The notes below the pieces were generated by a model. The model was not told the origin of the DNA. It ran no database searches and was given only the letters and a program-made list of their open reading frames with translations. The position numbers were made by a program, and so were the translations under genes. Positions 1 through 61,716 of a stretch of 61,716 nt of DNA are shown here, one piece after another. Position 1 is the first letter of the stretch. Every line of letters begins with the position of its first letter. The stretch is from Candidatus Zixiibacteriota bacterium (GTDB lineage Bacteria > Zixibacteria > MSB-5A5 > GN15 > PGXB01), in the NCBI GenBank assembly GCA_016933955.1, contig JAFGTT010000011.1:1-61716 (forward strand), in the 5' to 3' direction.

Positions 1-2211
1 CGGACCAACGTTCTCCAGCTGAACATCCAGCAAAATCGACTCCCCGCAGTTCACCAAACCATCTCCATTACCCAAACCGTCATCGATGCTATGAGCATCA
101 TGAATCACAAATGGTCCATCGGGAGATATAATCTGAACGGTGGTAATATAGGGTACCCGATTCTGGGCGGTGATAACAAGGTCCATTTCACCAACCGTTC
201 CAAACGGGGTGATTGGAATATCGGCCGAACCGGCATCATCAATATAAGCGGCACCGTGCAGAACGCCATTGAAAGTAATCCCGACGTATGAACCGGGATC
301 AGCCTCGACATGAAAAGTCTCGGCGGAAAGCAAAACGGTGGCTTCATGAGAGATGTTGTTTTCCGATGGGATACCCAGGTATGTCGAAACCGAGGGGTCA
401 CCCATCAGGTGATAAATTTCCCAGTAATAGGTAACGCGCGAACCGCCCTCGCAGACAGCCAGGTTACCGGCAAAGACGACGGCATCGTTGGTCACATAAT
501 GGCGTTCGACCGGTTCGGAATGGTCGTGGAAGACACCATCATAAGCACCCTGGGTTGTCTGTTCATAAGTCGGACCGGAGCCGACAATAGGTCCATAACC
601 GACACCCCAGAAATAGTCTTCATCCCAGTAAGTTGAATTCGAACCGCCAATATATCCGATACCACCCTTACCTTCGATCTGCAGGAACGCCTCGCCGAAA
701 CAGGGATCGGAATAATCGGTTCCAAAGGTATTGGACTGACAGCAATTGCCGATTCCCAGCAGATATTTATGATAGTTGGTGAGAGCGGCAAGGTGACTGG
801 TTTCAAATGATGGAGTAGCATGCCCGTCATGACTGCAGTGAGCGGTATAATTATATAATCCTATACCATCGCTGACGGTCTGACGAATATCGGCCGCGGC
901 GGTACCCCCGTTTGACGCCGGGTAGAGCCAGACATTGGGATCGATTCCGTGGGCGGTATTGAAGTAATAAGTGGTTCCGTAATTAATCTGACCATTGCCA
1001 TAGGTGCTGGCGTAGGAGGCATCAACTCCCGAAACCAGGGTAACGAATTCCAGATAGCTGGGATCGGGCATTTCATAGCGTTCATATTCAATGGTTTTAT
1101 CGATTTGAGGTTGCAGTTGCGTGGTATTCTGTGCGGAAAATCGACCATAGTATATTTCCGGAAGATTGTCATTGGTGAATTCACAGAGCCGCAGGTCGGT
1201 AATATGAGAGCCGGCCGAGCCTGAAAAGGGAGGAATCTGTTGAGCGTCACCGACCAGCAAAACGAATGATGGGGCCGGGTCCTCCGGCGGACTGGCGGCA
1301 TTATAGACGCTCTGAATATAGCTTTTAATAGCGGTATTGGTGGTTCCGATCACATCGGTATAAGCCACCTGGACAATAAAGCCCTTCTTGGTTTTCCATT
1401 CAATAAACGGTTGCAACTGGTCCTCGAACATCCGGTGTGAAATAATGAGGTATTTAACCGGGTATTTGACCAGATTCAGCGAATCGCCGCGGATGCCTTC
1501 ATCGAACCCGGAGTAATTTGAGATCAGGTTGTAAATCGGTTCAAAGAAGGGGCTGTAATATTTGTCCCGCATTTCACGGGTTTTATCCCAGTCCGAATTA
1601 TTAAAAGTAACCTGAACCGTGATATTTTTATAAACCCGGAGGCGATTTTCAACCGGATTGTATTCCATCGGGGAGATGGCGACCGTTCCCAGATTCAGAT
1701 CTCGCAGAACACCTGAAATTTCGGTCCGAACCAGTTCCTGACGATAGAAGTCGTTGGTACGATAAACCGTCTGATCCCACTCGAATGGCATCGCCTCGGG
1801 ATCATCCGACTTCGAAAGGGAGGGTTGAGCGGGCATAACCGGCTGGGTTATATTCATGTCAGCCAGGGAAATATCCTCGACTTCGAAATCAATCACGGTA
1901 GCGGTTAGATCACTACCGAAAGGTATGGCGATCAGTTTCTTTGATTGTGGAAGATTCGGACGGCCGACATCATAGGTTCGGGCCAATCCATCGGCCGTAA
2001 TCATAGTAAAATCGCCGGCCTTGGTGTGAACGGGAATAAATTCTATTTGCCCCACATCCAATTTTACCGTAATGCCGTTCTGATCCTGATTCAGAACTTT
2101 CATTCCGGCCGGGGCTTCACTCAGCTGAATCGATTGATAGGCAGAGGCAGTTCCGAAAACGCCAGTGCAGAATAAAAGGATCAGCCATGTTCCAATTGTC
2201 AATTTTTTCAA
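1..2211 (-). CDS. C25 (gingipain-like) cysteine peptidase, secreted, 3' end outside window
   Basis: An open frame of 737 codons runs from a TTG start at 2211 off the left edge, so the C-terminus is missing. GGAGG lies 6 nt before the TTG and no better ATG exists nearby. Residues 1-24 form a signal peptide (Lys-Lys n-region, hydrophobic core). The middle carries the C25 dyad: His458 in AHCSHDGH and Cys490 in GIGNCCQS, 32 residues apart as in gingipains, followed by a FGEAF element and a GIGYIGGSN strand. Residues after about 600 look like Ig-like beta domains, and the last visible codons (NCGESILLDVQLENVGP) resemble a CARDB-type module. C25 peptidases are secreted endopeptidases, often type IX cargo with C-terminal sorting tails; whether this one has a tail or a dockerin cannot be seen. 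It has its own promoter and leader. Confidence 0.88.
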   Translation of the reverse strand, partial: MKKLTIGTWLILLFCTGVFGTASAYQSIQLSEAPAGMKVLNQDQNGITVKLDVGQIEFIPVHTKAGDFTMITADGLARTYDVGRPNLPQSKKLIAIPFGSDLTATVIDFEVEDISLADMNITQPVMPAQPSLSKSDDPEAMPFEWDQTVYRTNDFYRQELVRTEISGVLRDLNLGTVAISPMEYNPVENRLRVYKNITVQVTFNNSDWDKTREMRDKYYSPFFEPIYNLISNYSGFDEGIRGDSLNLVKYPVKYLIISHRMFEDQLQPFIEWKTKKGFIVQVAYTDVIGTTNTAIKSYIQSVYNAASPPEDPAPSFVLLVGDAQQIPPFSGSAGSHITDLRLCEFTNDNLPEIYYGRFSAQNTTQLQPQIDKTIEYERYEMPDPSYLEFVTLVSGVDASYASTYGNGQINYGTTYYFNTAHGIDPNVWLYPASNGGTAAADIRQTVSDGIGLYNYTAHCSHDGHATPSFETSHLAALTNYHKYLLGIGNCCQSNTFGTDYSDPCFGEAFLQIEGKGGIGYIGGSNSTYWDEDYFWGVGYGPIVGSGPTYEQTTQGAYDGVFHDHSEPVERHYVTNDAVVFAGNLAVCEGGSRVTYYWEIYHLMGDPSVSTYLGIPSENNISHEATVLLSAETFHVEADPGSYVGITFNGVLHGAAYIDDAGSADIPITPFGTVGEMDLVITAQNRVPYITTVQIISPDGPFVIHDAHSIDDGLGNGDGLVNCGESILLDVQLENVGP

Positions 2212-2393
2212 GGTAACCTCCGGTAGCAGTTTATTTAAATTTTTTATTTATCTCAGCGAAAACGGTATTTATAATCTTAGCCCTGTTCCCTGAATCGGAA
2301 ACCTCGCGAAAATAATGATGTAAGCAATCAAACATTAAGGTATGAACTCTCATTAATGTGGTCGTCGAGGCAGTAGTAACCTTAATTTACTGA

Positions 2394-2421
2394 ATTATAA
2401 CATATTAAATACAACTGTCAA
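2394..2421 (-). promoter_or_regulatory. sigma-70-type promoter of the C25 peptidase gene
   Basis: On the minus strand TTGACA (2416-2421) is followed after 16 nt by a perfect TATAAT (2394-2399). Transcription would start near 2388, giving a leader of about 175 nt before the TTG at 2211. The hexamers are read directly from the sequence; activity is inferred. Confidence 0.65.
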
Positions 2422-2483
2422 GATCAAAAAACGGCCTGTTCAGGGGAATTCAAGCCCAAGGCATTGTTGAGGTTGCGGCAACA

Positions 2484-2514
2484 AAAAAGGATAGATATGA
2501 AGTCTATCCTTTTT
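2484..2514 (-). terminator. bidirectional-looking intrinsic terminator after the dockerin gene at 2548
   Basis: A perfect 12-bp stem (AAAAAGGATAGA with TCTATCCTTTTT) encloses a 7-nt loop, giving U-runs in both directions. It lies just past the stop codon at 2548 of the minus-strand gene and before the promoter of the next one, so it should separate the two transcripts. Confidence 0.8.
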
Positions 2515-2547
2515 ATAATGAAATAAATATTAATTTTTGGGTGCGAC

Positions 2548-3519
2548 TCAACACTCCGGGGCGGGACCGCCATTGTAAAGATATTTTATCAGATAGGTGA
2601 CATCGAGAATATTGATAAAACCGGAATTGTCAACATCTCCCGCCGCCTCAGGAATCGGAGCCGGCCCACCCAGATAAAGGTAGCTAATCAGGTAGGTGGC
2701 ATCAAGAATGTTGATCAGGCCGTTATTGTTGACATCACCGCATAAAAAGCCAATAATGGTCACTGCCCCCGGAATCAATTCCACCAGATTAGTATCGAGA
2801 TGAGGGTAATAAGACGTGTCATAGACACATGAGTCGCCGGTTGTCCCGGGCGCCGGTTGCCATTCCAAACAGATTGTGTCATCAGGAGGTTCCATCCACG
2901 CGACACATTCATAACAATTGGTATCGACAATGGTATCGATACTCGTACCGAGGGAATGGCCATAAAGGTCTGAAAAGCTTATCGACTGCAGGGGATTAAT
3001 GATTATATCTGCCGTACTGTCAGTAATAAATTCAGGAATATCATAAGTATCCGCAAAAAACTTAATAAGAGGGATATCGCCATTTTGAGGCGCCATGAAC
3101 GCGGTATTAACAGGCGGTTTCAGATCGTTGAGCAAGGCCGTAACCTTCACATCATGACCGGATTCGCCCCGGGATACGGCCGCTACAATATCCCATCCGG
3201 ACAGCAATGTCCCCGCCGTGTCGAAGTTGACATGAACGACCGAGTCGGTTTCGGAAACCTGTTGCCAGTAATGCTGAAATTCAAAGATATCGGACCGGTC
3301 GACAACCATCCAGAATTCCAATCCGGCGATGGTATCGGCATAATTCGCCAGATAGACCGGGATTTCTATACCGGTTTGTTCCGACCAGGTAGCAACACTG
3401 TCGACCCGGATGACAATCTCGGGCTCCTGGGCCAAAGCCGGGATTGCAAAAAGCAAAAATAATGCAATCAGGAACAGTCGTCCGGATTGTGAACTAAGGG
3501 ATTTGAGGGTGGGGCGCAT
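2548..3519 (-). CDS. secreted protein with cohesin-like domain and C-terminal type I dockerin
   Basis: 323 residues. I start at the ATG at 3519 because TGGAGGAA sits 5 nt upstream; an ATG 12 nt earlier lacks such a site. Residues 1-31 are a signal peptide ending ALAQ. Residues about 32-195 look like a cohesin/immunoglobulin-type beta domain (IPVYLANYADTIAGLEF pattern, later GDIPLIKFF), with a Cys-containing insert around 205-250. The last 65 residues are two Ca-binding dockerin repeats, GDVNNNGLINILDATYLI and GDVDNSGFINILDVTYLI, then a short GGPAPEC end. Dockerins bind cohesins on other proteins; having both modules on one chain would allow head-to-tail assembly (inference). It is a paralog of the 3731-4714 product. 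The cohesin call is from pattern only. Confidence 0.82.
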   Translation of the reverse strand: MRPTLKSLSSQSGRLFLIALFLLFAIPALAQEPEIVIRVDSVATWSEQTGIEIPVYLANYADTIAGLEFWMVVDRSDIFEFQHYWQQVSETDSVVHVNFDTAGTLLSGWDIVAAVSRGESGHDVKVTALLNDLKPPVNTAFMAPQNGDIPLIKFFADTYDIPEFITDSTADIIINPLQSISFSDLYGHSLGTSIDTIVDTNCYECVAWMEPPDDTICLEWQPAPGTTGDSCVYDTSYYPHLDTNLVELIPGAVTIIGFLCGDVNNNGLINILDATYLISYLYLGGPAPIPEAAGDVDNSGFINILDVTYLIKYLYNGGPAPEC

Positions 3520-3558
3520 AGTTTCCTCCATTTCAGAATTTGGGGTTGTTTAAAGGCA

Positions 3559-3569
3559 ATCCCTTAGCA
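3559..3569 (-). promoter_or_regulatory. conserved leader element GCTAAGGGATT
   Basis: The 11-mer GCTAAGGGATT (minus strand) lies 40 nt upstream of the ATG at 3519. An identical copy lies 39 nt upstream of the ATG of the paralog at 4714. Both leaders also share ATTCTG and GGAGGA further down. It may be a relic of the gene duplication or a shared regulatory or RNA element; no function is shown. Confidence 0.35.
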
Positions 3570-3659
3570 AATTCTTCAAATTACTTCCTTAATGAGAAAA
3601 TTGCGATAATCCAAATTCAAAAAAGTAAGTAAGCTCCTGCAATCAGGGAACATATAATA

Positions 3660-3687
3660 ATTATACCATTTTAATCACAATTGTCAA
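3660..3687 (-). promoter_or_regulatory. sigma-70-type promoter of the dockerin gene at 2548-3519
   Basis: Minus strand: TTGACA (3682-3687), 16-nt spacer, TATAAT (3660-3665). Predicted leader of about 135 nt. The layout matches the promoter at 2394-2421. Confidence 0.65.
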
Positions 3688-3730
3688 GATTAAAAGGCCC
3701 ATTCCATCGATGTTCGAATCCTGTCTATCG

Positions 3731-4714
3731 TCAGTCACCACATATATTCTGATGATCCTGACAGGAACAAAAAGAGCAATAAGGCGGAATACTGTAAATA
3801 TATGAAAGAATACAGGTTGCGTCAAGAATATTCAACTGGCAACTGCAATTAACATCGGCCTGATCGGGCAATGGCGGCGACGATGCGCCTCGATAAAGGT
3901 AATTTATCATGTATGTGACATCGAGAATATTGATGACCCCGTCATCATTGGCGTCGCCCATAAACTGGCAGGAGGTCCTCGGGGGGAAAATGATCTCGCC
4001 GTCTAACATATAGACCATTGATGTATCGAGATGGTGGTTGATATATTTGGGGCCGATCACGGTTGTGTCGGCAGGCGGTTCAGGGACTTCTTCCCAATCA
4101 TTGCAAACGGTATCGCCGCCGGGAGTGACCTCCCATTCAAGGCAGTTGTAGTAGGATGTGTCCAGAATGGTATCGTAAGCCAGGCCGATCGACTTGCCGT
4201 TGGGATCGGAAAAATTGAAATATTGATACTCCTTGATAATTTCAATTGTAGCAATCTGGGGAACAGATAACAGCGAATCAGTACTTATATCGGTGACGAT
4301 TTTTACCAGAGGAATTTCCCCTACCTGGGGATAGGCTATTCCAGAAACATAAGGAGGGTGGGTGGCATTGGCAATGGCGGTAATCTGTATTCCGGTGGTT
4401 CCATAGGAGCTTTTGTAAATAACCTGCCATCCGGAAACAAGGGTGCCGGTGGTATCCAGGACACCATTGGCCAGGTCAAGCAGATCGGGTCGATCGTTGT
4501 CAAGAGTCAAAAGAAAACCGGCAATAGTATCGGCGTAATTACTCATGCTGACCGGTATGATAACCTGATCCTGACCAATGCTGACCGAGGTGTCATTGAC
4601 CCGAACGACCAGATCGGGAAACTGGGCCCGGGCCGGATCGGGAATCAGGATGAAAATACAGCAAATTATTAAAAAGAAAAAACATATCCCAAGGGATCCC
4701 AAACAGAGGCGCAT
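3731..4714 (-). CDS. secreted protein with cohesin-like domain and Cys-rich dockerin
   Basis: 327 residues; ATG at 4714 preceded by GGAGGAG. Signal peptide 1-30 (long hydrophobic core, end near ARAQ). Residues about 31-185 repeat the cohesin-like pattern of the 2548 product (IIPVSMSNYADTIAGF, GEIPLVKIV), followed by the same insert with Cys and Trp (NCLEWE, DTVCNDW, HLDTSMV). The C-terminus has dockerin repeats GDANDDGVINILDVTYMI and ADVNCSCQLNILDATCI, then a tail with CSFCSCQ and ICGD. This Cys-rich second repeat and tail also occurs in the 4959 and 5539 products but not in the 2548 or 9485 products. Likely an exported structural or adaptor protein; binding partners are not identified. Confidence 0.82.
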   Translation of the reverse strand: MRLCLGSLGICFFFLIICCIFILIPDPARAQFPDLVVRVNDTSVSIGQDQVIIPVSMSNYADTIAGFLLTLDNDRPDLLDLANGVLDTTGTLVSGWQVIYKSSYGTTGIQITAIANATHPPYVSGIAYPQVGEIPLVKIVTDISTDSLLSVPQIATIEIIKEYQYFNFSDPNGKSIGLAYDTILDTSYYNCLEWEVTPGGDTVCNDWEEVPEPPADTTVIGPKYINHHLDTSMVYMLDGEIIFPPRTSCQFMGDANDDGVINILDVTYMINYLYRGASSPPLPDQADVNCSCQLNILDATCILSYIYSIPPYCSFCSCQDHQNICGD

Positions 4715-4752
4715 AAACTCCTCCAGAATATTCTTACTAATTGACTCCGGTA

Positions 4753-4763
4753 AATCCCTTAGC
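4753..4763 (-). promoter_or_regulatory. second copy of leader element GCTAAGGGATT
   Basis: Same 11-mer as at 3559-3569, 39 nt before the ATG at 4714. It lies between the candidate promoter and the ribosome binding site of the gene, so it would be transcribed. Confidence 0.35.
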
Positions 4764-4837
4764 GATAAGACAATATATTAACGTAACCTCTTGAAGTAAA
4801 AAATCACCATAGCTGGTTTCTACAAAGTTCAAATATT

Positions 4838-4865
4838 AAGATAAGAAAATTATACGTTTTGTCAA
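4838..4865 (-). promoter_or_regulatory. sigma-70-type promoter of the dockerin gene at 3731-4714
   Basis: Minus strand: TTGACA (4860-4865), 16-nt spacer, TATCTT (4838-4843). The -10 box is weaker than in the two neighbouring dockerin-cluster promoters, but spacing and the -35 match. Leader about 120 nt. Confidence 0.5.
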
Positions 4866-4875
4866 GATATTTATA

Positions 4876-4913
4876 GCCGGGATTTCCGGGGCGGAGCCCC
4901 GGATTCACCCGGC
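4876..4913 (-). terminator. strong GC hairpin after the small dockerin gene
   Basis: Nested inverted repeats: outer GCCGGG/CCCGGC and inner TCCGGGGC/GCCCCGGA around a GGA loop. It lies downstream of the stop at 4959 and just upstream of the next promoter. There is no U-run after it, so it could be a terminator of another kind or an mRNA 3'-end stabiliser. Confidence 0.45.
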
Positions 4914-4958
4914 CATAAGTTATTGATGCTGAAGCTATTTTACCTTCTAATAAGCCTA

Positions 4959-5423
4959 TTACCTGGGATCTTCTCCGCAATTGTCATACCAGTCTTCGCA
5001 GGTGCAGTCGGATGGCCAGATATCCCGATAAACGGTGTATATAATGGCCGTAATATCCCTGATATTTAACAGACAATCGCAGTTGAAATCGGCCTCGGCA
5101 AAACATGGCGGCCGCGTGCCGCTCTTATACAGATAGGCCACCAGATAGGTAATGTCCAGAATATTGAAAGAGCCATTTCCGTTGACATCACCCTTGAACT
5201 GGCAACAGCGCCAGATACAGGGATTATCCTGGCAGTTCAGGTCCGCTTCCCATGAGTTCATATCCGGCAAAGCCTGACATTCCTCAATAGTAAGCATGTC
5301 ACATGACAGATCTTCCTGCGTTCCATAACAGCATCGTCCGACTTGCCCCTGAGCCGGGCAGGCCATAACACAGATGGCGGCAAGAATCAAGGCGGGTGAG
5401 GTGAAAGCAAACAGCCTTTTCAT
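4959..5423 (-). CDS. small secreted Cys-rich protein with dockerin
   Basis: 154 residues from the ATG at 5423, chosen because GGGAGG lies 5 nt upstream; an in-frame upstream ATG at 5471 would put a charged stretch before the signal peptide. Residues 1-27 are a signal peptide ending AQGQ. Residues 28-70 form a Cys motif (GRCCYG, EECQALPD, LNCQDNPC) of a kind I associate with secreted repeat proteins in such phyla. The rest is a dockerin pair (GDVNGNGSFNILDITYLV; ADFNCDCLLNIRDITAI) with the CTCEDWYDNCGEDPR tail. It follows the 5539 gene by 115 nt with no promoter or terminator seen, so the two are probably co-transcribed. It could be a minimal plug-in unit of a dockerin-based assembly; the function is unknown. 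Confidence 0.75.
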   Translation of the reverse strand: MKRLFAFTSPALILAAICVMACPAQGQVGRCCYGTQEDLSCDMLTIEECQALPDMNSWEADLNCQDNPCIWRCCQFKGDVNGNGSFNILDITYLVAYLYKSGTRPPCFAEADFNCDCLLNIRDITAIIYTVYRDIWPSDCTCEDWYDNCGEDPR

Positions 5424-5538
5424 AAATCCTCCCTTCATTTCATCCTCTAAATCGAGGATTCTCTCTTCCAAAATCAGTCTATTCTTTCCATAGACCGTTG
5501 ACTATTACTACTGAAACTTTATTTCCTTTCAAAATCCA

Positions 5539-8500
5539 TCACCAGGGATCATCGCCGCATTTGTCAACCCATTGCTCACAGGTGCAAAATTCACATGTCC
5601 CTGTATAAAGTCTTCCGATCATACACGTTATGTCCAGGATATTGATGGAGCAACTGCAATTGACATCGGCATGAGCCGGGCACGGCGGTGCTGGACCCTC
5701 CTTATACAGATAGTTGAGTAGATATGTTATATCGAGAATGTTATAGATTCCGTTGTTATTGATATCCCCCATCATTACGCAGCATGAGGTTTCTCCTTCC
5801 GGCCATTCGAAAATGGGTGCCGGGGCATTGGCGATCCAGTTTCTGGCTTCATCGATACTCTGCTGTAAGCCGGCCAGGCCGCCATCATATTCGGTGGCCA
5901 GGATTTTGACAAAAACCAGCGTATCCCCGACCTTGAGATTGAATTTCCCATAAACGGCGACCGTGAACAAATCCTGATACATCGAATCCGGCATGCCCGG
6001 GTTGACAGCCTCCCAGGTTTCCCATGAAGTCCCCATACTGGCGATCTTGCGGTAAAAGGCGCCGGGGACAATACCGCCGGTCGGGGCAAACCACTCCAGC
6101 TGGCGATGGGTCCACCAGGGGCCGGCCGGATTCTGAAGGCTGTCGGAAGTGACACGGAAGGGGATTTTATAGCCATTGTAGAAAGCCAGTCCGCCCATCC
6201 GCGCGTCGGCCGGAACACAATCATTATTGGCGGTAGCATCGGGACCGTATTCGGCACCATACTGGTACATAAGATCGCGGCTTTCATCACCGCCAACTGC
6301 ATCATATCCCGAACCATTGTCGATTATGGAGTCGGAAGGGATATCGAAATCGATAATATCCCCGATATAAACACCGTTCAGGGTGTGATCGGTATTATTA
6401 TAAACCTCGTGGCGCAAAACCAGGAAATCACAGCTATCGGGCGATTTCGGGGCGTAATATTCAATCCTCATAGCCACGGCCGAATCATAGGTAATAAATC
6501 TTCCGGTTTGAACATAACGGAATTCCGGGAAGCTGGTTGAATCGACTGTAATGGCTGTTTGAGGATAGAAACCCTTGGGAGACCCCCAATAACCGTCACG
6601 CATGTCATAGTTTATTATGGTATCGCCGGATTCGTTTATTCTCAGAACGAAAGGACTGCCGGTGTAAACATAAATAAGGGCATTATCGTCGCTTCCTTCA
6701 TTGTTGTCGGTAGTATCGCAGTCATCGAAGAAATTCAGATGTTTGCCGCCATATCCACTAAATGGGCTGTAACCGTCGTTGCCGAAATTCCCGGAATTAT
6801 CGAGAATTAGGGCCTTACATTCGGTTCGGATTTCGGTGAATTCCGGGAATGGCAGATCATCGACTACAATCAGATCGACCTTAACTGTGTCTGTAACGCC
6901 TTCGCCCATATCATAGTTGATTAAAATATAGCCCTCGACATTCCAGGTTCCTGATGAAATGACACCGTCATAGTTCAAGTAAACGTCCAGATCATAGTAA
7001 TTTGGAGTCGTTCCCGAAATAATTATGGGCCCGTGATTGCCGACTTCAAGCCACCCGGCCGGACCGCTCAGGATTTCTGTATCTATTGATGACATGACCA
7101 GATCCGAACTGCCGAAGTTCTCTATATGCAATGTAGTATCAAGTTGTACTCCGGGCGATGTCCAGGTCGGAAAGCCGATATCGGCAATGTCGGGGGGCGG
7201 GGGTGGTTCGGTTGATGGGTCCACGCAGGGGACCCGGAACCATTTGACCGGATTGAGCGTCCAGACCCCGGCATCCCGCAGGCACGATCCGGGATGTTTG
7301 TCGTTAATATACAGGACATCAAGAAACTGATTCCCGCTGTAACTTCCCGATGGATCAACGACCGGGACGCCGGTAAAATCACCATCTGTGACGGTCATAC
7401 CATAACGGGAAATAGACGGCCACATATCGGACTCACATTCGATTGATCCCGATTCACTGCAATTTGGAGAATAGGAATTGGAAAGATTCCGGGCAACATC
7501 CCAGTTTAAACCTCCATTGTCTGAAACGCACAGGTAGACTTCGCCATCGGCCGTTCCATCCCAGTCACCGGAGGTGAAATAATCCTGGTGGCAGTCATCA
7601 TCAATACCGCTCTGGTAATCATTGAACTGGACGAAAATGGTATAGAATTTCCCGGCACACTCGGAGATCATCGGTTTAACCATATACATATTGTTGAATT
7701 CGCCGCCGGTGCAGGTTTGTTCGCCTTCAGCCCAGCCGGCATCCTTGATGGTTCTGACCAGATTATAATTCTCGCCCCAGTGGAAAAGCCTTCCACCATA
7801 GTAGTTTTCCCAGTCACCCAGCGAATATCCGTTGGGAACAGCCTTGCGGGCGTTCCAGACGATATGGAGGTAATCATCGGTATCGATCAGGGCGGATATA
7901 TCGTTACTGGCCAGGTAGCCTCCGACCGATGAATCATAACCGCTGATATTATGTTTGGCTCCCCATGATGCGCCCATGTCATTGGATATCATGTAGTAGA
8001 CATCATTGGTATGCAGGCTGCTTCCAAGCGAGGGGTCATCCATATCTCGCGTTTGTGATTCCGCACTTCCCGGAATTTCAGGCGGCGGTGCCAGCCAGAT
8101 CAGGGCGGCTTTGCCGGAGGTACGTGACGATGTCACAGTGTTAGAATAGGATCGGGTGGTATCGATCACGACTGCCGGATAATCCCAGGTGTAGTTTGAA
8201 TCGGTTGGCCCTCCGAGACGCCGGAAGTAATGAATGAATGCCGAAGCGCCATCCAGGCGGTTCATCCGTGCAAAAATATGGGTGACGATATCGCCTTCAA
8301 GGACCTGGTACTCGATTGAAGGCCAGAGAAAAGCGGCGTGATCATAAGGAGCATAAAGTTCCGATGGCACATTTGACCCGGTAATAATATCGGGAACCGG
8401 TGTACGGTATGGCGAAAAATAACATGAGTAGGCAAAGGCTTCATAATGAATTGTTGGCCGCAGTTCATATTCGTCATAGCTGTCATCCGATTCAAGGTAA

Positions 8501-8934
8501 TTTGTGGCGATTACGACCTTTCCGGTTTTAGTCACATCAAGATACCCGTAACCCGAAAGAGTTACGGGACTGGAGATATTGCACCCTCCCATACTGCCCT
8601 GGAAAGAAAGGGCGGCCAAATCGGCATCCCATATTTCATACTTCGTTGAGGTTGGTTGATATATATTAATAATCGGTTCGGGAATTGATGTCCAGGTCAT
8701 GCGGACTATCTGATCATTGCGCCAATCGATCTGCCGGCCCATTCGCCCCATACTCTGTTCATCATAATAGGTTTGCCCGATTATATATCCGGGAGACTCA
8801 TGGCGAATGGCATCGGTTGAGACTTGAATGTCGGCGCTGGATTTTACCGATGTCTTTTTATGCCGGCCCGACGCCCACGCCACTGATAAGGCTATTGTCA
8901 ATACCAGGAATAATATCGAAATATTCCTTAACAT
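5539..8934 (-). CDS. large secreted protein with Asp-box (BNR-like) motifs and C-terminal dockerin
   Basis: 1131 residues from the ATG at 8934 (GAGGGAG just upstream; a GTG 24 nt earlier is the alternative). Signal peptide 1-22. Residues about 100-560 contain sialidase/BNR-style Asp-box motifs SNDMGASW and SDNGGLNW, suggesting a beta-propeller. Around 580-690 there is a Pro-rich linker and an Ig-like segment with DLVMSSIDTE. Residues about 700-1040 form another large domain without recognised motifs. The C-terminus is a dockerin (GDINNNGIYNILDITYLL; ADVNCSCSINILDITCM) with the Cys tail CTCEQWVDKCGDDPW. No catalytic residues can be assigned, so I do not call it a sialidase. It is likely a surface or scaffold-attached binding protein. 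Confidence 0.8.
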   Translation of the reverse strand: MLRNISILFLVLTIALSVAWASGRHKKTSVKSSADIQVSTDAIRHESPGYIIGQTYYDEQSMGRMGRQIDWRNDQIVRMTWTSIPEPIINIYQPTSTKYEIWDADLAALSFQGSMGGCNISSPVTLSGYGYLDVTKTGKVVIATNYLESDDSYDEYELRPTIHYEAFAYSCYFSPYRTPVPDIITGSNVPSELYAPYDHAAFLWPSIEYQVLEGDIVTHIFARMNRLDGASAFIHYFRRLGGPTDSNYTWDYPAVVIDTTRSYSNTVTSSRTSGKAALIWLAPPPEIPGSAESQTRDMDDPSLGSSLHTNDVYYMISNDMGASWGAKHNISGYDSSVGGYLASNDISALIDTDDYLHIVWNARKAVPNGYSLGDWENYYGGRLFHWGENYNLVRTIKDAGWAEGEQTCTGGEFNNMYMVKPMISECAGKFYTIFVQFNDYQSGIDDDCHQDYFTSGDWDGTADGEVYLCVSDNGGLNWDVARNLSNSYSPNCSESGSIECESDMWPSISRYGMTVTDGDFTGVPVVDPSGSYSGNQFLDVLYINDKHPGSCLRDAGVWTLNPVKWFRVPCVDPSTEPPPPPDIADIGFPTWTSPGVQLDTTLHIENFGSSDLVMSSIDTEILSGPAGWLEVGNHGPIIISGTTPNYYDLDVYLNYDGVISSGTWNVEGYILINYDMGEGVTDTVKVDLIVVDDLPFPEFTEIRTECKALILDNSGNFGNDGYSPFSGYGGKHLNFFDDCDTTDNNEGSDDNALIYVYTGSPFVLRINESGDTIINYDMRDGYWGSPKGFYPQTAITVDSTSFPEFRYVQTGRFITYDSAVAMRIEYYAPKSPDSCDFLVLRHEVYNNTDHTLNGVYIGDIIDFDIPSDSIIDNGSGYDAVGGDESRDLMYQYGAEYGPDATANNDCVPADARMGGLAFYNGYKIPFRVTSDSLQNPAGPWWTHRQLEWFAPTGGIVPGAFYRKIASMGTSWETWEAVNPGMPDSMYQDLFTVAVYGKFNLKVGDTLVFVKILATEYDGGLAGLQQSIDEARNWIANAPAPIFEWPEGETSCCVMMGDINNNGIYNILDITYLLNYLYKEGPAPPCPAHADVNCSCSINILDITCMIGRLYTGTCEFCTCEQWVDKCGDDPW

Positions 8935-9097
8935 AGCTCCCTCTCTAATTTCCCTCACGTTAAGTGTTTAAAATTCAAATACTTCCATTATTTATAGCAA
9001 TAGCAAGGGTTAATGAGGCTTGTGGGGATTTTATAAAAACATATTGCACTTTGGATTACCAAAGCCGACAGCGAATTGTCGCCTGCCTTATAATTGT

Positions 9098-9126
9098 AAA
9101 ATAAGATCAAATAGTGTTTTGGTCAA
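9098..9126 (-). promoter_or_regulatory. possible promoter of the large dockerin gene at 5539-8934
   Basis: Minus strand: TTGACC (9121-9126), 17-nt spacer, TATTTT (9098-9103). One mismatch at -35 and two at -10. Position (about 165 nt leader) and the CTTGACC context mirror the neighbouring dockerin promoters. Confidence 0.4.
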
Positions 9127-9265
9127 GTATTTTCTTTATAACTTATGAATTTTTAATAACTTATATGAGCTTATGACTATTTTTCATATTTTGGCCCCCG
9201 ATGAGTATTTAGTACTTGAAATAAGCGTATGTTCATATAAAATAATCAGTTACCGATTAATATGG

Positions 9266-9293
9266 TTGACAGTGGAGAATAATGAGTTATATT
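9266..9293 (+). promoter_or_regulatory. sigma-70-type promoter of the papain-like protease gene
   Basis: TTGACA (9266-9271), 16-nt spacer, TATATT (9288-9293). Transcription would start near 9300, leaving a leader of about 185 nt. Confidence 0.6.
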
Positions 9294-9484
9294 TATTTAC
9301 CATATAAAAATGAGAATTATTTGCCCGCGAGGTTGTACCTTTTGAGAATCTTTTTTGGGACTGCGGATGCTTATCGTGAATTTTCTCGCACGTACAGGAT
9401 TTCTTTTTTCCGGACCGGAGACATTTAAATCCGCCTTATTTATAATGAGAATAATTTTAATTGAAATATGAGGATGGCTGTCAG

Positions 9485-12400
9485 ATGAGAAGTTTTAAAG
9501 GAGTGAATGGTCTTATTATTCTGGTTTTGGCCATGATTTCGGCGGCAACGGCCCTGGCCCAGTTGTCGAGCAAGGATATCGAACAATTGGAGATTCGGGC
9601 CAGACAGGAAAACTGGACGTTTTCGGTCGGGGAGAATCCGGCCACACAATATCCTCTGGAGCAGTTATGCGGTTTGAAAATTCCTGATAATCCGCAGGAC
9701 GAGTCCCTCTTCGGCAATATCAAAGCCGATCGCGATCTACCTGCGGCTTTCGACTGGCGCGATTCCACCGGGTGTCCTCCGGTCAAGAATCAGGGCGGAT
9801 GCGGCAGTTGCTGGGCCTTCGGTACGGTTGGCGCCCTGGAATGCAATATTCTTATCAAAGATGGTCTGACGGTTGATCTCTCGGAACAGTGGCTAGTCAG
9901 CTGCAACCAGGATGGTTATGACTGTGAGGGCGGCTGGTGGGCTCATGATTACCACCAATGGAAAACTGATCCCTGCGGCGGTTTCGGAGCCGTGATGGAA
10001 GAAGATTTCCCTTATACCGCCACCAACGGGACCTGTAATTGTCCCTATGATCATTATTACACGATTGATTCCTGGGGGTATATCGGAAATTCCTACAGCA
10101 TCCCGTCGGTTTCGGCAATGAAGCAGGCCATTCTCGATTACGGGCCGATTTCAGTAGCCGTCTATGCCAACAGCGCTATGCAGGCCTATACGGGCGGAAT
10201 ATTCAATGGATGCGCCTCGGGTACGGTCAATCACGGGGTGGTTCTGGTGGGCTGGGATGACAGCCAGGGAACCAGCGGCGTCTGGATTATGCGCAATTCC
10301 TGGGGAACCGGCTGGGGCGAAGAGGGTGGATACATGCGGATGGAATATGGCTGTTCCAGCATCGGTTACGGAGCCAGCTATGTTGTCTATACCGGATATG
10401 GCGCCCTGGCCTTCGATTATCCGGATGGTATTCCCGAATCCGTTACTCCCGGCCAGGCCGAAACATTCAGTGTTGTTGTTTCCGGCATATCGACCGGTCA
10501 GCCGGTTTCGGGGACCGGGCAGTTGCATTATTCGATCAACGGCGATCCGATCCAGACGGTGGCCATGGATGAGATTTCGCCCAACAATTATGAGGCAGTT
10601 TTGCCGGTTTTGTCATGCTATGACAGGATAGAATTTTATGTTAGTGCCGAGGAAATGACATCCGGCGTGTTTTATGATCCGGATCCCAGTTTGCCCCATA
10701 TGGCGGCGGCCGCGACGGAAGTCATCAGTGTTTTTACGGATAATTTCGAAACCGACAAAGGCTGGACGGTTACCGGGGATGCCGCGGACGGGCAATGGAA
10801 CCGGGGTATTCCGGCCGGAGGAGGGGAACGCGGTGATCCCCCGACCGATTATGACGGTTCGGGGCAGTGTTATCTGACGGATAACGAGTACGGAAATTCC
10901 GATGTCGATGACGGCACCACCAACCTGATCTCGCCGGTCTTTGCGGTCCCGGCGGGTGATGCGCTGGTCCATTATGCCCGTTGGTACTCCAACGATTTCG
11001 GGGCTGATCCTAATAATGATGAGATGAATGTATATATCTCCAACGATGGCGGAGTGAACTGGACGCTGGTTGAGACAATCGGCCCGGTAGAACAGGCCTA
11101 CGGCGGCTGGTACAAATATAGTTTCTGGATTTCGGACCTGATTACCCCGACGACAACAATGAAATTAAAATTCGAGGCCTCGGATTTGAACAGCGGTTCG
11201 GTGGTCGAGGCCGGCGTTGATGATATCGTTATCAAGGTCTTTGTGTGCGACAGCAATCAACCGATCATTATGACCGACAGTTTACCGAACTGGACGGCCG
11301 GAATGCCTTATTCTCAGCAACTCGAGGCTACCAGTGGAACCGGCCAGTACACCTGGAGCGATAAGTACAATAATCTGGCGGGAACGGGGTTGAGTCTGTC
11401 GGATTCCGGTTTGATTTCGGGGACCCCGACGGTTTCGGGATTACATGTCTTTACGGCCGTGGTAACCGATGAAGCAAGCGCTTTCGACGAAAAAATATTG
11501 AGTATCCAGGTCAATGCCGCTCTGCAAATTACGACCGACATCCTGCCCGACTGGACGGCCGGAGTGACGTACAATAAAACTCTGCAGGTAAGCGGTGGCA
11601 CATCCCCCCTGAGCTGGAGCGATAAAAGCAACGATCTTACCGGAAGCGGTTTCACTCTTTCGACTGCCGGTGTCCTCAGCGGAATGCCGGTGGCGGCCGG
11701 GACAGTGTCGTTTACAGCGGCCGTCAGCGATCAGATCGGGGCGGTCGATGAACAATTACTGTCATTTGCCGTCAATGAATCGCTGGAGATAACCACAGTT
11801 TCTCTTCCGGACTGGACGGCCGGTGTCTTTTTTACGCAGATGCTTCAGGCGACCGGAGGAACAGCCCCACTAACCTGGTCGGATAAAAATTCCAGCCTGG
11901 CCGGAACGGGACTGACTCTGACCGCCGCGGGACGTCTCTCGGGGACATCGTCTATAGCCAGGCAGATTATCTTCACCGCGCAGTTGGCTGACGGAGTGGG
12001 TGATATTGAGGAAGTGCCCTTTATTTTTATTATAAATCCGGCGGTCAGTATTTTGAGTGAAAACCTGTTGCCGGCCACGGCCGGATTTGATTATGATTTC
12101 CCGCTGGTAATAACCGGGGGAACAGGTGAAGTGATTGTGACCGATTTGAATGGTGATCTGGAGGGAACCGGATTGGAAATTGCGTCCGATGGATTGATCA
12201 GCGGGACTCCGCTCTCATCGGGTCAGGCAACCTTCACGGTTCACGCTGTCGATTCGATCGGTTCCTCGGATGAGGAAATCTTCACCCTGACAATAAACGC
12301 GCCGGTAACAATCGCAACCGAATCACTTCCGGATGGATTACAGGGCGAGGCATATTCGGTTCAGATTGAGGCGGGCGGTGGGACCGATCCATTGACCTGG

Positions 12401-12769
12401 ACCGATAAAAACGGTGATCTGGAAGAAACCGGTCTGATTTTATCGGAAGAGGGGTTACTTGAAGGAACGCCCACGATTTCCGGGGAAATCGAATGCACGA
12501 TTCTGGTTGAGGATATTTACGGCAGTCAGGATGAAAAAGGCTATACCATCAATATCGCTGCTCCCTTCATTTGCGGTGACGCCAATGATGACGAGAGTAT
12601 CAATGTTCTCGATGCTACCTATTTAATCAAGTATTTGTACAGCGAGGGGGCGGCTCCCAATCCGGCGGAATCGGCCGATGTCAACAGTAGCGGGGCGATC
12701 AATATTCTCGATGTGACTTACCTGTTGAATTATTTGTATACAAGCGGCGGGGCGCCTTATTGTCCGTAG
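9485..12769 (+). CDS. secreted papain-like (C1A) protease with five Ig-like repeats and dockerin
   Basis: 1094 residues from the ATG at 9485; GAGG lies 11 nt upstream, and an in-frame TTG at 9461 is the alternative. Signal peptide 1-25, short propeptide, then a C1A domain from about residue 86 (FDWRD) to 310. The oxyanion Gln and catalytic Cys109 are in NQGGCGSCWAF, His250 in VNHGVVLVGW and Asn271 in NSWGTGWGE, so the triad is complete. Residues about 420-590 resemble a jelly-roll/MAM-like module with DGGVNW. Five repeats of about 86 residues (593-1020) follow, each with LPDWTAG-like start, GG-T-PL-W-DK and GLISGTP-like motifs (He_PIG/putative Ig family). The end is a dockerin (GDANDDESINVLDATYLI; ADVNSSGAINILDVTYLL) without the Cys tail. 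Probably an exported, surface-assembled peptidase. Confidence 0.92.
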   Translation: MRSFKGVNGLIILVLAMISAATALAQLSSKDIEQLEIRARQENWTFSVGENPATQYPLEQLCGLKIPDNPQDESLFGNIKADRDLPAAFDWRDSTGCPPVKNQGGCGSCWAFGTVGALECNILIKDGLTVDLSEQWLVSCNQDGYDCEGGWWAHDYHQWKTDPCGGFGAVMEEDFPYTATNGTCNCPYDHYYTIDSWGYIGNSYSIPSVSAMKQAILDYGPISVAVYANSAMQAYTGGIFNGCASGTVNHGVVLVGWDDSQGTSGVWIMRNSWGTGWGEEGGYMRMEYGCSSIGYGASYVVYTGYGALAFDYPDGIPESVTPGQAETFSVVVSGISTGQPVSGTGQLHYSINGDPIQTVAMDEISPNNYEAVLPVLSCYDRIEFYVSAEEMTSGVFYDPDPSLPHMAAAATEVISVFTDNFETDKGWTVTGDAADGQWNRGIPAGGGERGDPPTDYDGSGQCYLTDNEYGNSDVDDGTTNLISPVFAVPAGDALVHYARWYSNDFGADPNNDEMNVYISNDGGVNWTLVETIGPVEQAYGGWYKYSFWISDLITPTTTMKLKFEASDLNSGSVVEAGVDDIVIKVFVCDSNQPIIMTDSLPNWTAGMPYSQQLEATSGTGQYTWSDKYNNLAGTGLSLSDSGLISGTPTVSGLHVFTAVVTDEASAFDEKILSIQVNAALQITTDILPDWTAGVTYNKTLQVSGGTSPLSWSDKSNDLTGSGFTLSTAGVLSGMPVAAGTVSFTAAVSDQIGAVDEQLLSFAVNESLEITTVSLPDWTAGVFFTQMLQATGGTAPLTWSDKNSSLAGTGLTLTAAGRLSGTSSIARQIIFTAQLADGVGDIEEVPFIFIINPAVSILSENLLPATAGFDYDFPLVITGGTGEVIVTDLNGDLEGTGLEIASDGLISGTPLSSGQATFTVHAVDSIGSSDEEIFTLTINAPVTIATESLPDGLQGEAYSVQIEAGGGTDPLTWTDKNGDLEETGLILSEEGLLEGTPTISGEIECTILVEDIYGSQDEKGYTINIAAPFICGDANDDESINVLDATYLIKYLYSEGAAPNPAESADVNSSGAINILDVTYLLNYLYTSGGAPYCP

Positions 12770-12795
12770 GCGACTTATATTTTTCCTGGCAGTAC

Positions 12796-12819
12796 GGGGA
12801 TGGCATTATGGCCGTCCCC
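12796..12819 (+). terminator. GC hairpin downstream of the protease gene
   Basis: A 9-bp stem GGGGATGGC/GCCGTCCCC (one G-T wobble) with a 6-nt loop, followed by TGTTT. It lies 26 nt past the protease stop codon and may act together with the next hairpin. Confidence 0.45.
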
Positions 12820-12835
12820 TGTTTGATGAATGTAT

Positions 12836-12865
12836 AAAGGGACAGGTTGGTACACCTGTCCCTTT
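12836..12865. terminator. bidirectional intrinsic terminator between convergent genes
   Basis: Perfect 11-bp stem AAAGGGACAGG/CCTGTCCCTTT with an 8-nt loop. A-rich and T-rich flanks give short U-runs both ways. It lies between the stop codons of the plus-strand protease and the minus-strand VWA gene. Confidence 0.75.
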
Positions 12866-12878
12866 TGTAACACCCAAC

Positions 12879-14864
12879 TTACTTTTCAGCAAGATGGTCC
12901 TGTAGTTTCTGGGTCTTGGTAATAAGGTTCATAAGATCGACGATTTCCACCGATTGGTTTTCCTCGAAAATCCCCTGAACCATCTGATAAACCGTTTCAA
13001 GTTTGGAATCTCTGGCCCAGTATGATTTGCCAAGAATCTCAGCGAACTCAGCGGCCGCTGCGGCCAGTCTGAAGTTGGCCGATTGTTGTTCGAATTCCTT
13101 TAAGAACAGGGCCCGGTCAATCTTGCGGCTGACTTCGTGGACAATTTCAGCATCCGGCTCCTTATAGCGGATAAAAACCGTCCCCAATGGAAGACGCGAT
13201 TTCTGCGGGTTGAGTTTGATTTCATAGAGAGCGGTAACCTGGTGGCCGGATCCGATCTCACCCCCGTCTTCCTTGTCGTCGCGGAATTTGTCATCGGCAA
13301 CATCACGATTCTCATAACCGATCAGGCGATAACTGCGGACCACAGCGGGGTCGAAATCAACCTGGATTTTAACATCGCGGGCGATTACCTGAAGAGTTCC
13401 GGTCAGGTTTTCCATGAAAATCCTCCGCGCTTCGGCGATATCATCGACATATGCATAATGACCGTTGCCTTTATCGCCCAGTTTCTCCATCAGAATATCA
13501 TTAAAATTGCCCATTCCGAATCCGACCGTGGTCAGGGTGATGCCTTTGTCCGCGAAACGCTTGATCTGCTTCAGTATTTCATCGGGTCCGGTGGTTCCGA
13601 CATTAGCGACGCCATCGGAGCAGAGGATGATACGGTTGATTTTTTCCGGCTCGAAGTATTTCTCGGCCATTTCATAGCCAAGATGGATTCCTTCCTCGGC
13701 ATTGGTGGCCCCGTCGGTTTGCAGCCATTCGATTGCGGAGAGAATCTGGTTTTTATCATGAATGGAAGTCGGCTCGAGAACCACCCGGCCACTGGAGCCA
13801 TAGACCACAATACCGACCCGGTCGCGCGATTCGAGATTATCGACCAGAATGCGAAGCGCCTTTTTGACCAGGCCCAACCGATCCTCGCGAGCCATGGAAC
13901 CGGAAATATCGATAACAAAAACAAGATTGGCCGGTTTACGGTTTTCGGGATTTATTTCCCGTCCCTTGATCCCGATCCGCAGTAATTCGCAATTCTGACC
14001 GAAATACGATCCCGAACCATCGATATTGATACTGAATTGTTCTTCCCGGGGAGATTCATAATTGTATTTAAAATGATTAATGAATTCTTCGGTGCGAATG
14101 GCTTCATCGGGCGGCAACTCACCTCGTTCGAGATAAGAGCGGGTCATAATATACGAGGCATCATCGACGTCGATGGCAAATGTGGACAGGTGATCGTCTT
14201 CGGTATCGACAAAAGGATTGGTGCCGTAATCTTTGAAAAACATGGCGTCAAACGGCTCACCGTTGACAATGGCGGTTCCGCCGTGGGCCGGCCCGTAGCT
14301 CCCCCAGGGATTACAGGTTCTGCCTTTATCTGCCGGACAGGGAGCAATTGGAACCAATCCGCTGTAATTGGCTATATTGCCGACCGCGTTTTTCTTGGCT
14401 TCCGATTGACGTAAGAGCCAATCATTACTTGTGGTTATGATTTCTTCGAAACTCATTTGAGAATCGGGTAAAGCGGGCCGCTCGACTATATCACCATTGG
14501 CCGTCATTCTGATAACTCCGGCGGATTCATCGGCGGCTTTTTCCATCTTGAGACTGAGAGTGGTAACCAAACCGGCTGATACCCGGACACTATCGACCTG
14601 GATTGTATGGTACGATGATGATGTGAATCTAATAGTATAATATCCGGGTGCAACAAAATTAATAAGATACATTCCCCGGGAATCGGTAATAGTACGATCA
14701 CCGGTTTCCATGATGGTCATGGTGACTCCCTGAATCGGGTTCCCGGTTTCATGGTCGGTGATAATACCCGTGATTTTGGCGGTCGGGCCGGCACTGATAA
14801 TGATGGGCAGCAAAGCAATGACCGCCATCAAAGCCATTCCCGATACAATAATTCCGGTCTTCAT
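12879..14864 (-). CDS. YfbK-type von Willebrand factor A domain protein with carboxypeptidase-regulatory-like domain
   Basis: 661 residues; ATG at 14864 with AGGAGG upstream. Signal peptide 1-25. Residues 27-105 form a CarboxypepD_reg-like beta sandwich (GIITDHETGNPIQGVTM). About 215-270 matches the N-terminal domain of the YfbK family (STFAIDVDDASY, RTEEFINHF). The VWA domain (about 305-480) has an intact MIDAS: DISGS near 318, a conserved Thr in TDGATN and a SDGVAN Asp. The C-terminal 170 residues match the DUF3520 region. Such proteins bind partners through a metal-dependent site; their role is poorly known and they often sit beside ECF sigma factors. Here the sigma/anti-sigma pair is divergent, 185 bp away, which fits a shared envelope function (inference). 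Confidence 0.88.
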   Translation of the reverse strand: MKTGIIVSGMALMAVIALLPIIISAGPTAKITGIITDHETGNPIQGVTMTIMETGDRTITDSRGMYLINFVAPGYYTIRFTSSSYHTIQVDSVRVSAGLVTTLSLKMEKAADESAGVIRMTANGDIVERPALPDSQMSFEEIITTSNDWLLRQSEAKKNAVGNIANYSGLVPIAPCPADKGRTCNPWGSYGPAHGGTAIVNGEPFDAMFFKDYGTNPFVDTEDDHLSTFAIDVDDASYIMTRSYLERGELPPDEAIRTEEFINHFKYNYESPREEQFSINIDGSGSYFGQNCELLRIGIKGREINPENRKPANLVFVIDISGSMAREDRLGLVKKALRILVDNLESRDRVGIVVYGSSGRVVLEPTSIHDKNQILSAIEWLQTDGATNAEEGIHLGYEMAEKYFEPEKINRIILCSDGVANVGTTGPDEILKQIKRFADKGITLTTVGFGMGNFNDILMEKLGDKGNGHYAYVDDIAEARRIFMENLTGTLQVIARDVKIQVDFDPAVVRSYRLIGYENRDVADDKFRDDKEDGGEIGSGHQVTALYEIKLNPQKSRLPLGTVFIRYKEPDAEIVHEVSRKIDRALFLKEFEQQSANFRLAAAAAEFAEILGKSYWARDSKLETVYQMVQGIFEENQSVEIVDLMNLITKTQKLQDHLAEK

Positions 14865-14979
14865 AGAATACCTCCTGAAATTGAGCGGGTTGATTTCTGC
14901 TTCTGAAGAAAATACAGATACTGACCTGTTTTCTTCCCGGCCGGCCGGGTGAAATATGGAATAGTTGTTTTAAATAATT

Positions 14980-15005
14980 GCAACTCCTTGGAAAACAATA
15001 GGGTA
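14980..15005 (+). promoter_or_regulatory. possible ECF-type autoregulatory promoter
   Basis: GCAAC (14980-14984) and GTA (15003-15005) are separated by 18 nt, 45-70 nt upstream of the sigma factor ATG. ECF promoters typically have an AAC-containing -35 and a short GTC-like -10 at 15-17 nt, so the spacing is slightly long. Weak evidence. Confidence 0.25.
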
Positions 15006-15049
15006 TATTAGGCAACCGATAGTCCATCAAAGGTGTCTTAGGATTGAAC

Positions 15050-15625
15050 ATGGATAGACAGCAGTTCTGGAAGCTTCTCGAGCCGATCCATCCTGCGGCG
15101 GAGGCCTTCTGCCGAAAGTTGACGGGAAACCGTGACGATGGCGATGATCTTTACCAGGAAGGATTGCTGGCGGCGATAGTGAAGATCGAGTCTTTGAAGG
15201 ACCCGAACTCCTTCAGGCCCTGGCTTTATCGAATCCTCGTCAACCGTTTCAAAAACCGGTACCGGAGATCCTGGTGGAGTCGGAAGATTGACCGATCGGC
15301 AAACGGGAGCGCCACGAGCGGGATTTTCGATCCGAGAGGAGAGTATGATTCCAGGCGCTGGCTGGAACGAACCATGCGGGTGTTGTCGGCCGAAGACCGG
15401 GCTCTGATTCTGTTGTATGAGATCGAAGGCTGGAAAGTTGCGGAACTGGCATCCATGTTCGGCAAGCCGGAAGGGACCATCAAGGCTCGATTGTTTCGGG
15501 CCAGACGAAAGATGCGCGAGGTGGTTGAAAATTACCTGGCGCGGACGGAAACCGTAAACTCTGCAGGCGAGGCAATACATGGCAAAGAAAAATATGCGAT
15601 GCCGGGAAGCGATTCGGCGGATTAA
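15050..15625 (+). CDS. ECF-family RNA polymerase sigma factor
   Basis: 191 residues from the ATG at 15050, which has AGGA 6 nt upstream; a TTG at 15044 is the alternative. Region 2 is visible at residues about 10-75 (DDGDDLYQEGLLAAI, RPWLYRILVNRFKNRYR) and region 4 at about 112-160, with the helix-turn-helix WKVAELASMFGKPEGTIKARLFRARRKM. Regions 1.1 and 3 are absent, as usual for extracytoplasmic-function sigma factors of 160-200 residues. It overlaps the next gene by 47 nt, the typical coupling of a sigma factor to its anti-sigma. It probably directs envelope or stress genes; the signal is unknown. Confidence 0.92.
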   Translation: MDRQQFWKLLEPIHPAAEAFCRKLTGNRDDGDDLYQEGLLAAIVKIESLKDPNSFRPWLYRILVNRFKNRYRRSWWSRKIDRSANGSATSGIFDPRGEYDSRRWLERTMRVLSAEDRALILLYEIEGWKVAELASMFGKPEGTIKARLFRARRKMREVVENYLARTETVNSAGEAIHGKEKYAMPGSDSAD

Positions 15626-16613
15626 TGAAAATGCCGGAGAGCTTGATCGGGTAACCGTCGAGCATATCAAACAATGCCCGTCATGCGCCCGCGCGGCGGA
15701 ATCGGCCAGGCAATTACAAAGACTGCTCGAATCGGCCAAAACCAAAGACACCGGACCGATGACGGACTTCTCGCAAATGCGAAGTAAAATCGAGGAGATG
15801 TCATCGTCGCCTAAAAAGGAGACTATCATGTCAGCTATGAAGAATCAATTGATGACTCGTCCAAAATTACTGGCCGGGTTGGGCCTGGCCCTGGGAGTGT
15901 TTTTATTTATTACTCTGGTACCTTTTTCCTATACCACCACGGTCGGTTATCAGATTACGCTCGCCGATGTGCCATCGACGGCTGTTGAGCCGGGACGGAT
16001 CGGTGAGGCCCTGGCGGCGCTGGGTTATGGCGAAGCCAATGTCAATCTGAATGAAGGAGAGTGCCTGATTTCCAATCTGCCGGATAAAAAGGCGGCGCGC
16101 GAAGCGGCCATTGCTTTCACCGCTTTAACCGGGATGAGCACAGAGCCGGTTATCGAACCTATGATCGCCAGAGTCTCCGGTTCGATCTATGCCCAGGTGA
16201 TGAATAACTTCAGGGTCGAAGTTGATACTCAGGGTAAGACCGATCAGGAAATCGCCGCCGAAATCAGACAGAAGCTGGCGGCGGGGGGGATGATTGATCC
16301 GAACGTATCGGTAACGACCACCGGCGACCAGATGCTAATTTCTGTATCATCGAATCAGACTATCGGTGACCGGCAAACGGAAGAGAAAATGGAACTGCAA
16401 TTTGATCTGAATGGATCGGATAAAGTTACTTTTGATACACCCGAAGGGCCCCCAGCGGTTGAAGTCGATACCGAAGGTAAAACCGCCGATGAAATTAAAG
16501 CCGAGATTGAAGCCAGACTGGCGGCCGAAGGCAAGGATAATGCCCAGGTCGAGGTAATCACTCTTCCCGATGGACGATATGAAATCAAGGTGACCATGGA
16601 AGATCTAAAATGA
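15579..16613 (+). CDS. membrane anti-sigma factor with zinc-finger (ZAS) motif
   Basis: 344 residues. The N-terminus has Cys8 and His29-x3-Cys33-x2-Cys36, the zinc-binding anti-sigma pattern, followed by one membrane span at about 94-114. This gives a cytoplasmic sigma-binding domain and a periplasmic part of about 230 residues. The periplasmic part contains an internal duplication: two copies of about 45 residues starting VEVDTQGKTDQEI (about 212) and VEVDTEGKTADEI (about 291). The start lies inside the sigma gene, so translation is coupled. It should hold the sigma factor at the membrane until a signal reaches the periplasmic repeats (inference). The conserved Cys/His arrangement makes the family assignment fairly safe despite the long C-terminal part. 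Confidence 0.85.
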   Translation: MAKKNMRCREAIRRINENAGELDRVTVEHIKQCPSCARAAESARQLQRLLESAKTKDTGPMTDFSQMRSKIEEMSSSPKKETIMSAMKNQLMTRPKLLAGLGLALGVFLFITLVPFSYTTTVGYQITLADVPSTAVEPGRIGEALAALGYGEANVNLNEGECLISNLPDKKAAREAAIAFTALTGMSTEPVIEPMIARVSGSIYAQVMNNFRVEVDTQGKTDQEIAAEIRQKLAAGGMIDPNVSVTTTGDQMLISVSSNQTIGDRQTEEKMELQFDLNGSDKVTFDTPEGPPAVEVDTEGKTADEIKAEIEARLAAEGKDNAQVEVITLPDGRYEIKVTMEDLK

Positions 16614-16639
16614 CCTGTATCATTCACAGGATTTAAATG

Positions 16640-16671
16640 CCGGCGGGTTATCCAGCCCGCCGGTTTTATTT
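16640..16671 (+). terminator. intrinsic terminator of the sigma/anti-sigma operon
   Basis: 8-bp stem CCGGCGGG/CCCGCCGG, 8-nt loop, then TTTTATTTT. It lies 26 nt after the anti-sigma stop codon. Confidence 0.85.
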
Positions 16672-16743
16672 TGCTTTCAATTTCCCATCTTTTATATTGA
16701 AATAAAGGGGGGGATTGGATTCTATCATCACTACAGGGTACCT

Positions 16744-18279
16744 ATGAAGAATAATGGTGATATGGTAAGGAAGAGTGATAGAAAAACAGTGTTAGGTTTA
16801 TACCTTGGGCCGATTCTGGCTCTGATTATTCTGATTTTTTTTGATCTCGATCCGCAGAACCCGGCCGTTGAGCGAACCGCGGCGGTGGCTATTTTGATGG
16901 CGGTCTGGTGGATAACCGAGGCCGTTCCGCTGGCGGTAACCGCCCTGATTCCTCTGGTGCTGTTTCCGATTCTTGGTATAATGTCGGGATCGGCAATTGC
17001 CCCGACTTATATCAACGACACCATTTTTCTTTTCATCGGGGGATTCATGGTTGCTCTGACCATGCAGAAATGGAATCTGCATCGCCGGATCGCGCTTAAA
17101 ATCATCCTGTTGATTGGGGTCAGCCATGGAAGGATTATTCTCGGTTTCATGGTGGCCACGGCTTTTCTGTCGATGTGGATATCGAATACGGCTACGGCCA
17201 TGATGATGATACCGATTGCCATTGCGGTAGTCGATAAACTGGAGGAAAATCAGGGAGAAGCCAAAATCAGGCGATTTGCGGTCGGATTGATGATTGGAAT
17301 CGCCTATGCCGCTTCGATCGGTGGAATCGGCACCCTGATCGGAACCCCGCCCAACCTGGCTTTTGTGCGAATTTTGAAAATAACCTTTCCCGGGGCACCG
17401 GATATCGGTTTCACCCAGTGGATTATGTTCGGGTTCCCCTTTGCCTCGGTTTTTCTTTTGATAGCCTGGCGGCTTTTAATATGGCTTTTTGTTCCGAAGG
17501 GAACAGCACCCCAGATTAACAAAGATATTTTTAGAGACGAATACCGCAGACTGGGTTCGATGAATTTCGAAGAGCGGGCGGTCCTGATAGCTTTTCTGAT
17601 TCTGGCCCTGGCCTGGATTTTTCGGAGTGATATTCCAATCGGCGGTTTTGTTATTCCCGGATGGACCAGGATTATGCCGGAAAAGTCATTTATCAGTGAC
17701 GGGACGGTGGCGATGGCGGTGGCCCTGTCGCTTTTTCTTATTCCTTCCCGATCGGAGAATAAAGGGCGTTTATTGGACTGGGCCACGGCCGTAAAGATTC
17801 CGTGGGGAATTGTTCTGCTATTCGGCGGCGGTTTTGCATTGGCGGCCGGATTCAAGGAATCGGGGCTTTCAGTCTGGCTCGGGGGACATCTGAGCGGTTT
17901 CAGTCATTTCCCGGCCTGGATGATTGTGGCGGCGGTTTGCCTGATGATGACTTTTCTGACGGAATTGACTTCAAACACGGCCACCACCCAGATGGTTTTG
18001 CCAATTCTGGCCTCGCTGGCAGTAGCCATACGAGTCAATCCGCTGCTGTTGATGATTCCGGCGACATTATCAGCTTCCTGCGCCTTTATGCTTCCGGTGG
18101 CCACCCCACCCAATGCCATTGTCTTCGGATCGGGGCGGGTGACGGTCAGACAGATGGCTCAATCGGGGATAATTCTAAATATTATCGGGGTAATATTGGT
18201 TACCGGGTTCGTATTTTTGCTCGGCCGGTTCGTTTTTGGCTTTGTCCCGGACGCTCTGCCAATCTGGGCGGAAGGTTAA
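16744..18279 (+). CDS. DASS/SLC13-family sodium-coupled dicarboxylate (anion) symporter
   Basis: 511 residues with about 11-12 hydrophobic segments over the whole length, an inner-membrane carrier. Both SNT signatures of the divalent anion:sodium symporter family are present: SNTATAMMMIP near residue 150 and TSNTATTQMVLP near 410, one in each half of the inverted repeat. These bind sodium and the carboxylate. Other family marks are WWITEAVPLAVTALIPL near 60 and LIGTPPNLAF near 200. The likely substrate is succinate, malate or a related C4 acid; sulfate carriers of the same superfamily cannot be fully excluded. Start at the ATG at 16744; AGGG lies upstream but is weak. It stands alone, between the sigma operon terminator and the Rrf2 gene. 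Confidence 0.9.
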   Translation: MKNNGDMVRKSDRKTVLGLYLGPILALIILIFFDLDPQNPAVERTAAVAILMAVWWITEAVPLAVTALIPLVLFPILGIMSGSAIAPTYINDTIFLFIGGFMVALTMQKWNLHRRIALKIILLIGVSHGRIILGFMVATAFLSMWISNTATAMMMIPIAIAVVDKLEENQGEAKIRRFAVGLMIGIAYAASIGGIGTLIGTPPNLAFVRILKITFPGAPDIGFTQWIMFGFPFASVFLLIAWRLLIWLFVPKGTAPQINKDIFRDEYRRLGSMNFEERAVLIAFLILALAWIFRSDIPIGGFVIPGWTRIMPEKSFISDGTVAMAVALSLFLIPSRSENKGRLLDWATAVKIPWGIVLLFGGGFALAAGFKESGLSVWLGGHLSGFSHFPAWMIVAAVCLMMTFLTELTSNTATTQMVLPILASLAVAIRVNPLLLMIPATLSASCAFMLPVATPPNAIVFGSGRVTVRQMAQSGIILNIIGVILVTGFVFLLGRFVFGFVPDALPIWAEG

Positions 18280-18338
18280 ATTTGTTGTTGCGCAATTATA
18301 ATTTGAGTTTTATTATAAAAGAGTGTTTTAAAGCCAAA

Positions 18339-18404
18339 TTTGATTATAGCAACTAGGAATTAAGGCAACTTTGGCAAATAAATCCAATATCATGAATAAT
18401 CAAA
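18339..18404. promoter_or_regulatory. 9-bp inverted repeat upstream of the Rrf2 regulator gene
   Basis: TTTGATTAT (18339-18347) and its exact complement ATAATCAAA (18396-18404) are separated by 48 nt. The spacer holds GCAACT twice. It lies 70-135 nt upstream of the regulator start and could be an operator for autoregulation, or a chance AT-rich repeat. Confidence 0.3.
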
Positions 18405-18474
18405 CAAGTCTCTATGTTAATTTTCGGCCTTAAAATCGGACAATAAGTAATATATCTTTAACCAAGGGGGTTTT

Positions 18475-18882
18475 ATGATCTCTCTCAAAGCGCAGTACGG
18501 ACTAAAGGCAATCGTGGCTCTGGCGGCCTATCACGGCAAGGGCCCGCTTCAGGCAAAGGAAATAGCCGCTGGGCAAAACGTTCCGGTCCGATATCTGGAA
18601 CTTCTTCTTTCTCAATTACGGCGAGCCCGGCTGGTCGAGGCCACCCGCGGCAAGAAAGGCGGGTATTATCTGTCAAAGAAGCCCAACACCATAACCGTAT
18701 ATGACATAGTGGCCGCCTTTGAGGGCAGTATCCTGTTTACCGAACAGGGACGGGGCGGGGTCGATTCTTTGTCCTTCGTTTGGAAGGATGCCGAGAAAAT
18801 GACCGTGAAATATTTCCGTTCGATCAAAATTTCCGACCTGGTGCCGAAATTGACGGGCGGCAAGGAAATGTATCATATCTAA
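18475..18882 (+). CDS. Rrf2-family transcriptional regulator, CymR-like
   Basis: 135 residues, ATG at 18475 after AAGGGGG. The N-terminal winged helix of the Rrf2 family is clear (ISLKAQYGLKAIVALA; recognition helix in VPVRYLELLLSQLRRARLV; wing RGKKGGYYLSKKP). Rrf2 proteins such as IscR and NsrR use three Cys to hold an Fe-S cluster; this protein has no Cys at all, so it should not be a cluster sensor. The next gene, 24 nt downstream, is cysteine synthase. In Bacillus, the cluster-free Rrf2 protein CymR controls cysteine metabolism in complex with CysK, so a similar partnership is likely here (inference from family knowledge and gene order). Confidence 0.88.
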   Translation: MISLKAQYGLKAIVALAAYHGKGPLQAKEIAAGQNVPVRYLELLLSQLRRARLVEATRGKKGGYYLSKKPNTITVYDIVAAFEGSILFTEQGRGGVDSLSFVWKDAEKMTVKYFRSIKISDLVPKLTGGKEMYHI

Positions 18883-18906
18883 AAGCCGTCCTGATGAGGA
18901 TCATCA

Positions 18907-19836
18907 ATGGCTCGAATAGCCCTGGATATCACCGAACTGATCGGACGAACACCTCTGATCCGGCTGAGTCGTATTACGGCCGGCCGGCCGGGAATCGTGA
19001 TCGTCAAGATGGAATCGTTCAATCCGCTTTCTTCGGTCAAAGACAGGATTGCCATGGCAATGATCAGGGATGCCGAAAAACGGGGCCTGTTGAATGCCGA
19101 TACTCATCTGGTTGAACCGACTTCCGGGAATACCGGAATTGCGCTGGCCTATATTGCGGCCGCCCGGGGCTACAAATTGACCCTGACGATGCCCGACACC
19201 ATGTCGGTGGAACGGCGAAACCTGCTCAAGGCTCTGGGAGCCACCCTGATTTTGACACCCGGAGCCGAGGGAATGCCGGGGGCCATTAAAAAGGCCGAGG
19301 AGCTTCTGGCAAAAACGCCCGATTCTTATATGCTTCAGCAATTCAAAAACCCCGCCAATCCAATGATTCATTATACCACGACCGGACCGGAAATCTGGAA
19401 TGATACCGAAGGCAAAATCGATATTCTGGTTTCGGCCGTCGGGACCGGGGGGACGATTACCGGAACCGGGCGGTATCTGAAGGAAAAGAATCCTGCAATT
19501 CGGGTAATAGCCGTTGAGCCGGCGGCGTCACCGGTTTTGTCCGGGGGGCAGAAGGGGCCTCATCCCATCCAGGGAATAGGGGCCGGATTTAAACCCGATG
19601 TCCTCGATCTAAGTGTGGTCGATGAGATAATAACCGTAACCAATGAAGAAGCCGTTGGAACCACCCGCCGGATGGCCCGACAGGAGGGCATCCTGATGGG
19701 TATATCGGCCGGCGCCAATGTGGCTATTGCTTTGAAACTGGCCTCGGATAGGAAAAACAAAGACAAGATAATTGTGACCTTTGTCTGTGATACCGGGGAG
19801 CGGTATCTTTCGACACCGACATATACGGAGATTTAA
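18907..19836 (+). CDS. cysK: cysteine synthase (O-acetylserine sulfhydrylase), PLP-dependent
   Basis: 309 residues, the usual CysK length. It makes cysteine from O-acetylserine and sulfide in the cytoplasm. The PLP lysine is Lys45 in SSVKDRIA, the substrate loop is TSGNTG near residue 75, and the phosphate-binding loop is GTGGTITG near 178. The late motif QGIGAGF and the [13 protein letters not shown] end are typical of CysK rather than CysM or cystathionine beta-synthase. ATG at 18907 with GAGG 8 nt upstream. It is co-transcribed with the Rrf2 regulator in front and ends at a strong terminator. Its own product probably helps set regulator activity. Confidence 0.94.
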
Positions 19837-19917
19837 AAACACTTGCATACTTGAAAGGGACACGGAGAGTAAGAAAAAAGGCAAGAAACTCATTTCCGGA
19901 GTATTTGCCTGACGAAC

Positions 19918-19961
19918 AAAACCGCCGGGGAAAATCGCAGGATTTTTCCGGGCGGTTTTTT
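19918..19961 (+). terminator. intrinsic terminator of the Rrf2-cysK operon
   Basis: Outer stem AAAACCGCC/GGCGGTTTT and inner stem GGGAAAA/TTTTTCC with one mismatch between, followed by further T residues. It lies about 80 nt beyond the cysK stop. Confidence 0.85.
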
Positions 19962-19996
19962 ATTGTTCCCGAGGATTATGATAATATATTGGGCGG

Positions 19997-20800
19997 ATGA
20001 ATAAAGGGTATCGGTTTGGTTTATCTACGACGGTGGATTATACTGTCGATATCTTTACACAACTGGAGATTATTGCCGGGGCCAATCTGGATTTTATTTC
20101 TCTTGGCGGCAATCTTGGACATGGTCGATTCCATGACCGATATGGCTTTCAGGAAGTCAGGAAGACGGCCGACCGGCTGGGATTGTCCATAGAGTCAGCC
20201 CATGCACCGTTCGGGCTCGAAGATGATATAGCGGCATCCGATGAAACTACCCGGAAACGTTCCTGCGAGCGTTTTCTCGATTTTGCCCGGACCGCCGCCG
20301 GATACGGAATTCCCCTGGTAATTTTGCATCCTCATTATTATTTGACAGGTACCAGGGGAAATAGTCTGGAGAGGGCATCACTTTCACTGGAGAAAATCCT
20401 GGCATCATTGCCGGATAATCTTGCTGTAGCCATTGAGAATTTACCGCGCGAGGATGGCTCCTGGATCTGTGCCCGACTGCTGGACCGGTTCGACCGATCC
20501 CGGCTTGGTTTCTGCTATGACAGCTCCCATGAAAACTTCAGCGGGCCGCCTTTTCATCTTCTGGAGAAATATTATGACCGAATGATAACCTGTCATCTGT
20601 CCGACAATCATGGCCGATCCGATGAACATCTTATTCCCGGCGATGGAATAATCGACTGGGAGCGGTTGAGTCAGTATTTCGAGAAGGTCCCGAATTTAAA
20701 GAGTATTCTGTTCGAAGTTGGAACCGGGGAAAAACTGGTTGAGCCGGTGGAAAAATTTATCATGCGTGCGGCCCAAATGGCCAGAAAGATTTTTAACTGA
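19997..20800 (+). CDS. sugar phosphate isomerase/epimerase-like TIM-barrel protein
   Basis: 267 residues, matching the xylose isomerase-like/AP endonuclease 2 superfamily. The expected metal-site residues occur in order on successive strands: His in SAHAPF, His in ILHPH, Glu in VAIENLP, Asp and His in CYDSSHEN, His in CHLSDNHG, an SDEHLIPGDG segment, and a final Glu in LFEVG. Such proteins isomerise or epimerise sugars or polyols, or are AP endonucleases; the short length and the SDEHLIPGDG loop favour the sugar side. The ATG at 19997 lies about 35 nt after the cysK terminator, so it has its own transcript. Substrate unknown. Confidence 0.8.
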   Translation: MNKGYRFGLSTTVDYTVDIFTQLEIIAGANLDFISLGGNLGHGRFHDRYGFQEVRKTADRLGLSIESAHAPFGLEDDIAASDETTRKRSCERFLDFARTAAGYGIPLVILHPHYYLTGTRGNSLERASLSLEKILASLPDNLAVAIENLPREDGSWICARLLDRFDRSRLGFCYDSSHENFSGPPFHLLEKYYDRMITCHLSDNHGRSDEHLIPGDGIIDWERLSQYFEKVPNLKSILFEVGTGEKLVEPVEKFIMRAAQMARKIFN

Positions 20801-20941
20801 CGAGCGGGGTTATTACAGACATGAGAGAATTACAGGAACAAATTGAAGGCGGTATCATATCATTTATATGAATTGACCCGGCAACTCATGTGTTGAAGAC
20901 AGATTCCGGACCGATTACTAACTATGAGATGGGAGAGAACG

Positions 20942-21832
20942 ATGAAAATAATGCAAAAGAGTCTACTCGGGATTTGTAAGCCAAGAATAAATATGATTTT
21001 AAGCCTGGTTGCGGGATTATCGGTATTTCTGTCGGTATCTCTTTATGCCCAGCAGCAAAACTCGGCGGCCGATTATATCAACCGCGGTAATCAATATTTT
21101 TCCGGGGGTAAACTAAATGAGGCCATTGCGGAATATACCCGGGCGATAGCTCTGGAACCGAATAACGCCGGGTTGATTCTCCAGCGCGGGATTGCCTATG
21201 GAATGAGCGGCGAACTCAGTAAATCTGTCGAGGATTTTTCGCACTCCATAGAGCTGGATCCTGCCGTTCCCGAAGCCTATTTCAGCCGGGCTCTGGCCTA
21301 CGAACGGCTTGGCGAGAAGGATAAGGCTGTCGCTGATTACGGCAAAGCCATTGAGGTTGATCCCGGGTACGCCGAGGCCTATTACAACCGGGGGACGGTT
21401 TACAATAAAAAAGGTATGTATTCGGTAGCCATGGAGGATTATCAACAGGCTATCAGAATTCGACCGGATTATGCCAAGGCTTATTTCAATCTGGGCGTTT
21501 GCTACAGCGCCCTGGAGAATAATAATATGGCCCTGCGAAGTTATACCCGGGCGATCGAACTGCAACCCGAATTCAAAGATGCTTATTTCAATCGCGGTCG
21601 CGTTTATTATGATGAAAATAGATTCTATGAGGCGGTCGATGATTTTAAAAAAACGGTCAAAATAGACTCGACCGATGCCAATGGTTATTACAACCTGGCC
21701 GCCACTCTGGAATGGATTGACCGCAAAACCGAGGCCAAGGCGGCCTACCTGGAGTATATCCGGTTTGCTCCCCCGTCCGATTCGTCCCGGGTGCGGGCTT
21801 TGAAGGATAAACTGGAACAAATGAAAAAATAA
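20942..21832 (+). CDS. exported tetratricopeptide-repeat (TPR) protein
   Basis: 296 residues from the ATG at 20942, which has GGGAGA 5 nt before it; an ATG at 20924 lacks a site. A signal peptide or anchor covers residues 1-37 (ending LYAQQ). The rest is about seven back-to-back 34-residue TPRs with the usual W/L-G-Y-A-F-A-P pattern, for example EAYFSRALAYERLGEKDKA and AYFNLGVCYSALENNNMA. TPR solenoids bind partner proteins; no enzyme motif is present. Likely periplasmic or outer-membrane associated. It is convergent with the reductase operon on the other strand, with only about 28 nt between stop codons. Confidence 0.85.
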   Translation: MKIMQKSLLGICKPRINMILSLVAGLSVFLSVSLYAQQQNSAADYINRGNQYFSGGKLNEAIAEYTRAIALEPNNAGLILQRGIAYGMSGELSKSVEDFSHSIELDPAVPEAYFSRALAYERLGEKDKAVADYGKAIEVDPGYAEAYYNRGTVYNKKGMYSVAMEDYQQAIRIRPDYAKAYFNLGVCYSALENNNMALRSYTRAIELQPEFKDAYFNRGRVYYDENRFYEAVDDFKKTVKIDSTDANGYYNLAATLEWIDRKTEAKAAYLEYIRFAPPSDSSRVRALKDKLEQMKK

Positions 21833-21860
21833 TCAGGATTCGATATCCGATCCGACCGGC

Positions 21861-22328
21861 TCAGATCAGACCGGCCGCAATTTCCCCCACCCTTTCCAGA
21901 AAACGTTCATCATCACGGGTGAAGGCGGCCGGGGTGTGTGAATCAATATCCAGTTCTCCCACCAGATGACCGTTTTTAAACAGCGGGACAACAATCTCGG
22001 AGCGGACATTAAGACTGCAGGACAAGTAGTTGCTTTCCCGGCTGACATCATCGACAATAAAAGTTTTCTCGGTTTCAGCTGCCTGACCGCAGATTCCCTG
22101 GCCGAAGGCAATTAGGGTATGTTCGGTGGGTTCGCCGGCAAAAGGACCGAGAATCAACTGGCGCTCTTTATCGGATGAAACCAGGTAAAACCCAACCCAG
22201 TCATAGCCGGGTAATTGGTCCTTAATTAACCGGCAAATTTTTTCCAATTTCGTACGATTCCGGCCCGGTACGGAAACAATTTTTTCTATTTCCCGAAAGA
22301 GGCCCGGGAAAATTTCTATTTTATTCAT
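21861..22328 (-). CDS. GAF-domain free methionine-(R)-sulfoxide reductase-like protein
   Basis: 155 residues from the ATG at 22328 (GGAAAG upstream). The same frame stays open farther upstream but would overlap the preceding gene. It is a single GAF domain of the fRMsr/YebR type: DWVGFYLV, LGPFAGEP, GQGICGQA, SRSEIVxPL-like VRSEIVVPLF and GELDIDSHTPAAF. fRMsr enzymes reduce free methionine-R-sulfoxide in the cytosol using the catalytic Cys of HIACDS (here the Cys in NYLSCSLN) and resolving Cys in GVCG (here GICG). The extra Cys corresponding to E. coli Cys84 appears to be absent. It overlaps the upstream AhpD-like gene by 8 nt, so the two form an operon with a redox theme. Confidence 0.8.
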   Translation of the reverse strand: MNKIEIFPGLFREIEKIVSVPGRNRTKLEKICRLIKDQLPGYDWVGFYLVSSDKERQLILGPFAGEPTEHTLIAFGQGICGQAAETEKTFIVDDVSRESNYLSCSLNVRSEIVVPLFKNGHLVGELDIDSHTPAAFTRDDERFLERVGEIAAGLI

Positions 22329-22695
22329 GATTGCTTTCCGACTTATTTTTTCCCTGTCTGAGGTTTTCCCAGTTATTCCAGACCTGACGAATATGGGGAA
22401 TAGTGATCGAACCCCCCACCACCAGGCCGACTGCCAGGCACTCCTCAAGTTCCTGGTCGGTAATACCCTCCTCCCGGCATCGAATGACATGGTAGAGAAT
22501 GCAATCGTCGCATCTTAAAACCAGTGAAGCGACCAGACCAAGCAGTTCCTTGGTTTTGGCCGGCAGGGCGCCATCGCTATAAGCCTGCCAGTCGAGATTG
22601 AAATATCTTTTAACGGTCGTTCCGGAATTTGCGAGAACCAGATCATTCAGCCTTTCCCGTTCTTTCCGGAAAATCTCGATTTTGTCATGGGCCAT
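22321..22695 (-). CDS. carboxymuconolactone decarboxylase/AhpD-like protein
   Basis: 124 residues, ATG at 22695 with GGAGGG upstream. The core matches the CMD/AhpD family: KTKELLGLVASLVLRCDDCILYH, here shown by its key part RCDDCILYH with the redox CxxC and the following His, then GITDQELEECLAVG and a Gly-rich VVGGS. AhpD-type members act as thiol peroxidase or disulfide adaptors; others are decarboxylases, which lack CxxC. The CxxC and the reductase gene next door favour an antioxidant role. First gene of a two-gene operon. Confidence 0.85.
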   Translation of the reverse strand: MAHDKIEIFRKERERLNDLVLANSGTTVKRYFNLDWQAYSDGALPAKTKELLGLVASLVLRCDDCILYHVIRCREEGITDQELEECLAVGLVVGGSITIPHIRQVWNNWENLRQGKNKSESNHE

Positions 22696-22835
22696 ATGAA
22701 CCCTCCGATTATTTATAGATAATTACGTTTTTCAATATTATTCCGAATACAGTTTTAAAAGGCAAACAATTTATCATCGTCCGGCCGATCAACCGGATAA
22801 TCTTGTCGATATGCCGATTAACGAGCAGTTTACGG

Positions 22836-22865
22836 TTGACAAAGTGGGGAATGAAAATGTTTAAT
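22836..22865 (+). promoter_or_regulatory. sigma-70-type promoter of the GT2 gene
   Basis: TTGACA (22836-22841), 18-nt spacer, TTTAAT (22860-22865), about 68 nt before the ATG at 22934. The same hexamers and spacing recur before rmlB (24982-25011). Confidence 0.5.
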
Positions 22866-22933
22866 GAGGCATTAAGGAATTAAGATTGTTGAATCGTAAT
22901 TGTCATGACCTCATAAATATTTTTCGGGGATAG

Positions 22934-23953
22934 ATGGAAGAACTACCTAAAATATCGGTAATTATACCGATCCGAAATGAGGAAAAATATATTACCGCCA
23001 CGCTGGGGTTTATTCTGAGTCAGGATTATCCTGCTGATAAGCTGGAAATTCTGGTGGTCGATGGCGAATCGGAAGACCGTTCCCGGGAGATTGTCGACGA
23101 AATAGCGGGACAGGATCACCGAGTAAGATTGTTGAATAATCCGGGGAGATTATCCTCGGCAGGGCGCAATGTCGGAGTCCGGATGGCGACTGGCGAGATT
23201 GTGACATTTATCGATGGCCACACTTATATCGACAATAATCAACTCCTGAAAAACATGGTCGAGCTGATGCGGACCCATAATCTGGAGATTCTCAGCCGGC
23301 CCCAGTTTCTGGAGACGCCGGATAATAACCATTTCCAGGGAGCGGTGGCGATTGCCCGGAAGTCGTTGATCGGTCATGGGCTGGATTCGACTATTTATAC
23401 GGCGGATGATAAATTTGTCGATCCGGGAAGTTCCGGTGCCTCGTACCGGAGAGAGATATTTGATAAAATCGGGTATTATGATGAGATCTTCGATGCCTGC
23501 GAGGACGTTGAATTCAATTACCGCGCCTCTCGGGCCGGTTTTAAATCCTTCACTTCGTTAAAACTGGCGGTATATTATTATCCAAGAGAATCGTTGAGCG
23601 GTTTATTCCGCCAGATGAAGCGATATGGAATCGGGCGATACAGATTATTCCGAAAATTCCCCGGTTCGTTATCGGCGGGAACGCTGGCTCCGCTTCTTCT
23701 TACGGTCGGAATCCCATCGTTGGGCATCTGCGCGATTTTCATTCAACCTTTGATTTATTTGTTTATGGCGATTGTCGGTCTTTATATTCTCGGTATTCTG
23801 GGATGGTCACTGGGGGCGGCAATCCGGCATGGTATCAGATACTTTTTCCCCATACTCCTGATTTATCCTGCGATTCACACCGGGCTCGGTTTTGGATTCA
23901 TACTGGAATTTTTTCGGACAATATTCGGGAAAGGAGCGCCATCAGATAGATGA
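22934..23953 (+). CDS. family 2 glycosyltransferase with C-terminal membrane spans (ExoA-like)
   Basis: 339 residues. The N-terminal 230 residues are a GT-A fold: ISVIIPIRNEEKYI, LVVDGESEDRS, the nucleotide/metal-site Asp in TFIDGHTY, a PGSSGASYRREIF acceptor loop and a CEDVEFNYR catalytic-base motif. Residues about 250-330 have three to four membrane spans. This architecture is seen in succinoglycan ExoA-type enzymes that extend lipid-linked sugars at the inner membrane. The donor sugar cannot be told. It opens the glycan region, upstream of the rml genes, with its own promoter. Confidence 0.88.
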   Translation: MEELPKISVIIPIRNEEKYITATLGFILSQDYPADKLEILVVDGESEDRSREIVDEIAGQDHRVRLLNNPGRLSSAGRNVGVRMATGEIVTFIDGHTYIDNNQLLKNMVELMRTHNLEILSRPQFLETPDNNHFQGAVAIARKSLIGHGLDSTIYTADDKFVDPGSSGASYRREIFDKIGYYDEIFDACEDVEFNYRASRAGFKSFTSLKLAVYYYPRESLSGLFRQMKRYGIGRYRLFRKFPGSLSAGTLAPLLLTVGIPSLGICAIFIQPLIYLFMAIVGLYILGILGWSLGAAIRHGIRYFFPILLIYPAIHTGLGFGFILEFFRTIFGKGAPSDR

Positions 23954-24062
23954 TTTTGTCAAGTTTGCCGGATTTGGTGTCGATTTCCCTAATATTGGGG
24001 TAATTGTTTAATAATGATTATTTATTGCAATTCCGGCGTTTAATTTTTGGATTGAGACAATT

Positions 24063-24905
24063 ATGAGAACCATAGCCTTTTATTTTTTAATATTCGCCTG
24101 TATGTCAGGTATAATTTCGGCCGAAGCGCAGGAAACTCTATATCCCGATTCATTTGATATCAGCAGTCGTTATGCCATTAATGCCATAACCCTGGAGCTG
24201 GATGATACACTTATAATAAAAAGAACCATCGTCAATCATGAGGCCTTTTCTCTGACCGGATTATATTTTTCTGAAAATCTTCCGGTGGAATTTAAAATCG
24301 TCGACCAATCTGTCCGGAAAAACGGACAAGAGATAGACTATATATTTTCACAGGCCCAGTATAATCATGAAATTCCCGATCAAAATACCTTCTCCTGGAT
24401 AATTGATTCTCTTGGAAATGGAAGCGGCTATTCCAATCCGGTCAATCCGGGGGACAGCCTGGAACTGGAGATTCGGATCACGAGTCAGGAATTGGGTGAT
24501 TATATTCTACCGCTTCATAGTACTGTTTTTTACGGAAATAGCACCGGCTTTTTCTCGACCTCGAATGATATTGCGATTGATTTTGTCCTGTCTCTTGATG
24601 TCGATGATGACGGGGGCGAAAACGACTTGATTAATGCGGGGTATTTGCTGTCGAATTCATATCCCAATCCCTTTAACAGTACGGTTGTGATAAAATATGC
24701 CGGTTTCTCGATTTCACATAAACAGGCGATCTTCGAGGTTTTTGATATTCTGGGTCGAAATATTTTCAGGCAGAATTTCACTACGATGAATAATGAAGGT
24801 TTGCTGAACTGGGTTCCCGAGGAATCGATCGGTTCCGGGTTATATTTCTATGTCATGACCATCGGTGAAGAAAAAACGCGGGGTAAACTACTCCTTTTAA
24901 AATAG
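24063..24905 (+). CDS. secreted protein with C-terminal YPNPFN-type (T9SS/FlgD-like) sorting domain
   Basis: 280 residues, signal peptide 1-23 (ISAEAQ end). Residues about 30-190 form one beta-rich domain with no recognised family (repeat-domain or CARDB-like pattern with INAITLELDDTLIIKR). The last 80 residues are a typical C-terminal sorting domain: SNSYPNPFNSTVVIKY, FDILGRNIF, SGLYFYVMT and a basic KLLLLK end. In Bacteroidetes-type organisms this domain directs type IX export and anchoring; FlgD-like Ig domains look similar, so the route is inferred. It sits alone between the GT2 gene and the rml operon. Confidence 0.78.
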   Translation: MRTIAFYFLIFACMSGIISAEAQETLYPDSFDISSRYAINAITLELDDTLIIKRTIVNHEAFSLTGLYFSENLPVEFKIVDQSVRKNGQEIDYIFSQAQYNHEIPDQNTFSWIIDSLGNGSGYSNPVNPGDSLELEIRITSQELGDYILPLHSTVFYGNSTGFFSTSNDIAIDFVLSLDVDDDGGENDLINAGYLLSNSYPNPFNSTVVIKYAGFSISHKQAIFEVFDILGRNIFRQNFTTMNNEGLLNWVPEESIGSGLYFYVMTIGEEKTRGKLLLLK

Positions 24906-24981
24906 TCGTTTCTTGCAGAAATCAACCATTTCTTTCAATTACCAAATTCATATTTGCCTTTTTCCGAAGATGCCATTTGGC

Positions 24982-25011
24982 TTGACATTCAGGGGCTTTT
25001 ATTGTTTTAAT
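24982..25011 (+). promoter_or_regulatory. sigma-70-type promoter of the rmlBADC operon
   Basis: TTGACA (24982-24987), 18-nt spacer, TTTAAT (25006-25011), followed 24 nt later by the rmlB ATG. Confidence 0.55.
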
Positions 25012-25035
25012 AACTATTCCCGAGAATGATAAGTT

Positions 25036-26091
25036 ATGGGATCGAATTTGAAATACGTTAAAAGACTGGCGGTTACCGGGGGGGCCGGATTTGTCGGCTC
25101 TAATTTTCTGAGGCGGATGGTACCCGCTTATCCTGATTACCTTTTTATCAATATCGATTGTCTGACCTATGCCGGGAATCTGGCCAATCTCGATGAATTG
25201 AAAAATTATCCCAACTATCGGTTCGAAAAATTAAATATTCGTGATTATAGCCGGTTGGAAGAATGTTTTGTCCGTTATGACATTAATGCAATAATCCACC
25301 TCGCCGCCGAATCGCATGTTGACCGTTCGATTTTAAATCCAATTGATTTTGTAGGAACCAATATTATCGGGACGGCGAATCTTCTCGAACTGGCGAGGCA
25401 ATATCCCGGTGATTTTCGGTTTCATCATATTTCGACGGATGAAGTTTACGGCTCGATTGAAGTCCCTGGATTAGCCGGAGAATGGTCGCCTTACCACCCG
25501 ACCTCGCCCTACGCGGCCTCGAAGGCGGCCGCCGATCATCTGGTCGAGGCTTACCATAAAACATACAACCTGGATACGGTGATAACGATCTGTTCCAATA
25601 ATTACGGTCCCTATCAGTTTCCGGAAAAAATAATTCCGCTGGTGATCAGAAATGCTATTGACGGTCTGGAGATACCGATATATGGCGACGGCAGAAATAC
25701 GCGCGACTGGATTCATGTAAACGACCACTGCCGGGCCATCGAACGAGTATTCAGTGACGGGCGGTCGGGTGAAAAATACAACGCGGGAGTCGGAAATGGG
25801 ATTGAAAATATTGATCTGGTAATAATGATATGCCATCTTCTGGATAAAAAGCTCGGCGGCGGGCCGCATGCGAAACTGATTAAAAAAGTGCCCGATCGAC
25901 CGGGACATGACCGGCGTTATGCGCTTGATTCATCGAGGATAAGGAATGAATTGAACTGGGCCCCGGAGATTACTTTTGAGAAAGGTCTGGAGGATACTAT
26001 TGACTGGTATCTGGAAAATAATAATTGGTTGAGGAGTTGTCTCTCCGGAGAATATATGAAGTACTATGAACGAAATTATCTTAATCGCTGA
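25036..26091 (+). CDS. rmlB: dTDP-glucose 4,6-dehydratase
   Basis: 351 residues, the normal RmlB length. It is an extended short-chain dehydrogenase that turns dTDP-glucose into dTDP-4-keto-6-deoxyglucose, second step of dTDP-rhamnose synthesis. Seen: NAD-binding GGAGFVGSNF at residues 15-24, HLAAESHVDRS, the catalytic STDEVYG with Asp-Glu, the YAASKAAAD Tyr-x3-Lys pair, NNYGPYQFPEK and RDWIHVNDHC. All are diagnostic of RmlB rather than other sugar epimerases. First gene of rmlB-A-D-C, 12 nt ahead of rmlA. Confidence 0.96.
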   Translation: MGSNLKYVKRLAVTGGAGFVGSNFLRRMVPAYPDYLFINIDCLTYAGNLANLDELKNYPNYRFEKLNIRDYSRLEECFVRYDINAIIHLAAESHVDRSILNPIDFVGTNIIGTANLLELARQYPGDFRFHHISTDEVYGSIEVPGLAGEWSPYHPTSPYAASKAAADHLVEAYHKTYNLDTVITICSNNYGPYQFPEKIIPLVIRNAIDGLEIPIYGDGRNTRDWIHVNDHCRAIERVFSDGRSGEKYNAGVGNGIENIDLVIMICHLLDKKLGGGPHAKLIKKVPDRPGHDRRYALDSSRIRNELNWAPEITFEKGLEDTIDWYLENNNWLRSCLSGEYMKYYERNYLNR

Positions 26092-26103
26092 GAAAGGTAT
26101 CAG

Positions 26104-26994
26104 GTGGGCGGCAATATAAGTAAGGGTATAATCCTGGCGGGAGGGAACGGCTCCCGGCTTTATCCGGTCACAAGAGTGATCTGCAAACAGTTATTGTCGA
26201 TTTACGATAAACCCATGATTTATTATCCGCTGGCCACCCTGATGCAGTTCGGTATCCGGGACATTCTGATTATTTCGACACCCCAGGACATCGAGCATTT
26301 CCGTCGCCTATTCGGTGAAGGGCGGAATCTGGGGCTGGATATTTCGTATGCCGTTCAGGACAGGCCGGAAGGGATCGCCCAGGCATTTTTGATCGGCCGC
26401 GATTTTATCGGAACCGGCCCGGTGGCTCTTATTCTGGGAGATAATATTTTCTATGGTATTTCCGGGATTGCCCCGGAAATTGATCGTTTCCGCGCCGGGG
26501 CGCTGATTTTCGGCTATTTCATGCAACACCCGGAAAGATACGGGGTGATAGAGTACGATCTTGAAGGCAAGGTGATCGGAATAGAAGAGAAACCGAAAAA
26601 ACCGAAGTCGAATTTCGCCGTAACCGGCTTTTATATCTATGATGCCGGAGTGATCGATATCGCCGCCGGACTCAAACCATCAAAACGGGGCGAACTCGAG
26701 ATTACCGACGTCAATAACGCCTACCTGAAGCAGGGTCGTCTTAAAGTAGTAAAACTTGGGCGGGACGCCGCCTGGCTCGATACCGGAACCTATGAAAGTC
26801 TCCGCCATGCCGGAAATTTTGTGGCGGCTATTGAAAATCGACAAGGGATTAAGCTGGGATGTATCGAAGAGGTTGCTCTACAATGCGGCTTGGTTGAAAT
26901 GGATCAATTTTGTGCACTTGTGGAAGATATGCCCGAAAACGAGTATAAGAATTACCTGATCGAAATTTTAACGGGGCAAGGGCATGCCCTCTAA
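26104..26994 (+). CDS. rmlA: glucose-1-phosphate thymidylyltransferase
   Basis: 296 residues from a GTG at 26104 (AAAGG about 8 nt upstream). It makes dTDP-glucose from dTTP and glucose-1-phosphate, the first step of the pathway. Motifs: GIILAGGNGSRLYPVT, KQLLSIYDKPMIYYPL, the metal-site LILGDNIFYG, EEKPKKPKSNFAVTGFYIYD and AAWLDTGTYESL. These are hallmark RmlA sequences. The start codon is GTG and no ATG lies near. It ends inside the rmlD start (11-nt overlap), so translation is probably coupled. Confidence 0.96.
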   Translation: MGGNISKGIILAGGNGSRLYPVTRVICKQLLSIYDKPMIYYPLATLMQFGIRDILIISTPQDIEHFRRLFGEGRNLGLDISYAVQDRPEGIAQAFLIGRDFIGTGPVALILGDNIFYGISGIAPEIDRFRAGALIFGYFMQHPERYGVIEYDLEGKVIGIEEKPKKPKSNFAVTGFYIYDAGVIDIAAGLKPSKRGELEITDVNNAYLKQGRLKVVKLGRDAAWLDTGTYESLRHAGNFVAAIENRQGIKLGCIEEVALQCGLVEMDQFCALVEDMPENEYKNYLIEILTGQGHAL

Positions 26995-27874
26995 AATTCT
27001 TGTAACCGGGGCGGCGGGTCTTCTGGGATCGGATCTGACCGCGTATTTTTCGGAAAAATACGATGTATATCCGGCGGGCCGGGAAGATTTCGATATTCGA
27101 GATTTTGCCGCGGCCGACAGGATTTTTACGAAATTCGAGCCGGATATCGTCCTGCATGCGGCGGCGCTGGCCGATGTCGATAAATGCGAAGCGGATGAGG
27201 AATTGGCTTATGGAGTCAACGCCGCCGGGACGGAGAATGTGGCTCGCTTATGCCATGATTATCGGGTCAGGATGATTTATTATTCGACCGATTATGTGTT
27301 CGATGGGAATAGCAGTCGGCCATATACCGAAAACGATCCGACCAATCCTATTAATATTTACGGGCGAAGCAAACTCGAAGGAGAAACGAGAGTGCTTTCG
27401 CTTCTGGATGGCGCAGTTGTTCTGAGAATCGCCTGGCTGTACAGCACCGGCAAGCGGGCTTTTATAAATAAATTGATCATGACGGGCCGGAAATATATGG
27501 ATGAAAAAAAAGCCCGAAAAAATCCGGACCCGATAAAAGTGGCCGCCGATCAAATCGGATCGCCGACCTGGACCATGGAAATCGCCCGACAGACCGAGGT
27601 TGTTATAAAAAACAATCTTAAAGGCATTTTTCATTGTGCGGCCGGGGGAGAGTGTTCACGATACGAAATGGCCCGGATTTTATTCGAACATCTCGGCGGG
27701 GACGTAGCTTTGTCCGGTTGCACCCGGTCGGATTTTCCCTGGCGAGCCCCGCGGCCCGAATTTACCAGCCTGGAAAACAGGAATCTCGAAAAGCTGGGTT
27801 TGAATATTATGAAAAATTATAGAGAAGCTCTGAAAGAATTCCTGAATCGGAGAGGCGGTGATCGTGGAGATTAA
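26984..27874 (+). CDS. rmlD: dTDP-4-dehydrorhamnose reductase
   Basis: 296 residues. It reduces dTDP-4-keto-rhamnose to dTDP-L-rhamnose with NAD(P)H, the last step. Seen: GAAGLLGSDL nucleotide loop at residues 8-17, HAAALADVDKCE, YYSTDYVFDG with catalytic Thr/Asp, IYGRSKLEGE with the Tyr-x3-Lys pair, LRIAWLYS, and WRAPRPEFTSLEN near the end. It overlaps rmlA by 11 nt and the following epimerase gene by 11 nt. Confidence 0.95.
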   Translation: MPSKILVTGAAGLLGSDLTAYFSEKYDVYPAGREDFDIRDFAAADRIFTKFEPDIVLHAAALADVDKCEADEELAYGVNAAGTENVARLCHDYRVRMIYYSTDYVFDGNSSRPYTENDPTNPINIYGRSKLEGETRVLSLLDGAVVLRIAWLYSTGKRAFINKLIMTGRKYMDEKKARKNPDPIKVAADQIGSPTWTMEIARQTEVVIKNNLKGIFHCAAGGECSRYEMARILFEHLGGDVALSGCTRSDFPWRAPRPEFTSLENRNLEKLGLNIMKNYREALKEFLNRRGGDRGD

Positions 27875-28340
27875 ATGTGATATCGCCGGAGTCATTATTA
27901 AACGATCCAAACGCTATGAAGACAAACGCGGCTGGTTAGCGGAGTTGTTTCGGGAAGATGAGTTGCCCGAAGGTTTCCGGCCCGCCATGGGCTATATTTC
28001 GATGACCCGGCCGGGACAGGTCCGCGGCCCCCATGAACATCGTTATCAAACCGATCATTTTACCTTTCTCGGAGGCGCCTTTTTTCTAGTTTATATGTGG
28101 GACAATCGGCCTGATTCCCCCGGGTTTGGAAGGCATTGCCGGATTGATATCGGAGTCGATGAGCTGATTACGCTGATAATTCCGCCGGGGGTGGTACACG
28201 CCTATAAGAATATCGGTTCGACCGAAGGATTAATTTTCAACACTCCCGACCGCCTTTACGCCGGCCGAAATAAAGCCGAAAAGCCGGATGAGATCAGGTA
28301 TGAAGATTGTGATGACACCAATTTCATAATCGATGATTGA
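27864..28340 (+). CDS. rmlC: dTDP-4-dehydrorhamnose 3,5-epimerase family cupin
   Basis: 158 residues from a GTG at 27864, chosen because GGAGAGG is 8 nt upstream; a GTG at 27858 is too close to it. It is an RmlC-like cupin (KRGWLAELFREDELP, RGPHEHRYQ, IIPPGVVHAYKN, NTPDRLYAG). By position it should supply the 3,5-epimerase step between RmlB and RmlD. It is shorter than classical RmlC (about 180) and differs at the active site: the usual RGLHFQ is RGPHEH and the Lys of QGKLVRV is replaced (TDHFTFL). This matches a separate epimerase subfamily; a related cupin activity such as a ketoisomerase (RGxHAHK motif) is the alternative. Last gene of the rml operon. Confidence 0.75.
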   Translation: MEIKCDIAGVIIKRSKRYEDKRGWLAELFREDELPEGFRPAMGYISMTRPGQVRGPHEHRYQTDHFTFLGGAFFLVYMWDNRPDSPGFGRHCRIDIGVDELITLIIPPGVVHAYKNIGSTEGLIFNTPDRLYAGRNKAEKPDEIRYEDCDDTNFIIDD

Positions 28341-28355
28341 TCCATGCGTCGGCCG

Positions 28356-28381
28356 TTGATTATTTCAGGAAGAATAATCGA
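28356..28381. terminator. possible bidirectional hairpin between rmlC and epsI
   Basis: 9-bp stem TTGATTATT/AATAATCGA (one wobble) with an 8-nt loop, in the 45-nt gap between the convergent stop codons. There is no long U-run, so termination is only suggested by position. Confidence 0.35.
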
Positions 28382-28385
28382 AAGG

Positions 28386-29015
28386 CTATTTCCCGATTGG
28401 CAGGGCCTTATAGATATCCCCTGTGAATGTTCTTTCGAATTCATCGAGGTACAAAAGGCTGACTGAATCGGCTTTTGAGATAAAGCGGATGAAGGCCCGG
28501 TCGGTGGGACGGAAAGACAGCGAGGACAGCATCAGGTACAATTTGAATTCATAATCATTAGCTGTCTCACCGTAATTGGTAACATACCAGAAATCCATAA
28601 CCTCCTGTTCCTGTTTGTAATCGATCCTGAAACGGGCGCCCTTAATTTTTCCGGCCGGTGTCGCAATAATCCTTGGTTCGATATTTTTGATCGACCAGCC
28701 GGAGCCGGGCAGGCAATTTCGCGGCGAGTGGGGACCGCCGATTCGATTATCCGAGGCGAAGTAATTCACGAACAGTTGCACCCTGGCACCAGCGCTGTTT
28801 TGATAGGATGCGGAAAAGAATTGGTCGGGACTCAAGATATCTATAATTGATTGATCAAGATTTTCTGTTTGTCCGATCCATCCGTTTTTCTCCAGTGGGA
28901 TGGTTTCCAGGGCTGGAATCAAGGTTGATGACGGCCGATAATGCTTTATTGCAAAAGCAAAGGCAAAGGTTAAAAGCAAAGCAATCAGGATTATTGTGAA
29001 GGTTTTTTTCGCCAC
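28386..29015 (-). CDS. EpsI-family exosortase-associated protein (DUF3485)
   Basis: 209 residues with an N-terminal membrane anchor (about 5-23) and a periplasmic domain. The family signature is GGPHSPRNCLPGSGW, with His96 and Cys101, and there is a late LYLMLSSLSFR segment. EpsI proteins accompany or are fused to exosortases in exopolysaccharide loci; their exact task is not established, but the conserved Cys/His suggests catalysis or docking at the sorting enzyme. The gene starts inside the exosortase gene (25-nt overlap), so the two form one coupled unit on the minus strand, against the direction of the surrounding glycan genes. The ATG at 29015 opens just before the end of the upstream frame. 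Confidence 0.9.
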   Translation of the reverse strand: MAKKTFTIILIALLLTFAFAFAIKHYRPSSTLIPALETIPLEKNGWIGQTENLDQSIIDILSPDQFFSASYQNSAGARVQLFVNYFASDNRIGGPHSPRNCLPGSGWSIKNIEPRIIATPAGKIKGARFRIDYKQEQEVMDFWYVTNYGETANDYEFKLYLMLSSLSFRPTDRAFIRFISKADSVSLLYLDEFERTFTGDIYKALPIGK

Positions 29016-29845
29016 TGCAATATAGCTCCCAGTGCAATAATCATTATTAAGGCCACGATAAATACGATAACCCCCGATAATTCATGTAGAAAATTATCGG
29101 CGAATTTGGTGCTTATGGCATAAGCCCCGACGGCGGTAATGACCAGCCGGAAAATATTGGCAATAATTGAGATCGGGATGGCCATCAGGAAAAGAATAAG
29201 CCAGCCAAGGCGGCTTCTCATGGTCAAATAGCCATAAAGCGCCGCCAAAGCCATCAGAGTCACCAGGCTTCTCAGACCGCTGCAGGCTTCGGCAACCTCC
29301 AGGCTGTAATCGGGCAGGTGGATTATGTTTCCGGCTCCGACAGCCGGGACACCTATCAGGTTGAGCACAGACAGAGTGGTTCGGGTGGCAAAAAGCTGCA
29401 TGGGGAAGGTGGCGGAATAATAAATCACGGCGGGAATGGGAATCATAAAAAGCAACATGAAAAAAGCGAACCAGATTTTTTTAAATCCCGGCAGGCCAAT
29501 TCGACAAATCGTTAATCCGGTTATTATCAGGATTAACGATAGACGGATTGTGAAAAACTCACTGGCGGCGGTACCGGCAATTAAACCCAGACAGCCAAGG
29601 ATTAGAGGGAAAAAGCCGACGTTCCCCTTTTGGGGCCGGCAAGATATTCCTTCCTTTTTTCTGAAAATGAGGTATATTGAAAGGGGAATAATTAAGAAAC
29701 CGTGCGAATAATTGTTATCTCGAATCCAATCTGAAATCAGGTCCAGGATATTTCGCATGTTCGCGATAAGTGTCAGAAAAAGCAGAATATAGAAATATTT
29801 AAATGATTTTATATGCGAAGGTAGGCCGGTTAAGGTAATTTTCAT
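28991..29845 (-). CDS. exosortase (EpsH/Xrt family transpeptidase)
   Basis: 284 residues with about eight membrane spans. Exosortases are integral-membrane Cys proteases/transpeptidases that process C-terminal PEP-CTERM-like tails on exported proteins and hand them to the surface, usually with an exopolysaccharide locus. The proposed triad is intact: Cys188 in EACSGLRS, Arg233 in NIFRLVITAVG and His254 in FLHELSGVIVF. An early SHGFLIIPLSIYLI segment is also typical. ATG at 29845 without an obvious ribosome binding site; a promoter is seen 57 nt upstream. The neighbourhood (flippase, O-ligase, deacetylase, acyl ligase, amidotransferase, Wzz) fits the exosortase A class. No cognate PEP-CTERM protein is visible in the window. 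Confidence 0.94.
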   Translation of the reverse strand: MKITLTGLPSHIKSFKYFYILLFLTLIANMRNILDLISDWIRDNNYSHGFLIIPLSIYLIFRKKEGISCRPQKGNVGFFPLILGCLGLIAGTAASEFFTIRLSLILIITGLTICRIGLPGFKKIWFAFFMLLFMIPIPAVIYYSATFPMQLFATRTTLSVLNLIGVPAVGAGNIIHLPDYSLEVAEACSGLRSLVTLMALAALYGYLTMRSRLGWLILFLMAIPISIIANIFRLVITAVGAYAISTKFADNFLHELSGVIVFIVALIMIIALGAILQWRKKPSQ

Positions 29846-29901
29846 TTTTTGTTGACAATTCGGTTACTATATAATTATTACCATCAATCATCCTCAGAAG
29901 A

Positions 29902-29930
29902 ATTATATGGATAACAGAATTAAACTGCAA
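29902..29930 (-). promoter_or_regulatory. promoter of the exosortase-epsI unit
   Basis: Minus strand: TTGCAG (29925-29930), 17-nt spacer, perfect TATAAT (29902-29907). The leader would be about 50 nt. Confidence 0.5.
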
Positions 29931-30174
29931 TTAAATTTTTGAATGGAAGAATTGAATAAAAGGCCGGTACAGAATACACGAATATTTTTCCGCTATTCGG
30001 CATTGAATTAATTTATCCGGCCAGGGATGCGTTTAATACATTGATGAATTTCACTGGCTGATAAGGCAATCGAGCTTTATTCGAACCGGAATCGGCCGAT
30101 AGTATTAAGGTAATCCTTGAGAGGATGGGAGAGAGTTGTCACGTTTTCAGCTTGCTGTTTCGACTTGGTGATTT
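29931..30174. other. remainder of a 329-bp divergent gap between exosortase and GNAT genes
   Basis: AT-rich, with no open frame that has a ribosome binding site. A GGCCGG/CCGGCC pair (near 29961 and 30018) could form a long-range hairpin with a loop of about 50 nt. A plus-strand promoter for the 30175 gene could not be fixed. A TTGACA at 29852 is 12 nt from a TATAAT, too close for a normal promoter. Confidence 0.4.
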
Positions 30175-30876
30175 ATGAACCCGTTTTCCAGTAAAATTTC
30201 GTCAATTGTGTCGATTCTGGTGCATATTCCCAAAGGCGAATTTAAACATTTCCTCTACGAAGTGGGATTACATACTCCCGACTGGTTTTTCCGCTTCAAT
30301 TCAGGGTATATATTCTCCACCGTCAGCCCGCGATTACCGGCTCGAAACAACAATAAGTATGAATATCAATTAGCCGCCCCCGAGGATTTTAAAGAGATAG
30401 AGAAATTTTCCGGGATTTCGGTAAAAGTCCAGGAGCAGAGAATAAAAAACGGCGACATGGCCTTTATTACCAAAGAAAAAGAGGATAATCACAGAATCGT
30501 CACAATCCAGTGGATTCATTGCGGTCCCTGCTTTATCCGTGGCTATGGCCTGATGCTGCCGATTGAGAAGGAATCGGCCTATTTTTATGGTGCTCTTTCG
30601 GCGGAAGATATAAGATATAAAGGGGTCTTTAACAGCGCCTTTCAAAATGTAATTGGGATTTTGAGGGCCCGTAATATCAGGAAATATTACGCCCTGGTGG
30701 AATTCTGGAATACCATCTCGAGAAATTATCATATTCGCAGTAATTTTGAGCCGGTGATGGCAGTGGATTTTATTAAGATATTTGGAATGAAAATCCTGTT
30801 TCAGAAGGAAATAAAAACCCGAAAAAGAAGCCTTCGTTTTGTGCCGGGCGTATCTTCAGGGATTCCAATTATTTAG
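30175..30876 (+). CDS. GNAT-like acetyltransferase-fold protein (paralog 1 of 4)
   Basis: 233 residues. It resembles the products at 33873, 34756 and 36656: an N-terminal part with TPDWFFRF-like helix, then a GNAT-type core with a region ending YFYGALSAEDIRYKGVF. The R-x-x-G of the acetyl-CoA loop is RYKG here, and a late NYHIRSNFEP matches the HIRMNFKP and NKMGFKE of the others. GNAT enzymes move acyl groups from acyl-CoA or acyl carriers to amines. Substrate unknown; location in the glycan/exosortase locus suggests a sugar or lipid amine (inference). It is the most divergent copy. ATG at 30175 with only a weak ribosome binding site. Confidence 0.65.
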   Translation: MNPFSSKISSIVSILVHIPKGEFKHFLYEVGLHTPDWFFRFNSGYIFSTVSPRLPARNNNKYEYQLAAPEDFKEIEKFSGISVKVQEQRIKNGDMAFITKEKEDNHRIVTIQWIHCGPCFIRGYGLMLPIEKESAYFYGALSAEDIRYKGVFNSAFQNVIGILRARNIRKYYALVEFWNTISRNYHIRSNFEPVMAVDFIKIFGMKILFQKEIKTRKRSLRFVPGVSSGIPII

Positions 30877-31199
30877 TGTAATCGAAAGAGAGCCTGTCGG
30901 TTTATTGTCGGATTTTCTGCGTTTCCGGAGTCAATCGGACTGCATTAAATTCATGCGAGGACGGAATAAAAACTGGGGCCGGATATGAGAATTACCGATG
31001 AAAATACGGGATGGATGGTTATCTTGAATTGAAAATCGGACAACTCTGCCCGACGATATCCTGTTGTCCAATTATTGATTAGGTTCGATGCGTATTTTAT
31101 AACGAGGCTTGCCTGGAGGAAAATATGTCCCATAAGGTGACCGGGCAAGAAATATAATTGGGAAAAGCCGGACATTCATTTTAACGCGGGCCATATATT
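30877..31199. other. 323-bp intergenic region with a GGACAAC/GTTGTCC inverted repeat
   Basis: Between the first GNAT gene and the DUF362 pair. The 7-bp inverted repeat at 31038-31044 and 31063-31069 encloses 18 nt and is not followed by a U-run, so it is not a clear terminator; it could be an operator or chance. No gene or clear promoter hexamers were found. Confidence 0.4.
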
Positions 31200-32516
31200 A
31201 TGAGTAAGGGTAATTCAATCGACAGACGGGAATTTATTCTAAAGATGGGTCGATTTTCATCGGCCGCCGTGGTCGGGAACGGCCTTTTCTCCTTCATATC
31301 TCTCTTGCCAAAAGCGGTCAAGGCCGATATTCTGGCCAACGTCTATGTGGCTAAGAACGGCACTCCGGCTGAAAATGTGGCCAAAGCATTCGATATGAGA
31401 TTCGGCGGGATCGAGAATTTTATCGGTTCCGATGATGTTGTGGTTATTAATCCGAATGGCCAGTGGACCAATCAGGGGGGATCCAACTGCGAATGCTGTA
31501 TGGGCTTAATTGACTTAATTCTTAATCGGCCGGGCGGCTTTTCCGGAGAAATTATTTTCACTGAATGCACGCAATCGGTTACGGCCGGTTACTGGACAGC
31601 CACCAGTTATGAACTTACCCGCAACGGCCCCTATAATTTCAATGATATGATCACCTATTATCATAATGCGGGGCATAATAATGTCAGCGGCGTCAGAATC
31701 TGGAGGAATAAAGAGGATTCAACCAATTGGCCGATTATCACCGGCCCCCAGCAGGGGCAGGGCTGGGTCAGGCTGGAGTGGGTTTCGCCAACCAACCAGA
31801 AATTCGGAATTCCCTATCCGATCATCCGTTCACCCTATTCCAACCGGCTGATTGATTTGAAAAACGGGGTTTATCATGATGGATATAGCGGTCAACCGGC
31901 ACTGAAATTTATTAAGGTCCCAACCCTGAATAATCATGGCTACGAGGCGCAACAGGATTATGCCGGAGTGACGAGCGCCACCAAGTCATTTTTGGGCATT
32001 GCCGAGGTCGGCGGCTGGAGTTCCACGTGGGATTTTCACTGGAGCCTGCATGCCTATGGCGATCTTGGCGCGGAAGCGGTCGGGCAGGCCATCGGAGCCT
32101 GGATCAATAATGTCAGGAAACCCGATATCTTTTTGACATCGGCCGAATGGGTTGGCTGGGGATCAAGATTCGGTCCCGATGCTACTCAGGCGCGGACGGT
32201 GGCCCTGGGCGATGATCCGGTTTCTCTCGATTATTACATGTGCAAGAATGTCATGTATCCCATCTACCCGAATCAACCATATTTTGATCCCGATTACAAT
32301 ATCGCCTCGAATAATACTCGCCTGACTCTGAATGGCTGCCAGAGCCAGGGGATCGGAACTACCGATGGGGCGAGTATTGCCGCCTTTACATATGATTTTG
32401 ATAATCCCACTATTTTCAAATTCGACATTGACCGGAAACTGAAGGCTTTTAAAGCCGGTCAGGCGACGGAACAGGAAATTCTCGATTTGATTGAAAGCTA
32501 TTTCATGGGGAAATAA
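31200..32516 (+). CDS. Tat-exported DUF362-like protein with Cys cluster
   Basis: 438 residues. The N-terminus has a twin-arginine signal: DRREFILKMGRF, then a hydrophobic stretch and a cleavage region near VKADILA. The rest resembles DUF362 proteins, sharing motifs with the next gene: FGGIENFI, VVVINPNGQWTNQGG, DLKNGVYHDG, SATKSFLGIAEVGG, TSAEWVGWGSR and DDPVSLDYYMCKN. A Cys group (NCECC) follows the QWTNQGG motif and is absent from the paralog. Tat export implies folding, perhaps with a cofactor, before secretion; a metal or Fe-S role is only inference. Function unknown. It directly precedes the second DUF362 gene with zero spacing. Confidence 0.75.
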   Translation: MSKGNSIDRREFILKMGRFSSAAVVGNGLFSFISLLPKAVKADILANVYVAKNGTPAENVAKAFDMRFGGIENFIGSDDVVVINPNGQWTNQGGSNCECCMGLIDLILNRPGGFSGEIIFTECTQSVTAGYWTATSYELTRNGPYNFNDMITYYHNAGHNNVSGVRIWRNKEDSTNWPIITGPQQGQGWVRLEWVSPTNQKFGIPYPIIRSPYSNRLIDLKNGVYHDGYSGQPALKFIKVPTLNNHGYEAQQDYAGVTSATKSFLGIAEVGGWSSTWDFHWSLHAYGDLGAEAVGQAIGAWINNVRKPDIFLTSAEWVGWGSRFGPDATQARTVALGDDPVSLDYYMCKNVMYPIYPNQPYFDPDYNIASNNTRLTLNGCQSQGIGTTDGASIAAFTYDFDNPTIFKFDIDRKLKAFKAGQATEQEILDLIESYFMGK

Positions 32517-33812
32517 ATGATTTCGAGAAGGGATATTCTCAAAATCCTTGGTTCCGCATCCGCAATGATTTATCTTCAGTCCTTGATGGGTTGTGCTTCC
32601 AAAAAAGCCGAAAAGAAATTCCCGGTTGAAGAAAGGGCTAAAATATGGAAGGCCGCCGGGAATAATCCGGAAGAAATCACCAGGCGGATGATAGACTCAT
32701 TGGGAGGAATCGAAACCCTGGTCGATAAGGATGATATTATCGTTCTCAAGGTCAACAGCCAGTGGTGGAACCAGGGTATGACCAACACGGATGTCCTGAA
32801 GGCTTTCATAGATAACATTCTGGCGAGCGGGAATTTTACGGGTGAAATCATAATCGCCGATAATCACCAGGCCAAAAACATCAACAGCCGCGGCTGGACG
32901 ACCGCCGAGCGGAACGGCCGATTCAATTATAATGAACTGGTCGAATATTTCAATGGCCGGGGTTTTTCCAACGTGACCAAATATCACTGGAACCCGGCCA
33001 GCGCCAATCCCACCCCTCTGCAACTTGACGGTTTCGGCGATGCCGTCCGTTCGCACCCTTCCGAAGGCGATGGATATATCTGGCCGAAAGATCTGTACTA
33101 TGAATGTCCCTATGGCCATCGGAGCATGCTGGCTTACCCGGTGTTTACTTCAGCTTACAGCGGGACCACGGTTGATTTGAAAAACGGTGCATTCAGGGAA
33201 GGTGAATATACCGGGCAACCGGTGAAGTTTTTCAATTTTTCTGCCCTGAATCATCATAGCCGCTATGCGGGTGTGACGGCCTCTATAAAAAATTATATGG
33301 GGGTGGTCGATATGTCCTGCGGTTATCCGGCCCCCTATCCCGAAGGGACTTTCAATACCCATCATATCGGTGCCTCAGATCTTTTCCGTCTTCTGGCCAG
33401 GCACCAGAAAAGCCTGCATAATACACCCTTCTACTGGGATATTCTTTTGCATCCCTCGGTTTTCCGGTTTCGTTATACCGGCGGAGTCCTTGGGGCCTTT
33501 ATGAAGAAAATCCGGCCGGCCGACATGCATTTTATAACGGCTGTTACCGTCGGGTGGGGATCCCGAACGGATGTTTCCATGGCTGCGAGAGCCAACACCC
33601 TTCTGGCTTCAAAAGACCCGGTGGCTCTTGACTACTGGGCTGCCTATAATATCTTGCTGAAAGCGGCTCTGGATGCAGAGGCGCCAGAGTATTTTACCCG
33701 GCTTATTGATCCCTCGATTAAGTCCGGGCCGTTATTTAATTTCCTGGAGGAATGCCGTAGAGAATTGGGCGGAACGACGAATCCCGACCTGATGGAATTA
33801 ACTGAATGTTAA
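32517..33812 (+). CDS. Tat-exported DUF362-like lipoprotein
   Basis: 431 residues; the ATG follows the TAA of the upstream gene without a gap. The signal combines SRRDILKILG (twin-arginine) with a lipobox LMGC, so it should be a Tat-exported lipoprotein with acylated Cys26. The body is a paralog of the 31200 product: LGGIETLVDKDDIIVLKVN, QWWNQGMTN, DLKNGAFREG, ASIKNYMGVVDMSCG, ITAVTVGWGSR and KDPVALDYWAAYN. It lacks the NCECC group. The pair probably works together at the outer face of the inner membrane or in the outer membrane. Role unknown; the glycan/exosortase setting is the only clue. Confidence 0.75.
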   Translation: MISRRDILKILGSASAMIYLQSLMGCASKKAEKKFPVEERAKIWKAAGNNPEEITRRMIDSLGGIETLVDKDDIIVLKVNSQWWNQGMTNTDVLKAFIDNILASGNFTGEIIIADNHQAKNINSRGWTTAERNGRFNYNELVEYFNGRGFSNVTKYHWNPASANPTPLQLDGFGDAVRSHPSEGDGYIWPKDLYYECPYGHRSMLAYPVFTSAYSGTTVDLKNGAFREGEYTGQPVKFFNFSALNHHSRYAGVTASIKNYMGVVDMSCGYPAPYPEGTFNTHHIGASDLFRLLARHQKSLHNTPFYWDILLHPSVFRFRYTGGVLGAFMKKIRPADMHFITAVTVGWGSRTDVSMAARANTLLASKDPVALDYWAAYNILLKAALDAEAPEYFTRLIDPSIKSGPLFNFLEECRRELGGTTNPDLMELTEC

Positions 33813-33844
33813 TTCCTGCTTGATCCTATCCGCCAACATAAATT

Positions 33845-34603
33845 CGGAGAACCGGAAAAGGACTTCCTGTCGATGGCACGCTTTTTTGGGGAATTAGGTA
33901 AATTCAATTTTAATTATGTTCTGGATGCCATTTCGTGGCGCTTGCCGGATTGGTTGTTTTATTATGCCCGGACATATATCCTGTGCGCCGAAAAGCCAAA
34001 ACTTATATATCAGGATTGCCGCGGTTATTTCTTGCGTTTTGCAGACACGTCCGATATCCCCCTGATAGAGGCTCTTGATATTTCCGAGCAACTAATAAGG
34101 GAACGGTTTGCTCATGGCGACCGGTGCCTGATTGCTGGCAAAGATGGTGTAATTCATACGATTAAATGGGCCTCACCGGGCAAGCGGTATATGAAATTGG
34201 TTGGCGCAATCCTGGATCCCGGAGAGAATGGAGTCATTTTTTATGGCGGTCAGACGGTGGAGGAATTCCGGAGGCATGGCTTGTATCGGGCCGCCTTTAA
34301 TGAAATTTATAACCATTTTGCTTCGGAGAAAAGAACCAAGGTTTATGTGGGAGTTCATTCGTTGAATAAAATATCGTATGATATACATATCAGGATGAAT
34401 TTCAAGCCAGTCGGAGAAGTTACACATTTTTCTTTATTCGGCCTGAAATTTACATATTATAAATACTGGCCTCATGCAGTGAGGAAATTTAATGTATTTA
34501 TTAAAGTCCCACCTGAAGGCTTGTACTGGAATTAAATCTAAATTGATACCGCAAGTTTCTGACCCGAAAAGACCAGGTCGTTTATTGATTTGGACGGTGA
34601 AAA
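33845..34603 (+). repeat. tandem duplication unit A (gene plus flanks)
   Basis: About 760 bp, matching unit B at 34728-35487. The copies share CGGAGAACCGGA exactly 28 nt before each ATG, proteins about 70 percent identical, and about 68 nt downstream ending in GACGGTGAAAA or GACGCTGAAAA. The duplication therefore carried leader and trailer. Confidence 0.7.
33873..34535 (+). CDS. GNAT-like acetyltransferase-fold protein (paralog 2 of 4)
   Basis: 220 residues, same length as its tandem copy at 34756 and about 70 percent identical by hand alignment. N-terminal helix region SWRLPDWLFYYARTYIL is shared in outline by all four paralogs. The GNAT core shows a GVIFYGGQTVEEFRRHGLY stretch with R-x-x-G (RRHG) and the late HIRMNFKPVGEVTHFSLFG beta-bulge region. 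The acyl-CoA loop is recognisable, so acyltransferase activity is plausible but the substrate is unknown. No signal peptide or membrane span, so cytoplasmic. It lies between the DUF362 pair and its own duplicate. Confidence 0.7.
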   Translation: MARFFGELGKFNFNYVLDAISWRLPDWLFYYARTYILCAEKPKLIYQDCRGYFLRFADTSDIPLIEALDISEQLIRERFAHGDRCLIAGKDGVIHTIKWASPGKRYMKLVGAILDPGENGVIFYGGQTVEEFRRHGLYRAAFNEIYNHFASEKRTKVYVGVHSLNKISYDIHIRMNFKPVGEVTHFSLFGLKFTYYKYWPHAVRKFNVFIKVPPEGLYWN

Positions 34604-34727
34604 GGCGGATATGCGTTGTATAATTTCCCGGAGGAATGCCGAAGATAATTAAGTGGGAAAACTAATCCGAAAATTGTGCCATTGATTTATTGTCGATCAT
34701 GGGTTGTTATTACTGATAGATAAAAGC

Positions 34728-35487
34728 CGGAGAACCGGACTGGAATTTCAGATCAATGACAGGCTTTTTTAAAGAACTGGCAAGTTTCAACTTTAATTAT
34801 GTCCTGGATGCTGTTTCCTGGCGTCTGCCGGACTGGCTGTTTAAATATGTCCGGACATATCTTCTGTGTGCCGAAAGGCCGAAACTCCTATGCCGTAATT
34901 ATGACAGTCATTTCATGCGTTTTGCAGATGTCGATGATATCCCGCTGATAGTTCCGCTCGGTATTTCCCGGAGGCTTATAAGGGAAAGACTGGACAATGG
35001 CGACCGGTGTTTGATTATGGGCAAGGATAATTCGGTTCATACCATAATCTGGGCCTCGCCGGGGAAAAGATATCTGAAAGTGGGAGGGGCAATACTGGAT
35101 CCGGGAGACGACGGGGTCATTTTCTATGGAGGTTATACCGCCGAGGAAGTCAGGATGCTTGGTCTGTTCCCGACAGCCTTTAATGCAATTTACAATTCCT
35201 TTGTATCGGAGAAGAGAACCAGAGTATATGCCAGTATTCATTCGTTGAACCGCCTATCATATAAGACACATATCAGGATGAATTTCAAACCGGTTGGAGA
35301 AGCCACCCATTTTTCTCTGTTGGGATTGAAATTCACATATTATAAATACTGGCCTCACCGTGTTAAAAAATTCACTGTATTTATTAAAGTCCCTCCTGAA
35401 GGTCTTTTCTGGAATTAGAGCTGAATCAACGCTGTAAGTTTTTAACTTGCAAAGAATAGGCCGTTTTTTTAATTTAGACGCTGAAAA
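34728..35487 (+). repeat. tandem duplication unit B (gene plus flanks)
   Basis: Second copy of the 33845-34603 unit, 124 bp after the first and of the same length. Conservation of the 12-mer upstream and of the trailer supports a single duplication event rather than separate acquisition. Confidence 0.7.
34756..35418 (+). CDS. GNAT-like acetyltransferase-fold protein (paralog 3 of 4)
   Basis: 220 residues, tandem copy of the 33873 product. Most framework motifs are kept (SWRLPDWLFKYVRTYLL, WASPGKRYLKVGGAILDPG, HIRMNFKPVGEATHFSLLG, FIKVPPEGLFWN). The acetyl-CoA loop reads RMLGLF in place of RRHGLY: the R-x-x-G is kept but the middle basic residues are lost. The segment after PKL (residues 44-54) and the loop around 67-80 have changed most, which would fit a shift in acceptor specificity. 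It could instead be drifting towards loss of activity. Own upstream 12-mer CGGAGAACCGGA is retained. Confidence 0.7.
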   Translation: MTGFFKELASFNFNYVLDAVSWRLPDWLFKYVRTYLLCAERPKLLCRNYDSHFMRFADVDDIPLIVPLGISRRLIRERLDNGDRCLIMGKDNSVHTIIWASPGKRYLKVGGAILDPGDDGVIFYGGYTAEEVRMLGLFPTAFNAIYNSFVSEKRTRVYASIHSLNRLSYKTHIRMNFKPVGEATHFSLLGLKFTYYKYWPHRVKKFTVFIKVPPEGLFWN

Positions 35488-35558
35488 ATTTATGGAAACC
35501 CGGTCTTATTCAATAATGATTCGATCAAAATTATAAGGGTATCCCGGTAACAGGGGAA

Positions 35559-36659
35559 ATGGTCTTTAAACTGATAACAGATTTCGATGAATTCATGACT
35601 CTGCGGCAGCCATGGAATGAACTACTGGATAACTCGGATGTCAATCATGCCTTTATGCGGCATGAATGGTTTGAGTGCTGGATAAAGAATTTTTTGAATA
35701 ACGGCCGGATGTCTCTGCAGACCGCCTGGATGGATGGTATTTTAATGGGGGTGGCGCCGTTGTATATTATTCGCCGCAAGCGCAAGGGTGTGCCATTCAA
35801 GATTAAATCATTCCTGAGAGCCAGTATTTCTCCTCGCTGTAATTTTATCCTCCATGATTCGATTGACCCAAATCCCTTTTTTGATTCTGTCCTGACGATC
35901 GGGAATTGGGATTTTATGGAGTTGATGAGTGTTGATCCCGGGCAAAAAACCACCCGGCGGTTTATTGAATATCTTGATTCCGAGCGAAATTATGTGGTCG
36001 AGAAGGGCATCCAATCCCCCTATGAAATATTGAATATGAACTGGGAAGCCTTTGAAAAAAGCCGCTCCAAGGGTAATCGCAAGAATTTCCGGAATTCGGT
36101 GAACCGGATGAAAAAATCCGGGGAATATACTATTATTAAATTGCAGAATCCGCAGGAATTCGAAAAGCACCATGAAGACCTGTTGTCGATTTCCTCCCGG
36201 AGTTGGAAGACCGAAGGCGGGACTGATCTGAAGACTGATTTCAAAATGGCATCATTCTATCGCGATCTGGGTCAGATCGGGGCCAGGGCCGGGTTTGTCA
36301 CAGCCTATATTCTGGTCCTTAACGATATCCCGATAGCCTTCGATTATTATCTCAGTCATAACCATCGGCTGGTCGGGCTTCGCTGGGAATATGATGATGA
36401 ATATCGATATCAAATGCCCGGGGTGGTGCTTCACGCCCACGTAATCCGGGATATTTTAAAGGACGGCCATAGCTGGGAACTGGATCTGGCCGGGATGGTT
36501 ACCGAAGCCAAAACCGGTCTGGCCAAAGATATTCGGGGGCATGTGGATATTACCGTCGGGCGGCCGGGACTGAAGGGTGATCTGCTAATGTTTTTCAAAA
36601 AAAGACTGGTCGGCCGTCGGGCTATTAGCGAAAATATTCCTGTGGTCGAAGATTTATGA
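35559..36659 (+). CDS. CelD/FemAB-like GNAT acyltransferase (Acetyltransf_6 type)
   Basis: 366 residues, ATG at 35559 after AGGGGAA. It has the two-domain GNAT layout of CelD/BcsL and FemAB-related proteins: an N-terminal half with NHAFMRHEWFECWI and GVAPLYIIRRKRKG, and a C-terminal half with KGNRKNFRNSVNRMKKSG, SSRSWKTEGGT, PIAFDYYLSHNHRLVGLRW and YRYQMPGVVLHAHVI. A FemAB-like protein of this kind is a standard member of exosortase A exopolysaccharide loci. It probably adds acyl or aminoacyl groups to a glycan precursor in the cytoplasm. It overlaps the next gene by 4 nt (ATGA). Confidence 0.8.
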   Translation: MVFKLITDFDEFMTLRQPWNELLDNSDVNHAFMRHEWFECWIKNFLNNGRMSLQTAWMDGILMGVAPLYIIRRKRKGVPFKIKSFLRASISPRCNFILHDSIDPNPFFDSVLTIGNWDFMELMSVDPGQKTTRRFIEYLDSERNYVVEKGIQSPYEILNMNWEAFEKSRSKGNRKNFRNSVNRMKKSGEYTIIKLQNPQEFEKHHEDLLSISSRSWKTEGGTDLKTDFKMASFYRDLGQIGARAGFVTAYILVLNDIPIAFDYYLSHNHRLVGLRWEYDDEYRYQMPGVVLHAHVIRDILKDGHSWELDLAGMVTEAKTGLAKDIRGHVDITVGRPGLKGDLLMFFKKRLVGRRAISENIPVVEDL

Positions 36660-37342
36660 GAATTATTGATTTTATACGCCGGGCGATAAATCCTCTGGTG
36701 GCGGGCCGGTTTGATATCTTTTTTTGCCTGGCCACTCGTAAATTACCACCCTGGCTGGTAATTTATAATAAAGCCCTGGTTCTTCAAACCGAGAAATTAA
36801 TCTTGCCCGATAAACGGCAGGAATCTATCAAAGTAAAAATCGCAACCCATGATGATATAAATGATATCATCAGAATCAGCTCCTGGAGTCGCGAAGATGC
36901 CGGGCGCTTGATCGATTCCGGAATAAAATTCTTCCTGGCCTCGATTGATGGTAATCCCCCGGCGGCCATAACCGGATTGGCTTACGGCCACTGCTATATA
37001 AGAGGCATGGGGTTCGAATTCGATATGGCTCCCGAAGAAGTCTATGGAGTGGGGACCATGGTCCTGACCGAATATCGGCGGAAAGGGCTTTATCTCGGAT
37101 TGACTCATGCTGTTTCCGATTATTTGCGGGAAAATGGGATTAAGTACTATAATGTCCTTGTCGAAGTGACTAATGACCGTAATCTGGCTCTTCGGAATAA
37201 AATGGGTTTTAAAGAAATATTCACGGTAACCTTTATAAAACTGGCCTTCCTGAAGATAAATTATGTGAAAGGTCTCAAAGATAAGAAGAAATCATTTCGA
37301 TTTTTCGTTAGAATTCCCCAAAATAACATAACAATCGTATAA
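36656..37342 (+). CDS. GNAT-like acetyltransferase-fold protein (paralog 4 of 4)
   Basis: 228 residues. It is the most canonical member of the four: TMVLTEYRRKGLYLGLTHAV carries a full R-x-x-G-x-G/A acetyl-CoA loop, and VTNDRNLALRNKMGFKEI is the classic N-x-x-A-x-x-x-Y/N-x-K-x-GF end of GNAT domains. The N-terminal RKLPPWLVIYNKALVL corresponds to the LPDWLF region of the other copies. No signal peptide. Translation is coupled to the CelD/FemAB-like gene by a 4-nt overlap, so both may modify the same substrate. Confidence 0.78.
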   Translation: MRIIDFIRRAINPLVAGRFDIFFCLATRKLPPWLVIYNKALVLQTEKLILPDKRQESIKVKIATHDDINDIIRISSWSREDAGRLIDSGIKFFLASIDGNPPAAITGLAYGHCYIRGMGFEFDMAPEEVYGVGTMVLTEYRRKGLYLGLTHAVSDYLRENGIKYYNVLVEVTNDRNLALRNKMGFKEIFTVTFIKLAFLKINYVKGLKDKKKSFRFFVRIPQNNITIV

Positions 37343-37492
37343 TTGATTTTTTAACATTCGGCTTGGAGATGAAAATTAGTCTTGTTTTTGATCCCCTCAC
37401 CGTTCAATATTGAATAAAATCCGGCATCCGGGTCGGATTGTTGGTCGGCATGTATACCTGGCGGCGGGAAATCGAGATTTCGCGGAGGTTAA

Positions 37493-38557
37493 TTGGGAAT
37501 TATCAGTCATTTGAGAAATCTGATTTTGCGGGGCTGCCGGTATTTCGGCTTTTGGCGGTTGATGTTCTGGTTTCATAGAATTGTCCGTAGAAGATATCTG
37601 CTGATTATTTTCACTTTCCACAGGATTGTCCCGGGGGGAAAGGCCGGACTTTTTTATTCACCGTATGATAGAGGTTTCCCGCCCGAGGTTCTCGATAAAG
37701 CAATCACAACCATCAGGAAATATCTGAAAATAATAAAATACGATGATTTTGTGGAATGTGTTATCGGAGATAAAAAACTCGAAGCCGATTCCGCTCTTAT
37801 TACTTTTGATGACGCCGATGGGGATTTTGACGAATATGCACTGCCGGTATTAAATAAACATGATGTCTGTTGCACTGTTTTCGTTCCCACCGGCTTTGTG
37901 GAAACCGGGAATTTATTCTGGCATGTCAGGATTTCGAACCTGATTCATAATTTGAATGATGATGACACGAGGATAAAAATCACCAACAATACCGGTCTTC
38001 CTGACTCGGTAAGAGAAATTTTCTCAGGGGGTATCCCTCCTGATTTACCCGGCAGGAAAGCTCTCTGTTATAAGTTGATTCTCGGTTTGAATAAGTTGCC
38101 AGATACTGAAATCAAGACCGTAATTGACATACTGGGGGAGATTATAGAAATCAAGAATAAACTGCCTATCGGGACTATGAATTGGGCACAACTTAAAAAA
38201 ATATATGCCGAGGGTCACAGCCTGGAATCGCATTCGTTAACCCATCGAAAACTCGCCGGACTGAATAAGGATGAAGTCTACCGGGAATTGGTGGAATCGA
38301 AAGAGAAAATCGAGCGTGAAATCGGAAACGTGGTGACCGGGATATGTTACCCGGCCGGTTCCCATAGCGACATGGTGGCCGAACAGGCCGATCGGGCGGG
38401 GTATAAAATCGGTTTTACAACCAGACCGGGAATCTGCCGATATCCTTTGTATGAAGAGAATCGGTTTATGATTCCGAGAATCGACATATGCGATTACCGC
38501 GAATATGCCATGCATAAGATTCTGGGAATGATGGTTTTAAAGGAGTTATTTCGCTGA
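37493..38557 (+). CDS. polysaccharide deacetylase (NodB/CE4 fold), exosortase-locus type
   Basis: 354 residues from a TTG at 37493, chosen because GGAGG lies 5 nt upstream. NodB motif 1 is ALITFDDADGD, with the catalytic-base Asp106 and metal Asp107 (the usual Gly after Asp-Asp is replaced by Ala). Motif 2 SHSLTHRKL supplies the His-x3-His metal pair, and motif 3 is CYPAGSHS. CE4 enzymes remove N- or O-acetyl groups from glycans. A polysaccharide deacetylase is a standard gene of exosortase A loci. No clear signal peptide, but residues 15-45 are hydrophobic and may anchor it. Four nt separate it from the flippase gene. Confidence 0.85.
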   Translation: MGIISHLRNLILRGCRYFGFWRLMFWFHRIVRRRYLLIIFTFHRIVPGGKAGLFYSPYDRGFPPEVLDKAITTIRKYLKIIKYDDFVECVIGDKKLEADSALITFDDADGDFDEYALPVLNKHDVCCTVFVPTGFVETGNLFWHVRISNLIHNLNDDDTRIKITNNTGLPDSVREIFSGGIPPDLPGRKALCYKLILGLNKLPDTEIKTVIDILGEIIEIKNKLPIGTMNWAQLKKIYAEGHSLESHSLTHRKLAGLNKDEVYRELVESKEKIEREIGNVVTGICYPAGSHSDMVAEQADRAGYKIGFTTRPGICRYPLYEENRFMIPRIDICDYREYAMHKILGMMVLKELFR

Positions 38558-38560
38558 CCA

Positions 38561-40087
38561 ATGGAAAATCCGAAGCGATTACTGCTGAAAAATATAGTCT
38601 CCAACTGGGCCTCGATGGCGGTGTCGGTTGTTATCGGCTTTTTCTTAAGCCCCTTTCTTGTCCATAATCTGGGCAAAGCGGAGTATGGAATTCTGGCCCT
38701 GGTGATGTCGATAATCACGTACACCGAGTTTTTCGATGTCGGCATGAGACAGAGCCTGGCGAGATATTTGCCGAAATATTACGCCCTTAAAGATTATCTG
38801 AGCCTGAATAAACTTGTCAATTCCAGCGGAATGATATATACGGCCATCGCGACCCTGACGGTTATCGGAACTATCGTCATAGTGGTATTTTTCGTGGAGT
38901 TTTTTAAAGTCCCGGAAATGATGGTGAATGTTATGAAAATCACGCTCATCATCATGGGCGTCAACCAGGCCTTTAATTTTCTGATTATGCCGTGGACCGC
39001 CCTCGGACCGTTTCATCGCTACGATCTTCTCAACGGAACCAATATCGCCAAATCAATTTTGTCGGCCCTGGTCACGGTCTATTTCATTTCGAAAGGCTAT
39101 GGTATCGTCACCATTGCCGTCATTACAATTATTTTCAGCTTTCTCTCGGGTATTGTCAGGGAACGCATGCAGCATAGCATTGTCCCCGAGATCCGATTCA
39201 AAATCGGATATATTGAGAAGGGTGTCATCCGCCAGTTGCTCGATTACGGCATTATCAGTTTTTTGATAGTCGTTTCCACGATTGTAATATTCAGTACCGA
39301 TAATATCGTGGTCGGTTTTTTTCTCTCGGCCACGGCGGTGACATATTTCAGCATTGCGGGAACGCTGATTACTCATTTGCGGATGCTGGTGAATTCGATC
39401 GGGGTTCCGCTGGTTCCGGCCATCAGCCACCTGGATGCCTCCAGTAATCTCGATGAAATCTCGGCGCTTTATGAAAAGCTGACCAAATACCTGTATTATC
39501 TTACGATCAGTATCTGCCTGGGAATCCTGATTTTCGGCCGGCAGTTTATATACCTCTGGATGGGGCCTGATTTTGATCAAACCGTGACAATATTATATAT
39601 TCTGGTTGTACCGGCAACCATATATCTTCCACAGATGATGGCCAATTCGGTTCTGCTGGGTATCGGGCGGCTTCGGCCCCTGCTTTATATCCTTGTCAGT
39701 GAAGCCCTCAGTAATATTATCCTGAGTGTTATACTGGTTCAAATAATGGGAATATACGGAGTGGCCTGGGGAACCGCGATTCCCCAGCTGATCATATACA
39801 TTTTCATATACCCCAGAGTATTTTATAAAGCCATTCAAGGCAATCTGAAGAAGTTCTATCTTAACAGCCTGAAGATGATCTTAAGCAGTGTGATTTTCAC
39901 CCTTCCGGTCGGACTGTCGGTTTCAAGGTTCATTCGGATTGAGGGGTGGCTCGGGTTTTTCATCAATATTTCGATCACCGGCGTATTTATATTTGCCGGT
40001 TTTGTAATGCTTGTCCTTAGTCCCGAGGATCGAGGACGGATTTTCCGCGGAAAATCCGTAAAAACAATGGTCAGCAATAAGGAATAG
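38561..40087 (+). CDS. polysaccharide flippase (Wzx/MurJ-like, MOP superfamily)
   Basis: 508 residues with about 12-14 membrane spans over the full length. The N-terminus (VSNWASMAVSVVIGFFLSP, HNLGKAEYGILALVMSI, FDVGMRQSLARYLPKYY) is typical of O-antigen/exopolysaccharide flippases that move undecaprenyl-linked repeat units across the inner membrane. Further marks are MLVNSIGVPLVPAISHLDA and a second-half LWMGPDFDQTV. It fits the role of Wzx in a Wzy-dependent pathway together with the downstream ligase/polymerase and Wzz. The ATG at 38561 starts 3 nt after the deacetylase stop. Confidence 0.9.
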   Translation: MENPKRLLLKNIVSNWASMAVSVVIGFFLSPFLVHNLGKAEYGILALVMSIITYTEFFDVGMRQSLARYLPKYYALKDYLSLNKLVNSSGMIYTAIATLTVIGTIVIVVFFVEFFKVPEMMVNVMKITLIIMGVNQAFNFLIMPWTALGPFHRYDLLNGTNIAKSILSALVTVYFISKGYGIVTIAVITIIFSFLSGIVRERMQHSIVPEIRFKIGYIEKGVIRQLLDYGIISFLIVVSTIVIFSTDNIVVGFFLSATAVTYFSIAGTLITHLRMLVNSIGVPLVPAISHLDASSNLDEISALYEKLTKYLYYLTISICLGILIFGRQFIYLWMGPDFDQTVTILYILVVPATIYLPQMMANSVLLGIGRLRPLLYILVSEALSNIILSVILVQIMGIYGVAWGTAIPQLIIYIFIYPRVFYKAIQGNLKKFYLNSLKMILSSVIFTLPVGLSVSRFIRIEGWLGFFINISITGVFIFAGFVMLVLSPEDRGRIFRGKSVKTMVSNKE

Positions 40088-40114
40088 GGGATACAGGCGC
40101 GACTGGTATCGGTC

Positions 40115-41548
40115 ATGGGATCTGATTATTCAAAAACTTATATCAGCTCAAAATCACTTTTTTATGGAATTTTAATATTTCTCTGCCTACTTCTCCCGGC
40201 GGTGATGATTTTCCTGATGGATTATTATCCCGAATTTGCCCTGGTACCGTTCATGTTGATCATAGGTGTTGTCGCCGCCTATGTAATCCTTGCCAAACCC
40301 TTTACAGGGCTCATGATTTACCTTGTCTTCCTGTTAATCCGTCCGCAGGAATTCGTTCCTTTCCTGATGGCGGTGCCCATCCCGCTGGAACGGATAGTGG
40401 CCATTATGCTCATTGTCAGTATGTTGATTTTCCTGAAAAGAGAATACCGGATGAAAATCAACATTACCAGTATCGATTACGGTATTGTCATATTCATACT
40501 GGTTTGTTTGTTGTCTGTTGTTTCAGCTATCTGGATCACCGGAGCCTGGGAAACATGGAACAAGTTACTTCGCCTGGGGATCGTCTATTTATTCATAAGT
40601 CAGTTGATCAGAAATCGGAAGCAGTTTAAAGGTTATGTTATTTTTGTTATCCTGGCGGCCGCTTTCCATGCCTCGGCGGCGGTTATAAGGTACTATATGG
40701 GTATCAGGGAACTGGAAATGGGCATTGAAAGAGCCACCGGCATCGATCTTTCCTACGGCGACCCGAACTCCCTGGCTCCGACTATCATTTATACGCTTCC
40801 ATTAGTATACTGCTATTTTGTTTCGACTTCATCTAAGATGATAAAAGCTTTTCTGATTATGATCAGTCTGGTTATGCTGTGGTGCGTTGTTTTAACCGGT
40901 TCCAGAACCGGTTTTGCCGGCCTGGCATTCTTTGGCCTGATGGTTTTGTATTTCAATAAATCAAAATTCAGAAACCTGATCATCATCCTGATTGCGATGT
41001 TTGTCTTGATACCTTTTATTCCCGGTCAGTATATAGAACGTTTCGAAAGTATAACCGACCTCGGTTCCAACAACGGGGCGGCTCAATCGGCGCATGGTCG
41101 TATTGACGGATTAATCCTGGGGATGAAAATGATGCTTGATCGTCCAATTTTGGGATATGGTATAGGATGTTATGGTATCGCCAATGCTCTTATCTATACC
41201 CATTATTACTACGAGTCGCACAGCCTGCCGGGGCAGATTTTCGGAGAACTTGGTCTTCTTGGCCTGATTGTCTTTATTATCTGGATGTACGCGCTTTTCA
41301 AAGGCATTAAAAGATTAAAGCAGTATTTCTCGAAATTTAGGGATCGGGATAAGTTTTTGTATAACGTCGTCATTGCCCTCAATATAGAATTATTGCTATT
41401 GTTTTTTATTGGCCTGGCGGGACATAACCTGTATCGTTATAACTGGTTTATTCTATCCGGTGCGGTGACGGTATTACTGAATATGATCAGATCCGACGGG
41501 CCCATAGGAGAACCGGAACCCGGACCGGGGCCCACCGAAGCGGTCTGA
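40115..41548 (+). CDS. O-antigen ligase/polymerase-like membrane protein (Wzy/WaaL superfamily)
   Basis: 477 residues with about 11-12 membrane spans. The large periplasmic loop holds the family pattern SAHGRIDGLILGMKMMLDRPILGYGIGCYG and, after a Tyr-rich stretch, YESHSLPGQIFGELG, shown here by its core motifs HGRIDG and ESHSLPGQIFGELG with conserved Arg and His. Such proteins polymerise or transfer lipid-linked glycans; in exosortase loci the family member is named O-glycosylation ligase. An early IRPQEFVPFL segment also fits. Whether it acts as Wzy polymerase or protein O-ligase cannot be told from sequence. Pro/Gly-rich cytoplasmic tail. Confidence 0.85.
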   Translation: MGSDYSKTYISSKSLFYGILIFLCLLLPAVMIFLMDYYPEFALVPFMLIIGVVAAYVILAKPFTGLMIYLVFLLIRPQEFVPFLMAVPIPLERIVAIMLIVSMLIFLKREYRMKINITSIDYGIVIFILVCLLSVVSAIWITGAWETWNKLLRLGIVYLFISQLIRNRKQFKGYVIFVILAAAFHASAAVIRYYMGIRELEMGIERATGIDLSYGDPNSLAPTIIYTLPLVYCYFVSTSSKMIKAFLIMISLVMLWCVVLTGSRTGFAGLAFFGLMVLYFNKSKFRNLIIILIAMFVLIPFIPGQYIERFESITDLGSNNGAAQSAHGRIDGLILGMKMMLDRPILGYGIGCYGIANALIYTHYYYESHSLPGQIFGELGLLGLIVFIIWMYALFKGIKRLKQYFSKFRDRDKFLYNVVIALNIELLLLFFIGLAGHNLYRYNWFILSGAVTVLLNMIRSDGPIGEPEPGPGPTEAV

Positions 41549-41576
41549 GCTGTTAATATTAGTGATGGATTAAATA

Positions 41577-42923
41577 ATGGATTTCAAGAGGTATCTGATC
41601 GAAAAAATATTTCGACCGCTCTATTTCTTTAAGGAAGGACAAAACTGGGGCCCGATACAAAAATATCTGGCCGACTCTCAATATTTCCCGGATGAGAAAT
41701 TGAAGGAAATCCAGCTGGAGAATTTGAAAGCACTGGTGAAATATGCTTCGGAGCATTGCCGGTACTACCATGACCTTTTCGAGAGTTGGGGTATTTCATC
41801 GTCCGCTATCAACTCCCTTTCGGATCTTGAAAAAATACCGATTCTCGGGAAGGAAGATATCAGAAATAGTCTTGACCTGATGATTTCGGATGAATTCGAA
41901 AGGGACAGGCTGTATCCGATCCGGACCGGCGGTTCAACCGGTTATCCGTTGAAGCTGTTTTCCGACAGTCACGGAATGGAATTTCGCCAGTGTGTGGCTC
42001 TCCGACACGATTTCTGGGCGGGGTACAGCCCCGGCAAAAAACTGGCGGCCATCTGGGGCGATACCGACAAGAAATACACTTTCAAGGAGAAACTGCGGAA
42101 CGCTCTTCTGCAACGCACCATATATCTCGACACGCTGAAAATGAACCGGGAGTATATGCTGGGATTTGTGAAGAGAGTGCGTAAATTCAAACCGAAATAT
42201 ATGATGGGGCATTCTCATTCGATTTATATGCTGGCCTGTTTTGTTGAAAAGAACAAAATCGATATCCTCGACCTGGAGGGGATAATCACCACGGCCGAGA
42301 TGCTGTACGATAATGAGCGGAAGAAGATCGAAGCAGTGTTTGGAAATGTCGTATACAATCGGTACGGCTGTGAGGAAGTCGGATTGATTGCCTCGGAATG
42401 CGAGCGGCATGACGGCCTGCATATCAATGCCGACGGGTTGATTGTCGAAGCGGTCGGGGCCACCGAAACAGAGCCGGGCCGGTTGATTATTACGGACTTG
42501 AAAAACCACGCGGTCCCCCTGATTCGCTATGAAATAGGTGATCTGGCCACTGTCAGGAACGATCCCTGCGCCTGTGGCCGGGGGCTCCCGAGACTCGGAA
42601 AAATAACCGGCCGAACCTCGGATTTCCTGTATACTCCCGATGGGCGGATGATTTCCGGGATTTCCATTCTGGATACCTACGTTATACATATCGAGGGTTT
42701 TGACCAGGTACAGATTGTCCAGAACAAAATCGATGAGCTTGATTTCAACATTGTCAAATCCGATAATTTTACCGGGAAATCGGTTGAGATTCTGAAGGAA
42801 ACGATTCAAAAGGTTTTCGGCGCGCCGATGAAATGTAATATAAATTATGTCGATGAAATCCCGGCCACCGCCAGGGGAAAATTTCGCTTCACGGTATGCA
42901 ATATTGATGAGCCCGGCCGATAG
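41577..42923 (+). CDS. PaaK/CapK-like AMP-forming ligase (phenylacetate-CoA ligase family)
   Basis: 448 residues, typical for CapK/PaaK-like adenylating proteins of capsule loci. Motifs: the P-loop-like RTGGSTGYPLKLF, MGHSHSIYML, TTAEMLYDNERKKIE, VYNRYGCEEVGLIASEC (the A5-like segment) and IRYEIGDLATVRNDPCACGRGLPRLGKITGR reduced to its marks CACGRGLP and GRTSDFL. It should activate a carboxylic acid as an acyl-AMP for transfer to CoA or an acyl carrier. In EPS loci such enzymes are linked to acyl decoration of glycans; the acid is unknown. Three nt separate it from the next GT gene. Confidence 0.85.
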   Translation: MDFKRYLIEKIFRPLYFFKEGQNWGPIQKYLADSQYFPDEKLKEIQLENLKALVKYASEHCRYYHDLFESWGISSSAINSLSDLEKIPILGKEDIRNSLDLMISDEFERDRLYPIRTGGSTGYPLKLFSDSHGMEFRQCVALRHDFWAGYSPGKKLAAIWGDTDKKYTFKEKLRNALLQRTIYLDTLKMNREYMLGFVKRVRKFKPKYMMGHSHSIYMLACFVEKNKIDILDLEGIITTAEMLYDNERKKIEAVFGNVVYNRYGCEEVGLIASECERHDGLHINADGLIVEAVGATETEPGRLIITDLKNHAVPLIRYEIGDLATVRNDPCACGRGLPRLGKITGRTSDFLYTPDGRMISGISILDTYVIHIEGFDQVQIVQNKIDELDFNIVKSDNFTGKSVEILKETIQKVFGAPMKCNINYVDEIPATARGKFRFTVCNIDEPGR

Positions 42924-42926
42924 AAA

Positions 42927-44132
42927 ATGAATATTCTGATAATAGACGAAGAATTTCCATACCCTCTCAATTCCGGGAAAAATATCCGGAATTTCAATCT
43001 GGCCAGACACTTGGCAAAGAGCAACAGGGTCTATTATCTGGCTTATGGCAGGGATGAGTCCGATGGTTTCAGGTTTATGGCCTCGGCCGGGATGACCCCC
43101 ATTGCGGTGGATGAAATCGACCGGAAACAAACCGGGCCGGCCTTTTATTTGAAATTGCTGATGAATATTTTTTCGCCGAGGCCATATATAGTGACCAGTC
43201 ACTATTCCGCCAGGTTTGAAAGTAAATTGGTTGATCTTCTGAAAGAAACCGGATTCGATATTCTGGCCGCCCAATGGACCCCTTACGCTCTTTTTATGAA
43301 AAATATTAAGAATGTTAAAAAAATCCTTCTGACCCAGAATATAGAATCAGCTATCTGGCAAAGGTACTATGAGAATGAATCGAATCCGCTCAGGCGATGG
43401 TATATTAATCTTCAAAGAAAGAAAATCGATAATTTCGAACGGCAGTGCCTGACATGGGTCAATGGGGCAACAGCAGTATCGGAGTCCGAAGCGACGACCT
43501 TAAAAGAATTAAATAAGAATTGCCCGGTTGAAATTATTGAAAACGGCGTTGACATCGAATATTTCAGTCCAAAACAGACCGAAGTTGATCCCAACCTGCT
43601 GACCTTTACCGGTTCCATGGACTGGCGTCCCAACCAGGATGCCGTTTTATATTTTGTTCAGGAAATATTTCCGCTTCTGAAAAATATCAATCCCCGGGTG
43701 AAAACCCTGATAGTCGGGCGGACGCCCCCCGAGAAAATAAAGACTCTGTCCCGTATTGACGGTATCGAGGTGACCGGGACGGTGGATGATGTTCGGCCCT
43801 ATATCGCCCGCGCGGCTCTTTATATCGTTCCGCTTCGGATCGGCGGGGGATCGCGACTTAAGATACTTGAAGCCATGGCCATGAAAAAGCCGGTGGTTTC
43901 GACGACTATTGGTGCTGAGGGTTTGTATGTCGGGGACGGGGAAAATATTATTCTGGCTGATAATCCCCACTACTTTGCCGAAGCCTGCGCCGGGGCCCTG
44001 CGGGATCGGGAGGCCTCGGCGGCTCTGGCCGAAAATGGTTTCAATCTGGTTCATCAGAGATACAGCTGGAATACGATCGGCGATAGACTGCAAGATTTTT
44101 TCAACATGGTACTGACGGGAAAAACAGTTTGA
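42927..44132 (+). CDS. GT4-family glycosyltransferase, exosortase-locus sugar transferase type
   Basis: 401 residues, GT-B fold. N-terminal domain: FPYPLNSGKNIRNFNLARHL, a pattern close to the PEP-CTERM-system sugar transferases with PYPPxxGDKIR. C-terminal domain: FTGSMDWRPNQDAVLYF, VTGTVDDVRPYIARA, PLRIGGGSRLKILEAMAMKKPVV in part (GGGSRLKILEAM), the E-x7-E nucleotide-sugar region of retaining GT4 enzymes. Cytoplasmic or peripheral membrane. The donor sugar is unknown; dTDP-rhamnose from the rml operon is one candidate supply. First of three adjacent GT4 genes, overlapping the next by 3 nt. Confidence 0.88.
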   Translation: MNILIIDEEFPYPLNSGKNIRNFNLARHLAKSNRVYYLAYGRDESDGFRFMASAGMTPIAVDEIDRKQTGPAFYLKLLMNIFSPRPYIVTSHYSARFESKLVDLLKETGFDILAAQWTPYALFMKNIKNVKKILLTQNIESAIWQRYYENESNPLRRWYINLQRKKIDNFERQCLTWVNGATAVSESEATTLKELNKNCPVEIIENGVDIEYFSPKQTEVDPNLLTFTGSMDWRPNQDAVLYFVQEIFPLLKNINPRVKTLIVGRTPPEKIKTLSRIDGIEVTGTVDDVRPYIARAALYIVPLRIGGGSRLKILEAMAMKKPVVSTTIGAEGLYVGDGENIILADNPHYFAEACAGALRDREASAALAENGFNLVHQRYSWNTIGDRLQDFFNMVLTGKTV

Positions 44133-45229
44133 AAAACGGCAAAAATGTAATTCTGCATCTCCGGGGATCGGAGTTTTACGGCAGTCCGGAACGTTTGATT
44201 GTCGGGCAGGTGGTGAGTCTGGATGATTTTGAATTCGTCTGTGCCACCTACCTGAAACCAGGCCAATCCAGCGAATATCTCGAAGAATTACGCAAAAGAA
44301 ATATCACATGTGCCGAAATCACGGGGGAACGCCCTCTTGATTTAAATATCCCCCGGCAGATCAGGGACATAATAGGCGATTATGGGGTCGATCTGGTCGT
44401 CACTCATGAATATAAATCAAATTTCTATGGTTATCTGGCCCTGCGAAAACTGCCGGTTCCACAAGTTGCCCATTTTCACGGCTGGACACAGGAAGGGCCG
44501 CGGGTTAAATTATACAACTGGCTTGACCGCCGAATTCTCCCCCGGGTGGATGCCGTTATTACGGTTTCTCATGCCACCGCCGGGCTTTTGAGGAAGGCGG
44601 GTGTCGGGTCGGATAAAATTGAGGTTGTTTATAATGCGGTCGAGTTCGATGATTCTTATATTCCACCCATCAGAACCAGAGGCAACAGGGTAAAGATCGG
44701 TTATATTGGCCGGTTAAGTTATGAAAAGGGGCTTCATGTTCTTTTGACAGCGCTGCGTGATTTGAAAAATTTGCCGATCCCGTTTGTACTTGAAATCTAT
44801 GGAAGCGGCCCGGAAAAATCGACATTGAAAGCAATGGTGGAGGAGTTCGGCCTTTCAGATCAGGTGGTTTTCATGGGTTTCCGCAAAGACATTGATGAAG
44901 TCTATAAAACGCTCGACTTCCTGGTTCTCCCGTCGCTTTCGGAAGGTCACCCGGTTACTATTCTCGAAGCCTGGAAACATGGCCTGGGTATAATTGCATC
45001 CAGGGCCGGCGGGATTCCAGAGGTTGTGGAGAACGGGAAAGAAGGAATCCTTGTGGATGTGGGAGATACTACAAGTCTTTCCGGGGCAATAACGAAAGGG
45101 CTGGAGGATTCAAACCTGATGGATCTGTATGGCTCAAATGGTCTGGAACGTCTTAAAAGGGAATTTACCTTTAAAGCCCACACCGGAAAAATATCCGCGC
45201 TGTATAAAAGGCTTCTGGAACAGAGTTGA
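44129..45229 (+). CDS. GT4-family glycosyltransferase
   Basis: 366 residues from a TTG at 44129 that overlaps the previous stop codon (TTGA). GT-B marks: THEYKSNFYGYLALRKL in the acceptor domain, AHFHGWTQEGPRVK, then IGYIGRLSYEKGLHVLL, IYGSGPEKSTLKAM and LPSLSEGHPVTILEAWKHG with the E-x7-E pair, and a GIPEVVENGKEGILV donor-site loop. A standard retaining GT4 enzyme, likely adding one sugar of the repeat unit. Acceptor and donor cannot be assigned. One nt separates it from the next GT gene, so these genes form one transcription unit. Confidence 0.88.
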   Translation: MKNGKNVILHLRGSEFYGSPERLIVGQVVSLDDFEFVCATYLKPGQSSEYLEELRKRNITCAEITGERPLDLNIPRQIRDIIGDYGVDLVVTHEYKSNFYGYLALRKLPVPQVAHFHGWTQEGPRVKLYNWLDRRILPRVDAVITVSHATAGLLRKAGVGSDKIEVVYNAVEFDDSYIPPIRTRGNRVKIGYIGRLSYEKGLHVLLTALRDLKNLPIPFVLEIYGSGPEKSTLKAMVEEFGLSDQVVFMGFRKDIDEVYKTLDFLVLPSLSEGHPVTILEAWKHGLGIIASRAGGIPEVVENGKEGILVDVGDTTSLSGAITKGLEDSNLMDLYGSNGLERLKREFTFKAHTGKISALYKRLLEQS

Positions 45230-45230
45230 T

Positions 45231-46361
45231 ATGGCTGGTTTTATGCGAAAGATAAAAGTCCTGTATATTATCGATAACCTGATAAAGGGGGCCGGGACCG
45301 AGAACCAGCTACTTGGATTAATCACCCATCTTGATAAAAGCGAGTTTTTCTGTACAATGGTAACCCTTCAGCCTTTGAACATCGAAATCCGGTCATTGCT
45401 TGGAGAATCCGGATGTGATTATCTCTGCCTTGACGTAAATAAGCTATTGAGTTTGAATGGCCTTAAAGCCATGATGCGGCTTCGGAAATATATCAGAAAC
45501 AACAGGATTGATATTGTCCAGACTTTTTTCATTGATGCCAATATTATCGGGGTTATGACCGCATTTCTGGCCGGTCATTGCCGATGTGTGGTCAGCCGCC
45601 GGGATCTGGGTTACTGGTACACGCCGCGGCTTCTTTTTTATCTGCGCCGTTTGAATCGTCTGGCCGATTATTTTCTGGTCAATGCCGAAGCGGTCAAGAA
45701 AGTGGTATCGAAAACCGAAAGGGTTAAACCGGAAAAGATCAAGGTGATCTATAACGGTGTCTTCAAACTGCCCGGTGAGGTTAATCCGAATATAAATAGG
45801 AGGGCTTTCAATATTCCGGCCGAGGCTTCGGTGGTGGGAATTGTCGCCAATCTGAGACCGGTAAAGAGACTTGATGTTTTTATTCGGATGGCCGCATCAC
45901 TTCCAAACCAAAACGTATATTTCATGATAATCGGGAAGGGCGATGAACGCGACAATTTACTAAATCTTGCTCGCGAGATGAAATTGGATTCGCGGCTGAT
46001 AATAACTCATTCTGCCGAGAACATATATGATTACATTTCGCTATTCGATATCGGGGTCCTGACATCCGATTCCGAGGGCCTTTCCAATACGTTGATTGAA
46101 TACCAGTTATGCGGCATACCGGCCGTTGCCTTTGAGGTCGGAGGGAATGGCGAAATCATTGTTGATGGTCAGACCGGATTTCTTATTGCCGAAAAGGACC
46201 CGCTGGTGATGGCGGAGAGAATCAGTCTACTATTGAATGACCGGCCATTGCGCGATGAGATGGGTCGTGCCGCCGCCGCCTCCGCTAAAACAAGGTTTGC
46301 GGGGGATAAAATGATAAAAGATACCTGCGATTTTTACAAATCCATTGCGGGAAGCAATTAA
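45231..46361 (+). CDS. GT4-family glycosyltransferase
   Basis: 376 residues from the ATG at 45231, directly after the previous stop; an in-frame start at 45129 lies deep inside the upstream gene and is rejected. N-terminal domain: LYIIDNLIKGAGTENQLLGL (the Gly-rich acceptor loop), VVSRRDLGYWY, and VIYNGV. C-terminal domain: VVGIVANLRPVKRLDVFIRM, IIGKGDERDNL and LTSDSEGLSNTLIEYQLCG with the E-x7-E-like pair, then GGNGEIIVDGQTGFL. This resembles EPS-locus glycosyltransferases next to exosortases. Last gene of the GT run; no clear terminator follows. Confidence 0.88.
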   Translation: MAGFMRKIKVLYIIDNLIKGAGTENQLLGLITHLDKSEFFCTMVTLQPLNIEIRSLLGESGCDYLCLDVNKLLSLNGLKAMMRLRKYIRNNRIDIVQTFFIDANIIGVMTAFLAGHCRCVVSRRDLGYWYTPRLLFYLRRLNRLADYFLVNAEAVKKVVSKTERVKPEKIKVIYNGVFKLPGEVNPNINRRAFNIPAEASVVGIVANLRPVKRLDVFIRMAASLPNQNVYFMIIGKGDERDNLLNLAREMKLDSRLIITHSAENIYDYISLFDIGVLTSDSEGLSNTLIEYQLCGIPAVAFEVGGNGEIIVDGQTGFLIAEKDPLVMAERISLLLNDRPLRDEMGRAAAASAKTRFAGDKMIKDTCDFYKSIAGSN

Positions 46362-46484
46362 AAGCGTTTTTATTCATTTGCGAGTTAAAAAATTGAACTG
46401 CGTATTGTATAAGGCAATAGCATATGTTCAAGAATTTAACATGAGGGATCGCGAAAAGAAATAAGCCGATTCCGTCCGGGAAAT

Positions 46485-46515
46485 GTAACAAGTTACGTCA
46501 CAATGGCATGTGACG
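46485..46515. promoter_or_regulatory. two adjacent inverted repeats, possible activator sites
   Basis: GTAAC-AA-GTTAC (46485-46496) abuts CGTCACA-ATGGCA-TGTGACG (46496-46515), both perfect. They lie 22-50 nt upstream of the sigma-54-like promoter. Sigma-54 promoters need an enhancer-binding protein at such dyads, though usually farther upstream. A hairpin in RNA is the alternative. Confidence 0.45.
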
Positions 46516-46536
46516 CTCCGGTCAAACCCGGATGGC

Positions 46537-46552
46537 GGGCATAAATTTTGCA
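46537..46552 (+). promoter_or_regulatory. sigma-54-like promoter upstream of the beta-helix surface protein
   Basis: GGGCAT-N5-TTGCA with the invariant GG (46538-46539) and GC (46550-46551) exactly 12 nt apart, against the consensus TGGCAC-N5-TTGCA. Start of transcription would be about 46563, with a leader near 258 nt. Sigma-54 and a two-component PrsK/PrsR pair are known to drive PEP-CTERM genes in exosortase systems, which supports the reading; no rpoN or prsR gene is in the window. Confidence 0.5.
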
Positions 46553-46820
46553 TAGCAGTTCACGTTCGAAGGAGAATCGAATTTGGATAACCGGTGATCA
46601 GAAAGTTATGAACGAAACCAAGCTTGCTTAATAGAAGAGGTTATATGTCCCTGGCGAATATTAAAATTCAAATTTACCATTTTTATACCGATCATGTGAC
46701 TAGGATACGGGCTTAATTACAGCCCAAGGGGGTAAGAATCGTTTTGGACCGTTTTTACATGCTAATGTTGGAAAATCCGGCATCGGATCGTTTATTAAAT
46801 TTATGGCAACAGGAGCAACA
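46553..46820 (+). other. long leader of the beta-helix protein gene
   Basis: About 260 nt without a credible gene (the whole gap 46362-46820 is 459 bp). It contains a GGGCT-TAATTAC-AGCCC hairpin near 46708-46725 followed by AAGGGGGTAAG. I do not recognise a riboswitch class. The real ATG at 46821 has AGGAG 5-6 nt upstream. Confidence 0.35.
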
Positions 46821-49800
46821 ATGAAAAATATCAGGGACATCAAAGGGAAAGCCGTTTCCGTCAGATTATCCATAAACCTGTTTTTTGCAATAATCCTGTT
46901 ATTTGCAATAAATGCCCAGGCGGCGTATAATCATGTGGAATTGTCATCGTCCAGTCTTCCTTATACCGCCCACTCCAACGACAGTATAACCATCGCCGGG
47001 ACGAAAATTACCACTGCCGGCAACGGGATTACCATCAGCGGTGTCAGCAATGTTTTTGTGAATCTGGGGACCGACACCCTTCAATTCGGTGACGGTTACG
47101 GCGACAGCAAAGTCGGCATAGAAATCGGAAGTAATGCCAGTAACATTAAAATATATGGTGGCAATATCAGGCATGGGGGCGGAACCGGCACATCGGATAG
47201 CTCCTGGAATAATGTCTGCCTGAGAGTATCCTCCGTGAATACGCTTTTAATCCGGAACACGAGGATGGAGGTGTACGGTTGGAATGGCCATAATATTTAT
47301 AATCCCGGCGGCAATATTGTCAATGCTGAGATAGACGGCGGACGTTTTATTGACCACGTGGCCGGGTTCGTCAGCCGCTGTGAGATGCATGCTACCTCGA
47401 TTCTGTTCGGGAATCCGTCCAATGTTCCGACTCCGCCGAATTATAACTGGAAAATACACGACCTCTACATTGACTGCTGGCATAGCGGTATTTTCGGAGG
47501 CGGGTTGTTATTGGTTTATAATTGTACTTTGTTCGTTGATGCCAAAAACGACCTGTACAGCTATCCCAGCGATAATTTCTGCCATACCTCGAGTAGTTCC
47601 GGGGGTATTTCACTATGGAAACCGTACGCCGGAACAAAAATACACCATAACGTAGTCATAGCCGGAACCCAGAATGAAGGTTGCGAGCTCGGGTTCGCGG
47701 TCAGCTATGGATCAGGAACGGCCGCCAATCCGATCGAATTCTATAACAATAAGGCGATTTTGCATCGCGGTCAGGACGATTATTATAACGGTGTTACCAC
47801 CAAGGGCTTAAAACAGCGCTGGGGGAATAAGTATATCAAGTGGTATGATAATGAGTTTTATGTTTCAGCTCACCCCGATTCTGGTTCTCATGCTCTTGCA
47901 TGGGGCAGGGCTTGCGAAGGTATTGACCTTATTTTTACCAGTGCGGCTTATGGTTCCGAGGGGCCAAGTCAGGATAGTTTCACGGTTTTTGAGAGAAATC
48001 ATATTGAGGCCGTAGCTCTTAATTCCAGTGTTTCCGCGGCGACCGGGATACGACTGACCGTCCGCAATGAATATGATGATTATGATTTTACCAGTGCCGG
48101 GAATGCATTCCGCAATAATTATTTCGAAAGCAGTACCACCGGAATCGATCTTGGAAAAGGTGACGGGGGGCCGGCATCGACGGTTTTATTCCAGGGCGAT
48201 ACGGTTGCTACGGCTCCCATTACCTTCGGTTATAATACCTTTGAAGTCGGGGACTGGGGCGGTGCCAGTAAAGATAATATCGCCCGGGACGTTGTCTATC
48301 TGGGCGAGGCATCAGCCACCGATATTTACTGGGATCCGTCATCAACCGCGGCGGGAAGCGATATCAGTCTCGAGAAAACCCTGGTTATTACGGTTACGGG
48401 GAGTAATGGTGCCGGGGTGGATAACGCCTCCGTCAGGGCTATAAACAACTATGGCCAGACGGCGTTCAGCACAACCACCAATGCCTCCGGGGTGGCTACC
48501 GGCGTGGCCAGATATCTCCATGCGTTCAAGAGCATTTCCGACTCGACAGGGTACAATAATTTTAAAATTATCGCAAAAAAGGGAACTGACAGTACTGTCA
48601 TCAGTTCTCTTCAGGTAACGGCCGCCGTCAGTCCCATAAATATGGTCTTGGACAGCACCGAAGGTCTCCCTCCGGCGGTCAATGATCTTGATATCGAATC
48701 TGTCGCTGGTAGTACGATAACCCTGACCTGGACTGCGCCGGGTACAGCCGGGGCCGACAGTATGGCCAGTCTGTACGATATTCGCTATTCGACCCAGAAA
48801 ATTGACCTCAATAATTGGAATCAGGCCACCCAAGTCAGCGGCGAGCCAAATCCTGCGGTTTACGGTACCACCCAAACCTGTAACGTGACCGGTCTTACCG
48901 GTAGTATCTATTATTTCGGGATGAAGGCTAGGTACGGTACCGACCGGTGGTCGACGCTTTCCAATATTGCCAGTAGTGATACCACACCTCCGGCGGCGGT
49001 CATCATTTCGGCAATCCCCGGATTTGGCGTCGGGGAAATATATCTGAGTTGGTTACCATCCGAAGATAACGACGCGCTTGGAGTGGCCTCATCGTATGCG
49101 GTAAGATATTCGGTGCAGAGTTTCGACGAATCAGGCTGGGATGAAGTCGATGTTTATGATGATGATTTCGTCCCCGACAACCTGTATAATCAAATAAGTC
49201 TGGATATGTCAGGCGGCGGCATCACCGCGGGTGAAGAGTATTATATTGCCGTAAAAGCCAGGGATGAGGCCGGGAATTTATCGGATATTTCCAATGTTGT
49301 TTCGGCTATCGCCAGATCCGATATGTCTCTTGATGAAGGTCAGGAAATAGCCGCTCTGTCACCGAGGAATTACGGGGTCGTGCACAGCCGCCAGCCGACC
49401 CTGGTAATCAATAATATAGACAGTGAATCGGAACTGACTTATGAATTCGAGGTCGCCCTGGATTCCACGTTTTCGGACATTATCGCCAGCGGTAGTATGT
49501 CACAGGGTGATGAAGAGGTGACCATCTGGCAGGTTCCGGTCGAACTTGATCCGTTCGAAACCTATTGCTGGCATGCCGTCTCCAGTATGCTGGATTCGAC
49601 AGCGAGTAATTTCTTTATGATCAGACCGGAATCGCATGCCTACCCCAATCCTTTCAATCCGGCAACCGATGGATTTTGCTATTTTACGGAACTCCCGGAA
49701 AATGCCAGCCTGCTTTTAATGACGGTGTCCGGTTCGACCGTTAAAAAATGGTCCGATATATCCGGGGGAGAGGTTGCCTGGGATGGGACTAATGAGGACG

Positions 49801-49880
49801 GCAATATGGTGGCGTCGGCCACCTATCTCTGGTTCGTTGAAAATTCCGACATTCACGGGAAGATTATAGTTATTCGTTAA
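46821..49880 (+). CDS. secreted beta-helix protein with FN3 domains and YPNPFN-type C-terminal domain
   Basis: 1019 residues from the ATG at 46821 (AGGAG upstream; an ATG at 46803 is the alternative). Signal peptide 1-35 ending NAQA. Residues about 45-500 have the short repeating strands of a right-handed parallel beta-helix (NIKIYGGNIRHGGG, LLIRNTRMEVYG, AEIDGGRFIDHV, HDLYIDCWHSGIFGGG), the fold of pectate lyases and mannuronan epimerases. Then come an Ig-like segment, two FN3 domains (about 620-830: TITLTWTAPG, IYLSWLPSEDND) and a final sorting/FlgD-like domain (SHAYPNPFNPATDG, WDGTNEDGNMVASATYLW). In a glycan locus it may process or bind the exopolysaccharide; catalytic residues could not be assigned. 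Confidence 0.8.
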   Translation: MKNIRDIKGKAVSVRLSINLFFAIILLFAINAQAAYNHVELSSSSLPYTAHSNDSITIAGTKITTAGNGITISGVSNVFVNLGTDTLQFGDGYGDSKVGIEIGSNASNIKIYGGNIRHGGGTGTSDSSWNNVCLRVSSVNTLLIRNTRMEVYGWNGHNIYNPGGNIVNAEIDGGRFIDHVAGFVSRCEMHATSILFGNPSNVPTPPNYNWKIHDLYIDCWHSGIFGGGLLLVYNCTLFVDAKNDLYSYPSDNFCHTSSSSGGISLWKPYAGTKIHHNVVIAGTQNEGCELGFAVSYGSGTAANPIEFYNNKAILHRGQDDYYNGVTTKGLKQRWGNKYIKWYDNEFYVSAHPDSGSHALAWGRACEGIDLIFTSAAYGSEGPSQDSFTVFERNHIEAVALNSSVSAATGIRLTVRNEYDDYDFTSAGNAFRNNYFESSTTGIDLGKGDGGPASTVLFQGDTVATAPITFGYNTFEVGDWGGASKDNIARDVVYLGEASATDIYWDPSSTAAGSDISLEKTLVITVTGSNGAGVDNASVRAINNYGQTAFSTTTNASGVATGVARYLHAFKSISDSTGYNNFKIIAKKGTDSTVISSLQVTAAVSPINMVLDSTEGLPPAVNDLDIESVAGSTITLTWTAPGTAGADSMASLYDIRYSTQKIDLNNWNQATQVSGEPNPAVYGTTQTCNVTGLTGSIYYFGMKARYGTDRWSTLSNIASSDTTPPAAVIISAIPGFGVGEIYLSWLPSEDNDALGVASSYAVRYSVQSFDESGWDEVDVYDDDFVPDNLYNQISLDMSGGGITAGEEYYIAVKARDEAGNLSDISNVVSAIARSDMSLDEGQEIAALSPRNYGVVHSRQPTLVINNIDSESELTYEFEVALDSTFSDIIASGSMSQGDEEVTIWQVPVELDPFETYCWHAVSSMLDSTASNFFMIRPESHAYPNPFNPATDGFCYFTELPENASLLLMTVSGSTVKKWSDISGGEVAWDGTNEDGNMVASATYLWFVENSDIHGKIIVIR

Positions 49881-49900
49881 GAAATTCATTTCCGTTTCCG

Positions 49901-49929
49901 GCAATCCCCGGTCTGACCGGACGGATTGC
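49901..49929. terminator. strong hairpin between convergent genes
   Basis: GCAATCC/GGATTGC outer stem and CCGGT/ACCGG inner stem around a CTG loop, with a 2-nt bulge. It lies 20 nt after the 49880 stop and about 105 nt before the end of the convergent 50035 gene. No U-run follows. Confidence 0.45.
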
Positions 49930-50034
49930 ATGGGAATTCGATTAAATGGCCTAAACATTATCTGTCAAGCTCTGGCTGATTTTGATTGGCTTATGATATA
50001 AAGACAAGTTATTTCGGCTGAGTGAAACTGCTCG

Positions 50035-51180
50035 TCATTGTCTGCTGGTTTTCCGGAATAATCCAACCAATTTTGAGGCCGAATCTTTAACATCGAAACG
50101 CCCGGCCGCAGTTTCTTTTGCAGATTCGAATATACGACGTAATTCCGGTTGTTCTATAACCTGTAACATAGCCTCGGAAAGGGCCTTCGGATCATGGGAC
50201 GGAATTCTGATAGCCGGGGTGTTTTTAATCACTTCCCGTAATCCGATACAATCGGAGGCAATCAGCGGAATGCCGGCGGTCAATGTCTCACAGGCCAGAA
50301 GACCCCAGGCCTCCCAGATCGACGGCATCAAAACCGCGCCGCAACCTTTCATGATGGGAGAGATATCCGAACCGAAAGGAAGAAAATGAAAAAAACGATC
50401 CAGGCCTTTCTGAGTAACATCATTCTTATACTGTCTTTCGAAATCACCGGAACCGACGGCCAGAATGATAAAATCATGGTATTCTCGGCCGGAATGGACA
50501 ATTGAATCGACCGCATCGATAATATAGTTAAAACCTTTCTGAGGCATAAAGCGCCCGAAGAAACCGAAGATGAATTTATTTTCGGGAAATCCCAATTGCT
50601 TTCTCAGCTTATGGTCAGCATCGGGAACCGGCTCAAGAAAGCGCTCCGCCTGGATTCCATTATTGATAACCACCCAGCCCTCTTTTTTTCTCCCGAAATC
50701 GGGAAAGGCTTCTTTGAAATGTTCCAGGATATCGCTGCCGACGCCATGAAAGACGGTAACATTTTTAAGAGACTGCTTCAGGATTAATTTCTTGAAAACC
50801 GCCAGCCTTCCGCTTAGATATTTGTCTTCGAGTATGCCGTGAATGGTCAGTACGTGGGGAACTCTGAATATCCAGTTTACCAGACCGGTATGAAAAGCCG
50901 AGAAGAATCCCTGGCTATGAATTAAATCATATTTGTTTTTGGTAAGCATCCGGGCAACATGGTAAAACAGGACATTTTTGCCCCATATCGGTCGAGCCCA
51001 TTCGATTTTAATACCTTCAGACGTCATGTCTTTTATCAGATGATCTTTTTCAATACTGGGATTGGCCAGGATGGTTATATCGAATTCATCCTTGGGAAAA
51101 TAATGATAGTTATATTTAAGATAAGTTCTGATGCCACCCAGGGGCCACATGCATACGATCAGGATTTTCTTTTTTCTCAT
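50035..51180 (-). CDS. GT4-family glycosyltransferase
   Basis: 381 residues from the ATG at 51180; a TTG 9 nt earlier is possible and neither has a good ribosome binding site. GT-B marks: VCMWPLGGIRTYLKY, HSQGFFSAFHTGLVNW, TIHGILEDKYLSG, NNGIQAERFL, then FGFFGRFMPQKGFNYII, LAVGSGDFERQ and MPSIWEAWGLLACETLTAG with the E-x7-E region (EAWGLLACE). A retaining glycosyltransferase. Together with the SGNH-like gene it forms a two-gene minus-strand unit inside the plus-strand glycan locus, so it may act on a separate glycan or be regulated apart. Confidence 0.85.
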   Translation of the reverse strand: MRKKKILIVCMWPLGGIRTYLKYNYHYFPKDEFDITILANPSIEKDHLIKDMTSEGIKIEWARPIWGKNVLFYHVARMLTKNKYDLIHSQGFFSAFHTGLVNWIFRVPHVLTIHGILEDKYLSGRLAVFKKLILKQSLKNVTVFHGVGSDILEHFKEAFPDFGRKKEGWVVINNGIQAERFLEPVPDADHKLRKQLGFPENKFIFGFFGRFMPQKGFNYIIDAVDSIVHSGREYHDFIILAVGSGDFERQYKNDVTQKGLDRFFHFLPFGSDISPIMKGCGAVLMPSIWEAWGLLACETLTAGIPLIASDCIGLREVIKNTPAIRIPSHDPKALSEAMLQVIEQPELRRIFESAKETAAGRFDVKDSASKLVGLFRKTSRQ

Positions 51181-51211
51181 ATCAAACAAAGGTGACGACT
51201 GATAGCCTATC

Positions 51212-51967
51212 TCATCGATTCATGATTTTTATCAGGGCTTCATTGACCGCCCGGGCCATGACCTCATATCCGGCGTCGTTCGGTTCAATAGGGCCCCGGG
51301 AGAGGTCGTTCCTTAAGTAACCTGTTGAATCGGAAAGAATTAGGTTAAAATCAATATATTCGATTCCGTTACTGCGGCAATAGGATTTAAGCCAATTATT
51401 GAACAGGGCGAGGCTGTCCATTATCGCATAATCGCCAAAGTTGTATTCATCGGATTCAAGACCGTCTTCGCGAAGGGGAATTATTGTGGCCGGAAGTGGT
51501 TTTATGGAATTAAAACGAGCCATATCCAGCATACTCATCATGTAATCTTCCATTTCCTCAACCGAAGTTTCCGGCCTGAAATTGTAGGAACTTATCTCAA
51601 TAACTACCGCCGTAGGTTTAAGTTTGGTAACATCCGGTCTAAACCTTAGAGGAAAGCCCGAAAAGCGCTGGCCGGAAACACCTCTGTTTAGAGCCTGAAT
51701 GTCAGGGAAATAATGCCTCATATCCCAGTTTTCGATTACCTGACTCCCCAGAAATACGACCCGGCGGGGATTTGATGAATCGGAATACAGCGATTGATTT
51801 TCTTTGACGTATCGATCTCTTCGGGAATATTCGCTGGTCACTTTCAGGTATTTGTCCAGAAAGTAGTTAACATTGGATCTGTATCCGGCGGCCCGAATAA
51901 TGATATAAGGGATCGTCAGGTTCAAAGCCAGGGACAAAACCAGAATTACCTTCCATTTCCGACTCAT
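51212..51967 (-). CDS. SGNH/GDSL-fold protein with degenerate catalytic motif, membrane-anchored
   Basis: 251 residues with an N-terminal anchor or signal (about 5-27). The SGNH fold is recognisable: block I VVFLGSQVIENW, block II NRGVSGQR, block III EISSYNFRP and block V RGPIEPNDAGYEVMA. In active members block I is GDS and block V has His before PNDAGY. Here the Asp-Ser pair is Ser75-Gln76 and the His is Glu, both checked in the nucleotide sequence. It therefore lacks the usual nucleophile and base and may be a binding protein or use another chemistry. Active SGNH proteins in EPS loci are acetylesterases or acetyltransferases. GGGAG before the ATG. Confidence 0.75.
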   Translation of the reverse strand: MSRKWKVILVLSLALNLTIPYIIIRAAGYRSNVNYFLDKYLKVTSEYSRRDRYVKENQSLYSDSSNPRRVVFLGSQVIENWDMRHYFPDIQALNRGVSGQRFSGFPLRFRPDVTKLKPTAVVIEISSYNFRPETSVEEMEDYMMSMLDMARFNSIKPLPATIIPLREDGLESDEYNFGDYAIMDSLALFNNWLKSYCRSNGIEYIDFNLILSDSTGYLRNDLSRGPIEPNDAGYEVMARAVNEALIKIMNR

Positions 51968-52276
51968 GATTACTCCCGGGGTTTACTAATAAGCCATAAA
52001 AATAGGCGATATCGCCGATTGGGGCAATAAAAATACCCTGTCGGAAAGCAATATTATCCGAATTACCGGTTGACCGATTCAGGGTCATTTTTTATACATA
52101 TATCGACAATCTAAAAAAAAATCCCATTAAGCCGATATATAGACTGCGTATTTTAGTTATTATCTTGAAACGACTTAAAGAAATATGGGCCAAAAATCTT
52201 TTTTTATTTTATTCGGATATAATATATCTTAGATTAAAGGTCGAAATATTCCATAAATGATACAAAGGAATTGATT
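51968..52276. other. 309-bp divergent gap between SGNH-like gene and nadE-like gene
   Basis: Holds a perfect 12-bp palindrome GGCGATATCGCC (52005-52016) and a TATAAT (52218-52223) about 50 nt before the nadE-like start; no matching -35 box was found. A/T-rich tracts fill the rest. No gene seen. Confidence 0.4.
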
Positions 52277-53248
52277 TTGGAGTTTAATAAAGACAGTCTG
52301 AAAATCGATGCCGCGGCCGTTACCGAAGAACTCTGCCAGACCGTTCTTAAACAGATTCGGGGAACCATGAAAAAAGGCGGAGCCGTGATTGGCATATCGG
52401 GCGGGATTGATTCCTCGGTGTGTGCGGCTCTATGTGCGCGGGCCCTGGGACCCAAAAGAGTCCTGGGAATAATGATGCCTGAGCATGAATCGGCCGGGGA
52501 AAGCCGCGATCTGGCCGAGAAACTGGCGGCTCAATTTGGATTTGAAGCTATTGTGGATGAAATCTCCGGCGGCCTGGAGGGGATGGGGTGTTATCGGCGC
52601 CGGAATGAGGCCATCAAAAGGGTTTTCCCTGAATTCGATGAGAAAAAGGATAAGTGCAAAATCGTTATTCCGCAGAATATCCTCGAAAAAGAAACCTTCA
52701 ACTTTTTCAATTTAACTATCGAAGATAAATCCGGCCGGGAAAAATCGAAACGAATGCCGCCGGATGTGTATCTTCAGGTGGTAGCTTCATCGAATCTCAA
52801 ACAACGATTACGGATGACCACGCTTTATTATTATGCCGAAAAGAAGAACTGGGCGGTGGTGGGAACCGGCAACAAAGATGAACATATGCAGGGCTTTTTT
52901 GTCAAGTATGGCGATGGCGGGGCCGATCTGAAACCGATTGCGCATCTTTTCAAAACGCAGGTTTATCAGGTCGCCGAGGAACTGGGAGTCCCGGAAGAAA
53001 TCATCAAGAGGACACCGACGACCGATACCTACAGCGCCGAGGTCACCCAGGAAGAATTTTTCTACGGGCTTGATTTTTATCGGATGGATATGCTCTGGTA
53101 TGCCATGGAGAATGATATTCCACCGGAGAAGGCGGCCAAGGTTATCGGAATTACGGCCGAACAGGCCCGGCGAGGTTATGATAATATAGCTCGAAAAATA
53201 AAGGCGACGGAATATTTGCGTATGCCGCCGCTGGATATAAAAGATTGA
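52277..53248 (+). CDS. NAD synthetase-like (NadE family, NH3-type) enzyme in the glycan locus
   Basis: 323 residues from a TTG at 52277 with AAGGA 7 nt upstream; an earlier TTG at 52271 is too close to it. It is a PP-ATPase of the NadE family: SGGIDSS at residues 41-47, TGNKDEHMQGFF, KYGDGGADLKPIAHLFKTQV and RTPTTDTYS. It has no glutaminase domain, so it would use ammonia or accept it from a partner. NadE makes NAD from deamido-NAD. Its place directly before an ACP, an acyl ligase and a glutamine amidotransferase suggests either the cell's normal NadE or a relative that forms amides for glycan or acyl modification. Sequence alone does not decide. Confidence 0.8.
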   Translation: MEFNKDSLKIDAAAVTEELCQTVLKQIRGTMKKGGAVIGISGGIDSSVCAALCARALGPKRVLGIMMPEHESAGESRDLAEKLAAQFGFEAIVDEISGGLEGMGCYRRRNEAIKRVFPEFDEKKDKCKIVIPQNILEKETFNFFNLTIEDKSGREKSKRMPPDVYLQVVASSNLKQRLRMTTLYYYAEKKNWAVVGTGNKDEHMQGFFVKYGDGGADLKPIAHLFKTQVYQVAEELGVPEEIIKRTPTTDTYSAEVTQEEFFYGLDFYRMDMLWYAMENDIPPEKAAKVIGITAEQARRGYDNIARKIKATEYLRMPPLDIKD

Positions 53249-53286
53249 AGATAATATCATTCGGATAATGCAGGATAGTAAACAAC

Positions 53287-53544
53287 ATGTCAGATAGTAA
53301 TGTCATTCGTCAAAAGCTCAGAGATTTCATTACCGACTCATTTTTGATCGGTAGCGATATCGAAAAAATAGAAGATAATGATTCTTTTATGAAACTGGAG
53401 ATTATCGATTCCACCGGAGTTCTGGAATTGACATCATTCATCGAAACAGAATTCAATATCAATATCGAGGATGAGGAAATGATCCCGGATAATCTCGACT
53501 CGATCAATAATCTGGTGACATTTATTGCCGGCAAAATAAAATAA
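53287..53544 (+). CDS. acyl carrier protein-like protein
   Basis: 85 residues, acidic, single phosphopantetheine-binding domain. The prosthetic-group Ser is Ser42 in the EIIDSTGVLEL motif, where the common DSL reads DST. The following helix ELTSFIETEFNINIEDEEM is typical. It carries acyl chains as thioesters in the cytoplasm. It lies 38 nt after the nadE-like gene and 64 nt before the acyl ligase, so it is probably charged by that ligase. A dedicated carrier for glycan acylation rather than fatty acid synthesis is likely, as no fab genes are nearby. Confidence 0.9.
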   Translation: MSDSNVIRQKLRDFITDSFLIGSDIEKIEDNDSFMKLEIIDSTGVLELTSFIETEFNINIEDEEMIPDNLDSINNLVTFIAGKIK

Positions 53545-53608
53545 ACAATACCTTTTGAAGACATTTTCCAATGGGGGCGGTTGTTTTTTATCACCCCGGA
53601 AGCAATCC

Positions 53609-55201
53609 ATGAAAGTCCATGATCTTTTAAAAATAGGTGCCCGGAATTTTCTCGAAAACCGGGCGGTTGTTCATGGTGACCGGGCGATCAAATACCGGCA
53701 GCTACTTGCGTCCGTTGAGAAAGTGGCTGAATATCTCGGGCGATTGCCATTTGATAAAGACACCCGGATTGCCCTGCTGTACGAAAATTCCATCGAATAT
53801 GCGATTCTGTTTTTTGCCATCTTCCGGGCCGGTTTTGTGGCCGTGCCGCTGGATACTTCCCTAAGGGCAGAAAAACTGAATTTTATTATCAATGATTGTC
53901 AGGCCCGGATGCTTATGATTCAGACCAAATTCCGCCGCCATCTGGATATTGTCATCGGCAAGAATTCGCCTCTTGAATTTATTCTTTCCAACAAGAACCT
54001 GAATTTCAGTCATGAGCGAATCAGGACTACGGTACTATCCGATCTACTGGGGGGAGTCCCGGAGGAAATCGAGATTGTTCAGCCTGAATCGGATGATTCG
54101 GAAATGGCCCTGGATATTGACCGGTTAATGGGTCTGGGGGATCAGATGTCCCCGGAACTGGCGGCCATTTTCTATACCTCGGGAAGCACCGGGGCATCGA
54201 AAGGTGTCATGCTGTCTCATCGCAATCTGGTTTCCAACACTGTAGCTACGGTTAAATATCTCGAGTTGACCGGCCGCGACGCGGTCCTGGTGATTCTGCC
54301 ATTTTATTATATTTACGGTAATTCGCTTCTTTTGACGCATGTTCTGGTTGGCGGGACACTCGTGGTCGATAATCGTTTTCTTTACCCTGAGGTGGTTCTG
54401 GATACCATGGAAAAGGAAGCGGTGACGGGCTTTTCCGGAGTTCCATCCAATTTTATCATCCTTTTGAACAAATCGACCCTGGCCGAAAGGAAATTCCCGA
54501 ATCTTCGTTATTTCACGCAGGCCGGCGGTTCAATGGCCCCCGAGATTATTAAGAAGCTGATGAGTTCTTTTCCTGACAAACAGATTTATATTATGTACGG
54601 CCAGACCGAGGCGGCTCCGCGGGCATCGTACCTCCCCCCTGAAAAACTCGCCGAAAAACTGGGGTCGATCGGTATCCCGGTCCCGGGGGTGACCTTGAAA
54701 GTGGTCGATGATAATGGCCGCGAACTGCCTGATGGTGAGTCGGGTGAATTGCTGATTTACGGCAATAATGTCATGCTGGGGTACTGGAACCAGCCAGCCG
54801 AAACGGCCGAGACAATTCGAGATGGCTGGTTGTACACCGGCGATCTGGCCCGCCGGGATGAAGACGGTTTCTTCTTTATCACCGGCCGTAAGAAAGAAAT
54901 CATAAAAACAGGTGGAAACCGGGTCAGCGCCAAAGAGGTCGAGGAATGCATCCTGGAATTGGACAAGGTTCATGAGGCGGCCGTTATCGGGATTCGCGAT
55001 GATCTGCTGGGCGAAGCAATTAAAGCGGTGATTGTCCTTCGTGAAGGAATGACGGCCGATAAAAAAGAAATCCAGTATCATTGCCGGACCCGTCTGTCGG
55101 AGCATAAGATTCCGAAGTATATCGAATTTATGGAAGTCATGCCGAAATACCAGTCAGGCAAAATCAATAAGCCACTTCTAAAAGAAATGAGCAACACCTG
55201 A
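53609..55201 (+). CDS. AMP-forming acyl-CoA/acyl-ACP ligase, exosortase A-locus type
   Basis: 530 residues from the ATG at 53609 (GGAAG 7 nt upstream); an in-frame start at 53555 lacks such a site. ANL-superfamily motifs: A3 IFYTSGSTGASKGVMLSH, A5 YIMYGQTEAAPRA, A7 YTGDLARRDEDGFFFITGR and A10 PKYQSGKINK with the catalytic Lys. It activates a carboxylic acid with ATP and loads CoA or the phosphopantetheine arm of the adjacent ACP. A ligase of this kind plus ACP is a named component of exosortase A loci. The acid could be an amino acid or a short acyl group. Confidence 0.9.
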   Translation: MKVHDLLKIGARNFLENRAVVHGDRAIKYRQLLASVEKVAEYLGRLPFDKDTRIALLYENSIEYAILFFAIFRAGFVAVPLDTSLRAEKLNFIINDCQARMLMIQTKFRRHLDIVIGKNSPLEFILSNKNLNFSHERIRTTVLSDLLGGVPEEIEIVQPESDDSEMALDIDRLMGLGDQMSPELAAIFYTSGSTGASKGVMLSHRNLVSNTVATVKYLELTGRDAVLVILPFYYIYGNSLLLTHVLVGGTLVVDNRFLYPEVVLDTMEKEAVTGFSGVPSNFIILLNKSTLAERKFPNLRYFTQAGGSMAPEIIKKLMSSFPDKQIYIMYGQTEAAPRASYLPPEKLAEKLGSIGIPVPGVTLKVVDDNGRELPDGESGELLIYGNNVMLGYWNQPAETAETIRDGWLYTGDLARRDEDGFFFITGRKKEIIKTGGNRVSAKEVEECILELDKVHEAAVIGIRDDLLGEAIKAVIVLREGMTADKKEIQYHCRTRLSEHKIPKYIEFMEVMPKYQSGKINKPLLKEMSNT

Positions 55202-55237
55202 CCGGATGGCAACGCTTTGAATTAAAAGAAAAAATAT

Positions 55238-57226
55238 ATGTGTGGCATAGCCGGATATTTTCAGATTGACGGGCGGAAGGAACCCGATCGGGAATTGCTG
55301 GTCAATATGGTTACCATGATTCGTCACCGTGGTCCCGATGAATTCGGAGCTTTTTTTGATGATAAAGCCGCCCTCGGTCAGGCCCGTCTATCGATTATAG
55401 ATTTGAGTACCGGTTCCCAACCTCTGGCCAACGAAGATGAGTCGATCTGGATCACATTCAACGGTGAAATTTTCAATTATGTCGAACTTCGCCCGGAACT
55501 GGAAAAACGCGGCCATCGATTCCGCACCCGGTCTGATACCGAAGTGATTGTTCATGCCTATGAAGAATGGGGTCGGGAGTGTGTCAATCGGTTCAACGGG
55601 CAGTTCGCTTTTGCCGTGTATGATCGAAACCGCGAATCACTGTTCATTGCCCGCGACCGTCTGGGTATTCGACCGGTTTTTTATACCATCCACAAGGGGC
55701 GGTTTTATTTTGCCTCGGAAATCAAGGCTATTTTCGCCGACCGCAAAATTCCCCGAAAGATAGATTTCAAAGGCCTTGACGAAATTTTTACCTGGTGGAC
55801 CACCTGCCCGCCCCGGACCGCATTTGAGGATATTAATGAATTGGCGGCCGGATGCTATCTCGAAATCGCCGATGGCAAGGTCAACGGCGGTCGTTACTGG
55901 AGTATGACCTTTCCGGAAGTATTCGATAAAAACCGTTCGATCGATTCCTGGGCCGAAGAACTGCATGCGCTTCTGGTCGACTCGGTCCGTTTACGGTTAA
56001 GGGCCGATGTCCCGGTGGGCGGGTATTTATCAGGAGGGCTGGATTCCTCGGCTACCACCGCCCTTATCAAAAATTTCACGCCCAACCGGATTGAGACCTT
56101 TTCCATTGCCTTCAAGGATAAAGCCTATGATGAATCGGAATATCAGAACCAGATGGCCGATTTTCTCGGGACCAATCATAATCAAATTCATTGCGGCTAC
56201 CGCGATATCGCCGACAATTTCCCACGGGTAATATGGCACGCGGAAAGACCGATAGTCCGAACCGCGCCGACACCGCTTTTGATGCTTTCGGGATTGGTCC
56301 GGCAGAATAACTTCAAAGTGGTCTTAACCGGGGAAGGTTCCGATGAGATTCTCGGGGGATATGATATTTTCAAGGAGGTCTTAATTCGTCGCTTCTGGGC
56401 TAGATACCCCGATTCGGTTTACCGACCGTTGCTTCTTCGCAGACTGTACCCGACCCTGCCATTGTCCCCGGGAAAAGCCAGATTTTATCTGGAGACTTTT
56501 TATAAGACCGGTTTGTCACAGGTCGATGATTATTATTTTTCACATATTCCGCGGATTAATACCACTTCCCGTATCAAAGGCTATTATACCGACCAGGTGA
56601 AAGATCTGGTTCGTGATTATGATTCTGTTTCCGTTTTCGGGCGTGATTTGCCGGATGGTTTTAAAAGATGGCACCATCTGTCCCGGGCGCAGTATCTGGA
56701 GGCCAAATCGTTATTGTCGGGATACCTTTTAACATCGCAGGGAGACCGGGTTTGCGCGGCCAATGCGGTTGAAGGCAGGTTTCCGTTTCTTGACCACCGG
56801 GTGGTCGAATTCGCGGCGAAAATCCCGCCATTGTTTAAGATAATGGGATTAAAAGAGAAGTATGTTTTGAAAAAGGCAATGCAGAAGGAATTACCGCGGA
56901 ATATTATCGAGCGGGTAAAACAGCCTTATATGGCGCCCGATTCCAACAGCTTTGTCCAGAATGATTCGCCTGAGTATATTGCCGAGATTCTCTCGGAATC
57001 CTCAATCAAACGTGTCGGCATCTTTAATGCATTAGCGGTTAACAAATTACGCGAAAAGTGCGGCAAGCTGTCACATGCCCATCTGTCTTTCAAGGATAAT
57101 ATGTCCTTTATCGGGATTCTATCCACCCAGCTTTTATGGCAATTGTTTATTGATGATTTCAGAGCGCCGATAGGCCTGACACAAAAGGACTTCAAGGTGT
57201 GGCACGATAATTCCATGAACCGGTAG
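55238..57226 (+). CDS. AsnB-type glutamine amidotransferase (asparagine synthase family), exosortase-locus type
   Basis: 662 residues. N-terminal class II glutaminase: MCGIAGYF with nucleophile Cys2, then MIRHRGPDEFG, ARLSIIDLSTGSQPL and FNGEIFNY. The C-terminal half is the ATP-PP synthetase domain with SGGLDSS near residue 264, LTGEGSDEILGGYDIF and FLDHRVVEFAAKIPP. It uses glutamine-derived ammonia to amidate a carboxylate, asparagine in the classic enzyme. Asparagine synthase-like amidotransferases are standard members of exosortase A loci, where they are thought to amidate sugar acids or side chains. ATG at 55238, 36 nt after the acyl ligase. Confidence 0.92.
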   Translation: MCGIAGYFQIDGRKEPDRELLVNMVTMIRHRGPDEFGAFFDDKAALGQARLSIIDLSTGSQPLANEDESIWITFNGEIFNYVELRPELEKRGHRFRTRSDTEVIVHAYEEWGRECVNRFNGQFAFAVYDRNRESLFIARDRLGIRPVFYTIHKGRFYFASEIKAIFADRKIPRKIDFKGLDEIFTWWTTCPPRTAFEDINELAAGCYLEIADGKVNGGRYWSMTFPEVFDKNRSIDSWAEELHALLVDSVRLRLRADVPVGGYLSGGLDSSATTALIKNFTPNRIETFSIAFKDKAYDESEYQNQMADFLGTNHNQIHCGYRDIADNFPRVIWHAERPIVRTAPTPLLMLSGLVRQNNFKVVLTGEGSDEILGGYDIFKEVLIRRFWARYPDSVYRPLLLRRLYPTLPLSPGKARFYLETFYKTGLSQVDDYYFSHIPRINTTSRIKGYYTDQVKDLVRDYDSVSVFGRDLPDGFKRWHHLSRAQYLEAKSLLSGYLLTSQGDRVCAANAVEGRFPFLDHRVVEFAAKIPPLFKIMGLKEKYVLKKAMQKELPRNIIERVKQPYMAPDSNSFVQNDSPEYIAEILSESSIKRVGIFNALAVNKLREKCGKLSHAHLSFKDNMSFIGILSTQLLWQLFIDDFRAPIGLTQKDFKVWHDNSMNR

Positions 57227-57376
57227 CCGGTTTGGTTGTTTAAGAAATGAAATGAGGTCAAGTTTTTTATTTACATTCAACCTGGAGAGCCATTAATTCT
57301 TGGTGAATCCTGCCCGACGGGGTTGTGATTTCCGGATGAAAGCAGTAAGATAGAATAAATCAAGCGCCAAGTATAG

Positions 57377-58915
57377 ATGCGGGTGGCCATGAACGAGTTT
57401 AACGAAAAGACAGGCATGGATAAGAAAAGCGGTTTTGATATTACCGAGATACTGACTATTTTATCCAAAAGAAAATGGCTGATAATTTTGCCGCTGATTC
57501 TGGTGACGGCCGTAACGGCGGCCGGAACTTTTCTTATAACCCCGGAATATGAATCATCCGTCATTATCTATATCGGTAATCCGGTCAAGCTATCGGTTGA
57601 TCTTCAAAGGTTACTGGGTGGTAATATTCGTGAGGGATATCGCAGTTCTTCCGACCGACAGCTGGAATTGCGAAGTTTGCAAAACGAAATAACATCATCA
57701 CCGTTCATCAAGCAACTGGCGCAGAAATTAAAGCTGGATCAGGACCCCAATCTGGATAATAAGGCGCTCAAGGTACAGGCCTCGCAACCTAATCTTACCC
57801 TGGATCAAATTAAACTGGATTTATTGGTTGCCAACCTGAAGGAGAAAATCGGGGTCGGGTTTGTCGGGAATGATCAGATTGAAATCAAGGTCCAATCGAC
57901 CGATCCGTTCCGGGCCCGCGATATGGCCCAGAATCTGGGCGAGATATTTATCGAAGAAAAAATGAAACAGGAGCTTGGTTCAATCAGAATGTCGCAGGAT
58001 TTTTCCTATGAGCAACTGGCCAAGTATGAAAAGGACCTTAATGACAAGATTGATGCCAGAACCAGGTTCGAACGGGAATTTATGAAAGTCCAGATCGACG
58101 ATCCGGTGGCCTCCGATGAAAATCGAAGGGCTATCAATTCCGAGATTTCCTCGGCCAATATCGATATTGAGTTAAAGAAGGACGAAGAGCGTGAATTACT
58201 TGCCAGACTTTCGGCATTGACCAATAAGAAATTTGAATTGAATGAATCATCCAATCTTAAAAGACTGAAAAAAGAACTTGAGACGCATATGAGCTCCATT
58301 GGAGATTTGATGCTTAAGCATACCTGGAGCGCGCCCGAAATTCTCAATCATAAGACTCGGATGTATTCCCTGATTGGAGATATTGAAGATGAACACCGGG
58401 TCCTGGTAAACAAGCAGTTTGATTCCTACGATAAAGACACGCGCGAGACTCTGGCCAATTTGTTTAATGTCCAATTCGAGTTGGAAACCCTGTATTCCAG
58501 AAATAATCAATTGAAACTGGCACTTGATGATCTTCGGGCCAAGGTTGACAGGGTCCCGGAATATCAGGCCCGTCTGGATCAACTCGATCGCGAAATTGTC
58601 GCGGCCAGGGATTTACGCGACAAATTCAAGGAACAGCAGGAAAGCTCACAAATTTCCCAGGCATTGTTGCGCGAATCGAAGTACCAGGTCATTGAACCGG
58701 CCAAAGTTCCGATGGAACCATTTAAACCCCAGCGCAAAAAAATTGTCATGCTTGGTTTCCTGCTGGGGCTGGCCATCGGTGGAGCGGCCACACTTCTGAC
58801 CGAAATTCTGGACAAGTCTTTCCGCAAGGTGGATGAGATTGAGGCGGCTCTTGGATTTCCCGTTATCGGTGTGGTTCCGCACATAGATTCACTTAAAAAG
58901 CTCAAGGTAAAGTAA
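57377..58915 (+). CDS. Wzz/GNVR-type polysaccharide chain-length determinant
   Basis: 512 residues from the ATG at 57377; the ATG at 57389 is equally likely. Topology is that of polysaccharide co-polymerases: span 1 at about 33-55, a long periplasmic part rich in coiled coil (about 190-430), and span 2 at about 460-480 followed by a short cytoplasmic end. The GNVR-type Pro motif EPAKVPMEPFKPQRKK precedes span 2. No Walker ATPase/tyrosine kinase domain is attached. It sets the length of the Wzy polymer and links to export. It is separated by 150 bp from asnB, with a small AACCGG/CCGGTT hairpin at the asnB stop. Confidence 0.9.
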   Translation: MRVAMNEFNEKTGMDKKSGFDITEILTILSKRKWLIILPLILVTAVTAAGTFLITPEYESSVIIYIGNPVKLSVDLQRLLGGNIREGYRSSSDRQLELRSLQNEITSSPFIKQLAQKLKLDQDPNLDNKALKVQASQPNLTLDQIKLDLLVANLKEKIGVGFVGNDQIEIKVQSTDPFRARDMAQNLGEIFIEEKMKQELGSIRMSQDFSYEQLAKYEKDLNDKIDARTRFEREFMKVQIDDPVASDENRRAINSEISSANIDIELKKDEERELLARLSALTNKKFELNESSNLKRLKKELETHMSSIGDLMLKHTWSAPEILNHKTRMYSLIGDIEDEHRVLVNKQFDSYDKDTRETLANLFNVQFELETLYSRNNQLKLALDDLRAKVDRVPEYQARLDQLDREIVAARDLRDKFKEQQESSQISQALLRESKYQVIEPAKVPMEPFKPQRKKIVMLGFLLGLAIGGAATLLTEILDKSFRKVDEIEAALGFPVIGVVPHIDSLKKLKVK

Positions 58916-59406
58916 TTCGGAAATGAGCCCGATATAGCGGTAGCCGGGATAAAGACTTTTGGTGATTTTTATGATTTCCCCAATATGAACTATTTTCACA
59001 CCCTCCTAATTGCATGACGTGCAATAACTTAATTATTGTGCTCGGATGTGAATTTACGGTTTTTTTACCGCATATAAAATGCCGAGTGAAAAACCAATTA
59101 TTGGCTGATTTTTCTCCTACCGGTCTCTATTAATTATTCTGCAGTTTCAGCTTTTTTCCCTTGCTAAATTATTTAATAATTTTATCTTATATATGTGTTA
59201 GAGTAACATAAATTCATAGTTTACACAACCCAAATACCACATAACGGGACTTCGGTCCAAGTCTTATTAATTTGTATTAGTTGGTTAATATTATAAACTG
59301 AAGATTTAATGTTACTTTATTCCAAAAATCACATTTTTATCAGGGAGTAATTTCCCCGGGTACGAAAATATAATCAGCAACCATAAATTCGGGAGTGTCA
59401 TTGACT
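58916..59406. other. 491-bp AT-rich region with small hairpins, no gene found
   Basis: Between the Wzz gene and the large HYR-repeat gene. A GGTTTTTT...GAAAAACC pair near 59058-59096 may end the glycan operon. At 59247-59263, GGAC-TTCG-GTCC (a UUCG-type tetraloop hairpin) overlaps an alternative GACTT/AAGTC pairing, so two mutually exclusive folds are possible. Neither a clear promoter pair nor a sigma-54 site was found. Confidence 0.4.
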
Positions 59407-61716
59407 ATGAAAAGTAGCTATAGGTCGCCAGTCAAATGTTGCACATATGAAAAGAATAAACGGGGACAGATAATCAGTTCGATTTTTCTGCCTGTTTTTA
59501 TTTGTGCACTATTTTTCACATCAATGTCGGCATCGGCCATTGATGTCCGGATGAAGGATTATGATGGTCCGTACAATTTTGTCGAAACGGCCGATTCATG
59601 GTTTGATCCTTATCTGAAGGTTAATGGGGTGACCATCAGCCCCATAGTCGATAACAACACCGACCTGGTGGTTTCGATGTGCGATGGACCTCAGGCCTGG
59701 CAATTGCTGAAAGAATACACTCCCTGGAAAGATGTCAACCGGTTTGGTTTCTATACCGATCTCGGGGTCGGCTCCAATCAGGAATTGATTTTTGAGGGGA
59801 TAAGAAATGAAGGCTATGTGACGACGACATCCCTGACGGGCGGGACGATAGTCGGATTCTGGTTACATAACGATGTTAACGGTGATTCGGTATTCAATGG
59901 TGATGATTCTTATCTTTTCTCGGAAAGAAGTCTGACTGCGGGATCAGGAGCCAATGAGCACCAGTGGTTCAGGGTTTACGATGTTAGTGCCTATAAAGGA
60001 ACCGGAGCGACCTACGGTTTCTATTGTGCCACTGAAAGTTTTACCTGCACCGGTGATTTTGATTACCTGTTATATATCGATGACGACCATACGTCATCAA
60101 ATTTCGATCACAATGATCTAATCCTGGGAATTACCTGCGAAGCTTCGTTGCCGGATGATTGCGGTAATATCCAGCCGGGTGTTCCTCCGAATTATTTCGG
60201 AGTGGATACCTCGTATTTTCTCGGCGTACCGGCTTTGCCGCTTCCACCGCCGGACAGCGGGGGGGTGTATATCTGGCTGGATACCACTACCTGGCTATGG
60301 ACCATTGCCAGTCATATCTACTCCAAGGGCAATTCTCTCGAACAGTTCCATGGCAATGTTGTTGCCCTGTTGGATGAACCTCCGCAACTGGGAGTAAATG
60401 TCTTCATAGACAATTTCGAACTATGGTATGATACCGTTTCCAATCGCTGTCTCCAGCAAAATGACCGCTGGGGGTGGTCGCTCTGGGACAGCACCCTCGG
60501 TCTTTATGAAATCTGGTGGGATGTTACTACCAAGGAATATAAATTCGGCGCCGGGGATTTGAATGATTTCCTGACCATTCGATTAACAGGAACAGCAATA
60601 GATTTCAACATCTGGTCCAGCGGCCATGAAGACCCATTCAACGCCGATGAGATTTATCTCGGCGCTGGCATGATTACTCTGGCCGACATCCCGGGATTCC
60701 ATGATTACGGCGGTTTCGATGTGATCGATGAATACCAGGCCGCGGTCGGCAGCGATCCGACCAGCGATCCCAACACCAGTGTTTTTTCACGGCATTGCGG
60801 GATTGGTTATTCTTATAATAGTCTGGGATTAATTGACTCTTCGGATAGTTATGTATGCGATTCGGACTATGGCTTAAATTATGCCGGTCCATGGGTTTAT
60901 CAGGCGGACGGCATACAGTTTTCGACTTCCGGAATTCAAAATCAATGTGTCAACAATAATCCGCCGGTCTGTAATCTGCCTGATGATGCCACTTATTTTG
61001 TATGCGGGGATTCCACCTTCAGTTTCCCGATTTCCGCCGATGATCCTGATGAAAACCTGATCGAATGCCGAATGGTATCGGGCGATGGCACCTTTGACAG
61101 CAATACTTGGTCATTTACGGCGGATGGCCCGGGAGTATATACAGCTTCATTTGAATGCGAAGATTTCTGCGGGGCCATATGTTCCGGAACGGTGAATATT
61201 ACCGTTCAATATAATTCCGCGCCGGTGATTGATTGTCCGGCAAATATTACAATTGCCTGTGATGAATCAGCCGATCCGGCCAATACCGGGACAGCGACCG
61301 CTACCGATGATCATGATCCATCGCCGGATATTACTTTCACTGATAACGAGACGGCCGGAAGTTGCTCTCAGGAGAAAACGATCACCCGAACCTGGACGGC
61401 AACCGATGACTGTGGGGCCACTGCCCAGTGTCAGCAGACGATCACGGTGATCGACAATGTTGCCCCGGTGATCAGCTGTCCGGCCAATATCACGATTGAG
61501 TGTGACGAATCGACTGATCCCTCGAATACCGGTACCGCCACCGCGACGGATAATTGTGACACCGCTCCGGTGATAACCTATGCCGATGTGGTCAATAGCG
61601 ATACGATCACCCGAACCTGGACGGCGACCGATGCCTGCGGCAACAGCGCCACCTGCCAGCAGGTGATCACTATCGACGACACCACTGCTCCCGTAATCAC
61701 TTGCCCGGCCAATATC
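59407..61716 (+). CDS. large secreted HYR-repeat protein, 3' end outside window
   Basis: 770 codons from the ATG at 59407 run off the right edge. GGGAG lies 11 nt upstream; an in-frame TTG at 59401 is better spaced and possible. Residues 1-44 are a long signal peptide (core IFLPVFICALFFTSMSASA). Residues about 45-230 include HNDVNGDSVFNGDDSYL and a DYLLYIDDDHTSSNFDHNDLI segment resembling DUF4114 domains. A Trp-rich domain follows, then a cadherin-like unit (about 515-604), then HYR-type repeats beginning APVIDCPANITI and APVISCPANITIEC. These are adhesive, Cys-containing extracellular modules. The missing C-terminus would show whether it carries a PEP-CTERM or YPNPFN-type tail; it follows the exosortase-type glycan operon. 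Confidence 0.82.
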   Translation, partial: MKSSYRSPVKCCTYEKNKRGQIISSIFLPVFICALFFTSMSASAIDVRMKDYDGPYNFVETADSWFDPYLKVNGVTISPIVDNNTDLVVSMCDGPQAWQLLKEYTPWKDVNRFGFYTDLGVGSNQELIFEGIRNEGYVTTTSLTGGTIVGFWLHNDVNGDSVFNGDDSYLFSERSLTAGSGANEHQWFRVYDVSAYKGTGATYGFYCATESFTCTGDFDYLLYIDDDHTSSNFDHNDLILGITCEASLPDDCGNIQPGVPPNYFGVDTSYFLGVPALPLPPPDSGGVYIWLDTTTWLWTIASHIYSKGNSLEQFHGNVVALLDEPPQLGVNVFIDNFELWYDTVSNRCLQQNDRWGWSLWDSTLGLYEIWWDVTTKEYKFGAGDLNDFLTIRLTGTAIDFNIWSSGHEDPFNADEIYLGAGMITLADIPGFHDYGGFDVIDEYQAAVGSDPTSDPNTSVFSRHCGIGYSYNSLGLIDSSDSYVCDSDYGLNYAGPWVYQADGIQFSTSGIQNQCVNNNPPVCNLPDDATYFVCGDSTFSFPISADDPDENLIECRMVSGDGTFDSNTWSFTADGPGVYTASFECEDFCGAICSGTVNITVQYNSAPVIDCPANITIACDESADPANTGTATATDDHDPSPDITFTDNETAGSCSQEKTITRTWTATDDCGATAQCQQTITVIDNVAPVISCPANITIECDESTDPSNTGTATATDNCDTAPVITYADVVNSDTITRTWTATDACGNSATCQQVITIDDTTAPVITCPANI
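61219..61716 (+). repeat. tandem HYR-domain-encoding repeats, continuing past the window
   Basis: Unit 1 is 61219-61461 (81 codons), unit 2 is 61462-61686 (75 codons), and a third begins at 61687. Each starts with a CCGGTGATC-like stretch encoding APVI-CPANI and holds TRTWTATD. The units are similar at DNA level. Confidence 0.8.

Follow-up and report, generated by a model that had tools for sequence, protein, structure and literature searches.

Two neighbouring genes in a genome of the uncultured Candidatus Zixiibacteriota encode short exported proteins, A and B (at 2548 and 3731), in each of which an N-terminal domain with a predicted cohesin fold is joined to a C-terminal type I dockerin. 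We propose, with a probability of about 0.5, that A and B act as monovalent adaptor scaffoldins in a cellulosome-like complex that is proteolytic and is anchored to the surface by type IX secretion, the binding of dockerins by their cohesin domains being putative. The plan of one cohesin and one dockerin on a single exported chain is found in both proteins and in almost all complete relatives, and taken together with the type-IX-tailed cohesins and the peptidase cargo of the same genome it makes an adaptor tier the most economical reading.

Organization of the dockerin locus

The window, i.e. the whole stretch of 61,716 nucleotides that was analysed, is contig C11 of genome G000 (3.38 Mb, 97% complete). 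A first-pass annotation, made from the sequence of the window, had described five exported proteins ending in type I dockerins, a YADTIAG pattern in the N-terminal domains of A and B, a papain-like protease and an Asp-box protein among the cargo, and a gingipain-like neighbour. All five dockerin proteins are indeed exported and encoded where they had been placed (Table 1), and their scores exceed the Pfam cut-off for Dockerin_1 (PF00404) of 22.9 bits (48 for A, 33.6 for B, and 23.5, 24.5 and 44.8 for the proteins at 4959, 5539 and 9461, respectively). YADTIAG is present in both A and B, which are 39% identical to each other, and the protease and the gingipain-like neighbour were assigned to peptidase families C1 and C25. 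The Asp-box protein fared less well: the label rests on S-x-D-x-G-x-x-W motifs, which are seen in the protein at 5539, while no Pfam or NCBIfam domain was found in it besides the dockerin.

Table 1. Features of the cohesin-dockerin locus, with positions in the window.
Feature	Position	Strand	Support
C25 gingipain-type peptidase with C25 propeptide and C25_C Ig domain	1-2211	-	Pfam C25, E 2e-54
Cohesin-dockerin protein A, 327 aa including signal peptide, proposed adaptor scaffoldin	2548-3531	-	
Protein A, predicted cohesin-fold domain, new family	2755-3426	-	AlphaFold2 pLDDT 93.1, PDB structure matches
Protein A, long beta flap (approximate limits) near the last cohesin-core strands	2791-2958	-	C-x2-W ... 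C-x2-W
Protein A, C-terminal type I dockerin, N-Cys/tail-Cys class	2578-2739	-	51.2 bits, Cys pattern
Cohesin-dockerin protein B, 327 aa, tandem paralogue of protein A	3731-4714	-	
Protein B, predicted cohesin-fold domain	3980-4621	-	AlphaFold2 pLDDT 94.6, PDB structure matches
Protein B, type I dockerin, loop-2-Cys class, Cys-rich tail	3797-3958	-	
Small exported Cys-rich protein; loop-2-Cys class dockerin at 5040-5195	4959-5471	-	
Large exported protein with Asp-box-like motifs; loop-2-Cys class dockerin at 5608-5769	5539-8958	-	
Papain-family C1 peptidase; N-Cys/tail-Cys class dockerin at 12575-12736	9461-12769	+	C1, E 3.6e-49

The C25 gene is cut off at its 3' end by the end of the contig. 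For protein A, an ATG at 3519 within the same open reading frame may be the true start, in agreement with the earlier annotation. Besides its catalytic domain and dockerin, the C1 peptidase contains a choice-of-anchor J domain and four He_PIG Ig domains.

Several other features were observed elsewhere in the window. A YfbK-like VWA protein with an N-terminal CarboxypepD_reg domain (12879-14864, minus strand) is divergent from an ECF sigma factor with a possible anti-sigma gene (15044-16613, plus strand). Also on the plus strand are genes for a small exported protein that bears a type IX sorting tail (24063-24905) and for a protein with a PorZ-like tail match at its end (46803-49880). On the minus strand, 28386-29845 encodes an exosortase (TIGR02602) with EpsI (TIGR02914); it adjoins glycosyltransferase and polysaccharide genes and coexists with the type IX system of this genome.

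Predicted structure of the N-terminal domains

The N-terminal domains of A and B gave no match to any Pfam family with the threshold relaxed to E 10, the domains of eight relatives likewise gave no match to Pfam cohesin (PF00963) at E<=10, and searches of PDB sequences with the domain or the family profile returned chance matches only. Where sequence families were silent, the predicted structures retrieved cohesins. The AlphaFold2 model of mature protein A has a mean pLDDT of 93.1 and shows a short chain whose cohesin is joined to the dockerin by hardly any linker; of its 49 PDB structure matches at E<=1e-3, 47 are to cohesins or to chains that contain one (the exceptions being 7fe5 and 9ifr), with TM by target up to 0.75. 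The domain of protein B, modelled alone, gave cohesins or cohesin-containing chains for all 50 PDB matches listed, with TM by target up to 0.79. A profile-profile comparison (hhalign) of the new family with cohesins gave a probability of 95%, the cohesin side combining a single CipA cohesin with those cohesins of this genome that are Pfam-positive or look-alikes. The first-pass annotation had suggested a cohesin-like identity for the two domains, with structure prediction as the check, and the models have a jelly roll of the cohesin type. The cohesin fold of both domains is thus shown by prediction, and dockerin binding is putative.

A cohesin family with long flaps

As judged from the models, the domains of A and B define a new cohesin family with long Cys/Trp flaps. 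Homologues were gathered through profile and pattern searches. They share an invariant motif, D-T-x-G-T-L-x-S-G-W, the invariance of which may in part reflect ascertainment because the contig scan used it as a pattern, although it is also kept in the set of members that was collected without that pattern. Near the last strands most members have a long beta flap with C-x2-W...C-x2-W, in which C174, W177 and C186 are invariant; the flap strands in the model of protein A span residues 161-177, 186-192 and 199-210. In longer members a second, similar Cys-bearing insert precedes the invariant motif. The members at L114 and L115 have essentially neither flap nor insert, and those at L098 and L105 are without the late flap. 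Almost every complete member ends in a C-terminal dockerin.

In one search of relatives, 76 of the 98 related genomes, counting that of the query, had the family. Its holders among the named relatives are mostly Candidatus Zixiibacteriota or GN15, joined by single MAGs labelled Neomarinimicrobiota, Ignavibacterium and Calditrichota. Three members were found in the query genome, namely A, B and a paralogue on contig C22. Fragmentary profile matches in G041, G055 and G076 were considered as hidden members and rejected, their open reading frames showing only a flap-like motif and belonging to other exported proteins.

The flaps are central to the strongest alternative, according to which the cohesin fold binds some other ligand (a sugar, a peptide or a mineral surface) via the flaps and only the dockerin takes part in assembly, A and B then being adhesive cargo and not scaffold. 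The family is too divergent for Pfam, its flaps are large, rich in Cys and Trp and variable in number, as in a ligand-binding addition, and a related flap motif, YWxC...C, occurs in other exported proteins. Moreover, the PDB matches of protein A include cohesin-fold modules from outside cellulosomes, e.g. 2jh2, a cohesin-like module of Clostridium perfringens. We nevertheless regard this alternative as rather unlikely, since the near-constant fusion to a dockerin argues for a role inside a cohesin-dockerin system, and since the family is tightly linked, in 25 genomes, to genes for cohesins with type IX tails, as described below.

Anchored cohesins and conserved gene neighbourhoods

A search of the rest of the genome for further cohesins, also proposed at the first pass, did find more of them, mostly on proteins with type IX tails. 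Pfam cohesins are present in five open reading frames only. Four of these (668 and 901 aa on contig C22, 298 aa on C30 and 447 aa on C4) carry a type IX sorting tail, of which there are 50 in the whole genome, and the fifth (1040 aa, on C7) ends in a dockerin. The type IX translocon SprA/Sov is present in the genome.

In the relatives, 34 of the 150 best-listed Pfam-cohesin matches are located at most 9 kb from a member of the new family, in 25 genomes, whereas about three would be expected by chance. All 34 cohesin genes are on the same strand as the family member, 33 of them are downstream of it, mostly at a distance of 4-5 kb, and the intervening genes encode type IX tails where examined. 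The query genome has this arrangement on contig C22 (45201-54617, locus L035), where genes for three type-IX-tailed proteins come after the third family member and two of the three products match the Pfam cohesin model, and the gene order recurs in similar form across the phylum. The window pair is not adjacent to a type-IX cohesin gene; in this genome only the C22 paralogue is.

Dockerins of the genome and their cysteines

One search of the genome gave 76 dockerin matches, corresponding to about 70 proteins, with most of the dockerins at the exact C-terminus. Among the 62 dockerins that were parsed, those with a Cys in C-G-D, just before the first Ca loop, always have a Cys in the C-terminal tail as well (34 of 34), those whose Cys is in the second Ca loop instead nearly always do (15 of 16), and those with neither do so in 4 of 12 cases (Fisher p 1e-6, which is only a guide given the relatedness of the sequences and the post hoc choice of categories). 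From these patterns in the sequences we infer that the dockerin module would be closed by two alternative disulfides, and their largely exclusive occurrence suggests a disulfide-stapled dockerin that comes in two classes in one genome. In the window, the dockerins of A and of the C1 peptidase are of the C-G-D/tail-Cys class, and those of B and of the proteins at 4959 and 5539 are of the second-loop class and have further Cys in the tail. Three of the roughly six Cys-rich dockerin tails in the genome fall in this locus, and the local adaptors might therefore, speculatively, serve that class.

Could the dockerins have another function altogether? They might be C-terminal tags, stabilised by Ca2+ and disulfides, that serve folding, sorting or anchoring through a non-cohesin receptor, with the cohesin domains incidental. 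Their uniform position at the very C-terminus would suit such a role, and so would the genomes G044, G055 and G076 (one contig each), which hold 20-42 dockerins and in which neither a Pfam cohesin nor a full-length member of the new family was found. Dockerins are thus usable without recognised cohesins, and these three genomes have either still more divergent cohesins or another dockerin partner. On the other hand, the five genomes without dockerins are also without a Pfam cohesin, and the dockerins have the paired repeats and Ca-binding loops that are established features of cohesin-binding dockerins. A role as mere tags is improbable in our view.

A separate cluster of dockerin genes was observed on contig C7 (4500-18610, locus L038). 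Its products include an M14 carboxypeptidase and a peptidyl-arginine deiminase of the Porphyromonas type, and another of them combines two cohesin-like domains with a dockerin.

Peptidases as cargo

The catalytic domains recognised on the 57 dockerin proteins scanned outside the window are mainly those of peptidases. Families S8 (five proteins), C25 (four) and M14 (three) are the most frequent, and M6, M28, C10, M1, M12B, C39-like and trypsin-like domains occur once each, together with a peptidyl-arginine deiminase. No glycoside hydrolase was found on dockerin proteins among the families listed (71 of 76 entries). Cellulosomes have mainly carbohydrate-active cargo, whereas peptidases dominate here, and the non-cellulosomal, protease-type cargo proposed from the window holds both at the locus and genome-wide.

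Full-length orthologues of the gingipain in G009, G038 and G002 (1635-1747 aa) have a C-terminal dockerin. The neighbouring gingipain therefore belongs to the system, and the truncated gene product of the window probably had a dockerin too. G004, G010 and G014 likewise have a C25 gene next to a family member, which makes four genomes together with that of the window; in all four the gingipain gene is downstream, the family member of the window being a short form (L083, from a Zixiibacteriota MAG, has the same protein as the G014 locus). Compared with the loci of relatives, C25 is the only conserved neighbour of the window family members; for the proteins at 4959, 5539 and 9461, homology to the products of genes near relatives' family members was essentially confined to dockerin or repeat parts.

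A proposed adaptor tier in a surface complex of proteases

In the proposed complex, the adaptors and the other dockerin proteins would be exported by Sec. The dockerin of an adaptor would plug into the cohesins of scaffolds that are held on the outer surface via their type IX tails, and its own cohesin would then take dockerin proteins, among them the co-encoded gingipain, the papain-like protease and the small Cys-rich protein. Proteases would in this way be gathered on the cell or close to it and would digest external protein.

Three observations speak against the adaptor reading, namely the 20-42 dockerins in each of the three genomes without recognised cohesin, the location of the window pair away from any type-IX cohesin gene, and the likeness of adaptor and cargo dockerins, which form no apparent separate classes. 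When adaptor dockerins were compared with cargo dockerins, those of their own genome ranked 1 to 6 of 8, such similarity ranks being noisy, and in the divergent genomes G002 (NLLDIL) and G007 (D-I/V-S) adaptor and cargo dockerins share a visible signature. Classical adaptors keep the specificities of plug and socket separate; given the resemblance seen here, separate specificities are putative and self-association may occur. Self-association into a linear polymer, as raised at the first pass, in which the cohesin of one copy would bind the dockerin of the next to form fibres or a sheet, is less likely than an adaptor and quite improbable, for although the chain is short and almost without linker and its dockerin belongs to the general type found elsewhere in the genome, the genome has only three copies of the family, no repeat or fibre feature is present, the chains would be capped by cargo dockerins, which are of that type too, and known monovalent adaptors share the plan without polymerising. 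The conserved gene neighbourhood, with its anchored cohesin proteins, is likewise more in keeping with an adaptor than with a free polymer.

The adaptor reading can be extended, tentatively, to a display code across the whole phylum, which we consider possible rather than probable. A few type-IX-anchored cohesin hubs and flap-bearing adaptors would then carry about 70 exported proteins, many of them proteases, by way of disulfide-stapled C-terminal dockerins that replace individual type IX sorting tails. The two Cys classes of dockerins may address different sockets.

Comparison with known systems

The nearest precedent is Candidatus Stygibacter (Cloacimonadota), for which a cellulosome-like complex with a surface-anchored scaffoldin has been proposed (PMC8542988), so the general concept is not new. 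There, too, exported enzymes, C25 and S8 peptidases among them, bear C-terminal dockerins, and the C-terminal domain of the scaffoldin was proposed to mediate attachment to the cell surface (PMC8542988). However, Candidatus Stygibacter has one scaffoldin of 3,755 aa with tandem cohesins and CBMs, and glycosidases are among its cargo (PMC8542988), whereas the Zixibacteria genome has several short cohesin proteins, a flap-bearing cohesin-dockerin family and about 70 dockerins, and the families listed for its cargo include no recognised glycoside hydrolase.

Among cellulosomes, a natural monovalent adaptor scaffoldin of a second type recruits dockerin proteins that the main scaffoldin fails to recognise (PMC4959524). 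Such adaptors likewise carry cohesin and dockerin on a single chain (PMC4959524); A and B differ from them in their unrelated lineage, protease cargo and divergent cohesin. With the type I, II and III cohesins (PF00963) the new family shares the predicted fold, the best structural matches including CaCohA2 (6kgf), OlpC (4dh2) and ScaE (2zf9), but identity is only about 8-19% and the long Cys/Trp flaps set it apart.

The cohesin family, the conserved gene cluster and the cysteine-stapled dockerins appear to be new: no Pfam family was found for the cohesin domains of A and B, and no paper on dockerins in Zixibacteria was found in a literature search that covered mainly open-access papers. If the adaptor reading is correct, cohesin-dockerin assembly would extend from the digestion of plant fibre to that of protein, in an uncultured phylum and in connection with type IX secretion. 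A cohesin family missed by current databases and a candidate disulfide-stapled dockerin are added, and both may find use as components in protein scaffolding. Many bacteria have many dockerins and few recognised cohesins, and the present family suggests that some of their cohesins are too divergent for detection by sequence.
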